DNA of 64,000 bases from Vibrio hepatarius (GTDB lineage Bacteria; Pseudomonadota; Gammaproteobacteria; Enterobacterales; Vibrionaceae). The position numbers and the translations under genes are program-made. Shown in pieces: positions 1-64,000 of this stretch; position 1 is the stretch's first letter, and each line of letters starts with the position of its first letter. The notes below the pieces were generated by a model. The model saw only the letters and a list, made by a program, of their open reading frames with translations. It had not been told where the DNA came from and made no database searches. The stretch is from the NCBI RefSeq assembly GCF_011806575.1, contig NZ_JAATOO010000013.1, positions 62,001 to 126,000 on the forward strand, written 5' to 3'.

Positions 1-1
1 T

Positions 2-889
2 ATGGCCATTTTGTTTTCGCAAATGAACCTATCTTTCTGGGAAATAGTATTTTGGGGGGCATTATGTCAAGGTATATCTCAAGTGGCATTCCCTGCTTTT
101 GCTCAACCATTTGTCCGAAAAATCACAGGGAGTGACAATGTTGCATTTGGTTTCTTTGGTAGTTCAGCAATTTGGTTCTCTAGTTATATTGGTAAGTTCT
201 TCGGAGATAAGAATTACAGTACGGAAGACATCAAAGTACCTCAACACTTTGACTTTATAAAAGATATGGCAATACTAATGAGTATTACGATGTTTATAGT
301 CTTTTTAGTTACGGGTTTGTTCGTTGATAGTGAAGAACTAAATAGTATTATAAAAAAAGGACTGTTTGAATTTGCACTGTTCAATTCATTGACCCTCGTT
401 GTAGGTATTCTTATCCTTCTCCAGGGTGTTCGAATGTTTTTAGCTGAGATTGTACCAGCGTTCAAAGGCATATCTGGCTGGATAGTACCTAATTCAATTC
501 CAGCCCTTGACGTTCCAATCTTTTTTGCATTCGCTCCGGTTGCCGTTACGTTTGGTTTCATTTCTGCTTTGGCTGGAAGTCTTTTGGTTACTTTTATGGG
601 GGGGATCCTTCCTGTTGTCGTACTCCCTTCCGTCATTGGTCTCTTTTTTATGGGTGGGGCTGCCGGTGTATTTGGAAATGCTAGCGGGGGAGTTCGTGGT
701 GCGATCGCCTCTGGATTCATACTAGGGTTTATTTTCAATCTCGTTATCGCATTGGCTTATCCATTAATTGACTTAAGTCAATACGGTATTGCCGGATTAT
801 GGTTCGCATGTACGGATACAATCATTGTCGTGGCATTAATTAAATTAGTCACCGTTATTGGAGGGGCTCTCCTTGATTTGTTTATTTAA
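2..889 (+). CDS. PTS ascorbate-type (UlaA/SgaT-like) EIIC permease, 5' truncated by window
   Basis: C-terminal 295 residues of a polytopic membrane protein of the PTS EIIC family typified by UlaA (ascorbate IIC). The recognisable stretch is around residues 140-200 (GVRMFLAEIVPAFKGIS, then PNSIPALDVPIFF), followed by Gly-rich membrane segments (FMGGAAGVFGNASGG). UlaA proteins are about 450-465 residues, so roughly the first third lies outside the window and the ATG at position 2 is probably internal. Family members import and phosphorylate L-ascorbate or related sugar acids with soluble IIA and IIB partners, which are not seen here. Next to sulfatase and beta-helix genes it may take up a sugar acid or disaccharide, but the substrate is unproven. 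Confidence 0.8.
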   Translation: MAILFSQMNLSFWEIVFWGALCQGISQVAFPAFAQPFVRKITGSDNVAFGFFGSSAIWFSSYIGKFFGDKNYSTEDIKVPQHFDFIKDMAILMSITMFIVFLVTGLFVDSEELNSIIKKGLFEFALFNSLTLVVGILILLQGVRMFLAEIVPAFKGISGWIVPNSIPALDVPIFFAFAPVAVTFGFISALAGSLLVTFMGGILPVVVLPSVIGLFFMGGAAGVFGNASGGVRGAIASGFILGFIFNLVIALAYPLIDLSQYGIAGLWFACTDTIIVVALIKLVTVIGGALLDLFI

Positions 890-935
890 CGATCCTGGTA
901 AAGCTCGTAGCCTGTGCTGTAGGGAATATTATTCA

Positions 936-974
936 ATCATTAAATAATGCGGATGTATAGCGTTATTTAATGAT
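936..974. repeat. 12-bp perfect inverted repeat, AT-rich
   Basis: ATCATTAAATAA (936-947) and its exact reverse complement (963-974) are separated by 15 bases, in the gap between the PTS gene and the lipoprotein gene. There is no T-run after it, so it is not a typical intrinsic terminator. It could be a transcript-end stem or an operator. Confidence 0.6.
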
Positions 975-1097
975 ACATCTAATCAATATGAAATAAAAAG
1001 TACTGGAGAATTTTGGTTACCTAATATATGGCCCCTCTAGTTACTTTTACTTTCAACTGAATTGAAGATTATAGAATAGCAGTAAATGGAGTAGATC

Positions 1098-2453
1098 ATG
1101 GATAAAGTCAAAACCTTGGTATTTTACGTCATTACAAGCAGTATTATTAGCGCATGTGGTCACGATTCTGACAACAACAAAATTGATGATAAATGGGTGT
1201 TAGTTGCAAGTGAAAGCTTCGATAACGAATTTACAACAGACAATGATGACTGGATTTTAGACACGGGAGGTAAAAATAGTCCTTGGTATATTGATGAGTT
1301 AGATGATTTTGGTGAAGTTTGGCACAAAATTAGCGACCCTCAATTTTCAAAAAATCTAGCGACCTTGAATATCTTTCGAAAACGAATTGAATTTGGAGAT
1401 AGCGGGTGGCTGACTGCAGAAATCGCCGCACAAGACAAAGACGCTGATGGTATACCAGATTCAAATCCCAAGGCTTTTACTGTTGATGTGAATGGAGAAA
1501 AAGCTCTTAAACTTGACGAACCAAGTTGGGATTCTGGTATTTTAATTAGACCAACAAAACCATTACCTTCACGCTACCGCGTTGAAATGACCTTACGGAA
1601 GATAGACTTTGGAGGTAAAAGAGGTGGAAGCTTTAAGTATGACGGGAAATTTAACGGTTATACTGACCCAGACAACTGTAAAACCAATTTTCCTTGGACA
1701 TGGTCTGGATCATTAGAAAGAGAAAAACGCTGTGAATATACACCTGTTAAACAGGAAAATGGCTTTTACTATTTAACTATCCTTGATCATGCTAATCCTT
1801 CACCACAAGATAACGTTGGAATTCATACGCGTCGTAAAGTGATTATAGATGGTTACTTTTCAAATGCTTCTTGGTCTCAAAATCAAGCAGTTTGCAATCC
1901 AAAAACCGGGGAATTATATGGGATGGACAAATCAACCTTTAATACTGTCAATGCCATTTTCCCGACTGACTACAAGAATGATGGTTTTTTCTTTCGAACA
2001 GAATGCGGAGATTTTGATATAAAAGGCGGCCCATATGGAGAAGATAAACAATATGAAGGCGTTGTGAGTAGTGCTGAACTGCAACCTGAACTTCTTCCGA
2101 AAGAAAGCTACACTTTTGCTGTAGAACGAGATGAAAAAGGATATACAATCGAGATTGAGGGACCATTCCTTCATTCTGGATATAAAAAAATGCGATTCAG
2201 TCATGAATTTGTAGAAGGAAAACGTGCCATTTGGCACTACAACCAGACCGCTTCAGAATACGATGGAAAGTTTGATAGGCCCTATAAATTTGTCGGATAT
2301 AGCGGGTCTTATCTGATGGAAAGCATTTGGCCTGCGGGTTCATCCTATCCTGATTCCTTCATCATAGGTGATCCTCACGTTAACTATTATGAAGGAAGTG
2401 CAATCATAGATAACATAAAACTCTATGTGCCTCGGGAAGAGCTCTCAAGCTAA
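1098..2453 (+). CDS. Secreted lipoprotein, unrecognised family (possible carbohydrate-active jelly roll)
   Basis: A 451-residue protein with a short N-terminal hydrophobic segment ending in ISAC, a plausible lipobox, so a lipoprotein is likely. A good Shine-Dalgarno (GGAG, six bases upstream) supports this start. The mature part is rich in Trp, Tyr, Asp and Gly and contains an acidic DKDADGIPD stretch like a calcium-binding loop (about residue 112). Paired cysteines (CKTNFPW, CEYT, CNPK, CGDFD) could form disulfides outside the cytoplasm. I do not recognise a named family. The composition and aromatic content resemble concanavalin-like polysaccharide lyases or binding proteins, and the neighbours (PTS, beta-helix protein, sulfatase) favour a glycan role. 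That is context inference only. Confidence 0.6.
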   Translation: MDKVKTLVFYVITSSIISACGHDSDNNKIDDKWVLVASESFDNEFTTDNDDWILDTGGKNSPWYIDELDDFGEVWHKISDPQFSKNLATLNIFRKRIEFGDSGWLTAEIAAQDKDADGIPDSNPKAFTVDVNGEKALKLDEPSWDSGILIRPTKPLPSRYRVEMTLRKIDFGGKRGGSFKYDGKFNGYTDPDNCKTNFPWTWSGSLEREKRCEYTPVKQENGFYYLTILDHANPSPQDNVGIHTRRKVIIDGYFSNASWSQNQAVCNPKTGELYGMDKSTFNTVNAIFPTDYKNDGFFFRTECGDFDIKGGPYGEDKQYEGVVSSAELQPELLPKESYTFAVERDEKGYTIEIEGPFLHSGYKKMRFSHEFVEGKRAIWHYNQTASEYDGKFDRPYKFVGYSGSYLMESIWPAGSSYPDSFIIGDPHVNYYEGSAIIDNIKLYVPREELSS

Positions 2454-3369
2454 GTCACTTGAACTAAGAATAAGCTATTTATTTAATTAGTGGATTGCCA
2501 TGTAAGAAGCTTCCTAAGATCAAGTGTGAAGTGCAATATCTAGAAATCATCCAGCACGTGCGAAGTACGATAGAACAGTGGAAAAAAACTGGCTACGCTT
2601 TCAGTTTATAGGGTACTCCGGGTGAAAACTTGTGGAACTGACTCTGCCATGTTGATGTTAAGCCATTTGGTGTGGTGGAAGGGGTAACCGATAAAGGTTA
2701 TTACACCAATAGATTCCATTTAGATGTATAGAAGAAAGTAAATCTATACGACAATACTACCGAAGATTAGAGAAAGTTAACTTGAGTTTAGTCGGGTGAG
2801 GCTTACGCCATGACAAAGTGCTAAACAAGATCACAGATCTAGGTATGCTTGAAACGATAGTGATCGCCTGACAATTAGTCATGTTTTACTTGAACTCGAA
2901 CTAGGAAATAAAGCCTACTTGCAACAACGCATAAAAACGTTTGCGTTATGCTGTTTGCTATGACTTTGAGTATGTTGATGCCATCTTTATGACAGTTTTA
3001 TTGCGCAGTCGCGGGAATAACATGAATCAAAAAACTATAGAGAAAACACGGAAACAACAAAAGGGGTAGATCTCTACATTTTAAATGGTCTGGTATTTAT
3101 GTATCTATTTTCGGATCCAATCTTTATAACGCGATTATGAATAGTAGGTTCTAAAAAATTGGTGATGGTGCCATTTCTCATATAATCCTGAGTCATCTCA
3201 AATAACTCAACGTCAAGTGATCGACCGCACATGCTGATGAGATTGACGTGACTCATCAGCGTAAACCATACCAACGAAGGGAACCAAAAAAACCTACAAA
3301 GTATCTTTTTGATGCAACTCTCGCGATTGTCACACTCTAAACTAAGCATAACCGAGGGAGGTTATACAC
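2454..3369. other. Gene-poor spacer with decayed insertion-sequence DNA
   Basis: About 900 bases with no intact gene. A readable transposase C-terminal remnant sits at 2780-2871 (listed separately). The rest has stops in all frames on the plus strand. A 91-codon minus-strand frame at 3074-3349 has no recognisable similarity and no convincing ribosome-binding site. The last bases before 3370 give GAGGGAGGTTATACACATG, the ribosome-binding site and start of the next gene. Confidence 0.5.
2780..2871 (+). pseudogene. IS5-family transposase C-terminal fragment
   Basis: Reading through one single-base shift gives GEAYAMTK followed by VLNKITDLGML and a stop, the end of an IS5/IS903-type transposase. 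The same tail (SETYVMIKALNKLIGVGM) occurs again at about 5490-5569, so two related remnants bracket the beta-helix gene at 3370-5067. The copy has a frameshift and no start and is clearly dead. Confidence 0.6.
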
Positions 3370-5067
3370 ATGAAGTTAAGTAAAGTAATCACTATTGTAT
3401 TATTAAGCTTCATTTCTATTGGAGTAGTATATGGAGTTAGTGCTAATGACTCGAGCTCTGCGAAGATTGGGAACCAATATTATATAGATAATTTTAATGG
3501 AAATGATAGCAATAATGGTAATTCTCAGGAAAAAGCATGGAAAACAATGTCACGTATTGAAGAGGAAGTATTTCAACCTGGAGATGAAATTCTATTTAAG
3601 CGTGGTGGTGTTTGGACAGGATCGTTAAATCCTAAAGGGAGTGGTTCATCAAAGAGATCTATTATAATCAGTGCTTATGGCAATGGAAATCGTCCAATTA
3701 TTAATGGTAATGGTGTTGAGAATGTAATTAAATTAAAAAATCAACAGTATTGGGAGATTTCAAATCTAGAAATAACCAACTTTGTAAATGGCGAAATACC
3801 AGCGGAAGCACGCCGAGGTATCCATATTGTTAATGAAAATTACGGAGGCGAGAATCTTTCTGAATCAAATATTAGTACGATTACTGAACTTAAAGGTTTC
3901 TATATTCATGATATGTATATACATGATGTTTTAGGACAAGATAGAAAAGACACCTATGGTAGTTCAGGTATTCAATTTACTGTGCATATTCCAAAAAATA
4001 AGTCTATAAATCAACGAACAACATTTAATGGAATTAAAATAGAAAACAATATACTTAAAAACGTTCAACGATCAGGGATTATACTTATAAGTGACTGGTC
4101 GAGTCGAGACTTAGTAGAAGATATAGATAATAATAAATCAATAAGGCCATGGACTCCAATACTTAATGTTCATATTCGTGGAAATAAACTCTATAATATG
4201 GGGGGGGACGGCATTGTACCACACATGACCGATGGTGCAATTATTGAATATAACTTTATTAATGGCTATAACACGATGTCTACAGGGGCTAATGCTGGAA
4301 TGTGGGTATATAATGGTGATAATGCTTTATTTCAATATAACGAAGTAACTGGTGGGAAATCTACTCGTGATGGGATGCCATGGGATTTTGATCATGGTTC
4401 TCAAGGAGTTACATACCAGTTTAATTATTCGTATAATAACGAAGGTGGGACGCTTTTATTATGCGCTGATGTTGTAGGCAAAGGTGTCCGTAACGGAATT
4501 TTTCGTTATAACCTAAGCTATAATGATTCACACCAAACATTCACCGTCTGCAAGGGAGATAACGTATCAAATATTAACATTTATAATAATATATTCTATT
4601 TAGGTAAAAATATGAATACCAATCCATCTGTAGAACAAGGTGGAAAAGCTAGGGTTAATATTTTTAACAATATATTTGTAAATAATGGGAGAGGGAAATA
4701 TGAAGGTAAAAGCTCATTTAACTATTCAAATAATGTATATTCAGGTGCAAATATAAAAGGGTTAAATACTATCAATGAACCTCATAAAATAATAGCGGAA
4801 CCAATGTTTAAGGACAAATCACATCCAGATGTGTTATTCCCAGGTACTGTATTAAATAAGGATATATTAACACGTGATGTTACAGATTGGTCTGCATTAA
4901 ATGGGTTTATGTTGAGTGAGAATTCACCAGCCATCAATAGCGGGCGGTTTGTTACTTTAGATACAGATAACTATCCGAATAAACATGATATTTTTGGGAA
5001 CCTCCTCTACAATGGAATGCCAGATGTTGGAATTCACGAATATATCGACAACAATACGACTCCGTAG
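3370..5067 (+). CDS. Exported right-handed parallel beta-helix protein (putative polysaccharide lyase)
   Basis: A 565-residue protein with a clear signal peptide (MKLSKVITIVLLSFISIGVV, cleavage likely near VSAND) and a strong GGGAGG-type ribosome-binding site. From residue about 35 it shows the opening typical of right-handed beta-helix enzymes (YYIDNFNGNDSNNG, then PGDEILFKRGGVW), followed by Asn/Gly-rich coils and repeated YNNIF-type turns. It is a paralogue of the protein at 13211-14842: both share GGDGI, NAGMW, GGKSTRDGM/GGKTIRDGM, D-DH and NNEGG blocks in the same order. The fold is common among polysaccharide lyases and glycoside hydrolases, so it may cut the glycan handled by this locus. 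The gene is noticeably more AT-rich than its paralogue and lies between IS remnants, suggesting separate acquisition. Confidence 0.75.
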   Translation: MKLSKVITIVLLSFISIGVVYGVSANDSSSAKIGNQYYIDNFNGNDSNNGNSQEKAWKTMSRIEEEVFQPGDEILFKRGGVWTGSLNPKGSGSSKRSIIISAYGNGNRPIINGNGVENVIKLKNQQYWEISNLEITNFVNGEIPAEARRGIHIVNENYGGENLSESNISTITELKGFYIHDMYIHDVLGQDRKDTYGSSGIQFTVHIPKNKSINQRTTFNGIKIENNILKNVQRSGIILISDWSSRDLVEDIDNNKSIRPWTPILNVHIRGNKLYNMGGDGIVPHMTDGAIIEYNFINGYNTMSTGANAGMWVYNGDNALFQYNEVTGGKSTRDGMPWDFDHGSQGVTYQFNYSYNNEGGTLLLCADVVGKGVRNGIFRYNLSYNDSHQTFTVCKGDNVSNINIYNNIFYLGKNMNTNPSVEQGGKARVNIFNNIFVNNGRGKYEGKSSFNYSNNVYSGANIKGLNTINEPHKIIAEPMFKDKSHPDVLFPGTVLNKDILTRDVTDWSALNGFMLSENSPAINSGRFVTLDTDNYPNKHDIFGNLLYNGMPDVGIHEYIDNNTTP

Positions 5068-5111
5068 TCCGATTTATTGGGAGTTCTTCCAGTCATAAAA
5101 AGTTTAATAAG

Positions 5112-5143
5112 AACTCGCCTCATTTATTGAAGTGAGTTTTTAT
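5112..5143 (+). terminator. Intrinsic terminator after the beta-helix gene
   Basis: A 10-bp imperfect stem (5112-5121 with 5129-5138, one mismatch and one G-U) with a 7-base loop is followed by TTTTTATT. It lies 44 bases after the stop codon. Confidence 0.65.
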
Positions 5144-5249
5144 TCCAAACGGTAAATCATAGGGGATTTGTTTCTTAAACCTTGGAACTAAATTATCAAC
5201 CTACAATTTGATTAGCTAAGTTCATTCAAATACTTAGACCAATATCCAA

Positions 5250-5569
5250 GCCTAGCCACCAAACAACTAACTGGAAACAGTACAACAAAGCTCTAATCAA
5301 TCTCGGGCCACTCACTTTCTGGATTGATGAAGAGGCCATAAACGAATGAAATCAAAGCAAACAGAACAAGCGCGGTAGGCCTGTCAGAAGCTCTATGGTG
5401 GGTATCACAAGACTCCACTTTCAGAAACAGTTATGTATCGAGTGAAGCCGTTGCTGAGCGGGAGACCAAATCTGAGAAACTACAATGCTCAAGTGAAACC
5501 TACGTCATGATTAAAGCACTGAACAAGCTTATAGGAGTTGGTATGCCAAAAACTCAGTGTGTTGTATGA
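5250..5569 (+). pseudogene. IS5-family (IS903-like) transposase remnant, internally deleted
   Basis: The frame from about 5265 reads TTNWKQYNKALINLG, then LTFWIDEEAI, the N-terminus of IS5/IS903-group transposases, with in-frame stops. It continues as NKRGRPVRSSM and then jumps to a C-terminal tail (SETYVMIKALNKLIGVGM) ending at 5569. Such transposases are about 300 residues and only about a third is left, so the catalytic DDE core is gone. The tail matches the fragment at 2780-2871. Confidence 0.75.
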
Positions 5570-5639
5570 AAATTATTAATTTTCAGGCGATTTGTTCTCT
5601 TGTCCAAATTACGAAAAAAGCCGTCGGCTTAATCAAAAT

Positions 5640-6345
5640 AACCGAAACAGTTCCGTGCCCTTATCCCAATAACCTTTGCATAACCAAACTAAGAGCACTT
5701 CGCTGAGTAGGAAGAAATCTGGAAAAAAGCAAGGGGCTCAACTAGGACATAAAGGGCATCGCCGACTTCTTCACCCCTGAGAAGACAGAGTCTCAGTTGA
5801 GCAATATCTACCCGTTAAGACATGCCATTGTGGTGGTTGTGTTATTCCGAATAATAAACTATACAAGCGTCACCAAGCTTTTGATTTGGCAGATATTTCT
5901 TACAAACTTATTGAGCATCAAGCCCTTAGAGACGAGTGATCATGGTGTGGAGATAAACATCAGGTTCTACTTCAAGAGCGTGTTCCAGAAGTACAGATGG
6001 GCCCAAACTTACACAGTTTTGTTGCTATCTAAGCTACGCAGCATCACCAAAGTATTGGAAAGATCCAATCTATGCTAAATCTTAACTTCTCGACTGGTGC
6101 AATATCAGCAGCTCAGGCCGAGTGACGGAGTACTTTGCTGATACCCACACCGACGTACATAACAAGGTTAAAGCGTCTGAACTTATTAAGGCCGATATAA
6201 AACTTCTCATCAGCTTAACAATAGCAGGCGATGGATGTGGGCGTCTCTGGAATGTTGACTGGTGAGAACATCAAACCCATCAGTTTCCATAGTATTTTTA
6301 GCTGAAGTGCCAGACTTCGTTGGAACGGATACAGATTAGAACATA
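5640..6345 (+). pseudogene. IS66-family transposase (TnpC) remnant with multiple stops
   Basis: One frame from about 5646 reads NSSVPLS, then SGKKQGAQLGHKGHRR, then CHCGG, YKRHQAFDLADISYKLIEHQ, then HQVLLQERVPEVQMGPNLH and HQSIGKIQSMLN. This is the IS66 TnpC layout: basic linker, Cys-rich zinc-binding segment, central domain. At least four in-frame stops interrupt it, and a shifted frame carries RRWMWASLE near 6230. It is truncated and inactive, ending just before the sulfatase gene that converges on it. Confidence 0.75.
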
Positions 6346-6360
6346 ACTGCGTAAATTAGG

Positions 6361-7845
6361 TTAGTGATTTCCATAGGGGAGATTCAGGCGTTCATACTGT
6401 TCGTTCGGGCTCTCATGTTCCTGCATGAGTTGATACATCAGGCTCAGCATCCGCATTTTTACCTCTTCATCATTTATGGGGAATTTCTGCTGCGGATCGT
6501 TTTCGATGTCAAAGCAGAGGTCGCCCCAGCTTAGATGCTGGTTAAATTGATAGCAACTGTTGTTGGGAAACAAGCCATGATTAGCATTGACTCGTAACAG
6601 AGGGGTGTTTTGGGCGTAGCGGTAGTGGCTGACTAAAGTTTGGTCTGCAAGTTTTAACTCCTCTGGACTGAAAGGCGTGAACAAATGAGAGGGCATTAAT
6701 GTATAGTTATACAGTGGTGCATTCGTTGCGTTCTGAGCGGCGCGCATATAGACAAAACGACCATCCGTAACGTTAACGTGTTTACCAAAGTAGCCAAAGA
6801 GTGCGCCCTCGCGAACGTTCTTGTCATGGGCAATCACCTCCGCGAGATCGTGACCCATCACTTCATCGGGTACTTCTAGACCAAAATAGCTCAGCAAAGT
6901 CGGCATAAGATCAATCGTTTGTACCAGTGACTGCCTTGTTTGATTTTTCTGTTTGGACCTCGGATCCCAAATGAATAACGGAATATTGCATAACTCTTGA
7001 TAGGTTGGCATGTAGTTTTTGCCAAAAAATCCATGTTCGCCGAGCAGGAAGCCGTGATCCGTATTGACGATCAACATCGTGTCTTCCCACAGGTTATGTT
7101 CATCAAGAAAGTCAAGCACTTTCCCCAAATAGTAGTCACACATACTTAGTGCTGCAGCGTAGTGGCGACAAGCGTCTCGTTGAACGCCTTCGCTTTGCTC
7201 TTGAAAAGGGGCATACTTCGGCCAATCGTGTTCGTCTGATCCTAAACCATACGGTTCATAAAAGCGTCTGGGAGCTGTAAACGGCTCATGGGGATCAAAA
7301 TATTCAAGTTGCAGTAACCAATTGTCTGAATGTTTGTTGGCTGTTAAAAACTCCATACCACTTTTAAAGGTGCGTATGTGAGGATGGTTTTGTTCGTCAG
7401 CCGTATAAAGGCGATTGACCCGATCCTGACGTCGAATGTCCCATTTGTATTGAAACCCTTCAACTTGTGGCTTCCACCAGTCACCTTCTTGGCCTCGCAC
7501 CATGTCATAGGACGAAAAACGACTCAGGTAGGTGAGCCCGCCATCATGCCAGTAGTGGCAGTGATCGGTTGAGCAGTGTGAGTAGATATGGCTTTTCATC
7601 AGCAGTTCGGGCAGTGAATGGTCGAACGGTTCTAATGGGCCCCAAGAACGATGTAAAAAGTTATATCGACCAGTATGCATTTCTCTTCTGGCTGGCATAC
7701 ATGGCATGCTTCCAGTATAAGCACGGTCAAATCGCACTGTTTTTTGGGCTAACCGCTTAAAGTTTGGTGTTTTCGTCCAATTATTCCCATAAGCGGAAAG
7801 GTATTTTTTATTGAGAGAGTCAAACATGATGTTAATTGCTTTCAT
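6361..7845 (-). CDS. Sulfatase, Cys-type (formylglycine-dependent), cytoplasmic
   Basis: A 494-residue sulfatase of the alkaline-phosphatase superfamily. The activation motif is C49-M-P-A-R53 inside GSMPCMPARREMHTGR; Cys49 would be oxidised to formylglycine, probably by the maturase at 11871-13115. Further active-site features are Asp9, a DPHEP segment (residues 184-188), the metal-binding Asp263-His264-Gly and Lys276 in HGFFGK. The N-terminus (MKAINIMFDSLNKK) has no signal peptide, so the enzyme should act in the cytoplasm on an imported substrate. The start overlaps the end of tctA by 14 bases, so the two are translationally coupled and the transporter probably delivers the substrate. The sulfate ester cleaved is unknown. 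Confidence 0.9.
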   Translation of the reverse strand: MKAINIMFDSLNKKYLSAYGNNWTKTPNFKRLAQKTVRFDRAYTGSMPCMPARREMHTGRYNFLHRSWGPLEPFDHSLPELLMKSHIYSHCSTDHCHYWHDGGLTYLSRFSSYDMVRGQEGDWWKPQVEGFQYKWDIRRQDRVNRLYTADEQNHPHIRTFKSGMEFLTANKHSDNWLLQLEYFDPHEPFTAPRRFYEPYGLGSDEHDWPKYAPFQEQSEGVQRDACRHYAAALSMCDYYLGKVLDFLDEHNLWEDTMLIVNTDHGFLLGEHGFFGKNYMPTYQELCNIPLFIWDPRSKQKNQTRQSLVQTIDLMPTLLSYFGLEVPDEVMGHDLAEVIAHDKNVREGALFGYFGKHVNVTDGRFVYMRAAQNATNAPLYNYTLMPSHLFTPFSPEELKLADQTLVSHYRYAQNTPLLRVNANHGLFPNNSCYQFNQHLSWGDLCFDIENDPQQKFPINDEEVKMRMLSLMYQLMQEHESPNEQYERLNLPYGNH

Positions 7846-9337
7846 AAATCACTTTCCTTTTTTGTAGATTAATCAGGTAATAAACAATGGCGGCGATCAC
7901 CAAAACAAGGTTGACGATGAGAATGGTGGTACCGATAGGGCGTTCGAGAAAAATGCCAAACCCATTTTGAGAGATGAGCAAAGAGCGTCTGAGGTTTCCT
8001 TCTGCAATTGGCCCTAAGATGAAACCAATCACAATCGGCGCGAGGGGAAATCCAGATTGACGGAGCAGATAACCAACAACCCCAAGTGCCAGCATTACCC
8101 AAAGATCAAAGGTGGCAGACTGCAACGAAAACGTGCCAAGAATAGAAAGGATAAGGACGATCGGGAGCAGTATACTTTTTTTCAGTTTGAGCACAGAGAC
8201 AAAAAGCGGTGTCATCAGCAGGCCAAGAAGCAAGAGGAACACATTGCTGAGTAAATAAGAGAGAAAAACCCCTCCCACAATATCGCCACTCAAGGCAAAC
8301 AGCTGAGGTCCGGGTTGCAACCCTAACAACATTAAAGCACTCATCAACACGGCGCAGGAGGCACCCCCGGAAACGGCCAGCGCCAAAGTAGGAATCATGG
8401 CACCGCCGCAACAGGCATTGTTTGAAGACTCGGTTGTGACAACACCCCCTTCAGCGCCTTTCCCGTATTCTTCCGGCGTTTTAGAGAGTGAACGAGTAAC
8501 CGCATAAGACGCAAATGAAGAGATGATGCCACTTGCACCGGGTATGGCACCGAAGAATGTTCCGATTACACTCGAGCGAACTAAATTGGTTTTGTGTTTG
8601 AACACCAGCATCAGGCTGTGAAAGGAGACTTTCACCTTTTCGATTTTAGGTTTGAAATTGAGATCGCCGCTCTGAACCTGAATCATGACTTCGGAAATCG
8701 CAAAAAGACCAACCACGACCGAGCCAATGTTCAATCCGCTGAGTAAATCGCTAGACCCAAATGTAAACCGCTCGGCCATAGAGAGTTGATCAGTGCCGAT
8801 GGTCGCCAGCAGTAAACCTAAGCAACCACTCATTAACCCTCTTACTGTCGATTCGCTCGACACAATAGTAATGGATAACAAACCAGTGATGGATAACGCG
8901 AAATATTCTGGCGGGCCAAAATTCATTGCGACGGAAGCCAGCATCGGCGTAAAAAAGATGAGCATGATTCCGCCGATTAGTCCTCCCAAAGCGGAAGCGG
9001 AAATCGCGATACCAATCGCATCGGCAGAACGGCCTTTTTTGGCCATGGGGTAACCATCCAACAGTGTTGCGGCTGCAAGTGGCGTACCCGGTATCCGGAG
9101 CAATATGGCTGATATTGCCCCTCCGCAGGAACCACCAATGAATATTGCGACCAGCAGACCAATGCCCGCGACAGGGGGTAATTGATAGGCGAAGGGAAGC
9201 AAAAGAATCATTCCCATCAGCGGGCCTAAACCGGGGAACACGCCGACCAATAGCCCCAAAACTGTACCGAGAACCACATTAAGGAAAACGGTAATGGTCA
9301 GGAACTGATCTCCCCCTTCGAACATGATTTCGTACAT
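7832..9337 (-). CDS. Tripartite tricarboxylate transporter (TTT), large permease subunit, TctA family
   Basis: A 501-residue polytopic protein with the TctA signatures GVFPGLGPLMGMILLLPF near residue 33 and a repeated Gly/Pro-rich motif near residue 260 (FGAIPGASGIISSF). About 11-12 hydrophobic segments are visible. It forms the transport pore with the small TctB-type subunit just upstream and is fed by the periplasmic TctC-type protein. Known TTT substrates are carboxylates such as citrate, tartrate and aromatic acids. A stop-start overlap with the sulfatase strongly suggests an anionic sulfated substrate here, possibly an unsaturated uronate released by a lyase. Start ATG at 9337 has GAGGTAAACGC upstream. 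Confidence 0.92.
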   Translation of the reverse strand: MYEIMFEGGDQFLTITVFLNVVLGTVLGLLVGVFPGLGPLMGMILLLPFAYQLPPVAGIGLLVAIFIGGSCGGAISAILLRIPGTPLAAATLLDGYPMAKKGRSADAIGIAISASALGGLIGGIMLIFFTPMLASVAMNFGPPEYFALSITGLLSITIVSSESTVRGLMSGCLGLLLATIGTDQLSMAERFTFGSSDLLSGLNIGSVVVGLFAISEVMIQVQSGDLNFKPKIEKVKVSFHSLMLVFKHKTNLVRSSVIGTFFGAIPGASGIISSFASYAVTRSLSKTPEEYGKGAEGGVVTTESSNNACCGGAMIPTLALAVSGGASCAVLMSALMLLGLQPGPQLFALSGDIVGGVFLSYLLSNVFLLLLGLLMTPLFVSVLKLKKSILLPIVLILSILGTFSLQSATFDLWVMLALGVVGYLLRQSGFPLAPIVIGFILGPIAEGNLRRSLLISQNGFGIFLERPIGTTILIVNLVLVIAAIVYYLINLQKRKVIYESN

Positions 9338-9346
9338 GCGTTTACC

Positions 9347-9853
9347 TCACCAGACTGACGGATAGAACCCTATGGGTAAAACAACGTTCAACCACTCCTG
9401 AAAAATTACATAAAGTGCCGCGGTGATGACGACAGATCCCAACAGGCACTTTGCGTTTGTTCCAGCATGTAACGCCTTAAACAGGAGAAATAGGTAGAAA
9501 GGCGTGAGCAATAAGTAGCCGACAGAAGTCAGCAAATATTGATAGGCGACGGTTAACCCCACGACAGAGAACACCGTCACCAGTTTGCTTCGCGCGGAGG
9601 GGAGCGTGTCTGGCAATGAGACTTCTGCCTCTTTGTTTGCCCGAAGAAACCATGTGTCGATCACATCCAGACACAGAAACAATGCCATTAATATTACAAC
9701 GTAATAGGGATACATTCCGGCGTTAGCCAGCGGTCCACCGCTGGCTGCGCCTTGCTCGGCAAGATTCGTCTCAATTTGCTGAATAACAAGCACAATCACG
9801 AACAGGAAAATACAGTAAGCGCCAATCGACGTCGTCTTAAACTGCGTGACCAT
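9347..9853 (-). CDS. Tripartite tricarboxylate transporter, small membrane subunit, TctB family
   Basis: About 168 residues with four hydrophobic segments (one near the N-terminus, one near 55, paired segments near 100-135), the length and layout of TctB-family proteins. I place the start at the ATG at 9853 because GGGGAG lies seven bases upstream; an upstream TTG at 9877 would overlap tctC but lacks a good ribosome-binding site. It sits between tctC (ends 9858) and tctA (starts 9337), the usual operon order for this family, and should associate with TctA in the inner membrane. Confidence 0.85.
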   Translation of the reverse strand: MVTQFKTTSIGAYCIFLFVIVLVIQQIETNLAEQGAASGGPLANAGMYPYYVVILMALFLCLDVIDTWFLRANKEAEVSLPDTLPSARSKLVTVFSVVGLTVAYQYLLTSVGYLLLTPFYLFLLFKALHAGTNAKCLLGSVVITAALYVIFQEWLNVVLPIGFYPSVW

Positions 9854-9857
9854 GAGG

Positions 9858-10850
9858 TTACTCCCCAGCTTTTTCAAGCTGATCTTGTTCCCAATAAATG
9901 GCGGTTTGCGCAGTTTTGAGTTGGTCGCTCACTTTCGCTGCGGACTCTTCGTATTTCTCCGGAGGGAGCAACAGTGGCAAAAATCCAAGTTTGGCCAACT
10001 GTTGTTGAAGCTCTGGCTTCTCAATGGCCTTCTTCATTGCCGCACGTAAAATGTCAACAACGTCATCTGGGGTGTCTTTGCGCACAACAAACCAGTTCCA
10101 GCCTACGGCACTAAGGCCACTTAATGCCAAATCAATCCCGTAATCGTCCAGGGTCGGGCCGTTATCAAACATGGCGGCCACTTTTTTATCGTTGTGCAAC
10201 ACCACAAGAGGTTTAAATGCATCGGCATTACTTCGGTACGTGGTCGGATCATTGAAGGTGAAATCTAAAAGCCCGCTGCGCAGGTCTTTGTGCGCGTCCC
10301 CATCTTGGCTGTAGGGAATGTTTCTGGCGTAAATCCCTTGTGAGCGCAACAACTGCGCCATGATCATGTGGGGCAGATTATTGTATGAGCCGGAGGAATA
10401 ACGTAATTTGCCCGGATTCTTTTTGGCATACTCGATAAAGCTCGGTAAATCGTGCCAGCGTGTCTCGTTTTTTCTGACCGCAATAGCAAAAGGAACCTGC
10501 GTGGCGGACCAGAGCGGTTTAAAGTCTTTATAGGTGTAATCACCATTCCCCAGATTAGGTTGAAGAACAAGGTTTGCGACCCAGGCGTCGATAATGGTAT
10601 AGCCATCTGCTGGCTTATTGAGTGCCGTTTCTATGGCTTTCACGCCCGCGCCACCCGGCGTGGAAATGACATTGATGTTCACACCCAGTTCTTTGGCCAT
10701 GGCGTCCGAAATAAGCTGGGTTACCGCGTACGATGTGCCAGGACCCCATGGAAAAAAGTTTTCAATGTTTCTTTTTGGGAAGGTGTTGGCAGCCACGCCA
10801 AACGAAAAACAGACTGCCAGAATGGTTGGGATAAATCGGTCAATCATCAT
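9858..10850 (-). CDS. Tripartite tricarboxylate transporter substrate-binding protein, TctC/Bug family
   Basis: A 330-residue periplasmic solute receptor with an N-terminal signal peptide (hydrophobic core TILAVCFSFGVAA). The Bug-family layout is clear: an FFPWGPGTSYAVTQLISDAM opening, VISTPGGAGVKAIE near residue 60, GKLRYSSGSYNNLPHM near 155, and a C-terminal ATM-like helix. Binding proteins of this family capture small organic acids in a flytrap cleft. The first codons overlap the end of lysR by 11 bases, so regulator and receptor are co-transcribed. Substrate unknown; probably the acidic sulfated product desulfated by the sulfatase. Confidence 0.9.
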   Translation of the reverse strand: MMIDRFIPTILAVCFSFGVAANTFPKRNIENFFPWGPGTSYAVTQLISDAMAKELGVNINVISTPGGAGVKAIETALNKPADGYTIIDAWVANLVLQPNLGNGDYTYKDFKPLWSATQVPFAIAVRKNETRWHDLPSFIEYAKKNPGKLRYSSGSYNNLPHMIMAQLLRSQGIYARNIPYSQDGDAHKDLRSGLLDFTFNDPTTYRSNADAFKPLVVLHNDKKVAAMFDNGPTLDDYGIDLALSGLSAVGWNWFVVRKDTPDDVVDILRAAMKKAIEKPELQQQLAKLGFLPLLLPPEKYEESAAKVSDQLKTAQTAIYWEQDQLEKAGE

Positions 10851-11757
10851 TTTTTGATACCCTCTTTTTGTCCACTTGTTCGCTCAAACATTCAATAAAA
10901 ATTCGCTGAGCGTCGGTGGGTGTGGTGTCTTTTCTTATCCATGCACCACTTGTAAATTGCCAGTGCAGTCCGTTGCATTTAAGTGGCTTTAATCCATTTA
11001 ATAACGCTTTGTTTTGCAGCCTGTCAGGTAAGACAAGAATGTGTTCTGACTCACTGACCACCGCAGGAATGCTCTCCCAGTAAGCACTGCGAAAAGCAAT
11101 ATTGGCAGGAGGTAACTGATGTTCATGGAAAAAGTGATTGATAACCTGTGCAACATCGTTGGACTGAGTGAGGATCACCCACGGATAAGGCTGTAGCATT
11201 TCGATGCTGACGGATTTCTCTGACTGCAAAGGGTGCGTTGAGGCCGTGACTAACGACACCGAACTTTCCCACAAAGCAATGAAATCAAATTCTCCGAATG
11301 AACGGGCAGGTAAGGTATCACTGGCGACAACCACATCCAGCTCGGATACAGAAAGTTGTTGTAACATCTCTTCCTGAGAGCCGGCGTGAAGCTCGAATGA
11401 AACTTCAGGCATTGCGCGATAAAGTGCGAGTACGGCCTCTGGCAACATTTCCGCTGCCCATACTGGCCCCGCACCAACACGTAGCCGAGTGCCTCGGCCT
11501 GCCGTTGCCGCTTTTAGCTCTTCTTCCAACAAGAAATGCTCATGCTCAATGCGCTTCGCTCGGTTCACGAGAATTTGCCCGAAATCCGTGATTTTTACGC
11601 CTTTTGATGTTCGTTCCAAAATTGGAACGCCATAACTCTCTTCAAGTCTCTGCATATTCCTTGTCAAAGCAGGCTGGCTGATGCCCAGCTGAAGGCTGGC
11701 ATGTTTGAGCGAACGACTTTTCGAGACGACGATAAGCTGAAGCAATAACCTATTCAT
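10840..11757 (-). CDS. LysR-family transcriptional regulator of the TTT-sulfatase operon
   Basis: A 305-residue LTTR: N-terminal winged HTH (residues about 1-60, SRSLKHASLQLGISQPALTR), then a co-inducer-binding domain beginning near residue 90 (RLRVGAGPVWAAEMLPEA). AAGGAGATAG immediately before ATG 11757 fixes the start. It is the first gene of the minus-strand operon lysR-tctC-tctB-tctA-sulfatase, an arrangement in which the regulator also controls itself. The divergent intergenic region towards the maturase gene is the likely operator. The inducer is probably the transported acid. Confidence 0.88.
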   Translation of the reverse strand: MNRLLLQLIVVSKSRSLKHASLQLGISQPALTRNMQRLEESYGVPILERTSKGVKITDFGQILVNRAKRIEHEHFLLEEELKAATAGRGTRLRVGAGPVWAAEMLPEAVLALYRAMPEVSFELHAGSQEEMLQQLSVSELDVVVASDTLPARSFGEFDFIALWESSVSLVTASTHPLQSEKSVSIEMLQPYPWVILTQSNDVAQVINHFFHEHQLPPANIAFRSAYWESIPAVVSESEHILVLPDRLQNKALLNGLKPLKCNGLHWQFTSGAWIRKDTTPTDAQRIFIECLSEQVDKKRVSKNDD

Positions 11758-11870
11758 TAACTATCTCCTTGATGAATTAACTTAAAGGTATATCATTAAA
11801 ATCGGTTAATCTGTGACCAGTTGTTGATTTTTGGCCATATCCTTCACAACAGAGAATGGAGGTGCCTGCA
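11758..11870. promoter_or_regulatory. Divergent regulatory region lysR / sulfatase maturase
   Basis: This is the only non-coding stretch between the divergent lysR-led operon and the maturase gene, so promoters for both units must lie here. It is AT-rich (ATCATTAAAATCGGTTAATC near 11791-11810). I could not assign -35/-10 boxes or a clear LysR T-N11-A site with confidence. Confidence 0.4.
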
Positions 11871-13115
11871 ATGGATCGAGGCAAAAAAAATCACGCCAAT
11901 CGCCCCCTCAATGTGATGGCGAAGCCGTGTGGTGCAACGTGCAACATTCAGTGTGAGTACTGCTTTTATCTGGAAAAACAGTGTCTGTATAAAGACACAA
12001 ATCAGCACGTGATGTCTGAAAGCACATTGGAACGCTTTATTGCTCAGAACATAGAGGCCAATGACGACGATGACGTGAGTTTTGTCTGGCAGGGAGGAGA
12101 GCCAACGTTAATCGGGCTCGATTTTTATCGCCGCGTCGTTCAAATTCAAAATAAATATAAGGGCAAGAAAACCACTACTAATTTTTTACAGTCGAATGGT
12201 ATTGCGCTTAATGATTCTTGGTGCCGTTTCTTAAAAGAAAATCGCTTTATTGTGGGTATTTCTATCGATGGGCCAAAGCACCTTCATGATTTATATCGAC
12301 GAACAAAAACAAACACCGGTACGTTCGATAAGGTAATGACGAGTATTCGTCGATTAAAAAAATACAAAATTAAATTTAATACGCTGACGGTGATTAATAA
12401 TGACAATGTTAACTTCCCGTTGGAAATCTATGATTTTTTAAAATCAATCGGTTCGAGTTATCTCCAGTTTATTCCACTCGTTGAACGCAAATCAGAAATA
12501 CCAACCCAAGAGGGGCTATATTTTGTCGACCCTGACCATCACCAAGCAAAAGTCACTCATTGGTCTGTGCCCCCAACTAAATACGGCCAGTTTCTTACTC
12601 GCATCTTTGATGAGTGGGTAATGAAGGATGTTGGTAACGTGTATGTGCAAATGTTTGAAGTGACTTTCGCGGCATGGCGAGGTTTAGGGAATGCTTTGTG
12701 CGTGTTCTCGGACAGTTGCCAGGGTTATGTGGCGATGGAAGCGAATGGTGATGTCTACGCCTGCGACCATTTTGTCTACCCTCACTATTTACTGGGCAAT
12801 ATTCATCAATCCTCATTACAAGAAATCGCCACCAGTGAACAGGCGGTCTCATTTGGAAAAAACAAATCCGCGCTGAATCACCAATGTCGTAGTTGTAAAT
12901 TTTTACCCATCTGCAACGGGGGGTGCCCTAAACATCGGTTTGCCATTTCAAGTGGTGGTTTTGCCCATCACAATTATTTCTGTGAATCCTATTTTCATTT
13001 TTATCGCCATGTCACTTGGGCAATGAATGTGATGAGCGATATGGTGGAAAATAATATTCCTATTGAATACATAATGGCGCTGTCTCGCCAGAAAGTAATA
13101 GGTGTGAATGAGTGA
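11871..13115 (+). CDS. Anaerobic sulfatase-maturating enzyme (anSME), radical SAM/SPASM protein
   Basis: A 414-residue radical SAM enzyme that converts the active-site Cys (or Ser) of sulfatases into formylglycine. The SAM [4Fe-4S] motif is C24-x3-C28-x2-C31 (CNIQCEYC). The C-terminal SPASM domain binds two further clusters through spaced cysteines: CVFSDSC, ACDHFVYPHYLLGNI, CRSCKFLPICNGGCPKHR and a final FCESY. GGEPTL (about residue 75) is the usual SAM-binding GGEP. I start at the second ATG because GGAGG lies eight bases before it; the first ATG at 11856 overlaps that site. It lies opposite the lysR-sulfatase operon, matching its partner substrate. anSME works without oxygen, so maturation does not depend on aerobic FGE. 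Confidence 0.92.
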   Translation: MDRGKKNHANRPLNVMAKPCGATCNIQCEYCFYLEKQCLYKDTNQHVMSESTLERFIAQNIEANDDDDVSFVWQGGEPTLIGLDFYRRVVQIQNKYKGKKTTTNFLQSNGIALNDSWCRFLKENRFIVGISIDGPKHLHDLYRRTKTNTGTFDKVMTSIRRLKKYKIKFNTLTVINNDNVNFPLEIYDFLKSIGSSYLQFIPLVERKSEIPTQEGLYFVDPDHHQAKVTHWSVPPTKYGQFLTRIFDEWVMKDVGNVYVQMFEVTFAAWRGLGNALCVFSDSCQGYVAMEANGDVYACDHFVYPHYLLGNIHQSSLQEIATSEQAVSFGKNKSALNHQCRSCKFLPICNGGCPKHRFAISSGGFAHHNYFCESYFHFYRHVTWAMNVMSDMVENNIPIEYIMALSRQKVIGVNE

Positions 13116-13210
13116 AAATTTATTTAATAAGGAGGTGAGGATGCCAATATTAAAATTAATTGAGTAGCAAGCAATATTTATATTATGGCCCGAATAAAAA
13201 GGAGTCAGTG

Positions 13211-14842
13211 ATGAACATTAAACGAGAAAATAATACTGAAGAAAGAAAAGTTAAACGTCGGAAAGATTGTTATTTTGTTCTCTTTCTATCGATATTTTGG
13301 GTTATCTATGGCAAGGGAATATCAGCGTCAGAAAAAAACGCTGGAAATGAAATCTATGTCGATTGCTTACAAGACCAGGACGGTGACGGAACGCTCGCTT
13401 CTCCAATCAATAATCTTGAAACACTCAACCGCATGGCATTGAACGCTGGTGATACGGTGCGCTTTAAAAAGGGCACCCGATGCCGAGGCAGCGTTGTCGC
13501 GAGCACCTCTGGTACCGCTGGCGCTGCTATCGTGTATGAAGATTATGGAACCGCGAAAAATCGCCCGCATATTGAAGCCAATGGACAAGAGCAAGCGTTT
13601 TGGGTTCAGGACGCAAGTTGGGTCACCGTTAAAAATCTGGCCCTTTCGGCGCCCGGAGATGGAAAGCAGCCAAGAAGAGGGGTCTGGGTAACCGCAGAGG
13701 ACACGGGTGAGCACAAGGGTATCCAACTGCTTAATTTAGATATTACAAATGTGCGTGGGCAAATGCCGTCGACAGTAGAGGGGGGGCAGCATGGCACGGG
13801 CAAATACGCCAACGCGTCAGGCGGTATTATTGTGGAAGCAAGAGGAGCGTCGGTACCCACCTGGTTCAATGGGTTGGAGATTAAGAACAACCGTATTTCT
13901 GATGTTGACCGACAAGGGATTTATACTTGGTCGAACTGGTGCCAGCGCCCAGAGCTGGTGCCTTTTTGGTATGAGCTGTGTACCGCGCAGTGGCAGCCGT
14001 TTGAAAACACGACCATTAGCGGCAATCAACTGTCTAACATTGGTGGCGATGGCATTGCACCGATGACCACCAAAAGTGGGCGTGTAGAACACAACACGTT
14101 AGCGGGATTTAATCTTCGATCTCAGTCTCCCAATGCTGGTATGTGGTCAGCAAACAGTGACGATGTGGTGTATCAATACAACGTGACTTCTGGAGGAAAA
14201 ACGATAAGAGATGGCATGGCGTATGATGTGGACCATTCAACCAATGGCATTGTTTATCAGTACAATATCTCGTGGAACAATGAGGGGGGCTTTATGCTGA
14301 TTTGCCCTTATGGCGACTTAAAAAAAGGACGAGCGAGCGATTTTGTTGTTCGGTATAACTTGTCTGTGGATGATAGAACTCGGACGTTCCAAGTGTGCGG
14401 AGGCGGCGTGTTCAACGGACAAATTTACAACAATACGTTTTTACTTCCCACTGATGCTTCAAACACGCCAAGAGTTCATACTATCCTAGTGGAACCGGCG
14501 ACGCGAGATAATGTGGTTGAATTGATGTTTTCTAACAATATTTTCATGCAGTTAGAAAAAGGCATCGAACCTGAATGGAAGTATGACGACACCTCCATTC
14601 AGGGAAGCCATAACCTCTACTTTAATGCGCCTCCCATGGAAAGCGACGGTTACTTTTTCACGGAAGCCCCGAAATTGACGCAACCAGGTTTGGCTAATTA
14701 CCAGTGGCAAGATTACGTACCATTGAGAGATTCCGTCACGGTTTCTCAAGGCGTCGAAGTAGACGATAGCGTAGACACCGATGCGTTGAATCAGGCCGTG
14801 AGCTCGCCACCGACTATAGGAGCCTTAGAACCTAGTCAGTAG
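13211..14842 (+). CDS. Exported right-handed parallel beta-helix protein, paralogue of 3370-5067
   Basis: A 543-residue protein that starts at the ATG preceded by AAAAAGGAGTCAGTG. It has a basic N-terminus and one hydrophobic segment (CYFVLFLSIFWVIYGKGISA), so export is likely. The body shows the beta-helix opening (IYVDCLQDQDGDGTL, then AGDTVRFKKGTRC) and the blocks shared with the paralogue: GGDGIAPM, NAGMW, GGKTIRDGM, D-VDH and NNEGG. Shared residues cluster in the central coils where beta-helix lyases keep the active site. It lacks the AT bias of the first copy. It follows the maturase gene by about 95 bases and probably shares its transcript. Function is inferred as glycan cleavage; no catalytic triad could be assigned. 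Confidence 0.75.
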   Translation: MNIKRENNTEERKVKRRKDCYFVLFLSIFWVIYGKGISASEKNAGNEIYVDCLQDQDGDGTLASPINNLETLNRMALNAGDTVRFKKGTRCRGSVVASTSGTAGAAIVYEDYGTAKNRPHIEANGQEQAFWVQDASWVTVKNLALSAPGDGKQPRRGVWVTAEDTGEHKGIQLLNLDITNVRGQMPSTVEGGQHGTGKYANASGGIIVEARGASVPTWFNGLEIKNNRISDVDRQGIYTWSNWCQRPELVPFWYELCTAQWQPFENTTISGNQLSNIGGDGIAPMTTKSGRVEHNTLAGFNLRSQSPNAGMWSANSDDVVYQYNVTSGGKTIRDGMAYDVDHSTNGIVYQYNISWNNEGGFMLICPYGDLKKGRASDFVVRYNLSVDDRTRTFQVCGGGVFNGQIYNNTFLLPTDASNTPRVHTILVEPATRDNVVELMFSNNIFMQLEKGIEPEWKYDDTSIQGSHNLYFNAPPMESDGYFFTEAPKLTQPGLANYQWQDYVPLRDSVTVSQGVEVDDSVDTDALNQAVSSPPTIGALEPSQ

Positions 14843-14935
14843 GTTATTCAACTCTGATTTTTTTGAAGTTTTTGACTTTGAGCTTGGAAGCGGTTCTAGA
14901 ATTCAGTTTCACAAACGACCAATGAGGAAAAGCAT

Positions 14936-15265
14936 ATGAAAATGGGCAAAGAACCGGACTATCGATTTTCGCTTGCCAATGAACGTACATTTTTAGCTTG
15001 GATTCGAACGTCGCTTGCTTTTTTAATTGCCGCGCTTGGTATTGACTTGTTTGAAACTACTCATGTGTTGCCAAGATATATGACTTTTCTAGGATCTGGG
15101 TTTGCGCTTATTGCGATATGTACGGGCGTGTGGGCACTTATTCGTTGGTATTTGAATGAAAGAGCTATGCGATTGGATGCACCATTTTGTTACAGTAGTA
15201 GTTTGTTCGTGTTGGTCTTGTCCCTGGTTATACTCAGTTCCATTGCGGCGTTCTTTATATTATGA
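14936..15265 (+). CDS. yidH: DUF202 inner-membrane protein, YidH-like
   Basis: A 109-residue protein with three hydrophobic segments and the DUF202 N-terminal signature (LANERTFLAWIRTSLAFLIA). GAGGAAAAGCAT precedes the ATG. Its stop overlaps the next DUF202 gene by four bases (ATGA), so the two are coupled. In Escherichia coli the homologous pair yidG-yidH lies beside a sulfatase gene (yidJ) and the maturase-like yidF, so this neighbourhood is conserved. Biochemical function is unknown. Confidence 0.85.
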   Translation: MKMGKEPDYRFSLANERTFLAWIRTSLAFLIAALGIDLFETTHVLPRYMTFLGSGFALIAICTGVWALIRWYLNERAMRLDAPFCYSSSLFVLVLSLVILSSIAAFFIL

Positions 15266-15561
15266 GCAAAGCAATGGAACGAGAGCGGGGGTTACAGAGT
15301 GAGCGTACAACGTTGGCATGGTCACGAAGTGCATTATTGTTTGTTACAAGCGCTGTAATGGTGTTGCGCTTTGGTCTGCCGTCTGTGCTGAATTTAGTTG
15401 CGCTGACATTTGGACTCTGTGTGCTCTTAACTGGTGTACACAATAGACAGAATGAGCTTTTGAAAAGTGGAAAACCACTCGTCAATATGCAGCTAATGAT
15501 CAGGCATGCCTTTCTGTCTTCGTTTGTTTCGCTGGCTGCATTATGGGTTTTTCTTGTATGA
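15262..15561 (+). CDS. yidG: DUF202 inner-membrane protein, YidG-like
   Basis: A 99-residue protein with three hydrophobic segments and a DUF202 motif (LQSERTTLAWSRSALLFVTS). It overlaps the preceding yidH-like gene by four bases. Pairs of such proteins may form a heteromeric membrane complex. Its link with sulfatase genes in enterobacteria suggests an accessory role in sulfated-compound metabolism, but nothing in the sequence shows a catalytic site. Confidence 0.83.
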   Translation: MSKAMERERGLQSERTTLAWSRSALLFVTSAVMVLRFGLPSVLNLVALTFGLCVLLTGVHNRQNELLKSGKPLVNMQLMIRHAFLSSFVSLAALWVFLV

Positions 15562-16037
15562 GGTGTATGAGGTGTATGCGGTTGTTTCTTACTTAATATA
15601 AGACAAAGAAGGTTTTAGCTTTACGACGAATGAGTTTGACGCGATACAAGAGTATAAGATTAACCGAGCCCCATCGATTGTTCAGTACGTTGTTTCCAAT
15701 GCCAATTAAAGGCGCACAACTTGTGACAACCCACCATTGGGGGTAAATACGGTTCCAAATAAATGATTGGTGGTGTTGTATCAAGTACAAATTTTGTACC
15801 TAGTTAGAAAGTCTGTGGTTATGACATCGTGTTGTCCTTTCAAACTAGCTGTTCTTAGATAAACCTGAGCACGTTGCTTAACTACCCTGAGAAATCGCCA
15901 ATATGCTCTACACAACTAATTCCGTCTAGAAGCGTAAGCTTTATCCAACGGTTGACTTATCGATTAAAGGTGATGTTTTTCCATTTTATGACTATGTTTG
16001 AACAAAGGCTGACTGACTAAATGTAAACTTGACACAG
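15562..16037. other. Intergenic region without a supported gene
   Basis: A short tandem repeat (TGAGGTGTA twice) follows the yidG-like stop codon. A 65-codon minus-strand frame at 15593-15790 has no convincing ribosome-binding site or family. The region marks the switch from the catabolic island to the c-di-GMP gene. Confidence 0.4.
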
Positions 16038-18548
16038 TTACACAGAATTATTTAAGTCTCCGCTAACGTTGAGAGATGATGAGTATTTTTTCTCCACTTG
16101 TTCGATAGAAATAGGGCGGTCGATTAAGTAACCTTGCAATACATCGCAACCGTAATCAGTTAGTAGTTCTTTTTGTTTTTTTGTTTCCACGCCTTCTGCG
16201 ACAATACGCACATTGATCGATTTTGCTAGAGCGATAATGGCTTTAATTAAAGAGTCACTTTGTGAAGAAGTCAGCATTTTGTCCACGAACGCTTTATCAA
16301 TTTTTAATTCGTCTAATGACAGGTTACTCAAATAACTTAAAGAAGAATAACCCGTGCCAAAGTCATCTAAGGAAACAGTAAAACCAAGGCGTTTTAATTG
16401 AGCTATTATAGGCGCAACTTTGGGTAAATCATGGATCAAGACATTTTCGGTGATTTCTAAGTTTACTCGATCGCTTTGTAGTCGATATGTTCGTAATGAT
16501 GATTGAAGTTGCTCTATGAATTTTCCGTTAAGTAACTGTAATGGAGATATATTAATTGAAAGAACTACTTTAGATTCTGGACTAGGAAATACCGTACTAA
16601 ACTCTTTACAAGCTTGTTCTAAAACAAACCCTCCAAGTTGATCAATCAAACCGATTTCTTCAGCAAGTGGAATGAACTCGATAGGGGAAACGTGGCCTAA
16701 ATGACGATTGTGCCAGCGGAGCAAGCTTTCGACACCATAGAGCTCTCCTGTTTGAGCGTTGACTTGCGGTTGATAAACGACGGTCAGTTCATTCCTATTC
16801 AGTGCACTTCTTAGTTCACGCTCAAGAACAAACTCATACTTAACTTGTTTTTCAATGGATTCGTCAAAAAATAGAACATCGCCTTTTTGACGTGCTTTGG
16901 TTCTGTAGAGCACAATTTCTGCTTTAGATATCAAAACTTCGGGTTTATCTCCATCCACAGGGTACATAGAAACACCTACGGAACAACTGACGAAAAGAAC
17001 CTTACCATCGATAGTAAATTGTTGAGTAAAAACGTTTTTGATGCAGTCAACTTTACTTTGGGCTTCGGTTATATCCCATAAATTTGGAAAACAAAAAACA
17101 AATTCGTCTCCTCCAAAACGTGCAACGTATTCGTCTGGATTCAAGAACGATTCAAATTGCTCACCGAGCATATGAAGCAATTTGTCTCCTACAGAGTGGC
17201 CATATAGATCATTCACCTTTTTAAAGTCATCAAGGTCGACAAACATGATTGCCAGCATGCGGTTGTTGGCTGTTGATTTTTCAATAAGGCTTGAAATTTT
17301 TTTGAGTAGCTGAGAGCGATTAGGTAGACCGGTTAATATATCGTGATTGGCTAAATACGCTAATTCGTCTCTATTGGATTTTAACTTATTGAAATCAAGG
17401 TTGATTCTCTTTTCAAAACGCAAAAATCTCTTGGCTATCAAACGGCTTAAAACGATTGAAGATAAGGCGACGACAATTGTAGTGATGACCCCCATCACCA
17501 ACATATTCTTCAATGTACTATTCTGTTCGATGCGCGCTTGTTGAACTTTATCAGCTATGTATCGATTGGTTATCTCATCGTACATACCAGCCCCGATCAC
17601 CCAGCCCCAGCTAGAATCTTTTACAACATAACTTGTCTTGTCATAGTTCGATAAACCTTTTGGCCCAAGTGGTGCTACGTAATTTATGAACTGTTTGTTA
17701 GCCGCTATTGTCCTTTCTCCAAAATTGAAACCGTTAGGGTCCTCCATTTGGAAAGCATTGCGCCCGATAAGATCTTGGTTAATGTGAGCTAGAATTGTTC
17801 CGAACTCATCTATTACAAAGACATATCCAAAATCACGAAATCGGACATTTTGTAACCAGTTTAGTGTGTCCGTTTTGATATCATTCTCAACGTTCTGGAC
17901 GGAGTCGCTAGCGATGATGACCCAATTATAAGGCTCGAAGAGTTTGCCAAAGCTAATCTTTCTTCGTCGGTTATTGTCGTCCTCAGGCGCGATTGGCCTC
18001 CAGTCGTAAAACGTCTCCCCGTTTGTCTTAACCTGTTCGATAATTGACCGAACAATATAATTGCTATCGGCTTCTTCAAGCTGCCAAGATGGAGAACTTT
18101 CAATTTGGGAGCCGATAGGTTGCATAATATTCAAACCATCGGTTTGATAGATACCGATATGGCCCCTTCTATGATGGAATCTAAAATCTCGAAGTGCATC
18201 CGTAATGATTTTCTTTACTTGGGGTTGTGGTAGATGTGTATTTGCTTTAAAAAGACGTGCTGCTAGTTTGTACGCTTCGTGAACATAAGTTTCGACATTA
18301 TTTTTCAGTTGTTTTTCCGTTTGAGATCTAGCGTATGTAATATGTTGAGTGACATACTCGACTCGGCTAATCAGGGTATTACGTCCATGTTGTTGATATT
18401 CATCAAGCTGCAATTTTAATGTATTCTCTGAGCTAATAATCACTCCTCTTGTGATGATCACTATCATTATAAGCATAAAAGTCGCAACTATTGTGGCGGG
18501 AGCATAAGTAATCAGTTTGAGGAGCTTTTTGTCGGTAATTGTGTTCAT
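16038..18548 (-). CDS. Cache-domain GGDEF-EAL bifunctional c-di-GMP enzyme
   Basis: An 836-residue membrane protein. One TM segment near residues 12-35 precedes a periplasmic Cache sensor (about 40-340; FDWRP-like and SSWGWVIGAGMYDE segments) and a second TM near 345-370. The GGDEF domain (about 395-555) has an intact ARFGGDEF active loop and DILTGLPNR start, but no RxxD inhibitory site just upstream. The EAL domain (about 570-825) reads ESLLRW instead of EALLRW, while LDDFGTGYSS, the ENVL glutamate, KIDKAFV and VAEGVET are present, so phosphodiesterase activity is plausible. It likely senses a small periplasmic ligand. Not obviously part of either flanking block. Confidence 0.9.
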   Translation of the reverse strand: MNTITDKKLLKLITYAPATIVATFMLIMIVIITRGVIISSENTLKLQLDEYQQHGRNTLISRVEYVTQHITYARSQTEKQLKNNVETYVHEAYKLAARLFKANTHLPQPQVKKIITDALRDFRFHHRRGHIGIYQTDGLNIMQPIGSQIESSPSWQLEEADSNYIVRSIIEQVKTNGETFYDWRPIAPEDDNNRRRKISFGKLFEPYNWVIIASDSVQNVENDIKTDTLNWLQNVRFRDFGYVFVIDEFGTILAHINQDLIGRNAFQMEDPNGFNFGERTIAANKQFINYVAPLGPKGLSNYDKTSYVVKDSSWGWVIGAGMYDEITNRYIADKVQQARIEQNSTLKNMLVMGVITTIVVALSSIVLSRLIAKRFLRFEKRINLDFNKLKSNRDELAYLANHDILTGLPNRSQLLKKISSLIEKSTANNRMLAIMFVDLDDFKKVNDLYGHSVGDKLLHMLGEQFESFLNPDEYVARFGGDEFVFCFPNLWDITEAQSKVDCIKNVFTQQFTIDGKVLFVSCSVGVSMYPVDGDKPEVLISKAEIVLYRTKARQKGDVLFFDESIEKQVKYEFVLERELRSALNRNELTVVYQPQVNAQTGELYGVESLLRWHNRHLGHVSPIEFIPLAEEIGLIDQLGGFVLEQACKEFSTVFPSPESKVVLSINISPLQLLNGKFIEQLQSSLRTYRLQSDRVNLEITENVLIHDLPKVAPIIAQLKRLGFTVSLDDFGTGYSSLSYLSNLSLDELKIDKAFVDKMLTSSQSDSLIKAIIALAKSINVRIVAEGVETKKQKELLTDYGCDVLQGYLIDRPISIEQVEKKYSSSLNVSGDLNNSV

Positions 18549-18949
18549 GCCTGACCTAAGTTCATACTTTTAGTACGTATTATTTTAGTTTGTGTTGATG
18601 ATTTTGTTATTTGTAATGTTTAATATTTAAGATCTGGCGCAAATAATGATACCGTAAACATGCGGACGAGCGAGCGTTTCCCTCTCAGAGTCCACTCTGG
18701 CAGTCCTCATAAACCTCATAAAAGAAAATCGGTAAATGACGATCACTACAATGTGTGTGGAATCGTAATTCTCGCCTGCTTGGTTTCTGTTCTGCTTGAT
18801 TCATCAATGATTGTCACCACTTAGTCTGCTCCTATTTTTGTGTCCGTACATGATATTTCCACCCATGTCTGCCATTGTGAACGCAGGAATACCAAACCTT
18901 GACCACATAGAGCTTAGAGCTTAGAGCTTAGAGCTCAATTAAAATGGGC
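18549..18949. other. Intergenic region at the edge of the conjugation remnant
   Basis: No gene is supported. It contains four perfect tandem copies of TAGAGCT (18908-18935) immediately before the 3' end of the transfer-locus remnant. I saw no attachment site or tRNA. Confidence 0.4.
18908..18935. repeat. Heptanucleotide tandem repeat (TAGAGCT)x4
   Basis: Four uninterrupted copies of TAGAGCT, 28 bases in all, at the outer edge of the transfer remnant. Confidence 0.9.
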
Positions 18950-19486
18950 TCAATGTTTAGTAGACCCTTCGGTATAGGGGTTACCAAAGCGGTCGAAGTA
19001 GTAGTTTTCGCCGTACTTACGGCCGTTTTGAAACGTTTCCACGTAGCTGATGGTACGAGCGCAATCGCTGGGACGTGAGGTGCTTTGTTTCTGGTAAATG
19101 TGACAGCGTTGGTCTTTGATGATTTGGCTCGGCTTTATCTCGGTTTTTACGCATCGGTGTTCGTCTTTGCTGGTTTCCCATCTCACACATTCACTGCGTG
19201 GCGGAACATAGGCGGCGTGGCCGCTGCGTGTGGTCATATCAAGCTCATTGGATGAGAAGCCATTTGGTATCTTCCCTGAGAAGAGATAAGAGGAGAAGCG
19301 AGGCAAAGGGGGCTTTAATCTCTTAATACGTTTTTTAAAAGCGTTTTTTGCATCGCCACAACCGCTCGGAAAGCCTGTAGGTAAGCGAAGCCAAATGGCA
19401 CACTCATCGTCGTTGGTGGCGTGAGCGGGGTGAACAGGCAATAAATATACGACGGTGATAGCGATCACCAAGCGTTTATGTGTCAT
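18950..19486 (-). CDS. Exported protein of unknown function linked to the transfer locus
   Basis: A 178-residue protein with a signal peptide (LVIAITVVYLLPVHPAHA) and six or more cysteines (ECAIWLRLPTGFPSGCGDA; CVRWETSKDEHRC; CHIYQKQ; DCARTI), as expected for a disulfide-bonded periplasmic protein. It lies ten bases downstream of the virD4 remnant on the same strand. Proteins with the AIWLxLPTGFPxGCG opening are, as I recall, found near plasmid transfer genes, but I know no assigned function. The reading frame is intact, unlike most of its neighbours. Confidence 0.6.
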   Translation of the reverse strand: MTHKRLVIAITVVYLLPVHPAHATNDDECAIWLRLPTGFPSGCGDAKNAFKKRIKRLKPPLPRFSSYLFSGKIPNGFSSNELDMTTRSGHAAYVPPRSECVRWETSKDEHRCVKTEIKPSQIIKDQRCHIYQKQSTSRPSDCARTISYVETFQNGRKYGENYYFDRFGNPYTEGSTKH

Positions 19487-19496
19487 AGTACGTTCC

Positions 19497-20975
19497 TCAA
19501 GGTAAAGGAAGGAGAGGGATATCTGGAATGTTGGCTTCGGCGTACGTTACCCGCTCAGCAAACACAGGCTCTTCAAAGTAAATGATTTTCTCGGCAATAA
19601 AGGGGCGTTGGTTCTCTTTCAAAATCAGCGAGTGAATACCGAGATCTTTGGCTTTCGGGTGCTTTTCAAAACCCAGTGCAACAATTTCGTGGGGCATCAG
19701 TAATGGACGCCTTAACTCAGTATGGAGGATGGTTTTACTGGCCCCTTTACCCGTGTTGTGGCTGGTTTTCCGTTGCTTTACTGTCTTGGTTCCTAAGGTG
19801 TCAGAGAGGCGCCGAACGTTGTCGTCGACTTCTTTTGGTGGATACACCACTCTTACGCCTACGCCGTGATTTTTACGAATGTTTTGTGCGTATCCACGTC
19901 GATAAACCGCTTCAAGCTGGCCCTCATCTTGATAGATGGTGAGAAATCGAAGGTTTTACCCCGCGGTATAGCTGATGGCTTGTTCGAGTTGTTTAATTCG
20001 CCCAAGGGCGGTGAACTCATCCAGTAGCACAAGGCATTGATATTTCAGCGTGTTATCATGCTCGGGTAGGGTACGCATGTTTTCGGAGATCAACTGTTCA
20101 AAGAACAAGTTGAATAAGGCACCGAAGTTTTTAAGGTTGGCGGGTTGTCAGCCAACATAGATGCTCATCGGTTTTTTGCGCAGTTGGCGAAAGTTAAAAT
20201 CGGAGTCATTGACCGCGGCAGCCGTGACGCGGTCACCGAATATGGCTAATGGACTGAGCAGTGTGCTTTCGACGCTAGAGTAGGTCTCTTCAGCCATCGA
20301 TAAACAGCTATTGAACTCAAAACGCGCATCATCCGAGCTGTAGCTGTGCTTGAGTTCGCGACGACCACCATCAATTCCCCCAAGGTGAAGCACATAAGGC
20401 AGCGAGGGTTTGATCCCGTTTATGGCCTCGGTATCGAACATCCAACAACTGATGCCCTTAAACAGTTTGCCTGCAAGTTCGTTTCAAGTGTTACTTTTCT
20501 TATCCCCAGAAATTGGGTACAAGCTATTGGCAATGTTGAGGATATCCCCCGACGCGAAAGGTTGGGCTTCGACGAACATAGTCATAAGGGTTCCAACGGT
20601 GCGAGCGTAGCTCTTCTCGCGCTCTCGCCTGTTCATTGACAGCAAAGCCGTCTGGGGCAAACAGAAACACCTCTTGACCGCACCGTTTGCGAAACCCGCC
20701 GCTTTTCACCAAGTTCTCGAACTTAATGTCCACGCAAACCAATGAATCCGGGTAGGTGACGCAATTGGGGATCACCATACCGACCCCTTTGCCGCTGAGA
20801 GTTGGGGCGGGTACTTCAACAAATTGTGCGCTTTCAAGTTCGATGAAACGGCCTTTAAAGCGTCCTTTGGGCATTTTACCGAGTAAGATGCTCGGCTTCT
20901 TATTTGGAGCGTTGGGATCTGGGAACAGCCCGGACTGAGCTAAATCCTTATCGGTCGCAAATTTCGCGCCATTTT
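19497..20975 (-). pseudogene. virD4: virD4/traG coupling protein pseudogene, truncated and multiply disrupted
   Basis: Readable pieces, from the 5' side: GAKFATDKDLAQSGLF near 20950, the Walker A segment PTLSGKGVGMVIPN near 20800, DILNIANSLYPISGDKK near 20540, KLFKGISCWMFDTEA near 20450, Walker B LLDEFTALGRI near 20020, and a C-terminal part to 19497. They lie in different frames with in-frame stops near 20152 and 19958 and shifts near 20590 and 20490. The N-terminal transmembrane region is missing, apparently by fusion to the end of virB9. VirD4 proteins are hexameric ATPases that bring the DNA-relaxase complex to the secretion channel; this copy cannot work. Confidence 0.85.
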
Positions 20976-20979
20976 TTGT

Positions 20980-21759
20980 TCATGACTCATCCTCCTTAAT
21001 CACACGAGTCGCGTTGATGGCACTGGCTTTTGGGTTGTGACCAGCGAACTCGACAAAGTGAGAGCGGATCCCTAAGACTCGTTCACCCAAGCGTAAACGG
21101 TACTCACTCGCGACGGAGTGGATCACGATGGTGTCTTGTTCAATGTGGTAGTTCACCAAGGACTCTTTGCCGTCGGCGTTGAGTTGGTAAATCACGGGTA
21201 ACTCCGCATTGTTAGAAAACTTCATGCACGTGAATCGCCCATCGTCCCATGCATAGGCCGGTGCCAATTCTTGATCTCCCCATTTAACGTAACGGAAGTT
21301 GTCGTTGCCATCGCTACAAGGTGGTTTCAGTGTCGCGGTGCTGGTGGGTTTAGGATTGGGATAGCGCATCACCACCACATAAAACGGTTGCTGACTCGTG
21401 AATAATTCGAATGCGTATGTGCGTCCCCCATCACTGACGATCGTTAGGTTCGTGTTGGGTTGGGTTGGGTTGGGTTGCGTTGCTTGGGGTTTAAAGAACA
21501 CGTTATTGCCACGTACATTGAACCCCCATGCTGTCGCATCGCCCATCGCTAAACCAGAATGCTCACCAAGGATGGTTTCATTCTTATCAAGCTGGATGAG
21601 GGTCGCGACACCCGCTTGAGTGCGTATCGCAATCACATCACTCGGATCATAGTCGGCGTAAACAATGCGACGATCTTTGCCTAGATGCGTCGGCAACGTT
21701 AAAGCATGACTAGAAAATGCGAGCAAACAAGTGAGGCATATCACTAGTGGTTTTATCAT
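20980..21759 (-). CDS. virB9: VirB9-like outer-membrane core component of type IV secretion
   Basis: A 259-residue protein with a signal peptide (VICLTCLLAFSSHALTL) and the VirB9/TraO architecture: N-terminal beta domain (RIVYADYDPSDVIAIRTQAG), a variable linker with QPNPTQPNTN, and a C-terminal domain with NFRYVKWG and the AWDDGRFTCMKFSN segment typical of the VirB7-binding region. Its start overlaps virB8. The linker is encoded partly by a TTGGG pentanucleotide repeat (21455-21474). Its stop overlaps an ATG that runs out after 11 codons, where virB10 should start. Confidence 0.88.
   Translation of the reverse strand: MIKPLVICLTCLLAFSSHALTLPTHLGKDRRIVYADYDPSDVIAIRTQAGVATLIQLDKNETILGEHSGLAMGDATAWGFNVRGNNVFFKPQATQPNPTQPNTNLTIVSDGGRTYAFELFTSQQPFYVVVMRYPNPKPTSTATLKPPCSDGNDNFRYVKWGDQELAPAYAWDDGRFTCMKFSNNAELPVIYQLNADGKESLVNYHIEQDTIVIHSVASEYRLRLGERVLGIRSHFVEFAGHNPKASAINATRVIKEDES
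21455..21474. repeat. Pentanucleotide repeat TTGGG x4 inside virB9
   Basis: Four perfect TTGGG units in the coding sequence encode the PNPTQPN-type linker on the minus strand. A gain or loss of one unit would shift the frame. Confidence 0.85.
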
Positions 21760-22511
21760 TGGATCGCCCTGTTTTCTTGATAACTGGTGACTTGGAAACC
21801 AAGCGGGTTGAGTTGTCGTTCTGACTCCTTGGTGATTTCCTTGAGGTAATCAAACGTTATGGTGGCGCTCCATTTGGTGGGTCGATAACTGCTGTCGGGG
21901 CTATCGTCACTATTGAGCACTACTTTAGTAAACGACACCTGCGCCAGCCTTTGATCCTGGCGAGTCGGCAGAAATGAAATCGCGACGTCTTCTAAGTGGA
22001 TTTTTTTATAGTCTTTAAACACGGCAACAGGCGAGTTTTTTGCACGCAATTGCCCACTGTAGGCATTGAAAACATCATCACGACTCGTGAGCTTGATGTA
22101 GTCGAACGCATCCTGAACGGTCTGCCATTGGTAGGAGCCGCGAGTGGTGACGTAACGATGTAGCCAATGCTTATCCAGCACTTCGCCGTACGTCATTTGC
22201 TTGGCGTCCGAAAGCGGATGGATCAGCTGGGTCACGCCGGTTTGTGGGTCGATAAAAAGCAGCCGATAATCTACGGTTTTAAGCGGCATCATCACCACAA
22301 TCGCGAACCCCAGTAGTAGCGTGAGTACACCTGATCCCGCCGTGATTATCCATGCAGATTTCGCCGATTGCTTGGCGATTTCGACTCGGTCTTGCTCGAA
22401 CTTTTTGATCTCCTTGAGGTAGAGATCAGCTTGTTTTTGATGTTTGGCACTGGGTGTTTTTTCAGCCTTGGCGTGATTGCGTTCCAAAGCAGAATCAATG
22501 GGTGTCCTCAT
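21756..22511 (-). CDS. virB8: VirB8-like inner-membrane core component of type IV secretion
   Basis: A 251-residue bitopic protein: charged cytoplasmic N-terminus, one TM segment (AWIITAGSGVLTLLLGFAIV, about residues 54-73) and a periplasmic NTF2-like domain (LFIDPQTGVTQ; YVTTRGSYQWQTVQDAFDYIKL; WSATITFDY). The length and layout fit VirB8. GAGGCGCCCA precedes the ATG; the start overlaps the end of virB7 and the stop overlaps the virB9 start. The reading frame is intact. Confidence 0.88.
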   Translation of the reverse strand: MRTPIDSALERNHAKAEKTPSAKHQKQADLYLKEIKKFEQDRVEIAKQSAKSAWIITAGSGVLTLLLGFAIVVMMPLKTVDYRLLFIDPQTGVTQLIHPLSDAKQMTYGEVLDKHWLHRYVTTRGSYQWQTVQDAFDYIKLTSRDDVFNAYSGQLRAKNSPVAVFKDYKKIHLEDVAISFLPTRQDQRLAQVSFTKVVLNSDDSPDSSYRPTKWSATITFDYLKEITKESERQLNPLGFQVTSYQENRAIQ

Positions 22512-22660
22512 TGGGCGCCTCTTTGGGGGTACAAATCTTCAAGATTAACTTTGGGCGGGTTTACCGGGGTGACGTCACCCGCGGGCTCTGGTGGAGGTGG
22601 CGGGGTACTAGCGCAGCCCACACTCAAACACGCCATCAATAAAAGGGGGAACGTCTTCAT
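22508..22660 (-). CDS. virB7: VirB7-like small lipoprotein
   Basis: A 50-residue lipoprotein: signal peptide MKTFPLLLMACLSVG followed by lipobox Cys, then a Pro-rich segment and a conserved-looking end (KVNLEDLYPQRG). I start at ATG 22660, preceded by AAAAGGAACTGA, rather than an upstream in-frame codon. The position between virB6 and virB8 and the small size identify it as VirB7, the outer-membrane anchor that binds VirB9. Confidence 0.75.
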   Translation of the reverse strand: MKTFPLLLMACLSVGCASTPPPPPEPAGDVTPVNPPKVNLEDLYPQRGAQ

Positions 22661-22774
22661 TTCAGTTCCTTTTAAAATCCAATAAAGCGCGTTGCGCGCC
22701 GTGCTATTCAAGGTGAGAGACTAGGGCGGTGTTAGCCCGGTCGAATTCGATTTTTGCTTTGGTCGTAGAGAAAT

Positions 22775-23598
22775 TTAGCACCATTGTGTGTGCGCTTTCT
22801 TACACGTTTCGCTGCGTTTTGTCGCACCTGTTGTTAGGTCACTTAGGCTACGCATTCCCATGCCCATATTGGTAACTAAGCCATTAATGCCGGGACCACC
22901 GGAAAGGGAAGCGGTCATGACGGGAATTTGAACAGAAATGAAAATACAGCAGCCAAAAAGAATGAGCGTCATCAAACACGAACCGAACGAGACGTTTTCA
23001 TGCCCGCCGAGCACATCGTTGATCGTCAGATCGAATACACTAAAAGCAAGAGGATAGACAATCGTGAGTAACACGTAGTTCAAACACTGACCTACCCATG
23101 ATTGAAACATCGCTCGGGTAGAGGGAAAGAAGGCGAACATGATAAACAGAGGCCCAAGGATCAGAAGAAACCCCATCATTATTTTTGCGACCAGTAGGTA
23201 GGCGGTTGCGATAAGTAGAAATGGTACATACCCAAATATCACAAGTACCAACAAGATAATCATCAGAAAGGAATCTCCCCAAGAAGCAGCGATACCGAAA
23301 GATACGTTATCCCACAGGCTTTCAATTTTGAGCAGCATAGTGTCGAACATGCCTTGGAGGGCTGCGCCACTGTCGCCTGTCGATGACGTCAAATGGTTCG
23401 CTACCGTATTCCCAGTATTCAATACCATCGGGACGATAGCGGTCATATACCACGATGTGTCGAAAGCAACGGTGGTACAAAGCGCCAATGAACCGATGCC
23501 CCTATCAACGGAGTGATCACATCCGCAAAAAGAACAACCATTGTTCCGATGTTGTCTGTGACGATGGTTGTCACGAAGTTAAATAATTGGTCAAACAT
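22775..23598 (-). pseudogene. virB6: virB6 pseudogene (frameshift near 23490)
   Basis: ATG 23598, preceded by AAGGATGCGCT, gives MFDQLFNFVTTIVTDNIGT and then VITPLIGAS before the frame is lost near 23490. The next frame continues ALCTTVAFDTSWYMTAI and 230 further residues with five to six hydrophobic segments (IILLVLVIFGYVPFLL, LLILGPLFIMFAFFP), ending at 22775. Together they make a VirB6/TrbL-type polytopic channel protein; one base change in length explains the break. The C-terminus is also short and may be damaged. Confidence 0.8.
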
Positions 23599-23663
23599 AG
23601 CGCATCCTTAGGAAGTGACTCCTGATTCGTCAGTGGCCGCATTTTGTCTGTAATGGCATGCTT

Positions 23664-24327
23664 TTACGCGCTTTTTAAAGGAATGCCGTCGCCAAACACT
23701 TGTTGTTTTAGCTGCAAACTTCGTTGTTGGGCCTCAAGCGTTTGTTGTTGGTCCAGCATTGATGAGATCCATCATGCGTTGCTCGTTTTGCATCCGCATG
23801 GTTTCAAAGTGAATGCTGTTGGCTAAGTATTCTTTGGCCGCGGGCGTAGTTGCCGTTCCGAATTGTGCGAGGAGTTGACTCATGCGTTTGTTGCGTTCCG
23901 TGTTCCGTTCGTAAAGCATTTCTTGGAAACGAAGTTGCTTCAATTGCAGATCGTAGCGCCTCTGTATGATTGGGGTGTCGGAGTACAGGTCGAATTCAGA
24001 ACGTAAGTCAGATATATCGTCAATCGCGTCATACAAATCACGGTAAGCGCGCAGGTCAATTACATCGTTTAAGTTTGGGTCGTTGAGAATTTCTTCAAAC
24101 CCATAGTGGCCTTCTACCATCGACTTGTAGTGCTCGGCTTGGCGTTTCAACTGGATGAGACGATTGCGAGCTTCGCTGATTGACTGGGCAAACTCTTGCG
24201 CTCGCTGTGCGCTATCGGCCACCATTTGAGTGATGCCTGCGACGTCAACAACGGGAATTCCCGATGCGAGTGTCGATGCGCTGATTGCTAACGTCACACA
24301 CATCGCAAATGAGGTTCGCTTAAGCAT
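23664..24327 (-). pseudogene. virB5: virB5 pseudogene (C-terminal frameshift near 23755)
   Basis: ATG 24327 with AGGAGGTAATC upstream gives a signal peptide (CVTLAISASTLASG) and a VirB5-type helical protein (QMVADSAQRAQEFAQSI; EARNRLIQLKRQAEHYKSM) ending prematurely at MMDLINAGPTTNA. In the next frame the missing tail is readable as QTLEAQQRSLQLKQQVFGDG followed by IPLKSA and a stop at 23664. A single-base indel at about 23755 explains this. VirB5 is a minor pilus component at the pilus tip. Confidence 0.82.
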
Positions 24328-24329
24328 GA

Positions 24330-26690
24330 TTACCTCCTTTTCAATAGTTCGGGAATCCACCGTTCGGGGGCGTTGCCTAACTCGGAGCGCAGAGACTCGC
24401 TCAATACAATGTCATCGGTAGATCCGGAGATGATCGGTAGAAACTCATCAAACCCACCTAAGTCCAGCTTGGCGAAGCAACTGGTGTTGAACTGTTTAAT
24501 GAGCAGCGTACGACTTTGCTTGTCGAGCGCTTTGAGTTTGGTGAACTCACCCAGTGTCAGGTTGCATCGCTGCTCACCCAGTGTCAGGTTGCATCGCTGG
24601 TAGGCGCTGTACTCTGCATCAGGGTTTGGTAAGTACACTTTGGTGGCGGTCTGTTGGACGATAGCGGGGAAGATGTCACATTCAATGGCATCCTCCGGTG
24701 ATTGTGAGGACAACACCATGAACTCATTCATCAAACGGCCAGTTTTCAACGTACGCTTCATTACCGCCTGAGTAAGAGGGAAGTTGGCAGGCATCCAGAA
24801 CTCTTCAACGATGGTCTGTAGTAGCTTGCCGGACTCTTGCATGAGCTCTTTAAGGAAGAACAAACACGCTAAGAGAGGTTCGCTCGCAGGGTGAATGTAC
24901 CCGTTGGATTCCTTTTCAAGTAATAGCGTTGAATCAAAGCCAATACGGTCCATGGTTTTGGGGTTGAAGAGGTTCCGAGGTGAGTCTAGGCACCAGGCCA
25001 GTTTACCATCCTCACTACGACACCACTTACTGAGCCTGAGACGTAAGTCGGGCATTTGGATGGATTGCAGCATCATACTGAGCCCACGCATTGGTAAGTC
25101 AAAGTGCATCACACTATCAATCGCGTCCTTGATTTCCTTTTCATCATGGGCGTTGACGTGTCCCCGCGTATCTTGTGCCAGTCGGCAGACCAGACGGTTC
25201 AAAAAGCTCACTAGCTTGGGGGTATGCTCCAATTGAAAAGGGTTGATACCGGTGTCTTCCCCTTCTTTTATGGCGAAATACTCACCACCAAAAGCACGAA
25301 CAAACAGTTCGGTGGAGCGCTTATAATCAATGCAAAATATTTGCTGATCAAAGCGCGTCAAAAAGCCAGTCAATGTAGCTTCAAGCGTTGTTTTACCTGA
25401 ACCAGACGCACCGAGGATCATAGTGTGTCCCGCGCTTTTTTCGCCAATATTGTTCCTTCCGGCTTCAGAGGCATGGCAGTTGAAGTGAAACAAGGAATTT
25501 GACAAGGTCTTTAGTGGAAGGATAGCACTGCCGTCCCCAATCGGATTGCCGGACGCTTTGCCCGTAGAGTAATTGTGCAGTGACCACGTAGAAGCGAAGT
25601 TGGCGATGGTCCTAGGTGAAGGCTTAACGCGATCTTTCGATGCGGGAAGGGCGCTAAGAAACGAAAACTGTGACTTGAGGTTTGAGCGTTTCAGTACCGT
25701 ACCTTTCGCTAAGAACTGACCATTTAAGTCCGCACTGTCTGCAAGTACTTTCTCGGGTGAATTTCCCATCACGGCTAATGATGCGTGGTAGTCGCCAAAG
25801 CTGACGACACCCGAGGCTACGTAATCTCGTGCCGTGCGTAGTTCGACTAACTCATGCTCGGCATTGTCACCGGATTCGATTAGGTTCATTTGCCTATCAA
25901 TCATTTTTTGCGCTTGGATTCCTTGCATGAAAATCATCGATTGAGTCAGAACGAATTCAGTCGGTTGGCGTAAGATGAAATCCCAAATCCCCATTTCGGT
26001 GGTGGTAGGGAGCGCATCAAGCTCGAAAAAAGTGGCAAACTTAGTTGCCTCGTTATTCGCGTTACGTACTTCGAGTAAGTCGTGTCCGAAATGCCAATCA
26101 CTGTGGCCGATATAGTCCCGCACTTTTTCTGTTGTGAGTGGCTTGGGTTAGTCGTTGTAATTGAGTAAGTACGACAGGAACTCAACATGCTCGCAACGGT
26201 GGTCGTTAGTCACTTCTAACACTTTACAAGAGAAACGCTTCAGTGCTCCTGATGCGGTTTTGAGAATGTCACTAAGCTCGTCTTCGCCTTCCGCTAAGGT
26301 TCCGTCGTAATGGAATACAAAGGTTATGTAGTAATGGATACTGAAAAACTCCTCACCGGAGAAGTCTTGCAGATAGCGATCAGAAAAGCGCTGCATAAAG
26401 TTACTGTCAAAGCAGTAGGTTGCCTCAAAATGTTCTTTGCGTTTAATAATGTGGGTCCACACTGCGAGTTGACTGCCGTACTTTCTGGCGAGGCTGCTGA
26501 GTAAGTTTTTGATCAGTTCAAACGCGGGCATCAGCGTATTGTTCGATTCTGACTCGAAGGGAATGCCACTAAGGCTTAGGGTCGTCATGATTTTTGCATC
26601 GTCCAATGAGATCATGGAACGATTGATCGGGTAGCCATAAGCAGGAAGCCTCTCAGCCAAGGGGATTGTTTTTAAACCATTCACTGACAT
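24330..26690 (-). pseudogene. virB4: virB4 ATPase, interrupted by an in-frame TAA and carrying a 27-bp duplication
   Basis: The frame starts at ATG 26690 (TAGGAGAAAGCAGT upstream) and reads 180 codons to a TAA at 26148-26150. It then continues without shift (PKPLTTEKVRDYIGHSDWH) for about 605 more codons to 24330. The total, near 786 residues, fits VirB4/TraE. Walker A is HTMILGASGSGKTTLEATL, and EEFWMPANFPL marks the Walker B area. Between positions 24546 and 24599 a 27-bp segment is doubled, adding a second copy of the QRCNLTLGE nonapeptide. One nonsense change separates it from an open frame, so decay looks recent, though a GTG at 26123 could allow reinitiation. Confidence 0.88.
24546..24599. 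repeat. Perfect 27-bp tandem duplication within virB4
   Basis: Positions 24546-24572 and 24573-24599 are identical (starting CTCACCCAGTGTCAGG). The duplication keeps the frame and repeats nine residues. Confidence 0.92.
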
Positions 26691-27024
26691 ACTGCTTTCT
26701 CCTAACTGGGTGGCTATCGAAGGACGTAAATGAACTGGTGTTGGACTGGCAACGTAGGCGCGTTAAGAAACCGTTGGCTTGCCATTTCATATCATCGATG
26801 GCTCGGCTGTCTCCCACACTGCGAATGCGGATGTACAGCAGTCCTAAGGCAATAAAGGCCGGAAAACCCAGCCCTTCTATTCCGAAGATAATTAGTCCAC
26901 CCCAACCACTAAACAGCATGCCCAACGTTCCGAGTACCAAAGGAATGACCGGAATGCCTAACATCAACGGCTTACGAGCCAGTGAGTTATAGCTAGCGTA
27001 TTGTGCTCGTTCTTCGTCATACAT
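26653..27024 (-). CDS. virB3: VirB3-like inner-membrane protein
   Basis: About 123 residues starting at ATG 27024 (GGGGGAGCTAATC upstream; MYDEERAQYASYNSLARKPL). Two close hydrophobic segments (LGIPVIPLVLGTLGMLFSG and IEGLGFPAFIALGLL) and a C-terminal cytoplasmic part (MKWQANGFLTRLRCQ) match VirB3/TraD. It follows virB2 with a two-base gap and overlaps the virB4 start by 38 bases, longer than usual, so its C-terminal end may have been altered. VirB3 is a partner of VirB4 in pilus assembly. Confidence 0.8.
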   Translation of the reverse strand: MYDEERAQYASYNSLARKPLMLGIPVIPLVLGTLGMLFSGWGGLIIFGIEGLGFPAFIALGLLYIRIRSVGDSRAIDDMKWQANGFLTRLRCQSNTSSFTSFDSHPVRRKQYVSEWFKNNPLG

Positions 27025-27026
27025 GA

Positions 27027-27344
27027 TTAGCTCCCCCAAATTGGCCATGCGTAAGTGACTGCAGCAACGATGCCGCCAGCGGCTGCCGCTCTCGCGATGC
27101 TGATACCCACATCACCCCACATTTTTTTGTCCAGAAGTGCCAAGATCACCATGACAATGCTGTAAAGCACCACGGCTGACCCGAGGAATCTGTATGCCCA
27201 TGATGCGATTTCATTAACCCAGTTGGTGGCTTCATCTAGGCCGCCTGCGGCCAATACTGGTTGATAAACAAGAATCAGCATCATGGCCACTAGCACAGCT
27301 CGTAGGTTATTGGAGGACGGAATGTTTGAATGGAGAGGTGTCAT
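27027..27344 (-). CDS. virB2: VirB2-like pilin
   Basis: A 105-residue prepilin: a long signal sequence (LRAVLVAMMLILVYQPVLAA) with cleavage expected after VLAA, then a mature chain with two hydrophobic helices (WAYRFLGSAVVLYSIVMVIL; AAAAGGIVAAVTYAWPI). AAAGGAACCTGTCT precedes the ATG. The size, cleavage region and position between virB1 and virB3 identify the major conjugative pilus subunit. The reading frame is intact. Confidence 0.85.
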   Translation of the reverse strand: MTPLHSNIPSSNNLRAVLVAMMLILVYQPVLAAGGLDEATNWVNEIASWAYRFLGSAVVLYSIVMVILALLDKKMWGDVGISIARAAAAGGIVAAVTYAWPIWGS

Positions 27345-27361
27345 AGACAGGTTCCTTTAAA

Positions 27362-27964
27362 TTAATCAGTGAAATCACCAAACACATCCCACACATGGGG
27401 CTGTGTCGGTGGAGATGGTTTTGATGGTTGAGGTGGTTCAGGGAAAGAGTCGTATGATTCCGAAATGATGTCGGAGGGTAATTTCTTCTCTCGGTTGAAT
27501 TTTTCAACGTAACTGAGTCCGTTGGCTCCTTCGCTTTGATAGCCTTGCGTGAAGTTATTGGCGTAATAGCAAGAGGCGGCATCATCTAGTAGTAGTTGGT
27601 GTGCCTTGCTAGGAGTGTTCGCCTTCGCACGGTGGTAACACTTAGCGTAGATGTCCGCTCCGACGTTGATGTTTGTGCAAGGATCAAAGGCGGTTTCAAT
27701 CGTCATGCCGTAAGCAGGGAAGTTTTTGTTGTTGATTTGCATCAGCCCAAGACTGTACCTAAAGCCACGATTGTCTAAGTCTATGGCGATTTGAATCGCT
27801 TCTAGTTTTGTTTTGGGTTGATTGACCGTTTTGACGCCGACTACTCCGATGGCGTAGGGATTTCGAGAGCTTTCTGTATCAATGAGGCGTTTGAGGATAC
27901 TTGCGTCAACTTGGCTTTGGCAGCTATTGAGTAGCGGGATTAGCGCGCTCAGCTCAAGGAGCAT
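27362..27964 (-). CDS. virB1: VirB1-like lytic transglycosylase
   Basis: A 200-residue SLT-domain protein. The catalytic glutamate is in LIDTESSRNPYAIGVV, followed by the SLGLMQINNKNFPAYG motif and an AASCYYANNFTQGYQ stretch. The C-terminus is a Pro-rich tail. I start at ATG 27964 because GGAG lies seven bases before it; the gene then overlaps the upstream small gene by 11 bases. VirB1 enzymes open peptidoglycan locally for assembly of the secretion channel. A weak hydrophobic N-terminus (LLELSALIPLLNSCQS) may serve for export. Confidence 0.85.
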   Translation of the reverse strand: MLLELSALIPLLNSCQSQVDASILKRLIDTESSRNPYAIGVVGVKTVNQPKTKLEAIQIAIDLDNRGFRYSLGLMQINNKNFPAYGMTIETAFDPCTNINVGADIYAKCYHRAKANTPSKAHQLLLDDAASCYYANNFTQGYQSEGANGLSYVEKFNREKKLPSDIISESYDSFPEPPQPSKPSPPTQPHVWDVFGDFTD

Positions 27965-28313
27965 GTGTATGCTCCTGGACGATACCAACTGCGGAGATGG
28001 TTGGATATCGTTGTAAATGATCTTTTAGACGGCGAGAGCACTCTTCAACATAAGTTTTAACGCGGTAATTTCCACGATAGAGGCAGGGGGCCTGCTTTGC
28101 TTTTAGCGTGATAGGAATGTGGACTTTGACCCCAGAACTTTCATTACATAATCGGGTTGAGCAAGGGGCGCTGAAGCGAATGACATGATCTATCACGCGT
28201 AAAGACGCTTCTTTGCGCAAAGTTCTGAAGGATTTGTTCGCCGCTTTTTCTAAAGCTTGGGTCGTTTCTGAATCAAGGATGAGGTTGATGGATGATAATG
28301 TACCGTCTTTCAT
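27954..28313 (-). CDS. Small protein with a possible ribbon-helix-helix N-terminus
   Basis: A 119-residue protein beginning at ATG 28313, preceded by TTAGGAGGAAAA. Residues 8-45 (INLILDSETTQALEKAANKS) have the strand-helix pattern of ribbon-helix-helix DNA-binding proteins. The second half holds three cysteines and a PITLKAKQAPCLYRGNYRVK stretch and does not resemble anything I know. As the gene in front of virB1 it could be a transfer regulator or an envelope accessory protein. This is a tentative reading. Confidence 0.5.
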   Translation of the reverse strand: MKDGTLSSINLILDSETTQALEKAANKSFRTLRKEASLRVIDHVIRFSAPCSTRLCNESSGVKVHIPITLKAKQAPCLYRGNYRVKTYVEECSRRLKDHLQRYPTISAVGIVQEHTHAP

Positions 28314-28389
28314 TTTTCCTCCTAACATCCATTCATGGAATTATTTAGAACAAAAAACGCGATGAGTCGTTGGCCGCTTACCAAAGAAA

Positions 28390-28539
28390 CTAAAACTCGC
28401 GAGCGTGGGAACGTAGAAAACGTATGCGTGTCTGCTTTAATTCCCTATCAAAAGGTGTCGTTTCTCTTGTTGCTCTGTCTACTTTTGATTGAGGTCTTAG
28501 ATAGCGATATGAACGAAAATGCTTTAAATGGTCTGTCAT
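28390..28539 (-). CDS. Small basic protein of unknown function
   Basis: A 49-residue, strongly basic protein (MTDHLKHFRSYRYLRPQSK) starting at ATG 28539 with GGAGAATCAAT upstream. It lies 76 bases before the ribbon-helix-helix candidate on the same strand and may be the first gene of the transfer operon. No family recognised; the good ribosome-binding site is the main support. Confidence 0.4.
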   Translation of the reverse strand: MTDHLKHFRSYRYLRPQSKVDRATRETTPFDRELKQTRIRFLRSHAREF

Positions 28540-29258
28540 ATTGATTCTCCAACTGAAGGAATGCTCTTGCACTTTAATCGGTACAGAGCGGAACCGAACC
28601 CAGCCCGTTTGCGAGACGTTAGGTGTGTTTGAGGAATATTTTTTCCGCTGTTTAATTAGCAGGGCTTCTTCGTCGATAAAACTGGTGCAGTGGAGCACGT
28701 TTCCAACGTTCTGTTGCGGCGTCTTATCTGCCTAGGCACGAATTGATAAAGAGCAATATTTATATGTATATATATACATGCATTTTAAAAAGAGTGTCAA
28801 AACTTAGGTCGTACATTTTTTGCACAGGAGTTCACATTTTTTATATTCTGTGTGAATTGAGGTTTATTTGTATCTATCTGTATTTTAAGGTTTTTTCTAT
28901 TATATAGAACTGGCTCGGCTTTCTTCGGTTGTGGTCGTATTGATGATTAACTGGGAGGGAGATAGTGTAAATTCACCTTAATAGGACATGTATAAAGTAT
29001 TTTAGATTGCTGAGCGTTTGGCTCTACTCAAGAGCGTAAACATCCTGATGCCTGCTCGAAGGTAGGTGTGTAATGAGAGAGCTTTAGCTTTCACCGACTT
29101 CAATTATTTATGGTGGCGACAATTGTGGCGTTATTTGATGACGTGTTAAGACTAACGTTAAGAGCAGTATTACTGCGTAAATTCATTTTTGTCGCCATTT
29201 TGTCGCCACTTTTCTGAAAGGGATGCCTTTAAGTTGTTGATTTGTATGTATTTAAGTA
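28540..29258. other. AT-rich intergenic region between the transfer remnant and the cassette array
   Basis: No gene is supported. It holds a 16-bp perfect palindrome ATGTATATATATACAT (28764-28779). It also holds a 10-bp inverted pair GTGGCGACAA (29113-29122) / TTGTCGCCAC (29200-29209), with a further GTCGCCA at 29191. The junction of the two mobile blocks must lie here. No integrase gene or clear attI site is visible. Confidence 0.5.
28764..28779. repeat. 16-bp perfect AT palindrome
   Basis: ATGTATATATATACAT is its own reverse complement. It lies upstream of the minus-strand transfer genes and is a possible operator for their regulator. Confidence 0.6.
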
Positions 29259-29441
29259 TTGTTAGTTGTTACACAATATTACAATAGATCGGAATCGTTG
29301 TGGGTTTATGAAATACTAGTTTCGGCATCACATAGAAAATTAGATAGCCATAAAGCAGCTGAGCTGTTGTTGGGGAAGCTAGCAGGTAATGAGCCGTGTA
29401 TTCCCAGTGAGTTACGTGCAAAGCTGCAAGGAAATGCATAA
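29259..29441 (+). pseudogene. First cassette gene, probably 5'-truncated
   Basis: An open frame of up to 60 codons ends with its TAA forming the first bases of attC1. It has no ATG near its start (only TTG at 29259) and no ribosome-binding site, so it is probably the 3' remainder of a cassette gene cut at the array edge. The readable part (RSESLWVYEILVSASHRKLD, then KAAELLLGKLAGNEPCIPSE) has no recognised family. Confidence 0.45.
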
Positions 29442-29531
29442 CAAAGCATTTAAGAGTGATTCGCAACGCTTGGCAGTTTCGCTTCGCTCAAGTATAGCCA
29501 ATCGCCGCTCACACCTTAATGCGGCGTTATG
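29439..29531 (+). repeat. attC1 cassette recombination site
   Basis: A 93-bp imperfect dyad from TAACAAAGCATTTAAGAG to the core GTTATG. It is almost identical to attC2 apart from a few changes in the right arm. Confidence 0.88.
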
Positions 29532-29573
29532 TTCTATGCTGAAAGTTGTTGAGTATTGGCAAAGGGCTTACGT

Positions 29574-30278
29574 ATGACATTTTATGATTGGTTAGGTACT
29601 ACTAAGTTAGCGCCTTCTACAGTTGAAGATTACTTTTACTGTATTAAATCAAAAATCAGTGAATGGGCAAATGAGCATAAAGTTACCGATAAAAACCTAT
29701 TACAAGTTACTGATTGGAATGAGTGGATTGATATTGAAAAAGGAATAAATTCAATACCCATTTATAAGTCATGGAATGAATCAGCTCACAACAAATATAG
29801 TAGCGCTCTCAAATGGTATAAAAGCTATTTGTATGACCTAAAGCAAGCTAATTCTATATCAGGTGATATTAAGGAAGTGTATGAGTCTAGTAGGGATAGT
29901 ACAGTCAAAGCACGTTTAGTCGATGCTCGGCTTGGACAGGGGGAATTTAGAGATGCGCTAATATCATTGTGGGGCTCGTGTAGTGTTAGTAATTACGGTT
30001 TAAGCAATATGCTTGTAGCATCCCACATTAAACCGTGGCGTGTGGCAACAGATCTTGAGAGACTAGACCCTTACAATGGATTGTTGTTGATACCTAACTT
30101 AGACAAGGCTTTTGATAGTGGCTTAATAAGTTTCGATGACAAAGGAAAAATTCTTATCTCCAATGCTTTAAGTGACCCTGAAAAACTTGGCATCAATACT
30201 GAGTTAAAGGTCTCCCTACATTCAGAAAATAAAGAGTATCTCTCTTATCATCGTGAGAACGTGTTTAAACGAACATAA
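29574..30278 (+). CDS. HNH endonuclease-domain protein (cassette 2)
   Basis: A 234-residue protein. The C-terminal half (about residues 115-195) has an HNH_2-type endonuclease domain: RLGQGEFRDALISLWGSC, then LVASHIKPWRVA, LDPYNGLLLIPNLDKAFDSG and ISFDDKGKI. The first His-containing strand, the NGLLL Asn region and the Asp-containing end follow the usual spacing. The N-terminal half (TTKLAPSTVEDYFYCIKSKI) is a helical region of unknown role, perhaps DNA recognition. ATG 29574 is preceded by AAAGGGCTTACGT. Similar proteins are common in mobile DNA as restriction-like or toxin-like nucleases. Confidence 0.78.
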   Translation: MTFYDWLGTTKLAPSTVEDYFYCIKSKISEWANEHKVTDKNLLQVTDWNEWIDIEKGINSIPIYKSWNESAHNKYSSALKWYKSYLYDLKQANSISGDIKEVYESSRDSTVKARLVDARLGQGEFRDALISLWGSCSVSNYGLSNMLVASHIKPWRVATDLERLDPYNGLLLIPNLDKAFDSGLISFDDKGKILISNALSDPEKLGINTELKVSLHSENKEYLSYHRENVFKRT

Positions 30279-30368
30279 CAAAGCATTTAAGAGTGATTCG
30301 CAACGCTTGGCAGTTTCGCTTCGCTCAAGTATAGCCAAGCGTCGCTCACACCTTAATGTGGCGTTATA
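30276..30368 (+). repeat. attC2 cassette recombination site
   Basis: A 93-bp repeat from TAACAAAGCATTTAAGAG to the core GTTATAT, nearly identical to attC1. The overlap with the HNH stop codon is typical of compact cassettes. Confidence 0.88.
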
Positions 30369-30382
30369 TTCAAGGAGCAAAA

Positions 30383-31201
30383 ATGAAACTTTGGAGTTTA
30401 CCGTATACTTTTGAGTATAAAGATAGGAAAGTGAAATATGGGATTGAAGGAAAAGGAGAGCCACTTATTTTGGTTCATGGAACGCCTTGGTCGTCATTCA
30501 ATCTTAGGCATTTGATTCAAGCGTTTTCGAATCATTATACCGTCTACTATTTCGATTTGTTGGGTTATGGTGAATCGGATAAAAGTGATGCGGATGTATC
30601 TTTAAAAGTACAAAATCAGTTACTGGATGCTTTGATAGATCATTGGCAATTGAAATTACCTTTTATTGTGGGCCACGATTTTGGGGGAACAACAGTACTT
30701 AGGAATTACTTGTTGAATCAACGAAAGTACAAAAAGATAGTACTAATTGACCCTGTAGCGCTGTCCCCATGGGGGTCTCCATTCTTCAAACATATTGAAA
30801 AACATGAAGCAGCTTTTGCGGGAGTTCCTGACTTTATCCATTCAGCAATTGTCGAAGCATACATAAAAACAGCTGCATTTCAGCCATTAACTCCAGAAAC
30901 AATTGACGGTATTCTTGCTCCGTGGTCGGGAGAACAGGGTAAGGGAGCCTTTTATAGGCAAATAGCGCAAGCAGATTCAAAGTATACGGATGAGTTTCAG
31001 GATAAGTTTGCTAACTTTGATGTGCCGACATTAATCCTATGGGGGGAAGAGGATCAATGGATTCCTGTTGAACAAGCTCACGTTCTCCATAGTAAAATTA
31101 AAGACTCTAAGTTAGTTACCATTCCTGAATCTGGGCATCTGGTTATTGAAGAAAACCCTGAACGGTTGGTCAAAGAGATTCGAGCGTTCATCGAAAATTG
31201 A
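30383..31201 (+). CDS. Alpha/beta hydrolase with Asp nucleophile (cassette 3)
   Basis: A 272-residue alpha/beta hydrolase with an oxyanion loop HGTPWSS at residues 32-38. The nucleophile elbow is GHDFGG, so the nucleophile is Asp99 rather than Ser. The acid is in LILWGEEDQWIP and the base is the His in PESGHLVIEE. An Asp nucleophile is typical of haloalkane dehalogenases, fluoroacetate dehalogenases and epoxide hydrolases. CAAGGAGCAAAA precedes the ATG. It is complete and not fused. Substrate unknown; detoxification is a common guess for integron cassettes. Confidence 0.88.
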   Translation: MKLWSLPYTFEYKDRKVKYGIEGKGEPLILVHGTPWSSFNLRHLIQAFSNHYTVYYFDLLGYGESDKSDADVSLKVQNQLLDALIDHWQLKLPFIVGHDFGGTTVLRNYLLNQRKYKKIVLIDPVALSPWGSPFFKHIEKHEAAFAGVPDFIHSAIVEAYIKTAAFQPLTPETIDGILAPWSGEQGKGAFYRQIAQADSKYTDEFQDKFANFDVPTLILWGEEDQWIPVEQAHVLHSKIKDSKLVTIPESGHLVIEENPERLVKEIRAFIEN

Positions 31202-31204
31202 ATA

Positions 31205-31327
31205 TAACAAACAATTTAAGAGTGATTCACCACGCTTGGCACTTTTGGTTTGGGTTTAGTTCAGTGATTAAGGTGTTTAAATTGAGGTGTGTTGCAGCTT
31301 GGTTCACACCTTAATTGGGCGTTATGT
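31205..31327 (+). repeat. attC3 cassette recombination site
   Basis: A 123-bp repeat from TAACAAACAATTTAAGAG to GTTATGT. It has the longer central loop typical of Vibrio repeats. Confidence 0.85.
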
Positions 31328-31411
31328 TTCAGATGTGACATGGGCAATTGATTTCGTATCTATGAGACTTTAACCTTGCATTGCTATTCATCCATAAGTA
31401 AAGGAGAGACT

Positions 31412-31834
31412 ATGAAGTTGGTAGCGAGACTGGGTTCGATCTTGAGTTTAATTTTATTGTCTGGCTGTGTTGCAACGGTAGCGCCGGAAGATGTCAAATA
31501 TCAACATTACTTAGCTAAGCATGTCGATTTAAGTAAAAGTGCGGAATCACTAATCTCAGGTATAGGTAATGAATTTAGCATTGAAGATAGAATTTATGTT
31601 CTATCAGTAGCTAGCTGGGATCCAGAATTAAAAGGGATAACCAATGAAGTGCGCTGGGATTGGTACACAGGAGACGAGCTTCGTTATACGCATGACCGCG
31701 AGAATTTCATGAAAACATCACCTTACCGTTTTTGGGGAAGAAAATCTGGAATAGAACTAGGTGAAGGTAAGCATAAGGTAATCATATACCTTGACGACAA
31801 GAAAGTAGAAGAATTGCACTTCACCGTACAATAA
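31412..31834 (+). CDS. Small lipoprotein of unknown function (cassette 4)
   Basis: A 140-residue protein with a lipoprotein signal (SILSLILLSGCVAT, lipobox LSGC). The mature domain reads FSIEDRIYVLSVASWDPELK and EVRWDWYTGDELRYTHDREN, ending in KHKVIIYLDDKKVEELHFTV, a beta-rich sandwich by pattern. AAAGGAGAGACT lies in front of ATG 31412. No family known to me. Short lipoproteins are frequent in Vibrio cassettes. Confidence 0.75.
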   Translation: MKLVARLGSILSLILLSGCVATVAPEDVKYQHYLAKHVDLSKSAESLISGIGNEFSIEDRIYVLSVASWDPELKGITNEVRWDWYTGDELRYTHDRENFMKTSPYRFWGRKSGIELGEGKHKVIIYLDDKKVEELHFTVQ

Positions 31835-31837
31835 ACA

Positions 31838-31959
31838 TAACAATCTGTTTAAGAGTGATTCGCAACGCTTGGCATTTTTGCTATGCGTTGCGTTTGTGTT
31901 TAAGGTGGTATGCGGGAGCTTCAGTATTGCGTTGCTCACACCTTAACAGGGCGTTAGGC
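31838..31959 (+). repeat. attC4 cassette recombination site
   Basis: A 122-bp repeat from TAACAATCTGTTTAAGAG to GTTAGGC, the best match to the GTTRRRY core in this array. Confidence 0.88.
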
Positions 31960-31974
31960 TTTAGGTAATAGTAA

Positions 31975-32433
31975 ATGGAATATAAGTGCGATATTGAGTT
32001 TTTAGAACAGCGGCTGAAATTGCTAAAGTGGCTTAATTATGGGTTTATTATTCCTTGCTTAGTTGCTTTATATTTCAAACCTACAATTTTTGTCGTGAAT
32101 GGCTCTTTTACTACAGGCTTAGTGATTTGTGCACTTATTATGTATGTATTGAGGTTTATAGATAAGCACTATGGCAATGCTTTACATAATCATCGTAGTG
32201 ACATTGTTATAGTAAACAACGTAGGGGCTGAATTTCGTCACCAAGACTCAGGTTACAACTTTAAGCGAAACCACGAAGAAATTGTGTCTGTGGAGTACTC
32301 AAAATATCTTGGTACACCAAAGGTAAAACTCAGATTTTCCAACAATGAGTTCTATGATCTTGTTTGGTTTAAAGACTCTAACTCACTTTACAGCAAGCTA
32401 AAGAGAAAAGAGCACTTGGTGAAAAAAGCCTAA
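31975..32433 (+). CDS. Two-TM membrane protein of unknown function (cassette 5)
   Basis: A 152-residue protein with two close hydrophobic segments (LNYGFIIPCLVALYFKPTIF and TGLVICALIMYVLRFI), then a soluble C-terminal domain with alternating strand pattern (SDIVIVNNVGAEFRHQDSGY; KVKLRFSNNEFYDLVWFKD). The layout resembles small PH-like membrane proteins, but I do not recognise the family. Start at ATG 31975; a weak purine-rich site precedes it. Confidence 0.7.
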   Translation: MEYKCDIEFLEQRLKLLKWLNYGFIIPCLVALYFKPTIFVVNGSFTTGLVICALIMYVLRFIDKHYGNALHNHRSDIVIVNNVGAEFRHQDSGYNFKRNHEEIVSVEYSKYLGTPKVKLRFSNNEFYDLVWFKDSNSLYSKLKRKEHLVKKA

Positions 32434-32578
32434 CACAGCACTCAAGAGGGATTCACAACGCTTGGCAGTTTTGGTTTGAATCAGCTTTAGTGTTTACGGC
32501 ACAATAGCTTAGCTTAGCTTAGCTTAGCTTAGCTTAGGTTAGGTGGTGCGTTGGTTACCCCTTGATGCGGCGTTATGT
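32431..32578 (+). repeat. attC5 cassette recombination site with a pentanucleotide expansion
   Basis: A 148-bp repeat from TAACACAGCACTCAAGAG to GTTATGT. Its central loop is enlarged by six TAGCT units plus two TAGGT units (32505-32544), so it is the longest attC in the array. Confidence 0.85.
32505..32544. repeat. TAGCT microsatellite in the attC5 loop
   Basis: Six TAGCT units followed by two TAGGT units lie inside the extrahelical or loop part of the attC. Confidence 0.9.
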
Positions 32579-32614
32579 GTCAGAGGTGTTCCCACTAAAA
32601 TGGAGAGTAATGCT

Positions 32615-33226
32615 ATGCGATTTATATATGTCATGGATCCTATGTGTGCTTGGTGTTTTGCCTTTCAACCTGAGTTGGAACAGTTCTTGGAACAGCATCC
32701 TACGGTAGAGGTTGACTGGATAATGGGTGGTCTAGCTCCTGACAATGATGAGCCTATGGATGACAATCTGAGGCAAACAATTTCTTCTTATTGGTATCAA
32801 ATTGAGAAGGTATCTCACGTAACTTTTAATCATAGTTACTGGGAGTTGAATATACCTTATCGTTCAACATATCAAGCTTGTAGGGCAGTAATATCATCTG
32901 AGAACATGGTAGAAAGTAGCTCTGAGAAAATGGTAAAGGCTATCCAATCAGCTTATTACTTTGAAGCTAAAAATCCGTCGTTGAATCAAACATTGATTGA
33001 CTGTGCTAAGTCGCTCAATTTGAGTGAAAGCCAGTTTGCACTCAAATTGAAATCGAAAGAAACAGAGCAGCAGTTTCAGGAGCGTTTACATGTAGCAGGT
33101 CGTTTGCAAGTAAGTGGTTTCCCAGCTCTTTTCTATGTTTCAGAAAGTAATCTGGCTTATCCTTTAGCACTTGGATATTGCAAATCAGAGGAGCTTTCTA
33201 AGCGATTTACCCAAGTAAACACATAA
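32615..33226 (+). CDS. DsbA-family thioredoxin-fold oxidoreductase (cassette 6)
   Basis: A 203-residue DsbA/FrnE-like protein. The active-site CxxC is C11-A-W-C14 near the N-terminus (YVMDPMCAWCFAFQPEL), and the cis-Pro loop is VSGFPALFY at about residue 166. The helical insert lies between. No signal peptide, so the enzyme should be cytoplasmic, as with other FrnE-type proteins. I start at ATG 32615 with GGAGAGTAATGCT in front. It may act as a disulfide oxidoreductase or isomerase, or in detoxification. Confidence 0.85.
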   Translation: MRFIYVMDPMCAWCFAFQPELEQFLEQHPTVEVDWIMGGLAPDNDEPMDDNLRQTISSYWYQIEKVSHVTFNHSYWELNIPYRSTYQACRAVISSENMVESSSEKMVKAIQSAYYFEAKNPSLNQTLIDCAKSLNLSESQFALKLKSKETEQQFQERLHVAGRLQVSGFPALFYVSESNLAYPLALGYCKSEELSKRFTQVNT

Positions 33227-33347
33227 CAAAACGTTTAAGAGGGATTCCCAACGCTTGGCTCTTTCAGTTTGAATCAGTTTTAGTGTTTACGGCACAATAG
33301 GTTAAGTTCGGTGGTGGCGTTGCTCACCATTTAACGCGGCGTCAGCT
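33224..33347 (+). repeat. attC6 cassette recombination site with altered right core
   Basis: A 124-bp repeat from TAACAAAACGTTTAAGAG to GTCAGCT. The third base of the core is C instead of T, which breaks the conserved AAC on the bottom strand. Confidence 0.8.
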
Positions 33348-33361
33348 ATTCGAGGATGGAA

Positions 33362-34144
33362 ATGGAAGTTTTACGTATACTAGTAACTATTTGGATATTT
33401 GTTTGTGTTGGAGCTAATGCAAATGATCTGAGTCTTCCTGATTGTGTGAATAAAGAACGGTTAGAAACGGAAATTCACCTGTTCATTAATGATGATGTTC
33501 TTACTGAATACTCGAGAGACTTCGTCCAAGCCAAAATCAACACATGGGTTGCTTACTCAAACTTGGTGCTTTCCAATTCGTGCATTCCAATTTATAGGAA
33601 AGTTACGCATATTGAATATGTCCCCTCAATAGATAGCACCTGGTTTCAGGATGTAGATATAGCCGAGAAATTTCTAAAATTGAGTCTAGATCGAGAAATT
33701 CCAGAAGTTAATTCTCAAGGTGTTCCAGTATTCAAAGGTATTGTATTTGCAAATTGGAGAGATAGTCTTGATTCTGACTGGTGTGGCTACGCTTCAGGCT
33801 CATCATTTTTCTTTACTGTAGCGTTAAATTGTAGTGATGATGTGATGGAACATGAAATCGGCCATTTGAGCGGTGCATCGCACGACATAAAAACGCTCAT
33901 GAGCGATGATCCAAGTTTTGATGTAGAGAAATATCTAATAAGCTCTTATCCAAAGAAAGAAATGTACTCATTTGCAACAGTTTGTTCCGGGCTAGGTACC
34001 ATTATGTCTTACGAGAAAGACATAATTCCAGCGTATTCTAACCCTACAATAAAATTTAATGGTCAACCCTGTGGGGATGAGAGCTCTGCGAATAATGCAA
34101 AGGTACTTAGAGATTTCGCCCAAAAATATGTTGGTAACCAGTAA
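33362..34144 (+). CDS. Secreted metzincin-type zinc metalloprotease (cassette 7)
   Basis: A 260-residue protein with a signal peptide (MEVLRILVTIWIFVCVGANA). The zinc site is H164-E165-x2-H168-x2-G-x2-H174 (HEIGHLSGASHD), the extended metzincin motif, and a Met-turn is present in GTIMSYEK (Met215). Paired cysteines (positions 28, 74, 141, 157) suit an extracellular enzyme. GAGGA lies six bases before ATG 33362, so I prefer it to the ATG at 33356. The length suggests a single catalytic domain without a long propeptide. A protease on an integron cassette is unusual; substrate unknown. Confidence 0.85.
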   Translation: MEVLRILVTIWIFVCVGANANDLSLPDCVNKERLETEIHLFINDDVLTEYSRDFVQAKINTWVAYSNLVLSNSCIPIYRKVTHIEYVPSIDSTWFQDVDIAEKFLKLSLDREIPEVNSQGVPVFKGIVFANWRDSLDSDWCGYASGSSFFFTVALNCSDDVMEHEIGHLSGASHDIKTLMSDDPSFDVEKYLISSYPKKEMYSFATVCSGLGTIMSYEKDIIPAYSNPTIKFNGQPCGDESSANNAKVLRDFAQKYVGNQ

Positions 34145-34150
34145 AATTGC

Positions 34151-34275
34151 TAACAAACTGTTCAAGAGTGATTCACAACGCTAGGTAGTTTTGGTTTGAA
34201 TCGGCCTTAAGTATTTACGGCACAGTTGTTTAGGTGTGGTGGCAGCGTTGCTTACACCTTAACGCGGCGTGATGG
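34151..34275 (+). repeat. attC7 cassette recombination site with altered right core
   Basis: A 125-bp repeat from TAACAAACTGTTCAAGAG to GTGATGG. The third core base is G, which also destroys the conserved bottom-strand AAC. Confidence 0.78.
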
Positions 34276-34360
34276 CTCACAAGGTAAGTAATCTCAGAAA
34301 TAAAGGTTGTTCGCATTAAATTTACGGTATCATACGCAATTGACCAAACTGTAATTACTC

Positions 34361-34651
34361 ATGCTTATACCAACTAACACACCTTCTTCCTCAAATGTAT
34401 CTTGCTCAAACTGTAAAGCTTGCTGCTGCCGTCTTGAGGTTATGATTATCTCGGACACTGGCGTGCCAGAAGAATTTATCGCACGTGACCAGTATGGCGG
34501 TGAGACAATGATGCGATTAAATGATGGTTGGTGTGCAGCTTTAGATAGAGACACTCTAATGTGCACCATTTATGAAAATCGTCCTTGGATATGCCGCGAA
34601 TTCGAAATGGGTTCTAATGAGTGCCTCGATGAACGTGTTAAATTTCTATAA
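34361..34651 (+). CDS. YkgJ-family cysteine-cluster protein (cassette 8)
   Basis: A 96-residue protein with the YkgJ/UPF0153 pattern: clustered N-terminal cysteines (CSNCKACCCRLEV, residues 15-23), DGWCAALDR, MCTIYENRPWICREFE and a final NEC. The cysteines probably bind a metal ion or Fe-S cluster. It lies between attC7 and a partial attC, so it counts as the last cassette, though it could be a native gene flanking the array. No strong ribosome-binding site is visible before ATG 34361. Confidence 0.8.
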   Translation: MLIPTNTPSSSNVSCSNCKACCCRLEVMIISDTGVPEEFIARDQYGGETMMRLNDGWCAALDRDTLMCTIYENRPWICREFEMGSNECLDERVKFL

Positions 34652-34686
34652 AACAACTGGTTAGTATTTCTGTTCGTTGTTAGCTA

Positions 34687-34706
34687 TAAAAAAGCATTTA
34701 AGAGGG
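34687..34706 (+). repeat. Partial attC (left end only)
   Basis: AAAGCATTTAAGAG matches the first part of attC1 exactly, but no matching right arm or core follows. It marks the right-hand edge of the array. Confidence 0.6.
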
Positions 34707-34717
34707 GTTATAACTCA

Positions 34718-34804
34718 ATGAAATGCTTCGAAAAATTACTGAGAATTTACGCTAACATGTTCCGAAGAATCGCACACCTGCTAAAACACTTCTTCAAATG
34801 CTGA
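34718..34804 (+). CDS. Possible 28-residue amphipathic peptide
   Basis: ATG AAA TGC to TGA encodes a 28-residue peptide (MKCFEKLLRIYANMFRRI, then HLLKHFFKC). It has Cys at positions 3 and 28, many Lys/Arg and a helix with hydrophobic residues every third or fourth position. GAGGGG lies about 9-14 bases upstream. The reading frame is too short for proof, but the composition is not random-looking and it ends shortly before a strong terminator. Confidence 0.4.
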   Translation: MKCFEKLLRIYANMFRRIAHLLKHFFKC

Positions 34805-34856
34805 TTTTAAACAATGCATTCCTTTATTGGCCAATAGATTCCATTTTCCAAACAGA

Positions 34857-34882
34857 AAGCCCCGCTAATATCAGCGGGGCTT
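34857..34882. terminator. Bidirectional intrinsic terminator
   Basis: AGCCCCGCT (34858-34866) pairs perfectly with AGCGGGGCT (34873-34881), flanked by A-rich and T-rich ends, between the cassette array and the converging nhaC gene. Confidence 0.9.
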
Positions 34883-34903
34883 TGGGTGTTTAGTGCGTTA
34901 GTT

Positions 34904-36379
34904 TTACGCGATAACTAGGAAGAAAATCGCGGTGGCAATAATACCGATCAAAGCGTAAGGGAACTGAGTTGTCGCGTGCTGCATTGACGTACAGCCTGAA
35001 CCCTGTGCTGAAAGTACGGTTGAGTCACTGAAGAAACATGAGTGGCTACCCGCTGCTGATGCAGACAGTAGCGCTGCAACGGTTAGGTGTAGTGGCACAC
35101 CAAGCTGTTCACCAAGCGGTAGAACAATTGGCATCGCAACCGCGAAGGTGCCCCAAGAAGATGCCGTAGCAAATACTAACGCACCAGTAATCATAAAGAT
35201 GATAGCAGGGAAGTAAGATGCCGATAGGTAAGGGCTCACGGTTTCAATCACGTACTGCGTAACACCTAAAGAGTCGTTGACCGATTTCAACATGAAACCA
35301 CCAATCACCGTAGCTAAAGGCAGCAACATCACTTTAATGCCGTCGTAAACCGCTTCGAACATATCGTTCATCGAAATCAGTTTTTGTGCGCCGTAGAAAC
35401 TGATGGTAAAGATCAGTGCGACAAAAACACCCGCCAGTAGGTCGATACCGAAGTACCAGCTTGCCGCAACAAGGACGATCATTGGCAATAGGAAGTTGAT
35501 AAGCCCCATTGTTGGATTAGTGTGCGCAGAGACGTCAGAACCAAAATCGACATCTGTCGCGCCGTCTGGGCGTACCTGACCATTCTTCGCACGCTGCTCA
35601 GCCTTCTTCATGGCACCTAAATCTGGAATTTTTTCCATCGCAACCAGTAGAACAATCACCAAGGTTACCCAGCCGTACGCCATGTATGGAATCGCTTCAA
35701 TGTACGCTTTGATACCTGCTCCAGCTTCTGCCACGCCGTTTGCTTCCAGCAGCGAGCTAAAGAAAATCGCCCAAGTGGAAATCGGCACAAGAATACAGAT
35801 AGGCGCAGCAGTAGAGTCGACTAGGTAAGAGAGTTTTTCACGAGAGATTTGGTAGCCGTCAGTGACTTTCTTCATCGAGGAAGAAATCGCAATCGCGTTG
35901 AGGTAGTCATCGATAAAGATCAGAATACCCAAAGCAAACGTCATCAGCATCGATTGCTTACGGCTTTTTACTTTCGTGACCAGCATGTCGGAGAAGCTTA
36001 AAATACTGCCGCCTTTCTCCAACACAGCAATCAAACCACCCATCAGACCACACACTAGGATGATCCAAGCGATGGTTTCGTCCATCATCACGCTCATTGA
36101 AATATCAACGATCTGCTCTACTGCTTCGGTTGGGTTGAGAAGTAGAACCCCGGCAATTGCGCCACTAAAGAGCGCTTCTACCGTGCGGTGCGTTGTCAGA
36201 GCAAAAACTAACACTAGTGCAGTAGGTAGAAGGCTCATCCATCCATAAGCTTGTCCCTCTTGGTGGTTCAGCCCTATGGTCGTAAAAAATACGAACGTCG
36301 CAATAGAGATAAGAGAGACAATGATGTGTTGAATGTTGATTTTAAGCGGCGCATCCATCGCCTTTGTTTGCGTAGTCAT
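34904..36379 (-). CDS. nhaC: NhaC-family Na+/H+ antiporter-like transporter
   Basis: A 491-residue polytopic protein with about 12 hydrophobic segments and the NhaC-family blocks FIDDYLNAIAISSSMKKVTD, STAAPICILVPISTWA and GSHSCFFSDSTVLSAQGSGC. The start is at ATG 36379, about nine bases after AAGGAA; an ATG at 36388 touches that site. It follows puuA by 18 bases and probably shares its transcript. Family members exchange sodium for protons, but several relatives in amine-catabolism clusters are thought to import amines. With no puuP nearby, it is the best candidate putrescine, agmatine or GABA transporter of this cluster. Confidence 0.85.
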   Translation of the reverse strand: MTTQTKAMDAPLKINIQHIIVSLISIATFVFFTTIGLNHQEGQAYGWMSLLPTALVLVFALTTHRTVEALFSGAIAGVLLLNPTEAVEQIVDISMSVMMDETIAWIILVCGLMGGLIAVLEKGGSILSFSDMLVTKVKSRKQSMLMTFALGILIFIDDYLNAIAISSSMKKVTDGYQISREKLSYLVDSTAAPICILVPISTWAIFFSSLLEANGVAEAGAGIKAYIEAIPYMAYGWVTLVIVLLVAMEKIPDLGAMKKAEQRAKNGQVRPDGATDVDFGSDVSAHTNPTMGLINFLLPMIVLVAASWYFGIDLLAGVFVALIFTISFYGAQKLISMNDMFEAVYDGIKVMLLPLATVIGGFMLKSVNDSLGVTQYVIETVSPYLSASYFPAIIFMITGALVFATASSWGTFAVAMPIVLPLGEQLGVPLHLTVAALLSASAAGSHSCFFSDSTVLSAQGSGCTSMQHATTQFPYALIGIIATAIFFLVIA

Positions 36380-36397
36380 AAAGTGCATTTCCTTTGT

Positions 36398-37741
36398 TTA
36401 TGCCGAGTGCAACATCCAGTCGATTTCCAGAGGAGTAATCGCTCGCTCAAACTCTGCGAGTTCACTCTGTTTGCAAGCTAGATACAAATCGATAAAGTCC
36501 CTTGAGATGTATTGAGCCAGCTCGCTGTGCTCCAGTTGCTTGAGAGCTTCTGACATACGCAGCGGTAACTCAATCGCATCTTCACTGAGAGTCGGTGGAC
36601 ATTGGTCTTTGGTATAGTTTTCACTCGCTAATACTGCGGAAAGTACTACTGCAGCGAGAATGTAAGGGTTAACGTCAGCGCCAGCAATGCGGTGCTCTAT
36701 GCGGCGGTTTTTGCTATCACTGATAGGCACACGCAACGCAACACCGCGGTGGTTCTCGCCCCAATCGGCTTTCGTCGGGACGTAAGCGCCAGGAACAAAG
36801 CGGCGGTAAGAGTTAACGTTAGGACAGATCAGCGCCATAGCGTCGGATGTTTGTTCAAGCATCGCGGCCATGGTTTGATAGAAGAGGGAGCTTGCTTGGC
36901 CGTCTGGCTGACTAAAATGGTTGTTACCGTCTTTATCGACCAAGCTTAGGTGAATGTGCATACCATTGCCCGCTTGTTCGCCAAACGGTTTTGCCATGAA
37001 TGTTGCATCGAAACCATGTTGATGCGCGATTTGTCGAATCAGTCGCTTGGCGATGATGATCTCGTCACAGGCTCTAAGCACATCTTTGGAATGATTAAAG
37101 TTGATCTCGAACTGTCCCGGTGCGGATTCGGACAAGGCTCCGGAGGTATTTAAGCCTTGCTCTAGGGCGACGCGGTTCAGGTCAGTTAGGAAATCTGCGT
37201 AATCGTCTAATCCATTTAAATCGTAGACTTCCGTGTCTTTCTCTCGTGTTTTCTTGGTTGGGTTAATCGCGGTTAACGGCTCACCATTTTCGCCACGTTT
37301 TTTATCAACCAAATAAAACTCAAGCTCGAGAGCAACGCACGGATATTGGTCTTTGGCGTGCAGTGTTTGCAGCATGTCGGCGAGAATATTGCGAATAAAC
37401 AATGGATTTGGTTTCTCACCGCTGTCGTCCATCATGCTTAGTAGCACTTGGCCAACTTGCTCTTTTGCGGTTGGCATCAAGGTCCCACTCACTGGAAAGC
37501 ACAGATTATCTGGTTCGCCTAAATCTTCTCCCAGCCCTGCAGACTCGACCACATTACCTTTGGTATCAAGCGTAATAGTAGAAAGAGGCAGCGCGACGCC
37601 TTTACTGAGCTTATCCAGCGCACTTACCGGGACTCTTTTCCCTCTAGGAGTGGCGTTAATGTCGGTAAATATAAGGTCGATAAACTCAATATCAGGCCAC
37701 TGTTGTTTAAAATTTTGTACTTCCTGTAGATACGATTCCAT
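36398..37741 (-). CDS. puuA: Glutamate-putrescine ligase
   Basis: A 447-residue glutamine-synthetase-fold enzyme that joins glutamate to putrescine with ATP, the first step of the Puu pathway. Recognisable blocks: FIDLIFTDINATPRGKRVPV near the N-terminus, ALELEFYLVD (metal Glu), SESAPGQFEINF, AKPFGEQAGNGMHIHLSL and NRRIEHRIAGADVNPYIL near the C-terminus. The start is ATG 37741, preceded by GGAGAAGTAC; an in-frame TTG upstream is unlikely. It is divergent from puuD, as in many gamma-proteobacteria. Confidence 0.92.
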   Translation of the reverse strand: MESYLQEVQNFKQQWPDIEFIDLIFTDINATPRGKRVPVSALDKLSKGVALPLSTITLDTKGNVVESAGLGEDLGEPDNLCFPVSGTLMPTAKEQVGQVLLSMMDDSGEKPNPLFIRNILADMLQTLHAKDQYPCVALELEFYLVDKKRGENGEPLTAINPTKKTREKDTEVYDLNGLDDYADFLTDLNRVALEQGLNTSGALSESAPGQFEINFNHSKDVLRACDEIIIAKRLIRQIAHQHGFDATFMAKPFGEQAGNGMHIHLSLVDKDGNNHFSQPDGQASSLFYQTMAAMLEQTSDAMALICPNVNSYRRFVPGAYVPTKADWGENHRGVALRVPISDSKNRRIEHRIAGADVNPYILAAVVLSAVLASENYTKDQCPPTLSEDAIELPLRMSEALKQLEHSELAQYISRDFIDLYLACKQSELAEFERAITPLEIDWMLHSA

Positions 37742-38080
37742 GTACTTCTCCAATTAGCCTGACGAGTTAAACCATGGATAAGCAAATTAACATTTAAATC
37801 ACACACTCTTGATGGAAATGCGGTTTTGTTTACTTATCTTTAGTTTAAACAAACACTTATATTGTGTTTATTGGCTTTAGCTGGTTTGTTTTGTGTGTTT
37901 TTGTTAACTATTTTTTAACAGTCGATTCTATTTTGTTCAATATAATGAGCGGAAATATCGCTTTTATTGGCCAAAAAAGTAGCAGAGATCATGTTTTTGT
38001 TACATTTTTAAATATCTGTGTTGATAATTTTGTACATGGTTTGTAGTTTAAATGTTAAATAAATCGAACACGGAAGTATC
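37742..38080. promoter_or_regulatory. puuA-puuD divergent regulatory region
   Basis: This 339-bp gap between the two divergent operons is AT-rich with several possible -10 hexamers. It contains a PuuR-box-like site and a separate 6-bp dyad AAACAC-N7-GTGTTT at 37851-37869. No coding sequence is supported. Confidence 0.7.
37937..37951. promoter_or_regulatory. PuuR-box-like operator
   Basis: TCAATATAATGAGCG matches 11 of 15 bases of the E. coli PuuR site as I recall it (AAAATATAATGAACA), and a PuuR-type regulator is encoded in the plus-strand operon. Probable operator for feedback by putrescine. Confidence 0.55.
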
Positions 38081-38827
38081 ATGTCAGGAACACGCAAACC
38101 CATCATTGGCGTTGTTAGCTGCACCAAACAGTTGGGTGGTTATCAAGTACAAGCGGTCAATGACTTTTATCTTCGCGCAGTCAAAGATTTTGGCGGGCTA
38201 CCGATTATGTTGGCTCTGGAAATGTCGGGTGATGAAATCTCGTCTATCTTAGAGATGTGCGATGGCTTCTTGTTTCCAGGTAGCCATTCAAACGTTGCTC
38301 CGCACCGTTACAACGCGACGCACGATGAGAATAAAAAGGACGAAGCCCGTGATGAGCTATCGCTGACTTTGATTCGCCATGCGGTTGACCAAAACATTCC
38401 TTGCCTTGGCATTTGTCGCGGTTTTCAAGAGATGAACGTCGCACTTGGTGGTACGTTGAATCCGGCGGTTCATGAGTCTGGCTTTAATGACCATCGCGAG
38501 TCACCTGTTGAAGATTTCGAACAAAAGTATGCGCCGGCACACGCCGTATTGGTTCAAAAGCAGAGCTTGTTTGAGCAATGGTTGGTGCAAAATCATTGGG
38601 AAAGCACCGCGTTTTTTGAAGTGAACACGCTGCACAATCAAGGCGTTGATCAGCTCGCTCCGCAACTACAAGTAGAAGCTAAGGCACCGGACGGCCTGAT
38701 AGAAGCCTTTAGTCTACCGCAGCAAAAATTCTTCGTAGGTGTTCAATGGCACCCAGAATGGAAAGCAAAATCGAATCATTTCTCACAAATATTATTTAAA
38801 GAGTTTATTATGGCAGCCTCACGTTAA
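38081..38827 (+). CDS. puuD: Gamma-glutamyl-GABA hydrolase
   Basis: A 248-residue class I glutamine-amidotransferase-like hydrolase. The nucleophile is Cys112 in LGICRGFQEMN, and the His-Glu pair is in GVQWHPEWKA near the C-terminus. Other blocks include DGFLFPGSHSNVAPHRY and VNTLHNQGVD. It cleaves gamma-glutamyl-GABA to glutamate and GABA, the last Puu-specific step. First gene of the plus-strand operon; the ribosome-binding site (CGGAAGTATC) is weak. Confidence 0.92.
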   Translation: MSGTRKPIIGVVSCTKQLGGYQVQAVNDFYLRAVKDFGGLPIMLALEMSGDEISSILEMCDGFLFPGSHSNVAPHRYNATHDENKKDEARDELSLTLIRHAVDQNIPCLGICRGFQEMNVALGGTLNPAVHESGFNDHRESPVEDFEQKYAPAHAVLVQKQSLFEQWLVQNHWESTAFFEVNTLHNQGVDQLAPQLQVEAKAPDGLIEAFSLPQQKFFVGVQWHPEWKAKSNHFSQILFKEFIMAASR

Positions 38828-38844
38828 CGTCTGGAGCTGCATGA

Positions 38845-39402
38845 ATGGACAATCAAGAGATTGGTAAAAATATTGTTCAGTTACGAAAAAAACATGGATT
38901 GTCACAAAGGGAACTAGCAGAACGAGCTGGTATTACCCATAGCGCTATTTCTTCAATCGAGAATGGCAAAGTGAGCCCGTCTGTCAGCTCGCTACAAAAA
39001 ATCGTCAATGTATTTTCTTTATCACTATCAGAGTTTTTCATTTTTGAACAAACCACGAGTGATGAAGTGAAGGTTGTCGTGCCTCCAACAGAGCTAGTTG
39101 AGATGGGTAGCGAGTCAGTTTCGATGAAATTGGTGACAAACGGCAGCAAAGATCAGGTTATCGGATTCTTGATCGAAGAGTACGCACCACACGGAACTAC
39201 TGGTGCGGCAGAGATTAAACACGAAGGCGAAGAGATTGGCACCGTATTAGAGGGTGAAATCACTCTGGAATACAAAGGGCAGTCTCACGTCATCAAAGCC
39301 GGCGAGTCGTACGTTATTGATACGACGCAGCCACACAGATTTACGAATCACACAGACAAGGCTTGTCGAATGATAAGTGCGCATACGCCAACCACATTCT
39401 AA
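38845..39402 (+). CDS. puuR: PuuR-type transcriptional regulator (HTH-cupin)
   Basis: A 185-residue protein with an N-terminal Xre-type HTH (residues about 8-62; LRKKHGLSQRELAERAGITH) and a C-terminal cupin domain (about 110-180; HEGEEIGTVLEGEITLEYKG, DTTQPHRFTNH). This is the layout of PuuR, the putrescine-responsive repressor. It is embedded in the pathway operon between puuD and puuC, giving self-limiting expression. CTGGAG precedes the ATG. Confidence 0.9.
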   Translation: MDNQEIGKNIVQLRKKHGLSQRELAERAGITHSAISSIENGKVSPSVSSLQKIVNVFSLSLSEFFIFEQTTSDEVKVVVPPTELVEMGSESVSMKLVTNGSKDQVIGFLIEEYAPHGTTGAAEIKHEGEEIGTVLEGEITLEYKGQSHVIKAGESYVIDTTQPHRFTNHTDKACRMISAHTPTTF

Positions 39403-39437
39403 GTGGCGCTTGCCTTGTGTGATCACAAGGAGAGCGT

Positions 39438-40922
39438 ATGAAAACCCAAGAACAATGGATTGAGCTAAAAAACAATCTAAACATCGAAAACAGGGCGTAC
39501 ATTAACGGTGAGTACAGTGCTGCATTAAGTGGACAAACGATCCCTGTCGTTAACCCAGCAACCGACGAAATATTTACCGAGATCGCCCGTTGTCAGAGTG
39601 AAGATGTCGACCTTGCTGTATCGTACGCTCGTCAAGCATTTCAATCAGGTCAGTGGAGTGAGAGCAGCCCAGCTCATCGCAAAGCGGTACTTAAGCAGTT
39701 TGCTGACCTGATCGAGCAAAACCAAGAAGAGTTAGCACTGCTGGAAACTCTTGATACTGGTAAACCTATCTCTCATAGCTTCTCTACCGATATTCCTGGC
39801 GCGGCGAGTGCGTTGCGCTGGTACGCAGAAGCGATCGACAAAGTGTACGGTGAAGTTGCCCCAACGGAAAAAGACGTACACGCCTTTATTTCTCATCAGC
39901 CTATCGGTGTGGTTGCCGCGGTGGTGCCGTGGAACTTCCCACTTTGGCTCGCGTGTTGGAAACTTGGCCCTGCTTTAGCGGCCGGTAACAGCGTGATTCT
40001 AAAACCGTCAGAGAAGTCATCACTGACGGCTATCTTCTTAGGTCAGCTTGCATCTCAAGCTGGCTTACCAACTGGCGTTTTCCAAGTCGTGACTGGTTTT
40101 GGCCAAGAGGCTGGTGATGCGTTGGCGAAACACCAAGACGTAGACTGCATTGCCTTCACCGGCTCGACGCGTATTGCAGGTCAACTAATGGTGAGCTCAG
40201 GCGAGAGCAATCTAAAACGTGTGTTTGCAGAAGCGGGCGGTAAAAACGCGAACATCGTGTTTGAAGATTGTGATGACTTAGACCGCGCGGCAGCAGAAAC
40301 CGCAGCAGGGTGTTTCTACAACCAAGGTGAGGTGTGCGTTGCGGCAACCCGTTTGCTTGTTCACGAAAGCATCAAAGATCAGTTCATAGAAAAAGTGATT
40401 CAAGCGTCGAAAGCGTTCACGCCAAAAGACCCAATGGACCCAAGTTCATCCATGGGCGCGCTTATCGACCAAGACCATAAATCAAAAGTGTTGGAATACA
40501 TCTCATTAGGTCAATCAGAAGGCGCAAACGTACGTTGCGGCGGCGATGTTGATGGGCAAGGCGCATTTGTTTCGCCAACTATTTTAGACAACGTCGACAA
40601 CAAGATGCGTGTCGCCCAAGAGGAAATTTTTGGTCCCGTCCTTTGTGTCATTCCATTCAAAGATGAAGCGCAAGCAATTGAGATCGCAAACGATTCGAAG
40701 TACGGCTTAGGCGCTGCACTCTGGAGTAGCAATATCAACCGCGTTCATCGCGTAGCAAAACGACTGCAAGCCGGCTCGGTTTGGGTCAACAACTACAACG
40801 AAGGTGACATGACGGTCCCATTTGGTGGATTCAAAATGAGCGGAAATGGTCGAGACAAGTCTCTTCACGCGATTGAAAAATTCACCGAAACCAAAACCAC
40901 TTGGATTCGCCTCCACCCTTAA
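39438..40922 (+). CDS. puuC: Gamma-glutamyl-gamma-aminobutyraldehyde dehydrogenase
   Basis: A 494-residue NAD(P)-dependent aldehyde dehydrogenase. The Rossmann segment VVPWNFPLWLACWKLGPALA and the catalytic Cys in FYNQGEVCVAATRL are present, with the general base Glu in VFAEAGGKNANIVFED and a C-terminal GGFKMSGNGRDKS. It oxidises gamma-glutamyl-gamma-aminobutyraldehyde from PuuB to gamma-glutamyl-GABA. AAGGAGAGCGT precedes the ATG. The position between puuR and puuB supports the assignment over other aldehyde dehydrogenases. Confidence 0.9.
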   Translation: MKTQEQWIELKNNLNIENRAYINGEYSAALSGQTIPVVNPATDEIFTEIARCQSEDVDLAVSYARQAFQSGQWSESSPAHRKAVLKQFADLIEQNQEELALLETLDTGKPISHSFSTDIPGAASALRWYAEAIDKVYGEVAPTEKDVHAFISHQPIGVVAAVVPWNFPLWLACWKLGPALAAGNSVILKPSEKSSLTAIFLGQLASQAGLPTGVFQVVTGFGQEAGDALAKHQDVDCIAFTGSTRIAGQLMVSSGESNLKRVFAEAGGKNANIVFEDCDDLDRAAAETAAGCFYNQGEVCVAATRLLVHESIKDQFIEKVIQASKAFTPKDPMDPSSSMGALIDQDHKSKVLEYISLGQSEGANVRCGGDVDGQGAFVSPTILDNVDNKMRVAQEEIFGPVLCVIPFKDEAQAIEIANDSKYGLGAALWSSNINRVHRVAKRLQAGSVWVNNYNEGDMTVPFGGFKMSGNGRDKSLHAIEKFTETKTTWIRLHP

Positions 40923-40959
40923 GCCTGCTGACGATTACGATAAATAAAGGAATAGCTCT

Positions 40960-42237
40960 ATGAACAAGCATACGGATTCGTTCTACGCGCACTCTGTGCC
41001 AAACATGCCGGAATACCCACAACTGCAAGACAACATTGAGTGCGATGTGTGTGTAGTCGGTGCAGGATTCTCTGGTCTTTCTTCTGCGCTACACCTAGCG
41101 GAGAAAGGTTTTAAAGTCGTTGTGCTAGAAAGCGCAAAAGTGGGCTTTGGAGCAACTGGTCGTAACGGCGGCCAAATCGTTAATAGCTACAGCCGAGATG
41201 TTGACGTGATTGAAAGCCGTTACGACCAAAACCAAGCCAAAGTTCTGTGCGACATGATTTTTGAAGGTGGCGATATCATCCGCGGCCTGATCGACAAATA
41301 CGACATCAACTGCGATTACAAGCAAGGTGGCTTGTTCACGGCACTGAATAGTAAACAACTCAAAGGGCTAGAAGAGCATAAGAAGAACTGGGAGCGTTAC
41401 GGCAACGACCAGTTGACTCTGCTTGACGCAGGAGAAGTAGAGCAAGCAGTAGGTACGAAAGTGTACACCGGCGGTTTGCTGGATATGCGCGGTGGCCACA
41501 TTCACCCGCTTAAACTGGCGTTGGGTGAAGCCGCAGCGTTTACTTCTCTGGGTGGTCAAATCTTTGAGCAGTCGGCGGTTGTGTCGATTGATAAAGGCAC
41601 TAACCCGGTAGTGAAAACAGCGCAAGGCAGCGTGAAAAGCAAGTACGTGGTACTGGCGGGTAATGCGTATCTTGGTGGTTTGGCGCCAAATATCAGCAAC
41701 AAAGCAATCCCGTGTGGTACGCAGGTGGTGGCGACTCAGCCTTTGACTGACGAACAGCTCAAACAAGTGCTGACCAGTGACTACTGTGTTGAAGACTGTA
41801 ACTACTTGCTTGACTACTTCCGTTTAACCGCTGACAAGCGTTTGTTGTTCGGGGGCGGCGTGGTTTACGGCGCACGTGACCCAGAAAACATCGAAGCACT
41901 TATCCGTCCGAAGATGGAAAAAGTCTTCCCGCAATTGAAAGGCATCAAGATTGATTACACCTGGACGGGTAACTTCTTGCTGACTTACTCACGCATGCCA
42001 CAATTTGGCTCGTTTGCAGACAACGTTTACTACCTCCAAGGCTACAGCGGCCACGGTGTAACGTGTACGCATCTAGCTGGCAAGTTGTTGGCTGAGACCC
42101 TGACCGGGCACGCAGAACGTTTTGACGCGTTTGCGGCACTGAAACATTACTCCTTCCCGGGAGGCCGCCACTTCCAAATTCCGTTTACGGCAATGGGCGC
42201 GGCTTACTACAACCTACGTGACAAACTGGCGATTTAA
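40960..42237 (+). CDS. puuB: Gamma-glutamylputrescine oxidase
   Basis: A 425-residue FAD-dependent amine oxidase of the DAO family. The dinucleotide-binding motif is VCVVGAGFSGLSSALHLAEK near residue 30, followed by GFGATGRNGGQIVNSYSRD, GGVVYGARDPENIE and, near the C-terminus, GYSGHGVTCTHLAGKLLAE. It oxidises gamma-glutamylputrescine to the aminobutyraldehyde with release of ammonia and peroxide. AAGGAATAGCTCT precedes the ATG. Confidence 0.92.
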   Translation: MNKHTDSFYAHSVPNMPEYPQLQDNIECDVCVVGAGFSGLSSALHLAEKGFKVVVLESAKVGFGATGRNGGQIVNSYSRDVDVIESRYDQNQAKVLCDMIFEGGDIIRGLIDKYDINCDYKQGGLFTALNSKQLKGLEEHKKNWERYGNDQLTLLDAGEVEQAVGTKVYTGGLLDMRGGHIHPLKLALGEAAAFTSLGGQIFEQSAVVSIDKGTNPVVKTAQGSVKSKYVVLAGNAYLGGLAPNISNKAIPCGTQVVATQPLTDEQLKQVLTSDYCVEDCNYLLDYFRLTADKRLLFGGGVVYGARDPENIEALIRPKMEKVFPQLKGIKIDYTWTGNFLLTYSRMPQFGSFADNVYYLQGYSGHGVTCTHLAGKLLAETLTGHAERFDAFAALKHYSFPGGRHFQIPFTAMGAAYYNLRDKLAI

Positions 42238-42254
42238 GAGATAAGGAATATCCA

Positions 42255-43121
42255 ATGAGCAAAGTAGTGAAATTTGCAGCCCTTCAACTGACGAAAAGCT
42301 GGGATTTGGAAGAGAACCTAACCAAAGCCAAAAAGGCGATCCGTGAAGCAGCACAAAACGGCGCGAACGTGATTCTTCCTCAAGAGCTGTTCGCTGCACC
42401 TTACTTCTGTAAAAAGCAAGAAGCGAAATATTTCGAGCTCGCAGAAGAGACGGCAAATAGCCACCTTATCAAGGAAATGAGCGCTCTGGCGAAAGAACTC
42501 AGCGTTGTTATTCCTGTTAGCTACTTTGAAAAAGCGGGCAACACGTTTTTTAACTCGCTAGTGATGATTGATGCAGATGGCACGGTATTAGACAACTACC
42601 GTAAGTCACACATTCCTGACGGCCCGGGTTACAGCGAAAAGTACTACTTTAGCCCTGGCGATACCGGTTTCAAAGTGTGGCAAACCAAGTTCGGTAAGTT
42701 TGGTGCTGGCATTTGCTGGGATCAATGGTTCCCAGAGCTTGCGCGCAGTTTGGCTCTACACGGTGCGGAAGCGATTTTTTATCCAACTGCAATTGGCTCG
42801 GAACCTCAAGACCCAACGCTGGACTCGCGTGATCACTGGCAACGTACAATGCAAGGTCATTCGGCAGCAAACCTCGTTCCAGTTATTGCGTCAAACCGAG
42901 TCGGTACTGAGGTCGATGACGGTATCGAGACTACGTTCTACGGCTCTTCTTTTATCACTGACCACACTGGCGGAAAGGTAGCAGAAGCACCGCGTGAAGG
43001 TGAAACCATCATTTATGCAGAAATCGATCTCGCTGCAACAGCGAAAGCGCGTCATGCGTGGGGCTTGTTCCGCGACCGTCGTCCAGACCTTTACACCAGT
43101 GTTGGTCAATTGGCTGTTTAA
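42255..43121 (+). CDS. aguB: N-carbamoylputrescine amidohydrolase
   Basis: A 288-residue nitrilase-superfamily enzyme. The catalytic triad is visible: Glu in VILPQELFAAPYF, Lys in NYRKSHIPDGPGYSEK and Cys in FGAGICWDQWFPE. A C-terminal AKARHAWGLFRDRRPDLY matches AguB. It converts N-carbamoylputrescine to putrescine, carbon dioxide and ammonia. Here it sits inside the Puu operon, feeding agmatine-derived putrescine straight into PuuA. AAGGAATATCCA precedes the ATG. Confidence 0.93.
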   Translation: MSKVVKFAALQLTKSWDLEENLTKAKKAIREAAQNGANVILPQELFAAPYFCKKQEAKYFELAEETANSHLIKEMSALAKELSVVIPVSYFEKAGNTFFNSLVMIDADGTVLDNYRKSHIPDGPGYSEKYYFSPGDTGFKVWQTKFGKFGAGICWDQWFPELARSLALHGAEAIFYPTAIGSEPQDPTLDSRDHWQRTMQGHSAANLVPVIASNRVGTEVDDGIETTFYGSSFITDHTGGKVAEAPREGETIIYAEIDLAATAKARHAWGLFRDRRPDLYTSVGQLAV

Positions 43122-43133
43122 AGGGGCGTTAAA

Positions 43134-44216
43134 ATGAAGTTATCGACAACACCAGCGCAAGATGGCTTCTATTTTCCGGCTGAATTTCAGCCGGTGAGTG
43201 AAGTTTGGTTAGCGTGGCCAGAAAGAAAAGATAACTGGCGTGACGGCGCATTACCCGCGCAAGAAACCTTCGCCAGAATCGCTAACTCAATCGCGGATGT
43301 GACCAAAGTGTGCGTCGCGGTATGCTCACACAACTTTGATCGAGCGCGTCAAATGCTCCACTCAGATGTACGTTTGGTGGAAATCCCATTCAACGACGCG
43401 TGGATGCGAGACATCGGGCCGACTGTGCTTGTGAATCAAGCGGGCGAGCGCCGCGGGATTAGCTGGCAATTCAACGCGTGGGGCGGCGAATACAACGGAC
43501 TTTACGATAACTGGCAGCAGGATGATCTTGTGGCTGGGTCGGTGTGTGACATCATCGGTATTGATTATTACCGCGCCCCGTTTGTTCTTGAAGGCGGCGC
43601 GATTCATACCGATGGTGAAGGTACGCTTTACACCACAGAAGAGTGCTTACTCAGCCCAGGACGTAATCCGCAGTTAAGTAAAACGCAAATCGAAGAGCAG
43701 TTAAAAGTGTATCTCGGTATCGACAAAGTCATTTGGTTGCCAAATGGTTTATTCAATGACGAAACAGACGGCCATGTTGACAACCTGATGCACGTTATCG
43801 CGCCGGGTAAGGTGGTGCTGAGCTGGACCGATGACCCAAGCGATCCGCAATACGCGTTGTCTCGTCAAGCTGAGCAAGTGCTGAAATCGAATCAAGATGC
43901 GAAAGGGCGAGAGATTGAAATTGTCCGCCTTCCATTACCGGGGCCGTTGCATTACAGCGAGCGCGAAGCCAATGGCATTGACGCCAGTTCAGGAATGAGC
44001 CGACAAGCTGGTGAACGCCTAAGTGCTTCTTATGCCAACTTTCTTATCGTCAACGGACATGTGTTCTTGCCGATGTTGGACGAAGAAACCGACGCCATTG
44101 CCATCGATATTTTGCAAACCGCGATGCCGGAATACCGAATCATCGCGATACCGTCGAGAGAAGTTCTGCTCGGTGGAGGGAACATACACTGCATTACGCA
44201 GCAGATCCCTGCTTAA
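43134..44216 (+). CDS. aguA: Agmatine deiminase
   Basis: A 360-residue guanidine-modifying enzyme with the agmatine deiminase signatures: FQPVSEVWLAWPERKDNWRD near the N-terminus, DAWMRDIGPT, FVLEGGAIHTDGEGTL, DETDGHVDN and the catalytic Cys in GGGNIHCITQQIP at the C-terminus. It hydrolyses agmatine to N-carbamoylputrescine and ammonia. The gene begins 12 bases after aguB and is part of the same operon (AAAGGGGCGTTAAA in front). Confidence 0.94.
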   Translation: MKLSTTPAQDGFYFPAEFQPVSEVWLAWPERKDNWRDGALPAQETFARIANSIADVTKVCVAVCSHNFDRARQMLHSDVRLVEIPFNDAWMRDIGPTVLVNQAGERRGISWQFNAWGGEYNGLYDNWQQDDLVAGSVCDIIGIDYYRAPFVLEGGAIHTDGEGTLYTTEECLLSPGRNPQLSKTQIEEQLKVYLGIDKVIWLPNGLFNDETDGHVDNLMHVIAPGKVVLSWTDDPSDPQYALSRQAEQVLKSNQDAKGREIEIVRLPLPGPLHYSEREANGIDASSGMSRQAGERLSASYANFLIVNGHVFLPMLDEETDAIAIDILQTAMPEYRIIAIPSREVLLGGGNIHCITQQIPA

Positions 44217-44270
44217 ACACAAGCTCGCCGCTGAGTCAGTGGCGATGATGAGTTGTCAAAAGGAATGACC

Positions 44271-45698
44271 ATGCAACAGATACAAAACCAAAGCCTTGTT
44301 TCGTTTATGGTAGCGAATCCACAACAGGGCATTGCCGTTACCAACCCGGCGACCGGAGAGCTCCTTGGGTACGCACCAGTCTCAAGCGAAAATGACATTT
44401 TAAACAGCATTGAACGTGCCAGTGTGGCGCAGAAAGAATGGGCGGCACTGCCAGCAAAAACGCGCGCAGGCATGCTCAATCGTTGGTTCCGACTCCTGAT
44501 AGAAAACAAAGCAGACCTTGGCCGTCTGATGACCTTAGAGCAAGGTAAGCCATTGGCTGAAGCTCAAGGTGAAGTGCTTTACGGCGCGAGCTTTATCGAG
44601 TGGTTTGCTGAAGAAGCGAAACGTACATACGGTGAAACGATCCCTGCGCCGAGTGCAGACAAACGTTTGGTGACGATCAAACAGCCAATTGGTGTTGCCT
44701 GTGCGATTACGCCTTGGAACTTCCCAATTGCGATGATCACGCGCAAAGCAGGACCCGCTTTAGCCGCAGGTTGTAGCTTCGTCGTAAAACCATCTGAATC
44801 TACGCCGCTGTCTGCGTTTGCGGTTGCAGAGCTCGCCTACCAAGCGGGTATCCCACGCGATGTGCTGCAAGTGGTACTGGGTGAAAACTCACGTCAGGTA
44901 GGCGTTATCTTCACTTCGCATCCGTTGATTCGCAAGTTGTCTTTCACGGGTTCTACTCAGGTGGGTAGCGTGCTGATGCAACAAAGCGCGGCTGACATCA
45001 AACGTACATCAATGGAGCTGGGTGGTAACGCGCCGTTTATCGTATTCGATGATGCGGATATTGATGCAGCGGTTGCGGGCGCGATGGCGTCGAAATTTCG
45101 TAACGCAGGTCAAACGTGTGTTTGCGCCAACCGTTTCTACGTACACAGCAAAGTGTACGACGAGTTTGTCGCGAAGTTCGACGCTGCGGTTCAGAAGCTC
45201 AAAGTCGGCAACGGCTTAGAAGAGGGCGTGAACATCGGCCCTGTGATCAGCGAGTCAGCGAAACAAGGCATCCAAGCGTTGATCGATGGTGCCATTGCGC
45301 AAGGCGCGCAGCCGGTTTCAGAACTTAAAAAACTGGATGGTCTATTTATGCAGCCAGTGGTGCTCAAAGATGTCACTCACGACATGAAGATTGTCTCTGA
45401 GGAGATCTTTGGCCCGGTCGCGCCAGTGATTCGTTTTGATAACGATGAACAACTGATCGAAATGGCGAATGACACCATTTACGGCCTCGCGTCGTACTTC
45501 TACAGCCAAAACATCCACCGTGTTTGGAAAATCGCAGAAGCGCTGGAATACGGCATGGTCGGTATTAACGAAGGCATGATCTCTACTGAAGTCGCTCCTT
45601 TCGGTGGTGTTAAGCAGTCCGGCATCGGGCGTGAAGGAGCAAAACAAGGCATCGATGAATACATGGATGTGAAATACCTCTGCTTTGGCGGTAACTAA
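44271..45698 (+). CDS. gabD: Succinate-semialdehyde dehydrogenase
   Basis: A 475-residue aldehyde dehydrogenase: ITPWNFPIAMITRKAGPALA, SMELGGNAPFIVFDDADIDA (catalytic Glu), NAGQTCVCANRFYVH (catalytic Cys) and APFGGVKQSGIGREG, the GabD pattern. It oxidises succinate semialdehyde, the product of GabT, to succinate. AAAGGA six bases upstream points to ATG 44271 rather than 44265. It is followed by gabT 14 bases later. Confidence 0.9.
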   Translation: MQQIQNQSLVSFMVANPQQGIAVTNPATGELLGYAPVSSENDILNSIERASVAQKEWAALPAKTRAGMLNRWFRLLIENKADLGRLMTLEQGKPLAEAQGEVLYGASFIEWFAEEAKRTYGETIPAPSADKRLVTIKQPIGVACAITPWNFPIAMITRKAGPALAAGCSFVVKPSESTPLSAFAVAELAYQAGIPRDVLQVVLGENSRQVGVIFTSHPLIRKLSFTGSTQVGSVLMQQSAADIKRTSMELGGNAPFIVFDDADIDAAVAGAMASKFRNAGQTCVCANRFYVHSKVYDEFVAKFDAAVQKLKVGNGLEEGVNIGPVISESAKQGIQALIDGAIAQGAQPVSELKKLDGLFMQPVVLKDVTHDMKIVSEEIFGPVAPVIRFDNDEQLIEMANDTIYGLASYFYSQNIHRVWKIAEALEYGMVGINEGMISTEVAPFGGVKQSGIGREGAKQGIDEYMDVKYLCFGGN

Positions 45699-45712
45699 TT
45701 AAGGACAAGACA

Positions 45713-46984
45713 ATGACAAATCAACAACTACATCAAAGAAGAAGCCAAGTTATCGCGCAAGGCATGGGCGCACTCTACCCACTTTACGTCGAAAAAGCAG
45801 AAAACGCTTACGTATGGGATATCGAGGGCAACAAATACATCGACTTCGCGGCAGGCATTGCGGTAACTAACACGGGGCATTCTCACAAACGTATCAGTCA
45901 AGCGGTAAAAGCTCAGTTGGATAACTTCTCTCACACTTGTGCGATGGTGACACCTTACGCATCATTCGTTGAACTCGCGGAAAAGCTGACAGAACTTGCT
46001 CCAGGTGAGACTAAGAAGAAAGCGATCTTCCTGACCACGGGCGCGGAAGCGGTCGAAAACGCAGTGAAAGTGGCGCGCGCTCATACTGGTCGTAGCGGTG
46101 TGATTGCGTTTAAAGGCGGCTTTCACGGTCGCACAAACATGACAATGGGGCTAACGGGTAAAGTTGCGCCGTACAAAGCGGGTTTTGGTCCTTTCCCGAA
46201 TGAAATTTACCACGCGCCGTACCCGAATGCGTTCCACGGCATCAGCGTTGAGCAAAGCTTGCAAGCGATCGACGATCTATTTGCTTGTGATATCGAACCA
46301 TCACGCGTTGCAGCGATCATCTTCGAACCAGTACAAGGTGAGGGTGGTTTCTACAAAGCGCCAGAGGAGTTTGCACAAGGCTTGCGTCAACTGTGTGATA
46401 AGCACGGTATCATGCTGATTGCGGATGAGATCCAAACCGGTTTTGCCCGTACCGGTAAAATGTTTGCCACAGAGTACCTCGGCATCGAACCAGATCTAAT
46501 GACAATGGCGAAAGGCATTGCTGGTGGTTTCCCAATCTCAGCGGTCGTGGGTAAAGCGGATGTGATGGACTCTGCACTGCCAGGTGGTTTAGGTGGTACT
46601 TACGCGGGGTCTCCACTCGGCTGTGTTGCCGGTCTTGAAGTGCTGAAAATCATCGAAGAAGAAGATTTGTGTGCCAAAGCGATGGGCATTGGTGAGGTAG
46701 TGAATGCACGCTTGACCAAGCTGCAGAAATCAGTGCCTGCCATTGGTGAAATTCGCACTACTGGCGCGATGATGGCAATTGAGTTTACGGATCCAGAATC
46801 AGGTAAGCCTTTGCAAGATATGACCAAAGCGGTCATCAGCAAAGCACAAGAAAACGGTCTTATTCTGCTTTCTTGTGGGGTAAAAGCGAATGTGATTCGT
46901 CTGTTGCCACCGCTGACTATTGAGTCTGAAGTGCTCAACGAAGGCTTAGAAAAACTGGAGAAAATTATTCTCGAAGTCGCATAA
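45713..46984 (+). CDS. gabT: 4-aminobutyrate aminotransferase
   Basis: A 423-residue class III PLP aminotransferase. The PLP lysine lies in MTMAKGIAGGFPISAVVGK and the cofactor Asp in LIADEIQTGFART; FLTTGAEAVENAVKVARAHT and FKGGFHGRTNMTMGLTGK are also present. It moves the amino group of GABA to 2-oxoglutarate, giving succinate semialdehyde for GabD. Last gene of the operon; TAAGGACAAGACA precedes the ATG and a hairpin follows its stop. Confidence 0.93.
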   Translation: MTNQQLHQRRSQVIAQGMGALYPLYVEKAENAYVWDIEGNKYIDFAAGIAVTNTGHSHKRISQAVKAQLDNFSHTCAMVTPYASFVELAEKLTELAPGETKKKAIFLTTGAEAVENAVKVARAHTGRSGVIAFKGGFHGRTNMTMGLTGKVAPYKAGFGPFPNEIYHAPYPNAFHGISVEQSLQAIDDLFACDIEPSRVAAIIFEPVQGEGGFYKAPEEFAQGLRQLCDKHGIMLIADEIQTGFARTGKMFATEYLGIEPDLMTMAKGIAGGFPISAVVGKADVMDSALPGGLGGTYAGSPLGCVAGLEVLKIIEEEDLCAKAMGIGEVVNARLTKLQKSVPAIGEIRTTGAMMAIEFTDPESGKPLQDMTKAVISKAQENGLILLSCGVKANVIRLLPPLTIESEVLNEGLEKLEKIILEVA

Positions 46985-47015
46985 AATCGGCTATCCGACT
47001 AAATGTTAATGGAAG

Positions 47016-47049
47016 AGGAAATCGTTGCTTGCGACGGTTTTCTTTTTTT
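47016..47049 (+). terminator. Intrinsic terminator of the puu/agu/gab operon
   Basis: An imperfect stem between GGAAATCGTTGC and GCGACGGTTTTC is followed by seven T residues, about 30 bases after the gabT stop. Confidence 0.7.
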
Positions 47050-47244
47050 ATTTCATCGAGTTGATGAAACGTTAACCATGTGAGATTAAAAATGCAGCAG
47101 CGTTAGGTGTGAAATGTGTTTCATGTCGAAAATAATCGTTTGGTGTAGTGATATCGGGTGCTTTGATGGTGAGAAAAAATTACATTTGAATCAATGATCT
47201 ATGTAACACCAAAGATTAATGTTTACCTACTATTAAGGATTCTG

Positions 47245-48261
47245 ATGAAACGTTCACTAATTGGATTAACCATACTTGCTTCATTTGGCTGTTTTGCTGA
47301 TGGCGCACTGGATCTCAATACACTGTCAAATAACGATACCGACAATCTGGTCTGGGTTGGTCACCTAAGCCCTGACACCGATAGTGCAGTTTCCGTGATC
47401 TTGGCGTCACATATCTACGGTGGTGAAGCGGCTCTAACCGGAGATGCCAATCCAGAAAGCAAGTTTGTGTTTAAATATTGTGGAATGGACGCGCCAAAAG
47501 TGAAGGCGAACTTCTCTTCTCACGATATAGGCTTGGTGGATTTCAATCAGTCTACTCAATTAGCAAAATCGGTTGACCCAAGCTCTATTGTGGCGATTAT
47601 TGACCACCATGCAATGGGCAGTTCGCCAATCAGCATGCCTCAAATTGTCACAATGGATATACGCGCATGGGGTTCTGCAGCCACGATTCTGGCTGCCAAC
47701 GCGGAAGAGTTGCATATCAAGTTGCCGAAAAACGTTGCGTGTGCGGGATTGGGCGCGATTCTCTCTGATACAGTGGTATTCCAGTCTTCAACAACAACCG
47801 AATACGATAAGCGCTATGCTGAAAAACTGGCTGAGATTGCGGGCGTAAAAGATATCAACGATTTTGGTCAGCAGATGTTATTGGCTAAATCCGACCTAAG
47901 CCATTTTTCAGCAGAAACAATTCTGACGATGGATTATAAGAACTTTGAGTTTGCAGGTAAGAAAGTGGGTATCGGTGTGGCAGAAACGCTGAGAGCACAG
48001 CAGCTAATCAACCGCAAACAAGATTTCTTTGAAGCCATTCAAGCGTATAAGAAAGCGCAAAATCTTGATTATCTGTTCTTCTCGATCACTGACACTAAAC
48101 ACAAACGCGCGAACATTCTTTGGGCGGATGACGCAGATAAACAGGTCTTGTCAGAAGCGTTCAAAATGAAGATAAAGAGCGATATCTTGGTGCTAGATGG
48201 TGTCACCTCTCGTAAGCGTCAAATTGGCCCTGCAATTCAGCAAGCGATAGAAGCGCTGTAA
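47245..48261 (+). CDS. ppaC: Exported manganese-dependent (family II) inorganic pyrophosphatase
   Basis: A 338-residue DHH-family protein. Metal-binding motifs are GHLSPDTDS (His40, Asp44, Asp46), VDFNQSTQ, IIDHHAMG and, in the C-terminal DHHA2 domain, SRKRQIGPAI. An N-terminal signal peptide is clear (MKRSLIGLTILASFGCFADG), whereas typical family II enzymes are cytoplasmic. ATG 47245 has AAGGATTCTG in front; a longer frame from 47194 lacks one. It hydrolyses pyrophosphate to phosphate, here possibly in the periplasm to scavenge phosphate. Confidence 0.88.
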   Translation: MKRSLIGLTILASFGCFADGALDLNTLSNNDTDNLVWVGHLSPDTDSAVSVILASHIYGGEAALTGDANPESKFVFKYCGMDAPKVKANFSSHDIGLVDFNQSTQLAKSVDPSSIVAIIDHHAMGSSPISMPQIVTMDIRAWGSAATILAANAEELHIKLPKNVACAGLGAILSDTVVFQSSTTTEYDKRYAEKLAEIAGVKDINDFGQQMLLAKSDLSHFSAETILTMDYKNFEFAGKKVGIGVAETLRAQQLINRKQDFFEAIQAYKKAQNLDYLFFSITDTKHKRANILWADDADKQVLSEAFKMKIKSDILVLDGVTSRKRQIGPAIQQAIEAL

Positions 48262-48286
48262 CCCTCTACAATCACTAAATGTACTT

Positions 48287-48318
48287 AACAAACCACCTTT
48301 ACGGGTGGTTTGTTGTTT
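48287..48318. terminator. Bidirectional intrinsic terminator
   Basis: AACAAACCACC (48287-48297) pairs with GGTGGTTTGTT (48304-48314), followed by a T-rich tail. It separates ppaC from the converging EAL gene. Confidence 0.9.
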
Positions 48319-50237
48319 TATAGCGTCGTCAAGGCATTTAAAGTGAGTGGGTGTTGAGTAAAGTACTGTTCGCAGAATAGAGAAAACTCTTGTTGAGGAA
48401 TGGGTTTAGAGAAGTAATAACCCTGAAATTCATCCACACCCAAAGCCATTAAGCTGCGTAATTGCGAGGCATCTTCGATACCTTCGGCGACGACTTTAAT
48501 CCCTAACTGGTGCGAGAGAGTCACAATCGCTGAAATAAAGAAGGTCTGGTTTGACTTTGTGCCAAGGTTTTGCACAAATGATTTGTCGATTTTAAGTTTA
48601 CTAAAATTCAAGTGGTTCAAGTTATACAGCGACGACCAGCCAGTACCGAAATCGTCCAATGCTAAGCGCACGTTGAGCTTTTCTAAGCTGCTAATTATGT
48701 TATTACTGCGTTCAATATCATCGAGCGTCATGGTTTCGGTGATTTCCAATACAATCGAGTCGAGGAAGTTTGGAACAGTCCCTAATGTCTCCAAAACCAG
48801 TTGTGGTAGCTCTTCATCAAATAATGAGTCGGACAAGTTTACGGCCACTTCGATACGGTGGCGGAACTCACGCCACTCAATGGCAAGAGCCTGCTGAACC
48901 TGTAGGAAAATCCATCGCCCTAAATCTTTGGCGATACCTGACTCTTCAGCTATTTGGATTAAATATTCAGGGTTAATCTGTCCGTATTCAGGGTGATTCC
49001 AGCGTATAAGTGCTTCACAACCAAGTCTATCGTTTTGCCGAGGCACAATAGGCTGGAAGGCCAAATAGAGTTGCTTTTGCTCACTTGAGGAAATCAGCTT
49101 CGCAAGCTGATCGGAGAGTTTTTTCTTTTTTCGGTGTTCGAGCGCTATCTTTCTACTAAAGAAAACGATCTGTTGGCTGTGGATCTTTTTAGCAATATTG
49201 AGTGCGAAGTCGGCGTTGTTAAGCACGGTATCAAATTTGGTTGGATACTGCTCGTTGCTATCAATCGCATCTTGACAGGTCGCCACCCCCATAGAGATTC
49301 TCATTCGCTTCGAGCGGTCCAAACGGGGCAGGGTATCATTCAAGTCATTGAGCAGTGACTTAATGAAAAACTCGAAATCTACGTCGTACTTATCGGCTAT
49401 AACAGCAAATTGATCAGCCCCGACCCTAGCACAGGAGAACTCAAATTTGTCGGCTTTGCGTTTTATCTGTGCTGCCACTTCGCAAAGTACCTTGTCACCA
49501 TATTCGTAGCTGACAGTATCGTTAATGTCTTTAAAGTGGCGGATATCCAAGAGCACTACTGCGTGTTTCTGTTTACTATCACTTAGGCATTTTAATTGGG
49601 AGAGCAAATAGTTGCGATTCTTTAGCTTGGTGAGAGGGTCGTGCCAAGTAATAAATTGTTGATGTTTGGAGTCGCGATAGAGTCGTATCGAAAAAAAGGC
49701 CAGCACAACCATAATCAACGCCATGTCGATGAATACCGTCTGGCGATTCTCGGCGATCAATGCTCGGTTTTCTACAGACGATAAACCCGTAAAGTTAATC
49801 AGTAACAGGTTACGTATCTTAGGGTACACCTGCTCGATGTCACTGAGTAGTCGCGCAACTTGCTCTTTGTCGCCTTGAGCAATACCTTTTTCGTACTTTT
49901 GTAAAATAGTGAACGCTTCTTCTACTACGTTACCTGAGTTGTAATGCGTCCGTACATCATGAGTTTCTGCGCTGTGCAAGAATGTATCGTATCGATTCCA
50001 CAAAATATCGTAGCTTAAATTCAAGTCGTGTTTGGTTACTGAGTCACTGATAAGGTATTTTTCACCTTGGTGAGTAAACTCTAATGTTTCAATTTCGAGT
50101 TGCGCTAACGCCCATGCAGATAACTGGGTGTCTTTAGTGAGAATATTGTACGCATCGTTAAACTTCACCAACGTCCATAAGGTGAATAAAAACAAGGCGA
50201 ACACAAACAGTATAAAAAGAGCGATTCGACGACTCAT
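48318..50237 (-). CDS. Membrane c-di-GMP phosphodiesterase with degenerate GGDEF and intact EAL
   Basis: A 639-residue protein with TM segments near residues 5-25 and 170-190 enclosing a helical periplasmic sensor region. The GGDEF domain has lost its catalytic loop (ARVGADQFAV instead of GGDEF) though DPLTKLKNR remains. The EAL domain is complete: GCEALIRWNHPEYG, EITETMTLDD, LDDFGTGWSSLYNL, KIDKSFV and VVAEGIED. Phosphodiesterase activity is expected and cyclase activity is not. I start at ATG 50237; a TTG three codons earlier is unlikely. It is co-directional with the exported protein just upstream, which may be its sensor partner. Confidence 0.9.
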   Translation of the reverse strand: MSRRIALFILFVFALFLFTLWTLVKFNDAYNILTKDTQLSAWALAQLEIETLEFTHQGEKYLISDSVTKHDLNLSYDILWNRYDTFLHSAETHDVRTHYNSGNVVEEAFTILQKYEKGIAQGDKEQVARLLSDIEQVYPKIRNLLLINFTGLSSVENRALIAENRQTVFIDMALIMVVLAFFSIRLYRDSKHQQFITWHDPLTKLKNRNYLLSQLKCLSDSKQKHAVVLLDIRHFKDINDTVSYEYGDKVLCEVAAQIKRKADKFEFSCARVGADQFAVIADKYDVDFEFFIKSLLNDLNDTLPRLDRSKRMRISMGVATCQDAIDSNEQYPTKFDTVLNNADFALNIAKKIHSQQIVFFSRKIALEHRKKKKLSDQLAKLISSSEQKQLYLAFQPIVPRQNDRLGCEALIRWNHPEYGQINPEYLIQIAEESGIAKDLGRWIFLQVQQALAIEWREFRHRIEVAVNLSDSLFDEELPQLVLETLGTVPNFLDSIVLEITETMTLDDIERSNNIISSLEKLNVRLALDDFGTGWSSLYNLNHLNFSKLKIDKSFVQNLGTKSNQTFFISAIVTLSHQLGIKVVAEGIEDASQLRSLMALGVDEFQGYYFSKPIPQQEFSLFCEQYFTQHPLTLNALTTL

Positions 50238-50262
50238 AGTACCCAACCCACCTTCTAAAACG

Positions 50263-50736
50263 CTATTGGATAATTTCGATACGATTCACTTGCCACACCA
50301 TTCGGCTGTGTAAAATTTCATTGTTTTGTTCATTAAACTCACTCAGCGGATAGATCAACCAAACTGGTCCTTTGTCTCGCACACTCATCGTCTGACCGTT
50401 CTTTTTGATTGCGAAAACCGGATTGTATTTTTCAATATCTCGGTAGGGGATTCTTGACCAATAGTTGTTAAGTGCAGTGACTTTCAAGTCCGCATTCTCC
50501 ACTCCCAGCAGGTGCAGAATCTCTTTGGCAGAGATACCAACAAAGGTTGTGTCACCATTTGTCCAAGGAGTGCTTGTGATGACCTCTTTATCCACATAAG
50601 GCAAGAGTTGCTCTAATGTGAACTGATTTTCCTCTCCTTGGCTCTCTAACGTAAGGATATTTTCACTTGCGTAACTAACGAGAGTCATTACAGAAAATAC
50701 TGCTACGACAGCCGAGCGAACAAAATTTTTGAGCAT
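50263..50736 (-). CDS. Exported molybdopterin-oxidoreductase-like domain protein
   Basis: A 157-residue protein with a signal peptide (VVAVFSVMTLVSYAS). The mature part (FTLEQLLPYVDKEVITSTPW; FVGISAKEILHLLGV; LNNYWSRIPYRDI; PVWLIYPLSEFNEQN) resembles the small oxidoreductase molybdopterin-binding (SUOX-like) domain proteins that occur beside GGDEF/EAL genes in Vibrio. The sequence is too short to hold the full cofactor site. Only 25 bases separate it from the downstream EAL gene, so they form an operon and it may modulate that sensor. Confidence 0.7.
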   Translation of the reverse strand: MLKNFVRSAVVAVFSVMTLVSYASENILTLESQGEENQFTLEQLLPYVDKEVITSTPWTNGDTTFVGISAKEILHLLGVENADLKVTALNNYWSRIPYRDIEKYNPVFAIKKNGQTMSVRDKGPVWLIYPLSEFNEQNNEILHSRMVWQVNRIEIIQ

Positions 50737-51064
50737 AACCTTACCTGTATACTTTATGGATTAGTGGTGTGATATTGATTCCACACTTATTTCACGCGCA
50801 AGATATATAAGTAAAATAGTTCAGGAGCAAGATGAACGTTAGGATATGCAATTTGGTTGGTTTATTGTAACGATTTGAAATATAACGTAAAATATTTTTT
50901 TGCAAAATGCGATGCAGATTGCACTATCTGGGGGTTGTTATGTAAGTGAATGAATTGTAATAACTTGTATTTTTGATAATGGGAATGATATACCATTTAT
51001 ATAAAGCAGCATTTAATCGTAAGAGAATGCAATAAATGTGAATTACGTCAATAATTTAAGTTGC
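50737..51064. other. AT-rich intergenic region
   Basis: No gene is supported. It should hold the promoter of the minus-strand operon ending at 48318. I saw no clear operator, hairpin or RNA signature. Confidence 0.35.
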
Positions 51065-51928
51065 TTAGTTTTGTTCATTACTTTCCAGTGAACGCGCCAA
51101 AAAGACCAACGCGATACCACCAAGAATCACGCTGCTGGTCAAAACGCTGTGCATAGATAGGGATTCACCTAGCAGCACAGAGCCAATGACTAAAGTAATA
51201 ACAGGTACCGATAGCTGGCTGATAGAGGCTTGAAGTAAGGAAAGATTTTTAAGCACTCGGTACCACAAAATGTAACCAAGTGCAGAGGCAATCGCACCAG
51301 AGGTTATAGCTAACAGGATACCTTGTGCTGTGAGGTTAATATCGCTGACTAACAGAGGCGAAATAAGCAAGCCTATCGCAGAAGCCGACATAAACCCCCA
51401 AGTAATCCCAGAGCTTGGCGAAGCGACCTTTTTGCCTAACGCAGTAAACAGCGCCCACGATACGCCAGAGAATATCATCAGCAGCGCCGAAAACAGATCA
51501 GGTCGAGTTGCCGATGGCAGCATCAACCAAACAAATCCAGCGATAGAACAGCCAATACCAATGACTTCCAGTCGTTTAAAGCGCTCTCCTTGCCACCAGT
51601 GCAGAATGAGTAAACTTAGCTGCACCGCACCAAACAGTAGCAGCGCGCCAGTTCCAGCCGCGAGCTGAATGTAGGCATATGAAAAAAGTATTGCATAAAC
51701 GAACAGTGCGGAACCGGCCATTAGGCTGAACTTGAACCCTGGAAAGCGCGCTTTGGTGTCGTTTCGCTTGAGTAACAATATCAGCGCTAATGTTATCGCT
51801 CCCGAGAATATTCGGATTAAGGTAAAGCTTCCGGCATCAATACTGCCTTCTGCCAATGCGAGTCGGCAAAGAATAGAGTTTGCGGCGAAAGCAAACATCG
51901 CGACCGCAACAAGTAGATATGTCGACAT
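51065..51928 (-). CDS. EamA/DMT-family permease
   Basis: A 287-residue protein with ten hydrophobic segments in two EamA repeats (FAANSILCRLALAEG at the start; VSWALFTALGKKVASPSSG opening the second). Families of this fold export or import metabolites such as amino acids and nucleosides. No substrate can be assigned from the sequence. It is a single gene with its own promoter region and has no link to the regulator upstream. Confidence 0.82.
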   Translation of the reverse strand: MSTYLLVAVAMFAFAANSILCRLALAEGSIDAGSFTLIRIFSGAITLALILLLKRNDTKARFPGFKFSLMAGSALFVYAILFSYAYIQLAAGTGALLLFGAVQLSLLILHWWQGERFKRLEVIGIGCSIAGFVWLMLPSATRPDLFSALLMIFSGVSWALFTALGKKVASPSSGITWGFMSASAIGLLISPLLVSDINLTAQGILLAITSGAIASALGYILWYRVLKNLSLLQASISQLSVPVITLVIGSVLLGESLSMHSVLTSSVILGGIALVFLARSLESNEQN

Positions 51929-52076
51929 GCAAGTTCCTTTTGAATAGTCGAAAGTGATGATTTCAATAGATAATAGATGGGCAAGCTAACCTAACACTTG
52001 CTCGGGATACAGACCGGACGGAAGGGATTTTTATTTCAAACAAGTGGATTTCTCGTCTTCCTTGACGAGAGTTTCG

Positions 52077-53078
52077 TTAGCCCCAGTGACCTTCTTCGTG
52101 GAACTTCGCTTTGATCTCAAGGATGTTAGGTAGCTGTTCCATGAAAATAGGCACCAGTTCTGGGTCAAAATGTTTACCCGTTTGTTGCTCAATAAACATC
52201 ACCGCTTCATCGATTGGCCATGCCTTCTTGTATGGTCGTTCACTGGTTAACGCATCAAATACGTCAGCGATTGCGGCCAAGCGTCCTTCTATCGGAATCT
52301 CTTTACCAACCAACCCTTCTGGGTAACCAGTGCCATCCCATTTTTCGTGGTGGGTGAGGGCAATGTTACGCGCTAACGAAATTAAAGAGGAACGGGGAGT
52401 ATCTAAAATGCTCGCACCGACGTTGACGTGTTTTTTCATTTGGTTGAACTCTTGTTCGTCCAACTTACCCGGTTTGAGCAGGATGTTATCTGGAATCGCG
52501 ATTTTGCCGATATCGTGCATAGTCGCTGCCATGCGTAGTTCGTCAGCTTGTTCCTCGTCCATACCGATGGCAAGCGCAAGAATTTTGACGTAGTGACTCA
52601 TACGCAGCACATGCATTCCGGTTTCATTGTCTTTGAATTCAGCCGCTCTGCCTAAGCGTTGGATCAAGTCAACCTGAGTGGCTTTGAGCACATCCATTTT
52701 GACCATCGACAGGTGGGTTTTCACCCGTGCACGCACGATGGCAGGCACAATGGGTTTAACAATGTAATCGACGCCACCAATTTCAAAACCTTTTTCCTCG
52801 TCTATTGATTCTCGCAGCGCGGTAACAAAAATAACAGGGGTCGCAGAAGTTTCAGGGTTTGCCTTGAGCTGTTCACACACTTCAAAGCCCGTCATTCCCG
52901 GCATCATAATATCGAGCAAGATTAAATCGAAGTAGTCTTGCTTCGCGAGCTTTAACGCATCTTGACCGGAACGAGCGAAAGACAAACGATAATGATCTTG
53001 GAGTACCTGCTTCATGACTTTTAAGTTAGCAGGTTCGTCATCAACAATGAGAATACGCGGCAGTGGTTTTCTATACAT
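52077..53078 (-). CDS. HD-GYP response regulator (c-di-GMP phosphodiesterase)
   Basis: A 333-residue protein: receiver domain (about 9-125; ILIVDDEPANLKVMKQ, phospho-Asp in LILLDIMMPGMTG, VDYIVKP) and a C-terminal HD-GYP domain (about 150-320; MHDIGKIAIPD, LTHHEKWDGTGYPEGLVG, ADVFDALTSERPYKKAW). HD-GYP enzymes hydrolyse c-di-GMP. The gene starts 17 bases after the end of the hybrid kinase gene upstream, so the two are a signalling pair. Confidence 0.93.
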   Translation of the reverse strand: MYRKPLPRILIVDDEPANLKVMKQVLQDHYRLSFARSGQDALKLAKQDYFDLILLDIMMPGMTGFEVCEQLKANPETSATPVIFVTALRESIDEEKGFEIGGVDYIVKPIVPAIVRARVKTHLSMVKMDVLKATQVDLIQRLGRAAEFKDNETGMHVLRMSHYVKILALAIGMDEEQADELRMAATMHDIGKIAIPDNILLKPGKLDEQEFNQMKKHVNVGASILDTPRSSLISLARNIALTHHEKWDGTGYPEGLVGKEIPIEGRLAAIADVFDALTSERPYKKAWPIDEAVMFIEQQTGKHFDPELVPIFMEQLPNILEIKAKFHEEGHWG

Positions 53079-53095
53079 AGACTAACGTTTCCTTC

Positions 53096-56000
53096 TTATT
53101 GAAGCGTTTCGAGCGCTGACTCCAAGTGGGTAGCGGCGACGTTAAAGTCAAAATCGTCAATTGCGTTAATTGCATCAACGATCGGTTTCTTTACGCAAGC
53201 AGGGACGGAATGTTGTACGTTTTCTGCGATGTCTTCCCTCAGCTCACCCGCTTGAGTGGCTTTCAACCATTCGGTCAGCAGGTCTCGCAGTTGTTCAGTA
53301 TCAATGTCGTCCATTGTTGTCGTTGTTTTTGGTTCTATGACTAACTTGTCGGCGAGTGTCGCCACTTCTTTACAAAGCGTAGGCCAATTGTCGGCAATTT
53401 CCTTTACAACATGTTGAGCTTGCGAGATTTGGTGGTCATCAGCGGCTTTTTCCAACTGACTAAATAAATGATGTAGTGATATCAAGGCAAAGTTGCCGGA
53501 CAAGCCTTTCATGGCGTGCGCTCGACCCGCGAGTTCTTCCCACTGATGGCTATCGACTAGCTGTTTGAACTGCGCTGGCAAATCGAGATGTTTTTCGAGC
53601 ATATTGCGTAGCTCGGTCGCGTAGAGATTCTCATCTCCCCACAACTTCAAGCCATTTTGTAAATGAATTAGTTTAAATCGAGAGTTTTGTTTTGGCTGCG
53701 CTTGTTCGGGCGAAGATTCCACCGACAAACGGAGATTCATCGAGCGTGCGATCTCTTGAGTTAATTGCGCCATATTGATGGGTTTGTTGGCGAAGCCATT
53801 CATTCCAGCCGCTTGAGCTTGATGGCGGTCTTCAGCCAAGACACTCGCGGTCAATGCAACAATCGGCACTGCATGCTTATCGTATTTTTGCTCCCAGTTA
53901 CGGATTTCTCTACTCGCGCCAAGTCCGTCTAAGCGTGGCATTTGGAGATCCATTAGGATCAGCTCTGGTTCGTCCGTTTGATAGCGTTCTATCGCTTCAA
54001 TCCCATCATCGGCGGTAATTACCGTGTGGCCGTCGCGCTCTAATAAGATTTTTAGCAGTTTGCGGTTTTGCTCGATATCATCACAAACCAAAATTCGTAA
54101 CGGTGGCAGGGTGAGTTTGAGATCGGATTGCACTTCTGACTCTAGCTCGCTCGCGGGTAGGGGCAAATCGAAGTAGAAACAGCTGCCTTTACCCAATTCA
54201 CTGGTTGCGTAGATTTCTCCACCCATCAGGTGAACTAATTGGCGTGAGATCGTCGTACCTAAGCCTGTCCCACCAAAGCGGCGGCTCATAGATGAATCCG
54301 CCTGAGTGAAAGGATCGAAGATCGCGCTGACCCGTTCCGGTGCGATACCAATACCAGTGTCCGTTACGCTAAAGCGAATCATATCTTTTTCGCCGTCGAC
54401 TGCGGTAACGTCTAAGCTGACGCTGCCACTTTCGGTAAACTTAACGCCATTACCCACCAAATTCATTAACACCTGACGAATACGGTCTTCTGCGCCGAAC
54501 ACCACCTCTGGTAACTCATCAGACAGAGTCAGTGACAGGTCAATCCCTTTGCCTTTTGCGTTGAGCCATAGCGTGGAAATCACGGTGTCGACGCAGTTGG
54601 CGAGGTTGAACGCCACGGGTTGCACATCCAGTTTGTTTTTTTCTAGCTTGGCACTATCAAGAATGTCATTGAGCAAGTGAAGTAGCGATCGAGACGCTTT
54701 TTCAATGGTTTCAAGGTGGCGACGATTCTCACCGCTGATGGTTGAATCGAGCAAAATGTCGGTAAAACCGATGATCGCGTTCATCGGTGTACGTATTTCG
54801 TGGCTCATATTGGCAAGAAAGTTCGCTTTACTTTCCGCCGCTTCTTCCGCAAGTAGTTTTGCGTTGATCAGTTCGTGCTCGACCTGCTTCAGGGTCGAGA
54901 TATTGATCATTACACCGTCAATCCACTTCACGTTACCTTGCTCGTCCCTTACTACTAGGCCATTTTCCAGCACCCAAACCGGCTCGCCATTTTGGTGCTT
55001 CAAACGGTATTCAATCGCATAGGTAGAGTTATGGGCATCGAGTGACTGAATGCGCTCACAGACATATTTAAAGTCCTCTTCGAACACTAACTTAGCGAAT
55101 GACTTCTCTTGATTTAAGAACAAACGCGATGAATAGCCTGAGATATCGAACATCCCTTCACTTAAGAAAATGGGCGTCCAGTCTTTGTCTAAACGGCGGC
55201 GGAATGATGCTCCCGGGATATTTTGCATCAATGAGCTTAAGCGCTCTTGGCTCTCTCTCAGTCTTTCTTCCATCGCTTTACGGTCAGAAATGTCCGCAAC
55301 AAAACCAACAAACAGTGTTTCTTCGTCTTTAAGGTTGACTCGTCCAACCCCGAGGCGCACAGGAATAAGGTGGCCTTGCTTATGTTGAGCGTAAACTTCA
55401 CGCGGAGAGCCGATAACTCGTTCTTCACCCGTTTCGAAATAGCGACTTAAGTACGAATCGTGAGCATCTCGATGTGGATTTGGCATTAACATTGACACGT
55501 TTTTTCCGATGACTTCACGCTCTTCCCAGCCGAAAATTCGGCTTGCCGCGCCGTTGACCCCTTGGATAATGCCCTTTGCATTAATGGTCACAACACCGTC
55601 AGTTGCGGTTTCAAGAATAGCCTGTAGTCGCGCTTCACCGGCGGTCTTTTCGTTGAGTAATTGGCGGTAGCGCAGCTGCGAACTCACATTGACGGCTAAC
55701 GTAGAGACGAAGAGGGTTGCAATTGCCACACCAATGGCTAAGAACGACTGGTCATGCGCTTTGTCACTGACATAGTGGATGATCATGGAATCAGGTATGA
55801 CAAAACGAGCGGCTTCCATACCAGTGTAGTGCATGCCTGCAATTGCGCATCCCATGGTGACTGAGCTAATTAGAATAATGTGTAAAGAACGCATCGACGG
55901 AAAACGTGAGCGTAATGCTCTGCGCGCAGAAAGGGCGATAAACGAAAGTGCTACAGCCACAACAATCGACAATGCAAACCAGTAAGGATCATATAACAGT

Positions 56001-56446
56001 TGAATATCCATCTGCATCGCTTCCATCCCTAGGTAGTGCATGGCACCAATACCTGCACCCACAACGATGCCATTGCGCACTAAGATTTTTAGCGAGTCGT
56101 TGTTATCAATCAATGACTTGATCATGATGTAAGACGATATGATGGCTGGCAGGACAGAAAGGGTTGTGATTAGTAAATCGTAGCCATGATCATGAGGCAT
56201 TTCAAAAGCGAGCATTCCGACAAAATGCATACTCCAAACACCGCCAGCCATGATAAGAGAACCAGATAGAAGGGCGACCTTCTGATGTGACGTATCGACG
56301 ATATGACGTGCCATTGCTGCCAGTCGAAGCGCAAAAAATGACGTCATAGACGCCACAAAGACTGACAAAATCACAAGCCACAGCTTGTAACTGCCCGTCA
56401 TTAGATTTACGTTCTCAACATCGGTGATAAAAAATTGATTCAGCAT
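53096..56446 (-). CDS. MHYT-domain hybrid sensor histidine kinase
   Basis: An 1116-residue membrane kinase. The N-terminal seven-TM MHYT sensor (about 20-240) has the repeated motifs MHFVGML, MHYLGMEA and MHYTGMEA, thought to bind a metal and sense oxygen, CO or NO. Two PAS/PAC segments follow (about 275-385 and 400-530), then HisKA with FLANMSHEIRTPMNAIIGF (phospho-His), the HATPase with GTGLGTTISRQLVHLMGG, a receiver domain (LILMDLQMPRLDG) and a C-terminal Hpt domain (GRAHAMKGLSGNF). It probably relays phosphate to the HD-GYP regulator encoded just downstream. ATG 56446 is used; an upstream TTG has no ribosome-binding site. Confidence 0.9.
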   Translation of the reverse strand: MLNQFFITDVENVNLMTGSYKLWLVILSVFVASMTSFFALRLAAMARHIVDTSHQKVALLSGSLIMAGGVWSMHFVGMLAFEMPHDHGYDLLITTLSVLPAIISSYIMIKSLIDNNDSLKILVRNGIVVGAGIGAMHYLGMEAMQMDIQLLYDPYWFALSIVVAVALSFIALSARRALRSRFPSMRSLHIILISSVTMGCAIAGMHYTGMEAARFVIPDSMIIHYVSDKAHDQSFLAIGVAIATLFVSTLAVNVSSQLRYRQLLNEKTAGEARLQAILETATDGVVTINAKGIIQGVNGAASRIFGWEEREVIGKNVSMLMPNPHRDAHDSYLSRYFETGEERVIGSPREVYAQHKQGHLIPVRLGVGRVNLKDEETLFVGFVADISDRKAMEERLRESQERLSSLMQNIPGASFRRRLDKDWTPIFLSEGMFDISGYSSRLFLNQEKSFAKLVFEEDFKYVCERIQSLDAHNSTYAIEYRLKHQNGEPVWVLENGLVVRDEQGNVKWIDGVMINISTLKQVEHELINAKLLAEEAAESKANFLANMSHEIRTPMNAIIGFTDILLDSTISGENRRHLETIEKASRSLLHLLNDILDSAKLEKNKLDVQPVAFNLANCVDTVISTLWLNAKGKGIDLSLTLSDELPEVVFGAEDRIRQVLMNLVGNGVKFTESGSVSLDVTAVDGEKDMIRFSVTDTGIGIAPERVSAIFDPFTQADSSMSRRFGGTGLGTTISRQLVHLMGGEIYATSELGKGSCFYFDLPLPASELESEVQSDLKLTLPPLRILVCDDIEQNRKLLKILLERDGHTVITADDGIEAIERYQTDEPELILMDLQMPRLDGLGASREIRNWEQKYDKHAVPIVALTASVLAEDRHQAQAAGMNGFANKPINMAQLTQEIARSMNLRLSVESSPEQAQPKQNSRFKLIHLQNGLKLWGDENLYATELRNMLEKHLDLPAQFKQLVDSHQWEELAGRAHAMKGLSGNFALISLHHLFSQLEKAADDHQISQAQHVVKEIADNWPTLCKEVATLADKLVIEPKTTTTMDDIDTEQLRDLLTEWLKATQAGELREDIAENVQHSVPACVKKPIVDAINAIDDFDFNVAATHLESALETLQ

Positions 56447-56612
56447 TAACAAAAAGCTCAATAAAAGTAAGGATTTGGAGTGTTAGTGCAGCTAAGTGAT
56501 AAGTTACTACTGCTATTAATAAAAGTGTAGTGATTTGTACCGCAAATGATATGCAACACTATTGTTACAATACTCGATTCGGTCATTTTTAAGCGTTAGG
56601 TTTTATAATCGT

Positions 56613-57062
56613 ATGAAAGTTGCACTAATAAACATCAAGGATAGTGAAATGGAAGTAGTTTTTTCAGTCACAAAAGTGGCGCTATTTCCGTATGTGGACG
56701 CAGTGTTTGGTTGGGATGACAACTTTCAACGTGCAAGATTGGCCAACGAATATGATTTGAACTGGTATTTCTGGATTTATCAAGGTCGAGAAAGAGTAGG
56801 GCTTGTTTGCTACAAACATGTGACAACGCGATTGCATCTTCACCTATTGATTATTTTCCCCGAATTCCAAGGAAGAGGTATTGGTGCGCAAGTGATGGAT
56901 TTGTTGAAGCAAGAAGCGATCGATGCATCCCGCCAAACAATGACATTATCGAGCTTTATTGCCAATTCGGAAGCGCTTCGTTTCTACACTGAACTAGGTT
57001 ACGCGATTGAAGAGAGTGATAAAGATTTTTACCACTTAACGTTAGCGGTTGAAGAAGCCTGA
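56613..57062 (+). CDS. GNAT-family N-acetyltransferase
   Basis: A 149-residue acetyltransferase: LHLHLLIIFPEFQGRGIGAQVMDL (acetyl-CoA-binding Q/RxxGxG motif in PEFQGRGIGA) and the C-terminal SEALRFYTELGYAIEESDKD, with the FYxxLGY signature. The target is unknown, possibly an antibiotic or amine. I start at ATG 56613 because family members begin similarly; an ATG at 56649 with AAGGATAGTGAA upstream is an alternative. Divergent from the MHYT kinase. Confidence 0.85.
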   Translation: MKVALINIKDSEMEVVFSVTKVALFPYVDAVFGWDDNFQRARLANEYDLNWYFWIYQGRERVGLVCYKHVTTRLHLHLLIIFPEFQGRGIGAQVMDLLKQEAIDASRQTMTLSSFIANSEALRFYTELGYAIEESDKDFYHLTLAVEEA

Positions 57063-57068
57063 GACGTA

Positions 57069-57093
57069 AAAAGCCACCGTATTTGGTGGCTTT
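57069..57093. terminator. Bidirectional intrinsic terminator
   Basis: AAAGCCACC pairs with GGTGGCTTT around a short loop, flanked by A and T runs, between the acetyltransferase and the converging CDF gene. Confidence 0.85.
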
Positions 57094-57116
57094 TCAGTTT
57101 GTAACTTTGTTTAGCG

Positions 57117-58010
57117 TTAGCTTGCGATATTCATCGTCAGATTGAGGTCGAGTGATAACTTAGAGAGTTTATCTTTAAGGATGCGTCGTGTTCTTTCGAC
57201 TTCCGCAACCTCGACTTGGTTACCTTTTGAGTGAACATCAAGTCTGACACGCAACTCACGACCCACCTTGGCTACGCCAACCACGTTAAGTTTTTGCGAT
57301 ACCTGCTGCTCGAGTGCAGAGACTTCTTTGTCTACCGCGTGACAAATTTCGTCGCTTGGCGACATCATTAGTAGCTCTCGCAGCGCTTCGCGAAGCATAT
57401 CGAACGGGACTTTAATAAAGTAGAACGACATTAAAATCATCATCATTGGGTCTGCGTACACTGCGTATTCTGCGAAAGGTGAGATTGATACAAACCAAGC
57501 TGAAATAAACCCAAGTGTTACTGCAACACTCAGTAGCGTATCCATTTTCCACTGTGTCGCTTCTGCAGCAATCAAACCCGATGAAAAGCGTTTGGATTTG
57601 TTGGCGATATACCACCACGCGTAACCACAGCCAATAACGTTTACAACACCAAACAAAGTGGCGATGGAAGCATCGACTTCACGACCACCATTGAACATCG
57701 CGATGATGGCTGAATAAAGCGAATAGCTCACGACCAACAAGATCACCAAACCTTTGATCGCAATGACAACGGGTTCAAGGATTGCTTTACCAAATGGGAA
57801 AAGTGACTTCGATGGACGCTGAATGTATCGCGATGCGGCCAGTGACAATAATGTTAACAGTAAACTGACTAGTGAATAGACGCCGTCAAAGACAATGACT
57901 AGTGAGCCAACAAGTAAACCGAGCACTAGACCACCACCCGCAAAGCCAGAGGCTAAAAGGGCTGAAAAGGTCAGGGTTCGTTTCTCATTTAAGCTGGTTC
58001 TGGCACACAT
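57117..58010 (-). CDS. Cation diffusion facilitator (CDF) transporter
   Basis: About 297 residues with six hydrophobic segments. The CDF landmarks are VFDGVYSLVSLLLTLL (metal-site Asp, TM2), AEATQWKMDTLLSVAVTLGF (TM5) and YADPMMMILMSFYFI (Asp), followed by a cytoplasmic ferredoxin-like domain (VGRELRVRLDVHSKGNQVEV). Members export divalent metals such as zinc, iron or manganese in exchange for protons. An open frame extends 27 codons further upstream to 58091, but MCARTSLNEKRTLTF is the more family-like start. Its ribosome-binding site is weak, so the start is uncertain. Confidence 0.85.
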   Translation of the reverse strand: MCARTSLNEKRTLTFSALLASGFAGGGLVLGLLVGSLVIVFDGVYSLVSLLLTLLSLAASRYIQRPSKSLFPFGKAILEPVVIAIKGLVILLVVSYSLYSAIIAMFNGGREVDASIATLFGVVNVIGCGYAWWYIANKSKRFSSGLIAAEATQWKMDTLLSVAVTLGFISAWFVSISPFAEYAVYADPMMMILMSFYFIKVPFDMLREALRELLMMSPSDEICHAVDKEVSALEQQVSQKLNVVGVAKVGRELRVRLDVHSKGNQVEVAEVERTRRILKDKLSKLSLDLNLTMNIAS

Positions 58011-58210
58011 AACCAAAATCTCGTTGTAAAACACCTCTATAGTTTTCTCAAAATATGAGGATTTTACAAACGCATTCTGTGCTATAAACAAACACTTAAC
58101 GATAGGTTTGGCTTTTATTTGTTTAAAATCAATTAGTTATACGTGTATTTTTGTGTCAATTATTTTGACGCTCAGTGATATTTGCTGTCTAAAAATGCAT
58201 GCAGATAACG

Positions 58211-59089
58211 TTAGAAGTCGAACAAATATTCGTTGAGCTTATCCGCCAGCCACGACATCCCTGGATGCTCTGCCATGCCTGCGGCGGTGAACATGCAGTA
58301 ATCTTCTTGGGTTAAGCCGTAAGTATGTTTGATTACAGCCAGCTTTTGCTTTCTCAATAAGTGACGAATCAGCGGTTCTGGCAGTACACCCCACGCATCC
58401 TCTTCAAGAATGGTATTGAGCATGTAATCAAAACTGGAGAAGCCGATATGGCGCAGAGAAAAAGGTTGTAACTCTGGATTGTCTTTTTCATTGAGGTACA
58501 CCATCACCGCTTGCATTGCATTTCTTAGTTCATCATCTGATACTCGGCGCAGTTTACTCAGTGGGTTATCGGCTTTACACACCGACATCATGCGTATCTT
58601 ACCCAAAGGTTGATAAGCAATGTGTGGATCGTCGGTACGCTCGTAATCGACGCCAAATGCGAAATCGACCTGCTGGGTAGCGACTAAGTTTGCTAAGTCA
58701 CCGGAGGAAGCGAGAACAGTATTAAAAGACGTTGCTGGAAAACGCTTATTGAGCTTATGAGATAAGTCTTGCCACATTTCGTCTGGCAGTGAATCGTCGC
58801 GAGCAATCCATACCTCGGCGTTAAACTCGCCTGAGACCTGTGCACAAGTTTGACGAATCCGTTGTGCGGTGACCAGCAGGTTTTGGCTATCTTTATAAAT
58901 GGCTTTACCGGCTTCTGAAAGGGTCAGGTTGTTACCGCTGCGGACAAACAACTCAATGTTGAGGTCTTTCTCTAATGCTTTGATTGCCATACTTAATTTT
59001 GTACGGTTGCATTCCAGTTGTCGTGCGGCTTCCGATACAGAACCCGTATCCGCGACACTACAGAAAGCTTCGATTTGAGATAAGTTCAT
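58211..59089 (-). CDS. LysR-family transcriptional regulator
   Basis: A 292-residue LTTR: HTH in residues about 1-60 (FCSVADTGSVSEAARQLECN) and an effector domain from about residue 90 (AEVWIARDDSLPDEMW). Its promoter region is shared with the divergent methyltransferase gene at 59235, which it may regulate. The inducer is unknown. Confidence 0.88.
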   Translation of the reverse strand: MNLSQIEAFCSVADTGSVSEAARQLECNRTKLSMAIKALEKDLNIELFVRSGNNLTLSEAGKAIYKDSQNLLVTAQRIRQTCAQVSGEFNAEVWIARDDSLPDEMWQDLSHKLNKRFPATSFNTVLASSGDLANLVATQQVDFAFGVDYERTDDPHIAYQPLGKIRMMSVCKADNPLSKLRRVSDDELRNAMQAVMVYLNEKDNPELQPFSLRHIGFSSFDYMLNTILEEDAWGVLPEPLIRHLLRKQKLAVIKHTYGLTQEDYCMFTAAGMAEHPGMSWLADKLNEYLFDF

Positions 59090-59234
59090 TTATTAAGCGT
59101 TATCAGTGATCTTTTCATCGATAGTATAATAATAATCGCAGATTGTCCGTTTTCCGCTTCGAAATGCTAGGAATTTCATGCAGTTTTGATACTCTTGGGG
59201 GACGCCAAATGAATGTAGTTATAGGGAGATCATG

Positions 59235-59813
59235 ATGGCTACGAGTTGGGATGATGTCGCAGTAGACTGGGAAAAAGAACAATCGACAGCGGTTTTCGCG
59301 GCAAAAGTTTATGAGTCACTGCAAGATATCATTGATCTTAAGGGTGCGCACATCCTTGATTTTGGGTGCGGCACTGGATTGCTAAGCCAAAAGCTTTCTC
59401 CTATCGCCAAAGATATTGTTGCTTTAGATAGCTCAGAAGCGATGATCGAGCAACTGGATAAAAAAGAGTTACACAACGTTGAGCCAGTGGTTGATATGCT
59501 CACCCGCGGTTTAGTGGCGATGCATCCGGCATTTCGCAACCAGTTTGATGCGGTGGTTGCGTCATCGGTTTGCAGTTTTATTCCTAATTACGCCGACGTC
59601 GCAGACATTGTTTACAGTTTGGTCGATGAAGGCGGCTACTTTATCCATTGGGATTGGTTGTCGGATAAAGACGAAGTCGGTGGAATGACAACGCAGCACG
59701 CAAAACAGGTGCTTACCAGTGTTGGTTTTGATGAAGTAACCGTAACAACACCTTTTGATGTTGATACACCGCAAGGCACGTTCAAAGTGCTGATGGCGGT
59801 TGCGAAAAAGTAA
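59235..59813 (+). CDS. SAM-dependent methyltransferase
   Basis: A 192-residue class I methyltransferase. Motif I is HILDFGCGTGLLSQKLS (about residues 36-52), followed by DIVALDSSEAMIEQL and an acidic-aromatic segment YFIHWDWLSDKDE. GGGAG precedes the start; two adjacent ATG codons are present and I use the second. It is divergent from lysR. The methyl acceptor cannot be told; similar small proteins often act on small molecules. Confidence 0.85.
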   Translation: MATSWDDVAVDWEKEQSTAVFAAKVYESLQDIIDLKGAHILDFGCGTGLLSQKLSPIAKDIVALDSSEAMIEQLDKKELHNVEPVVDMLTRGLVAMHPAFRNQFDAVVASSVCSFIPNYADVADIVYSLVDEGGYFIHWDWLSDKDEVGGMTTQHAKQVLTSVGFDEVTVTTPFDVDTPQGTFKVLMAVAKK

Positions 59814-59828
59814 TTATTGAGCAAATTA

Positions 59829-59858
59829 GAAAGCCCGGTGGATGACCGGGCTTTTTTA
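59829..59858. terminator. Intrinsic terminator
   Basis: AAGCCCGGT (59831-59839) pairs with ACCGGGCTT (59845-59853), followed by TTTTTATT. It ends the methyltransferase transcript and probably also aacS from the other side. Confidence 0.92.
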
Positions 59859-59867
59859 TTTCTGCGT

Positions 59868-61853
59868 CTATCGCTGTGCAAATTCAGCGACTTCTTCTAA
59901 CACCCAAGGGTTAGCGATCGCGCCTTGATTTTTTACTTCCAGTCCGTGTAATACCTGTTTAACCGCGAGCTCAACCAGTTTGCCTGACTTGGTCTTTGGA
60001 ATTTCGCTCAGTGAATAGATTTCACTGGGTACATGCCTTGGTGAACATTTGGCTTTGAGCGTTGCGCGAATTTCCAAAGCGAGCTGTTCATCCAGTTTAC
60101 ACTCTGGTTCCAATTGGACAAATAAGACGATTTTTTCATCGCCATTCACATGACGAGATACCGCAATTGAGTCGATCACGCCGTCTAGCTGGTTCACCTG
60201 TTGGTAGATTTCAGCAGTACCTATTCGTACCCCGCCAGGATTGAGCGTTGCGTCACTGCGACCGTAAAAGACCATCCCACCATTTTCGGTTTGCTTCACA
60301 TCATCACCGTGATGCCAAGTGTTGGCAAACTTTGCCCAGTAAGCGTTGTGGTAACGCTCACCGTCGTCGTGCCAGAAGCCAAGTGGCTGATTGGGGAAGC
60401 TGTTGCGACATACCAGTTCACCGCGCTCAGCAATAACCAATTCTCCGTGTTCATTGAATACTGCGACATCCAGCCCTAACGCTGCTGACTGGCACTCGCC
60501 GCGATAAACCGCAGAGATAGGGTTACCAATCACAAAACATCCGCAGATATCAGTACCGCCTGAAATCGACGCTAAATGCAGGTCTTGTTTGATGTTGTTG
60601 TAGACATAATCAAACTGCTGAGGGTAAAGCACAGAGCCCGTTGAACATAAGGTTTTGAGTGAGCTGAGGTCGAATTGTTGCAGAGCGTTAAATTCACCTT
60701 TCTGCAACGCTTCAAGGTATTTAGCCGAGGTGCCAAATAGACTGACTTCTGTTTTTTCAGCCAATTGCCACAGCACGTTTTGGTCCGGGTACATTGGGCT
60801 ACCATCGAAGATCACCAACGTTGCACCACTTGCCAGAGCGGATACGTGCCAGTTCCACATCATCCAGCCACAGGTGGTGTAATAGAACACTCGGTCTTTG
60901 GGTTGAATATCGCTGTGAAGCTGATGTTCTTTCAAATGGTTAAGCGTAATCCCGCCTACGGAATGGACAATACACTTGGGTTTGCCCGTTGTACCCGACG
61001 AGTAAAGCACAAACAACGGGTCGTTAAAGCTAATGCGTTGGTAGTGGAGCGCGTGGGGGATAAAATCCGCCATGACCGACTGCCACTCGGTGAGTTGTCC
61101 GCTATTGTCCCGTTCTGTTAGCGGGAGATAGTCAATCTGGCACGTCGCTTTAAGGCTTGGTAACGCGTCGATAATTGCGCGGTTTTTCTCTCCCATAGGG
61201 AAAGCTTTGCCGTTGAACTGGTAGCCGTTACAACAGAAAAGGACTTTAGGCTGCACCTGGCCAAATCGCTCAACCACGCTTTCTGTGCCAAAGTCAGGAG
61301 AGGTCGATGTCCAGATCGCACCTAAGCTGGTGGTGGCAAGCATAGCAATGACGGTTTCAGGCATATGGGGTAGATAACCGGCGACCACATCACCTTGACT
61401 GACGCCTTGCTGTTCCAACCATTGTTGTACAATCGAAACCTTATCGCACAGCTCTTGCCAGGTGAGCGTTTGCTGCTCGCCTCGTTCGTTGGTAAACCAA
61501 ATGGCGATATCTGAAGGTGCCTGAAACGCATAAGAGAGCAGGTTTTCTGCGTAGTTCAGTTGTGCCTGGGGAAACCAGATGGTGTCTCTGCTTGGTGTGT
61601 GTTCGCCCCATTTAGATAGCCCTTCACCCGCAATGCATTCGCCCATGTAACCAATGACATCACAGAACTGCCACGTTTCTAGCCAAAAATCGCGCGGGTT
61701 CTCAATCGACCACTTATGCAATTCTTCGTAGTTGTGGATGTCATGCCCTTGAATATTAACGTGCTGAATGAACTGGTGCAGATTAGAAGATTCAATTCGT
61801 TGTTGGCTAGGAACCCAAATCGGTTCTGCTTTTGGTTGTACACACTGCTGCAT
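59868..61853 (-). CDS. aacS: Acetoacetyl-CoA synthetase
   Basis: A 661-residue ANL-superfamily enzyme. The AMP-binding loop is LFVLYSSGTTGKPKCIVHSV, and the characteristic acetoacetate-CoA ligase segment is ASISGGTDICGCFVIGNPI. Further blocks are YNAYWAKFANTWHHGDDVKQ-like and GRSDATLNPGGVRIGTAEIY, with the C-terminal catalytic Lys in PKTKSGKLVE. It activates acetoacetate to acetoacetyl-CoA. GAGGACGTC precedes ATG 61853. It is divergent from phhA, and acetoacetate is an end product of phenylalanine and tyrosine degradation, so the two may be co-regulated. Confidence 0.92.
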   Translation of the reverse strand: MQQCVQPKAEPIWVPSQQRIESSNLHQFIQHVNIQGHDIHNYEELHKWSIENPRDFWLETWQFCDVIGYMGECIAGEGLSKWGEHTPSRDTIWFPQAQLNYAENLLSYAFQAPSDIAIWFTNERGEQQTLTWQELCDKVSIVQQWLEQQGVSQGDVVAGYLPHMPETVIAMLATTSLGAIWTSTSPDFGTESVVERFGQVQPKVLFCCNGYQFNGKAFPMGEKNRAIIDALPSLKATCQIDYLPLTERDNSGQLTEWQSVMADFIPHALHYQRISFNDPLFVLYSSGTTGKPKCIVHSVGGITLNHLKEHQLHSDIQPKDRVFYYTTCGWMMWNWHVSALASGATLVIFDGSPMYPDQNVLWQLAEKTEVSLFGTSAKYLEALQKGEFNALQQFDLSSLKTLCSTGSVLYPQQFDYVYNNIKQDLHLASISGGTDICGCFVIGNPISAVYRGECQSAALGLDVAVFNEHGELVIAERGELVCRNSFPNQPLGFWHDDGERYHNAYWAKFANTWHHGDDVKQTENGGMVFYGRSDATLNPGGVRIGTAEIYQQVNQLDGVIDSIAVSRHVNGDEKIVLFVQLEPECKLDEQLALEIRATLKAKCSPRHVPSEIYSLSEIPKTKSGKLVELAVKQVLHGLEVKNQGAIANPWVLEEVAEFAQR

Positions 61854-61966
61854 GACGTCCTCGTCCAATAGTCCTGATTTATCGCTTAAGTTTTGTTTGA
61901 AACCTGAACAAAGTCAAACATCCGAGCATAATCAGATGGCTGATAAATAAGCAAAAAAACGTCAAA

Positions 61967-61984
61967 TGTAAAGATAATGTTACA
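61967..61984. promoter_or_regulatory. TyrR-box-like operator
   Basis: TGTAAAGATAATGTTACA fits the TyrR consensus TGTAAA-N6-TTTACA with one mismatch. It lies in the divergent region between aacS and phhA. TyrR-family proteins activate phenylalanine hydroxylase genes in other gamma-proteobacteria. Confidence 0.65.
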
Positions 61985-62006
61985 GGTACTTTTGCTCGAA
62001 TATCAT

Positions 62007-62023
62007 TGGTGTAATTGTCACCA
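62007..62023. promoter_or_regulatory. Inverted repeat TGGTG-N7-CACCA
   Basis: A 5-bp dyad around a 7-base centre, 40 bases after the TyrR-like box and 51 bases before the phhA start. Possibly a second regulator site; weaker evidence than the TyrR box. Confidence 0.4.
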
Positions 62024-62074
62024 GATCAGCATAGGGATAGGCTTTATGTAAAGGAATTGTTAAAAGGAAAGGCA

Positions 62075-62866
62075 ATGACTCAGTATGTATCTAACCCAGT
62101 GAACGACAAAGGATTTGTTGACTGGAGTAGCGAAGAAGATCGCATTTGGCATGACTTGGTCACACGCCAATTGGGCTACGTTGAGCAACGAGCGTGTAAA
62201 GAGTATTTGCGCGGCTTGGAGTTGCTCGACCTACCGTTAGATCGAGTACCGCAACTACCCGAGATTAACCGAGTTTTAATGCGTGAAACCGGTTGGCAGG
62301 TTGAGCCGGTTCCTGCGCTGATCAACTTTGACCGTTTCTTTGAACTGTTGGCGAATAAGAAGTTTCCGGTCGCGACTTTTTTGCGTTCGCGAGAAGAATT
62401 CGATTATTTGCAAGAGCCGGACTTTTTCCACGAAATCTTTGGTCATTGTGCGATGTTGACCAACCCCCAATTCGCTGAATTTACCCATACGTACGGTCAG
62501 CTAGGTCAACGAGCAACCAGCAAAGAACGCGTTTATTTGGCTCGTTTATATTGGTTTACGGTTGAGTTTGGCCTGGTAAACGAGGGTGATGAATTAAAGA
62601 TCTACGGCGGTGGTATTTTGTCTTCTCCGGGGGAAACCATTTACGCGCTAGAAGATTCCAAGCCGCTACGGGACAAATTCGATATCCACACTGTGCTGCG
62701 CACGCCCTATCGCATCGACATTATGCAGCCAGAGTATTTTGTTTTAGACAGCATTGAACAGCTATATCGCCTAAGCCAAATGGATTTGATGTTCCATGTA
62801 AGGCAAGCGATGAAAGCTGGATTATTACCCCCATTATTTGAACCAAAGGAAGTGACACATGCTTGA
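62075..62866 (+). CDS. phhA: Phenylalanine-4-hydroxylase
   Basis: A 263-residue monomeric aromatic amino acid hydroxylase. The iron ligands are H119 and H124 in FFHEIFGHCAML and E164 in WFTVEFGLVNE. Other conserved blocks: VPALINFDRFFELLANKKFP and GGILSSPGETIYALED. It converts phenylalanine to tyrosine using oxygen and tetrahydropterin. AAAGGAAAGGCA precedes the ATG at 62075. Its last codons overlap phhB by eight bases, coupling it to its cofactor-recycling partner. Confidence 0.95.
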   Translation: MTQYVSNPVNDKGFVDWSSEEDRIWHDLVTRQLGYVEQRACKEYLRGLELLDLPLDRVPQLPEINRVLMRETGWQVEPVPALINFDRFFELLANKKFPVATFLRSREEFDYLQEPDFFHEIFGHCAMLTNPQFAEFTHTYGQLGQRATSKERVYLARLYWFTVEFGLVNEGDELKIYGGGILSSPGETIYALEDSKPLRDKFDIHTVLRTPYRIDIMQPEYFVLDSIEQLYRLSQMDLMFHVRQAMKAGLLPPLFEPKEVTHA

Positions 62867-63185
62867 TGAATTACGTTGTGAATCGTGCAGCGGTGATGCA
62901 ATCGCATTAGGTGCAGAAGAGCGCAGACTTTTACTCACAGAGTTGGACGGTTGGCAAATACTGGAGCGAGACGGGATTCCGCAGCTTGAGAAAGTGTATA
63001 CGTTCAAAAACTACAAACAGGCATGGGCGTTTGCCGATAAAATCTCTCAGTTGGCGGAAGACGAATTCCATCACCCGTCTATTCTTTTGGAATGGGGTAA
63101 AGTCACGGTGACTTGGTGGAGCCATTCGATTAAAGGACTCCACCAAAACGATTTTATTTGTGCGGCTAAGTGCGACAAATTGTAA
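62859..63185 (+). CDS. phhB: Pterin-4a-carbinolamine dehydratase
   Basis: A 108-residue protein with the dehydratase signature EFHHPSILLEWGKVTVTWWS followed by HSIKGLHQNDFICAAKCD. The catalytic His-His-Pro is present. It dehydrates the carbinolamine formed by PhhA and so regenerates tetrahydropterin. It overlaps the end of phhA by eight bases. Confidence 0.95.
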   Translation: MLDELRCESCSGDAIALGAEERRLLLTELDGWQILERDGIPQLEKVYTFKNYKQAWAFADKISQLAEDEFHHPSILLEWGKVTVTWWSHSIKGLHQNDFICAAKCDKL

Positions 63186-63226
63186 CTGCGCTTATTCAAT
63201 CAAAACCAAGTAACTAAGAATAATCC

Positions 63227-63275
63227 ACGGCCTGAAACTCTTTCCCGCATAGATTTTGTTTTAGGCCGTTTTTCT
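63227..63275. terminator. Terminator hairpin after phhB, overlapping the EAL gene end
   Basis: ACGGCCTGAAAC (63227-63238) pairs with GTTTTAGGCCGT (63258-63269), with one G-T pair and a 19-base loop, followed by TTTTCTC. It overlaps the stop codon of the converging EAL gene. Confidence 0.75.
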
Positions 63276-64000
63276 CGTTTGGGGGAACAAAAAAGTTTCC
63301 AGTTTACAGCCAGTGATCGGTTTAGATTTCAGGTAGCCTTGAACGTAGTTACAGTCAAACGAAGAGAGCAATGCCAACTGCTCTGAGGTTTCCACACCCT
63401 CTGCGACCACTTTCATCTTAATCGTATGCGCCATATTGATAATCGCTAAACATAAGTTGTCACCGGTTGTGTCCCCTTGCGCGAGCCCATTGACGAAACT
63501 TCTGTCCACTTTAACGATATCGACAGGGTAGTCTTTCAGTACCGACAGTGATGAGTAGCCCGTACCAAAATCATCCAGATAAAGCACGATGCCGAGTTGC
63601 TTAAGCTGTAACAGTTTCTCCTTGCTGCATTTGCTGCGGCTAAGCATTAACGACTCGGTTATTTCTACACCCAGACACTCTGGAGGAAAATCATAGTTTG
63701 CCAATATACCCATTAAGCTGTGGTAGATATGGTTGGATTCAAACTGCTTTGCCGAGACGTTAATGTTAAAACGCAGTGGTCCATCTACGCCGGAGTCCCA
63801 ATGGCGATCGATGGTTTTGCAGGTTTCTTTTGCGACCCAGTCACCGATTTTAATGATCAGCCCGGTTTCTTCTGCAATAGGAATGAACACATCGGGTGGA
63901 ATAAATCCATGACTTGGGTGATTCCAACGCAGTAGTGCCTCAAAGCCAGTGACGTGCTCACTATCGGTAGCGTAGATTGGCTGGTAAACAAGGTTAAGCT
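63261..64000 (-). CDS. EAL-domain c-di-GMP phosphodiesterase, 5' end beyond window
   Basis: The frame runs from the window edge (NLVYQPIYATDSEHVTGF) through GFEALLRWNHPSHG to a stop at 63261, about 245 residues. All catalytic elements of an EAL domain are present: EAL, NVSAKQF, EITESLML, LDDFGTGYSSLSVL, KVDRSFV and VVAEGVET. The N-terminal part, perhaps a sensor or GGDEF domain, lies outside the window. The C-terminus has no extra domain. Confidence 0.9.
   Translation of the reverse strand, partial: LNLVYQPIYATDSEHVTGFEALLRWNHPSHGFIPPDVFIPIAEETGLIIKIGDWVAKETCKTIDRHWDSGVDGPLRFNINVSAKQFESNHIYHSLMGILANYDFPPECLGVEITESLMLSRSKCSKEKLLQLKQLGIVLYLDDFGTGYSSLSVLKDYPVDIVKVDRSFVNGLAQGDTTGDNLCLAIINMAHTIKMKVVAEGVETSEQLALLSSFDCNYVQGYLKSKPITGCKLETFLFPQTRKTA

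Follow-up and report, generated by a model that had tools for sequence, protein, structure and literature searches.

Many of the carbohydrate sulfatases that have been studied well work outside the cytosol, and an organism that imports sulfated sugars intact is therefore easily overlooked. In the GlcNAc-6-sulfate system of Bifidobacterium breve UCC2003, a maturase and a transporter are reported to be clustered with the sulfatase, and the transporter is not known to be a tripartite tricarboxylate transporter (TTT). To our knowledge, these clusters contain neither GH136-like nor DUF202 genes. According to a review, B. breve consumes GlcNAc-6-sulfate by means of gene clusters whose sulfatase stays inside the cell (PMC7326374, citing Egan et al. 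2016). The Vibrio hepatarius locus described here would resemble it in desulfating a sulfated sugar within the cell, whereas the B. breve host is Gram-positive. The E. coli K-12 cluster yidF-yidG-yidH-yidJ-yidK-yidL also has a signal-less sulfatase (YidJ) beside a transporter, a DUF202 pair (YidG/YidH) and a divergent regulator. However, this cluster is uncharacterised, YidK is a sodium:solute symporter (PF00474) and not a TTT, and YidJ shares only about 23% identity with our sulfatase. A yid-like locus in another genome (G698, L043) carries a full anaerobic sulfatase maturase (anSME) past the DUF202 pair.

The citrate transporter TctCBA is encoded by tctC, tctB and tctA together, in the same gene order as here. 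We know of no sulfatase accompanying the TctCBA or SlcHFG transporters. According to a review, most of the TTT ligands identified to date are carboxylates, sulfolactate is a further known ligand, and one TTT from Halomonas has been linked to galactarate/glucarate (PMC5812351). SlcHFG, which takes 3-sulfolactate, resembles the present case in that an organosulfur anion is the TTT ligand, but sulfolactate is a sulfonate and carboxylate, not a sugar sulfate ester, and the gene order differs (PMC5812351). A sequence-only reading of the present locus knew of no characterised system with exactly this build. The papers listed for TTT together with sulfatases fit this, but the plan without the TTT already exists in B. 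breve. The import-then-desulfate plan is known from B. breve and seen in E. coli yid; in the present locus, a known kind of enzyme is paired with an importer family rarely found beside it and with two small membrane proteins.

Results

The window is the 64,000-nucleotide stretch of V. hepatarius DNA that was analysed. Five minus-strand genes overlap or abut at 6361-11757, where the sequence-only reading had placed them, and all five score above curated family cutoffs. The first gene of the operon is the lysR regulator (10840-11757; PF03466 substrate domain, 100 bits; PF00126, 53 bits), which overlaps tctC by 11 bp. The tctC gene for the periplasmic binding protein (9858-10850; PF03401, 88 bits) overlaps by 20 bp with tctB, the small membrane subunit (9347-9877; PF07331, 54 bits), if TTG is the tctB start; comparison with the V. 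mimicus copy (L030) suggests that the true start probably lies 8 codons later, 24 bp inside. After a gap of 9 bp follows tctA, the large membrane subunit (7832-9337; PF01970, 454 bits), and the sulfatase gene (6361-7845) overlaps tctA by 14 bp. The sulfatase had been called fused with the transporter; taken literally this does not hold, since it is the genes that overlap and the proteins are separate.

On the plus strand, an anSME gene (11856-13115, likely start 11871) diverges from this unit, also as described earlier. Its product carries the radical SAM (PF04055) and SPASM (PF13186) domains and scores 486 bits against the equivalog TIGR03942 (cutoff 349). That the maturase is dedicated to this sulfatase, as had been claimed, can only be supposed in a genome with at least five anSME genes (9 of 13 candidates scored). 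The intergenic region between the two arms (11758-11855) contains a core, TAA-n-TTAA-n-G-n-TATA, which is common to V. mimicus and V. gelatinilyticus in a three-sequence alignment and is a candidate regulator site; LysR probably controls both arms. The interval of six genes first described (6361-13115) ends too early, because a GH136-like gene (13160-14842) and a DUF202 pair (14936-15265 and 15262-15561, overlapping by 4 bp) continue on the same strand past the maturase.

The sulfatase (494 aa; PF00884, 135 bits) has the maturation motif C/S-x-P/A-x-R-x4-T-G as CMPARREMHTG at residues 49-59. Its structure model (pLDDT 80.5, pTM 0.88) shows the alkaline-phosphatase-like fold of S1 sulfatases; an earlier model from 9 sequences (pLDDT 64.7) was left out of the fold search. 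The best match was an S1_7 sulfatase (Z 36), and the 50 matches listed, which with few exceptions are enzymes of S1 type, had Z of about 31-36 over 340-400 residues. Motif, domain and fold thus point to an S1 formylglycine sulfatase, which would hydrolyse sulfate esters. With Z values of 34-36 alike for an ulvan sulfatase, an S1_46 enzyme and iduronate-2-sulfatase, the fold search does not discriminate the substrate. Assignment by fold was dropped, and no subfamily is claimed, because S1_7, S1_46, S1_25, phosphonate hydrolases and iduronate-2-sulfatase lie within about 2.5 Z units. The absence of a signal peptide, noted earlier, was confirmed by our own hydrophobicity heuristic (not SignalP): the protein starts with MKAINIMFDSL, which is the first strand of the fold, and in this it is like the B. 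breve-type cytoplasmic module. The same rule was applied to the other sulfatases, with L091 and L094 judged by eye and the start of L090 doubtful.

The same gene order is found in V. gelatinilyticus (sulfatase 69%, TctA 71%, TctC 68%, LysR 58%, maturase 54% and TctB 39% identity) and in V. mimicus (76-94% across the genes of the unit), where the sulfatase is broken; the divergent maturase is present in both. The tctA-sulfatase adjacency, which had been proposed as a check, thus recurs in these two species and is otherwise rare: 36 further genomes contained at least 108 TctA genes, and none of the 108 had a PF00884 match (E 1e-15) within 5 kb, where distances were compared by eye and at most 10 TctA candidates were scored per genome. 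In V. gelatinilyticus, a NagK-like ROK kinase gene (332 bits, below the NCBIfam cutoff of 380) begins 10 bp past the sulfatase and is followed by a DUF202 pair. Such a kinase is found in 1 of 3 TTT-sulfatase loci, and the locus in the window yielded no sugar kinase. Genes for Fe-ADH, DHDPS-family and enolase-superfamily proteins lie 7-10 kb beyond the V. gelatinilyticus sulfatase, past transposase-like genes. In a more distant relative (L035), an enolase-superfamily gene separates a TctA fragment from a sulfatase with 46% identity.

In four other Vibrio genomes and in G766, a sulfatase relative (45-49% identity) adjoins a glucose-family PTS EIICB. These loci also have an aldose epimerase, an RpiR regulator, a DUF202 pair and an anSME (by family scan in L032, and by BLAST, HMM or N-termini in the rest), and their sulfatases keep the cytosolic start by the N-terminus heuristic. 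In this comparison of sequences, the importer is swapped between TTT and PTS while the sulfatase, maturase and DUF202 core is retained. The contigs were scanned for relatives with two sequences and two short patterns, which gave at least four loci, and absence elsewhere means little in such a scan.

The gene at 13160-14842 encodes a right-handed beta-helix protein, which is hydrophobic at its N-terminus and probably secreted. It matches the lacto-N-biosidase 6kqs (E 1.7e-17), and Asp351 and Asp358 align with the catalytic Asp pair of GH136 on the beta-helix. The catalytic residues are named in the available part of PMC7335108, to whose numbering the 6kqs chain would be related by an offset of 2. 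According to the same passages, GH136 activity needs a helper domain or subunit, GH136I (PMC7335108). The protein shares with ErLnb136 and LnbX the beta-helix domain and an Asp pair seven residues apart. However, the overall similarity is weak, and no helper domain was seen within the protein, whose matched stretches cover only residues 239-637 of 6kqs, the beta-helix part.

Both small membrane proteins score above the PF02656 cutoff: the A type (PDYRFSLANERTFLAWIRT) with 58 bits and the B type (GLQSERTTLAWSRS), placed by an alignment of 45 DUF202 proteins, with 38 bits. At least 17 DUF202 pairs are listed in 197 genomes of the order (DUF202, anSME and TctA genome counts are lower bounds). With the window excluded, 5 of 16 pairs have an S1 sulfatase within 5 kb against 0.08 expected, and 6 of 16 have an anSME against 0.05 expected, under a chance model that is not tree-aware. 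Half of them (8/16) have one or the other; the remaining 8, and an 18th pair (G168; B gene below threshold), have neither sulfatase nor anSME within this distance. DUF202 as a marker of sulfatases only was rejected, as pairs also stand by GlvC and GH4, by other PTS and by unrelated genes. Outside the order, none of 3 pairs was near a sulfatase, and of the 4 unpaired DUF202 genes in genome G414, 3 have one at a distance of at most 3 kb.

A signal peptide is absent from all 7 sulfatases with DUF202 within 7.2 kb, compared with 11 of 40 others (Fisher p 0.0005; 6/6 without the window, p 0.001). This set comprises the 46 PF00884 matches that exceed 930 bp, taken from 19 genomes, and a truncated sulfatase from contig C47; shorter matches, mostly other subfamilies as judged by length, were left out, and a signal-less sulfatase in G009 with DUF202 at 8.7 kb was counted as unlinked.

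Discussion

The evidence best supports TTT uptake followed by intracellular desulfation, as the sequence-only reading proposed: two further Vibrio species have the same operon, and relatives hold the cytosolic start while a PTS replaces the importer. We put at about one half the probability that the locus is an import-then-desulfate module in which a sulfated sugar of glucose or GlcNAc type enters through the TTT. The secreted GH136-like enzyme, or another organism, would free small sulfated sugars outside the cell. TctC, judging from its family, would bind them in the periplasm via the anionic group, and TctAB would carry them inward. In the cytosol, the maturase would turn Cys49, which lies in the motif and fold found here, into formylglycine, and the sulfatase would strip off the sulfate. 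The sugar, most likely of glucose or N-acetylglucosamine type, would then be phosphorylated by a kinase and enter central metabolism, and the liberated sulfate would have to be consumed or exported, perhaps via the DUF202 pair. Against this reading stand the failure to find a sugar kinase in the window locus, the sub-cutoff score of the NagK-like gene and its presence in a single TTT locus, the enolase-superfamily genes of L035 and L036, a fold that does not reveal the substrate, the largely carboxylate ligands of TTTs, the helper domain required by GH136 enzymes, the rarity of tctA beside a sulfatase and the second TTT locus described below. If the reading is true, a TTT carrying a sulfated sugar widens the ligand range of a transporter family for small acids.

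The NagK-like kinase, glucose-type PTS, aldose epimerase and GH136-like enzyme encoded near the homologues argue for a neutral-sugar backbone, and the NagK-like gene of one relative gives an indirect hint of GlcNAc-6-sulfate as the substrate. The same route could instead import a sulfated acid, as the sequence-only reading suggested with an unsaturated sulfated uronate as its example. Such a uronate or other sugar acid would be held in TctC by its carboxylate, in the manner of citrate and glutamate receptors. Fe-ADH, DHDPS-family and enolase-superfamily genes, such as those of V. gelatinilyticus and the enolase-superfamily gene of L035, are typical of sugar-acid pathways, and the enolase-superfamily genes in L035 and L036 suit a sugar acid better than a neutral sugar. 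Iduronate-2-sulfatase and an ulvan sulfatase rank near the top of the fold search, and the mostly carboxylate ligands of known TTT receptors, with galactarate/glucarate in Halomonas (PMC5812351), point the same way. Against these stand the PTS partners of the sulfatase family and the NagK-like kinase, the absence of a uronate-catabolism gene among the annotated genes of the window locus, and the first ligand loop of TctC, which is without the Asp present in the five solved TctC proteins aligned. We therefore regard a sulfated acid as a rather unlikely, though tenable, ligand.

It is more improbable that sulfate esters are imported and opened to scavenge sulfur for cysteine synthesis, the carbon part being incidental. 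A cytosolic sulfatase would deliver sulfate where assimilation begins, and LysR-type regulators include CysB and Cbl. However, this LysR reaches at most 73.5 bits against the CysB-family and Cbl models, whose cutoffs are 402 and more, the neighbours of the homologues are carbon genes (PTS, epimerase, kinase), and seawater is rich in sulfate. Least probable of all is that the enzyme, within the same superfamily, chiefly hydrolyses phosphonates or phosphate esters and is supplied by the TTT with a phosphonate-like acid: of the proteins with solved structures, Silicibacter SpAS1/SpAS2 match best in sequence, phosphonate monoester hydrolases resemble it closely in sequence and fold, and NCBIfam PehA gives 120 bits (below its cutoff of 900), but S1 carbohydrate sulfatases are equal in fold score and an anSME adjoins the sulfatase here and in relatives.

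We consider it unlikely, but worth stating, that the sulfate freed by the cytosolic sulfatase leaves through the DUF202 A/B pair, which in that case would be a reduced bacterial relative of the VTC polyphosphate channel. The excess of DUF202 pairs close to S1 sulfatases and anSME genes, and the absence of signal peptides from the sulfatases near DUF202, speak for this; the 8 of 16 pairs with neither neighbour, the G168 pair and the 3 pairs outside the order speak against it. Yeast Vtc1 is likewise a DUF202-type membrane protein, and its Arg31, a residue lining the channel where it is narrowest, aligns with the Arg of the ANER motif. In contrast to the VTC complex, there are two bacterial genes, A and B, with no polymerase or SPX domain, and the Vtc1 match to the A protein is weak (E 1e-4). 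We know of no transport shown for bacterial DUF202 A/B proteins. One paper found for sulfatases together with DUF202 mentions other DUF202x families. No DUF202 gene was found in the available stretches of the V. mimicus copy, and at L032 and L034 a sulfatase with a signal peptide stands past the maturase, 2.1 kb away from the DUF202 pair; both findings count against a role in sulfate exit. If DUF202 is the sulfate exit, import, desulfation and efflux would form one module with an interchangeable importer (TTT, PTS or sodium symporter), and a widespread domain without an assigned function would get a job, for which E. coli yidGH is a handy test case.

A second TTT locus of the V. hepatarius genome (C47, L094) has a signal-peptide sulfatase 1.6 kb beyond TctA, at the contig edge, so that a TTT need not imply a cytosolic sulfatase. 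The TTT as a marker of cytosolic sulfatases was dropped accordingly: a first count linked it to 4 of 18 signal-less sulfatases and 0 of 28 with a signal (p 0.019), which became 4/18 versus 1/29 (p 0.06) when the C47 sulfatase was added. Two of the four signal-less TTT-linked sulfatases (L050, L086) are of one type from one genus.

Results

The operon of the tripartite tricarboxylate transporter (TTT) is located on contig C4 of a 4.7-Mb genome of the genus Vibrio, to which V. gelatinilyticus and V. mimicus also belong. As the sequence-only reading had proposed, lysR, tctC, tctB, tctA and the sulfatase gene follow in this order on the minus strand (6361-11757) with gaps or overlaps of a few bases, and a divergent radical-SAM maturase gene (11856-13115, +) lies 98 bp upstream of lysR. 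Every gene of this set was confirmed by curated models, and the radical-SAM protein scored above the equivalog cutoff for anaerobic sulfatase maturases (anSME). The three TTT loci of the window, V. gelatinilyticus and V. mimicus share a core in the divergent promoter region, and this core may serve as a LysR-binding site.

The sulfatase carries the formylglycine motif CMPARREMHTG. The first strand of the fold starts right at its N-terminus, which leaves no room for a signal peptide, so the earlier claim of a signal-less enzyme stands. The predicted structure, built from 31 sequences (pLDDT 80.5, pTM 0.88), is that of an S1 sulfatase. A loop Asp shared by the five solved TctC proteins aligned is missing from TctC of the window, a hint that this protein binds an unusual ligand.

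A beta-helix protein gene (13160-14842, +) is present 3' of the maturase gene on the same strand, and is followed by two overlapping DUF202 genes (14936-15561, +); neither feature appeared in the sequence-only reading. The beta-helix protein is probably secreted because it has a hydrophobic N-terminal stretch. Among solved structures, the GH136 lacto-N-biosidase 6kqs is nearest to it (E 1.7e-17), and a pair of Asp residues seven positions apart in 6kqs is matched by Asp351 and Asp358. For the 6kqs enzyme, PMC7335108 gives D568 as the acid/base and D575 as the nucleophile; the two-residue difference from the 6kqs chain numbering is probably an offset. A paralogue, encoded by a second GH136-like gene (3370-5067, +), shares 34% identity over 378 residues with the protein from 13160, and its best solved relative is 7v6m (E 2.5e-51).

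A close sulfatase relative (E 1e-40 or better) was found in at least seven of 227 genomes of the genus, the window's genome counted. Besides the window's genome, V. mimicus CAIM 602 and V. gelatinilyticus ZSDZ34 have the TTT operon, three of the seven in all. The sulfatase gene of V. gelatinilyticus is followed after 10 bp by a NagK-like ROK kinase gene and then by a DUF202 pair. V. mimicus CAIM 602 has a broken sulfatase (L030, 8850-10335), and a DUF202 gene was not found in the stretches examined around that locus. In the remaining four genomes TctA was not found in the stretches examined around the sulfatase, which is 586-587 aa long, shows 45-49% identity and adjoins a glucose-family PTS EIICB. 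Such PTS-type loci also carry an aldose epimerase, an RpiR regulator, the DUF202 pair and anSME (family scan of L032 only), and the identical layout occurs in G766, a member of another family. In a class sample of 369 genomes including the window's, at least two match the sulfatase at E 1e-30; the second, G343, has the sulfatase on a 3-kb contig together with a TctA fragment and an enolase-superfamily gene. Thus, judging from the TTT and PTS neighbours among its relatives, the sulfatase stays in the cytosolic form while the importer is swapped. A contig of an uncultured bacterium (L038, 917-3849) has a tandem of two signal-less sulfatases, the first 50% identical to that of the window.

The neighbourhood search for tctA next to a sulfatase gene, suggested earlier as a check, was run. 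The adjacency recurs but is rare. Across 150 genomes sampled from the phylum (best ten or fewer TctA candidates per genome; positions compared by eye), each of the 108 TctA genes listed outside the window's genome was more than 5 kb away from any PF00884 match at E 1e-15, with 8 and 10 kb as the shortest distances among these matches. G710 and G734 have other, more distant signal-less sulfatases that are encoded divergently to a tctCBA set (L050, L086, L089). Those of L050 and L086 are 441-aa Cys-type sulfatases; G710, the bearer of L050, is absent from the genomes with an anSME match among the matches listed. In the window's own genome, contig C47 (13-5527) has a second TTT set, composed of tctCBA, an aldehyde dehydrogenase gene and, near the contig end, a sulfatase with a signal peptide. 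TTT adjacency was found for 4 of 18 signal-less sulfatases versus 1 of 29 with a signal peptide (p 0.06), so that it is not on its own a mark of cytosolic sulfatases.

A search for the maturase and DUF202 covered 197 genomes of the order. At least 17 DUF202 pairs were present in at least 16 genomes, and four further DUF202 genes were single among the matches listed. With the window left out, an S1 sulfatase was within 5 kb of 5 of the 16 listed pairs and anSME within 5 kb of 6, where random placement (Poisson, not tree-aware) gives about 0.08 and 0.05. Among 47 S1 sulfatases classified in 19 DUF202-bearing genomes, all seven with DUF202 within 7.2 kb were signal-less, versus 11 of the 40 others (p 0.0005). 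However, the link is not strict: neither gene was within 5 kb of 8 of the 16 listed pairs, a sulfatase was nearby in none of three pairs outside the order, and in the PTS-type loci L032 and L034 a signal-peptide sulfatase lies 2.1 kb from the pair. Aligned pairs with both members consist of one A-form and one B-form protein. Among solved structures, the A protein of the window matches yeast Vtc1 with E 1e-4. Its ANER-motif Arg is aligned with Vtc1 Arg31, which PMC9911596 places where the polyphosphate channel is narrowest.

Discussion

According to the review PMC5812351, TTT ligands include citrate, amino acids, aromatic and aliphatic diacids, and sulfolactate, and all except nicotinic acid seem to bear two carboxylic groups or others such as sulfate or amide. 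PMC7326374 describes use of GlcNAc-6-sulfate by B. breve via an intracellular sulfatase. The window module has the same plan, but differs from what is described there in its importer and in two additions, the GH136-like enzyme and the DUF202 pair. E. coli K-12 has a similar set, made up of the sulfatase yidJ, the DUF202 pair yidG-yidH and the sodium symporter yidK.

From the established gene order, families, formylglycine motif, lack of an export signal and conservation of the set, the following route can be proposed. A small sulfated sugar would be freed outside the cell by an enzyme, caught by TctC and imported through TctAB; the matured sulfatase would remove the sulfate in the cytosol, and a kinase would phosphorylate the freed sugar. 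The sugar type is suggested by genes that adjoin the relatives, namely a NagK-like kinase, a glucose-type PTS and an epimerase, rather than by the window itself. The ligand could instead be an acid, as enolase-superfamily genes are found near two relatives, the G343 contig (L035) and V. gelatinilyticus (L036). If it is a sulfated sugar, in the PTS branch it should bear phosphate at O6 and sulfate at another position, given the way the glucose-family PTS works.

Other gene groups were noted. In V. gelatinilyticus, past transposase-like genes, Fe-containing alcohol dehydrogenase, DHDPS-family and enolase-superfamily genes (L036, 18849-21478) possibly form a sugar-acid pathway. Downstream in V. 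mimicus (L037, 14519-21474), three GH92 mannosidase-like genes come after a fructose-type PTS. Upstream in the window's genome is a plus-strand sugar cluster (L021 10870-16889 and window 2-889) of sorbose/mannose-family PTS IIB, IIC and IID, two SIS sugar isomerases, PTS IIA and an ascorbate/GAT-type PTS IIC, followed by a 451-aa protein without a Pfam match (1098-2453). VirB8, CagX/VirB9, TrbL/VirB6, T4SS-family and CagE/TrbE/VirB genes (20980-26123, -) make up a type IV secretion or conjugation cluster near the sulfatase locus. Glutamine-synthetase-like, aldehyde dehydrogenase, FAD oxidoreductase, peptidylarginine/agmatine-deiminase-like and class III aminotransferase genes (34904-46984) probably serve polyamine catabolism.
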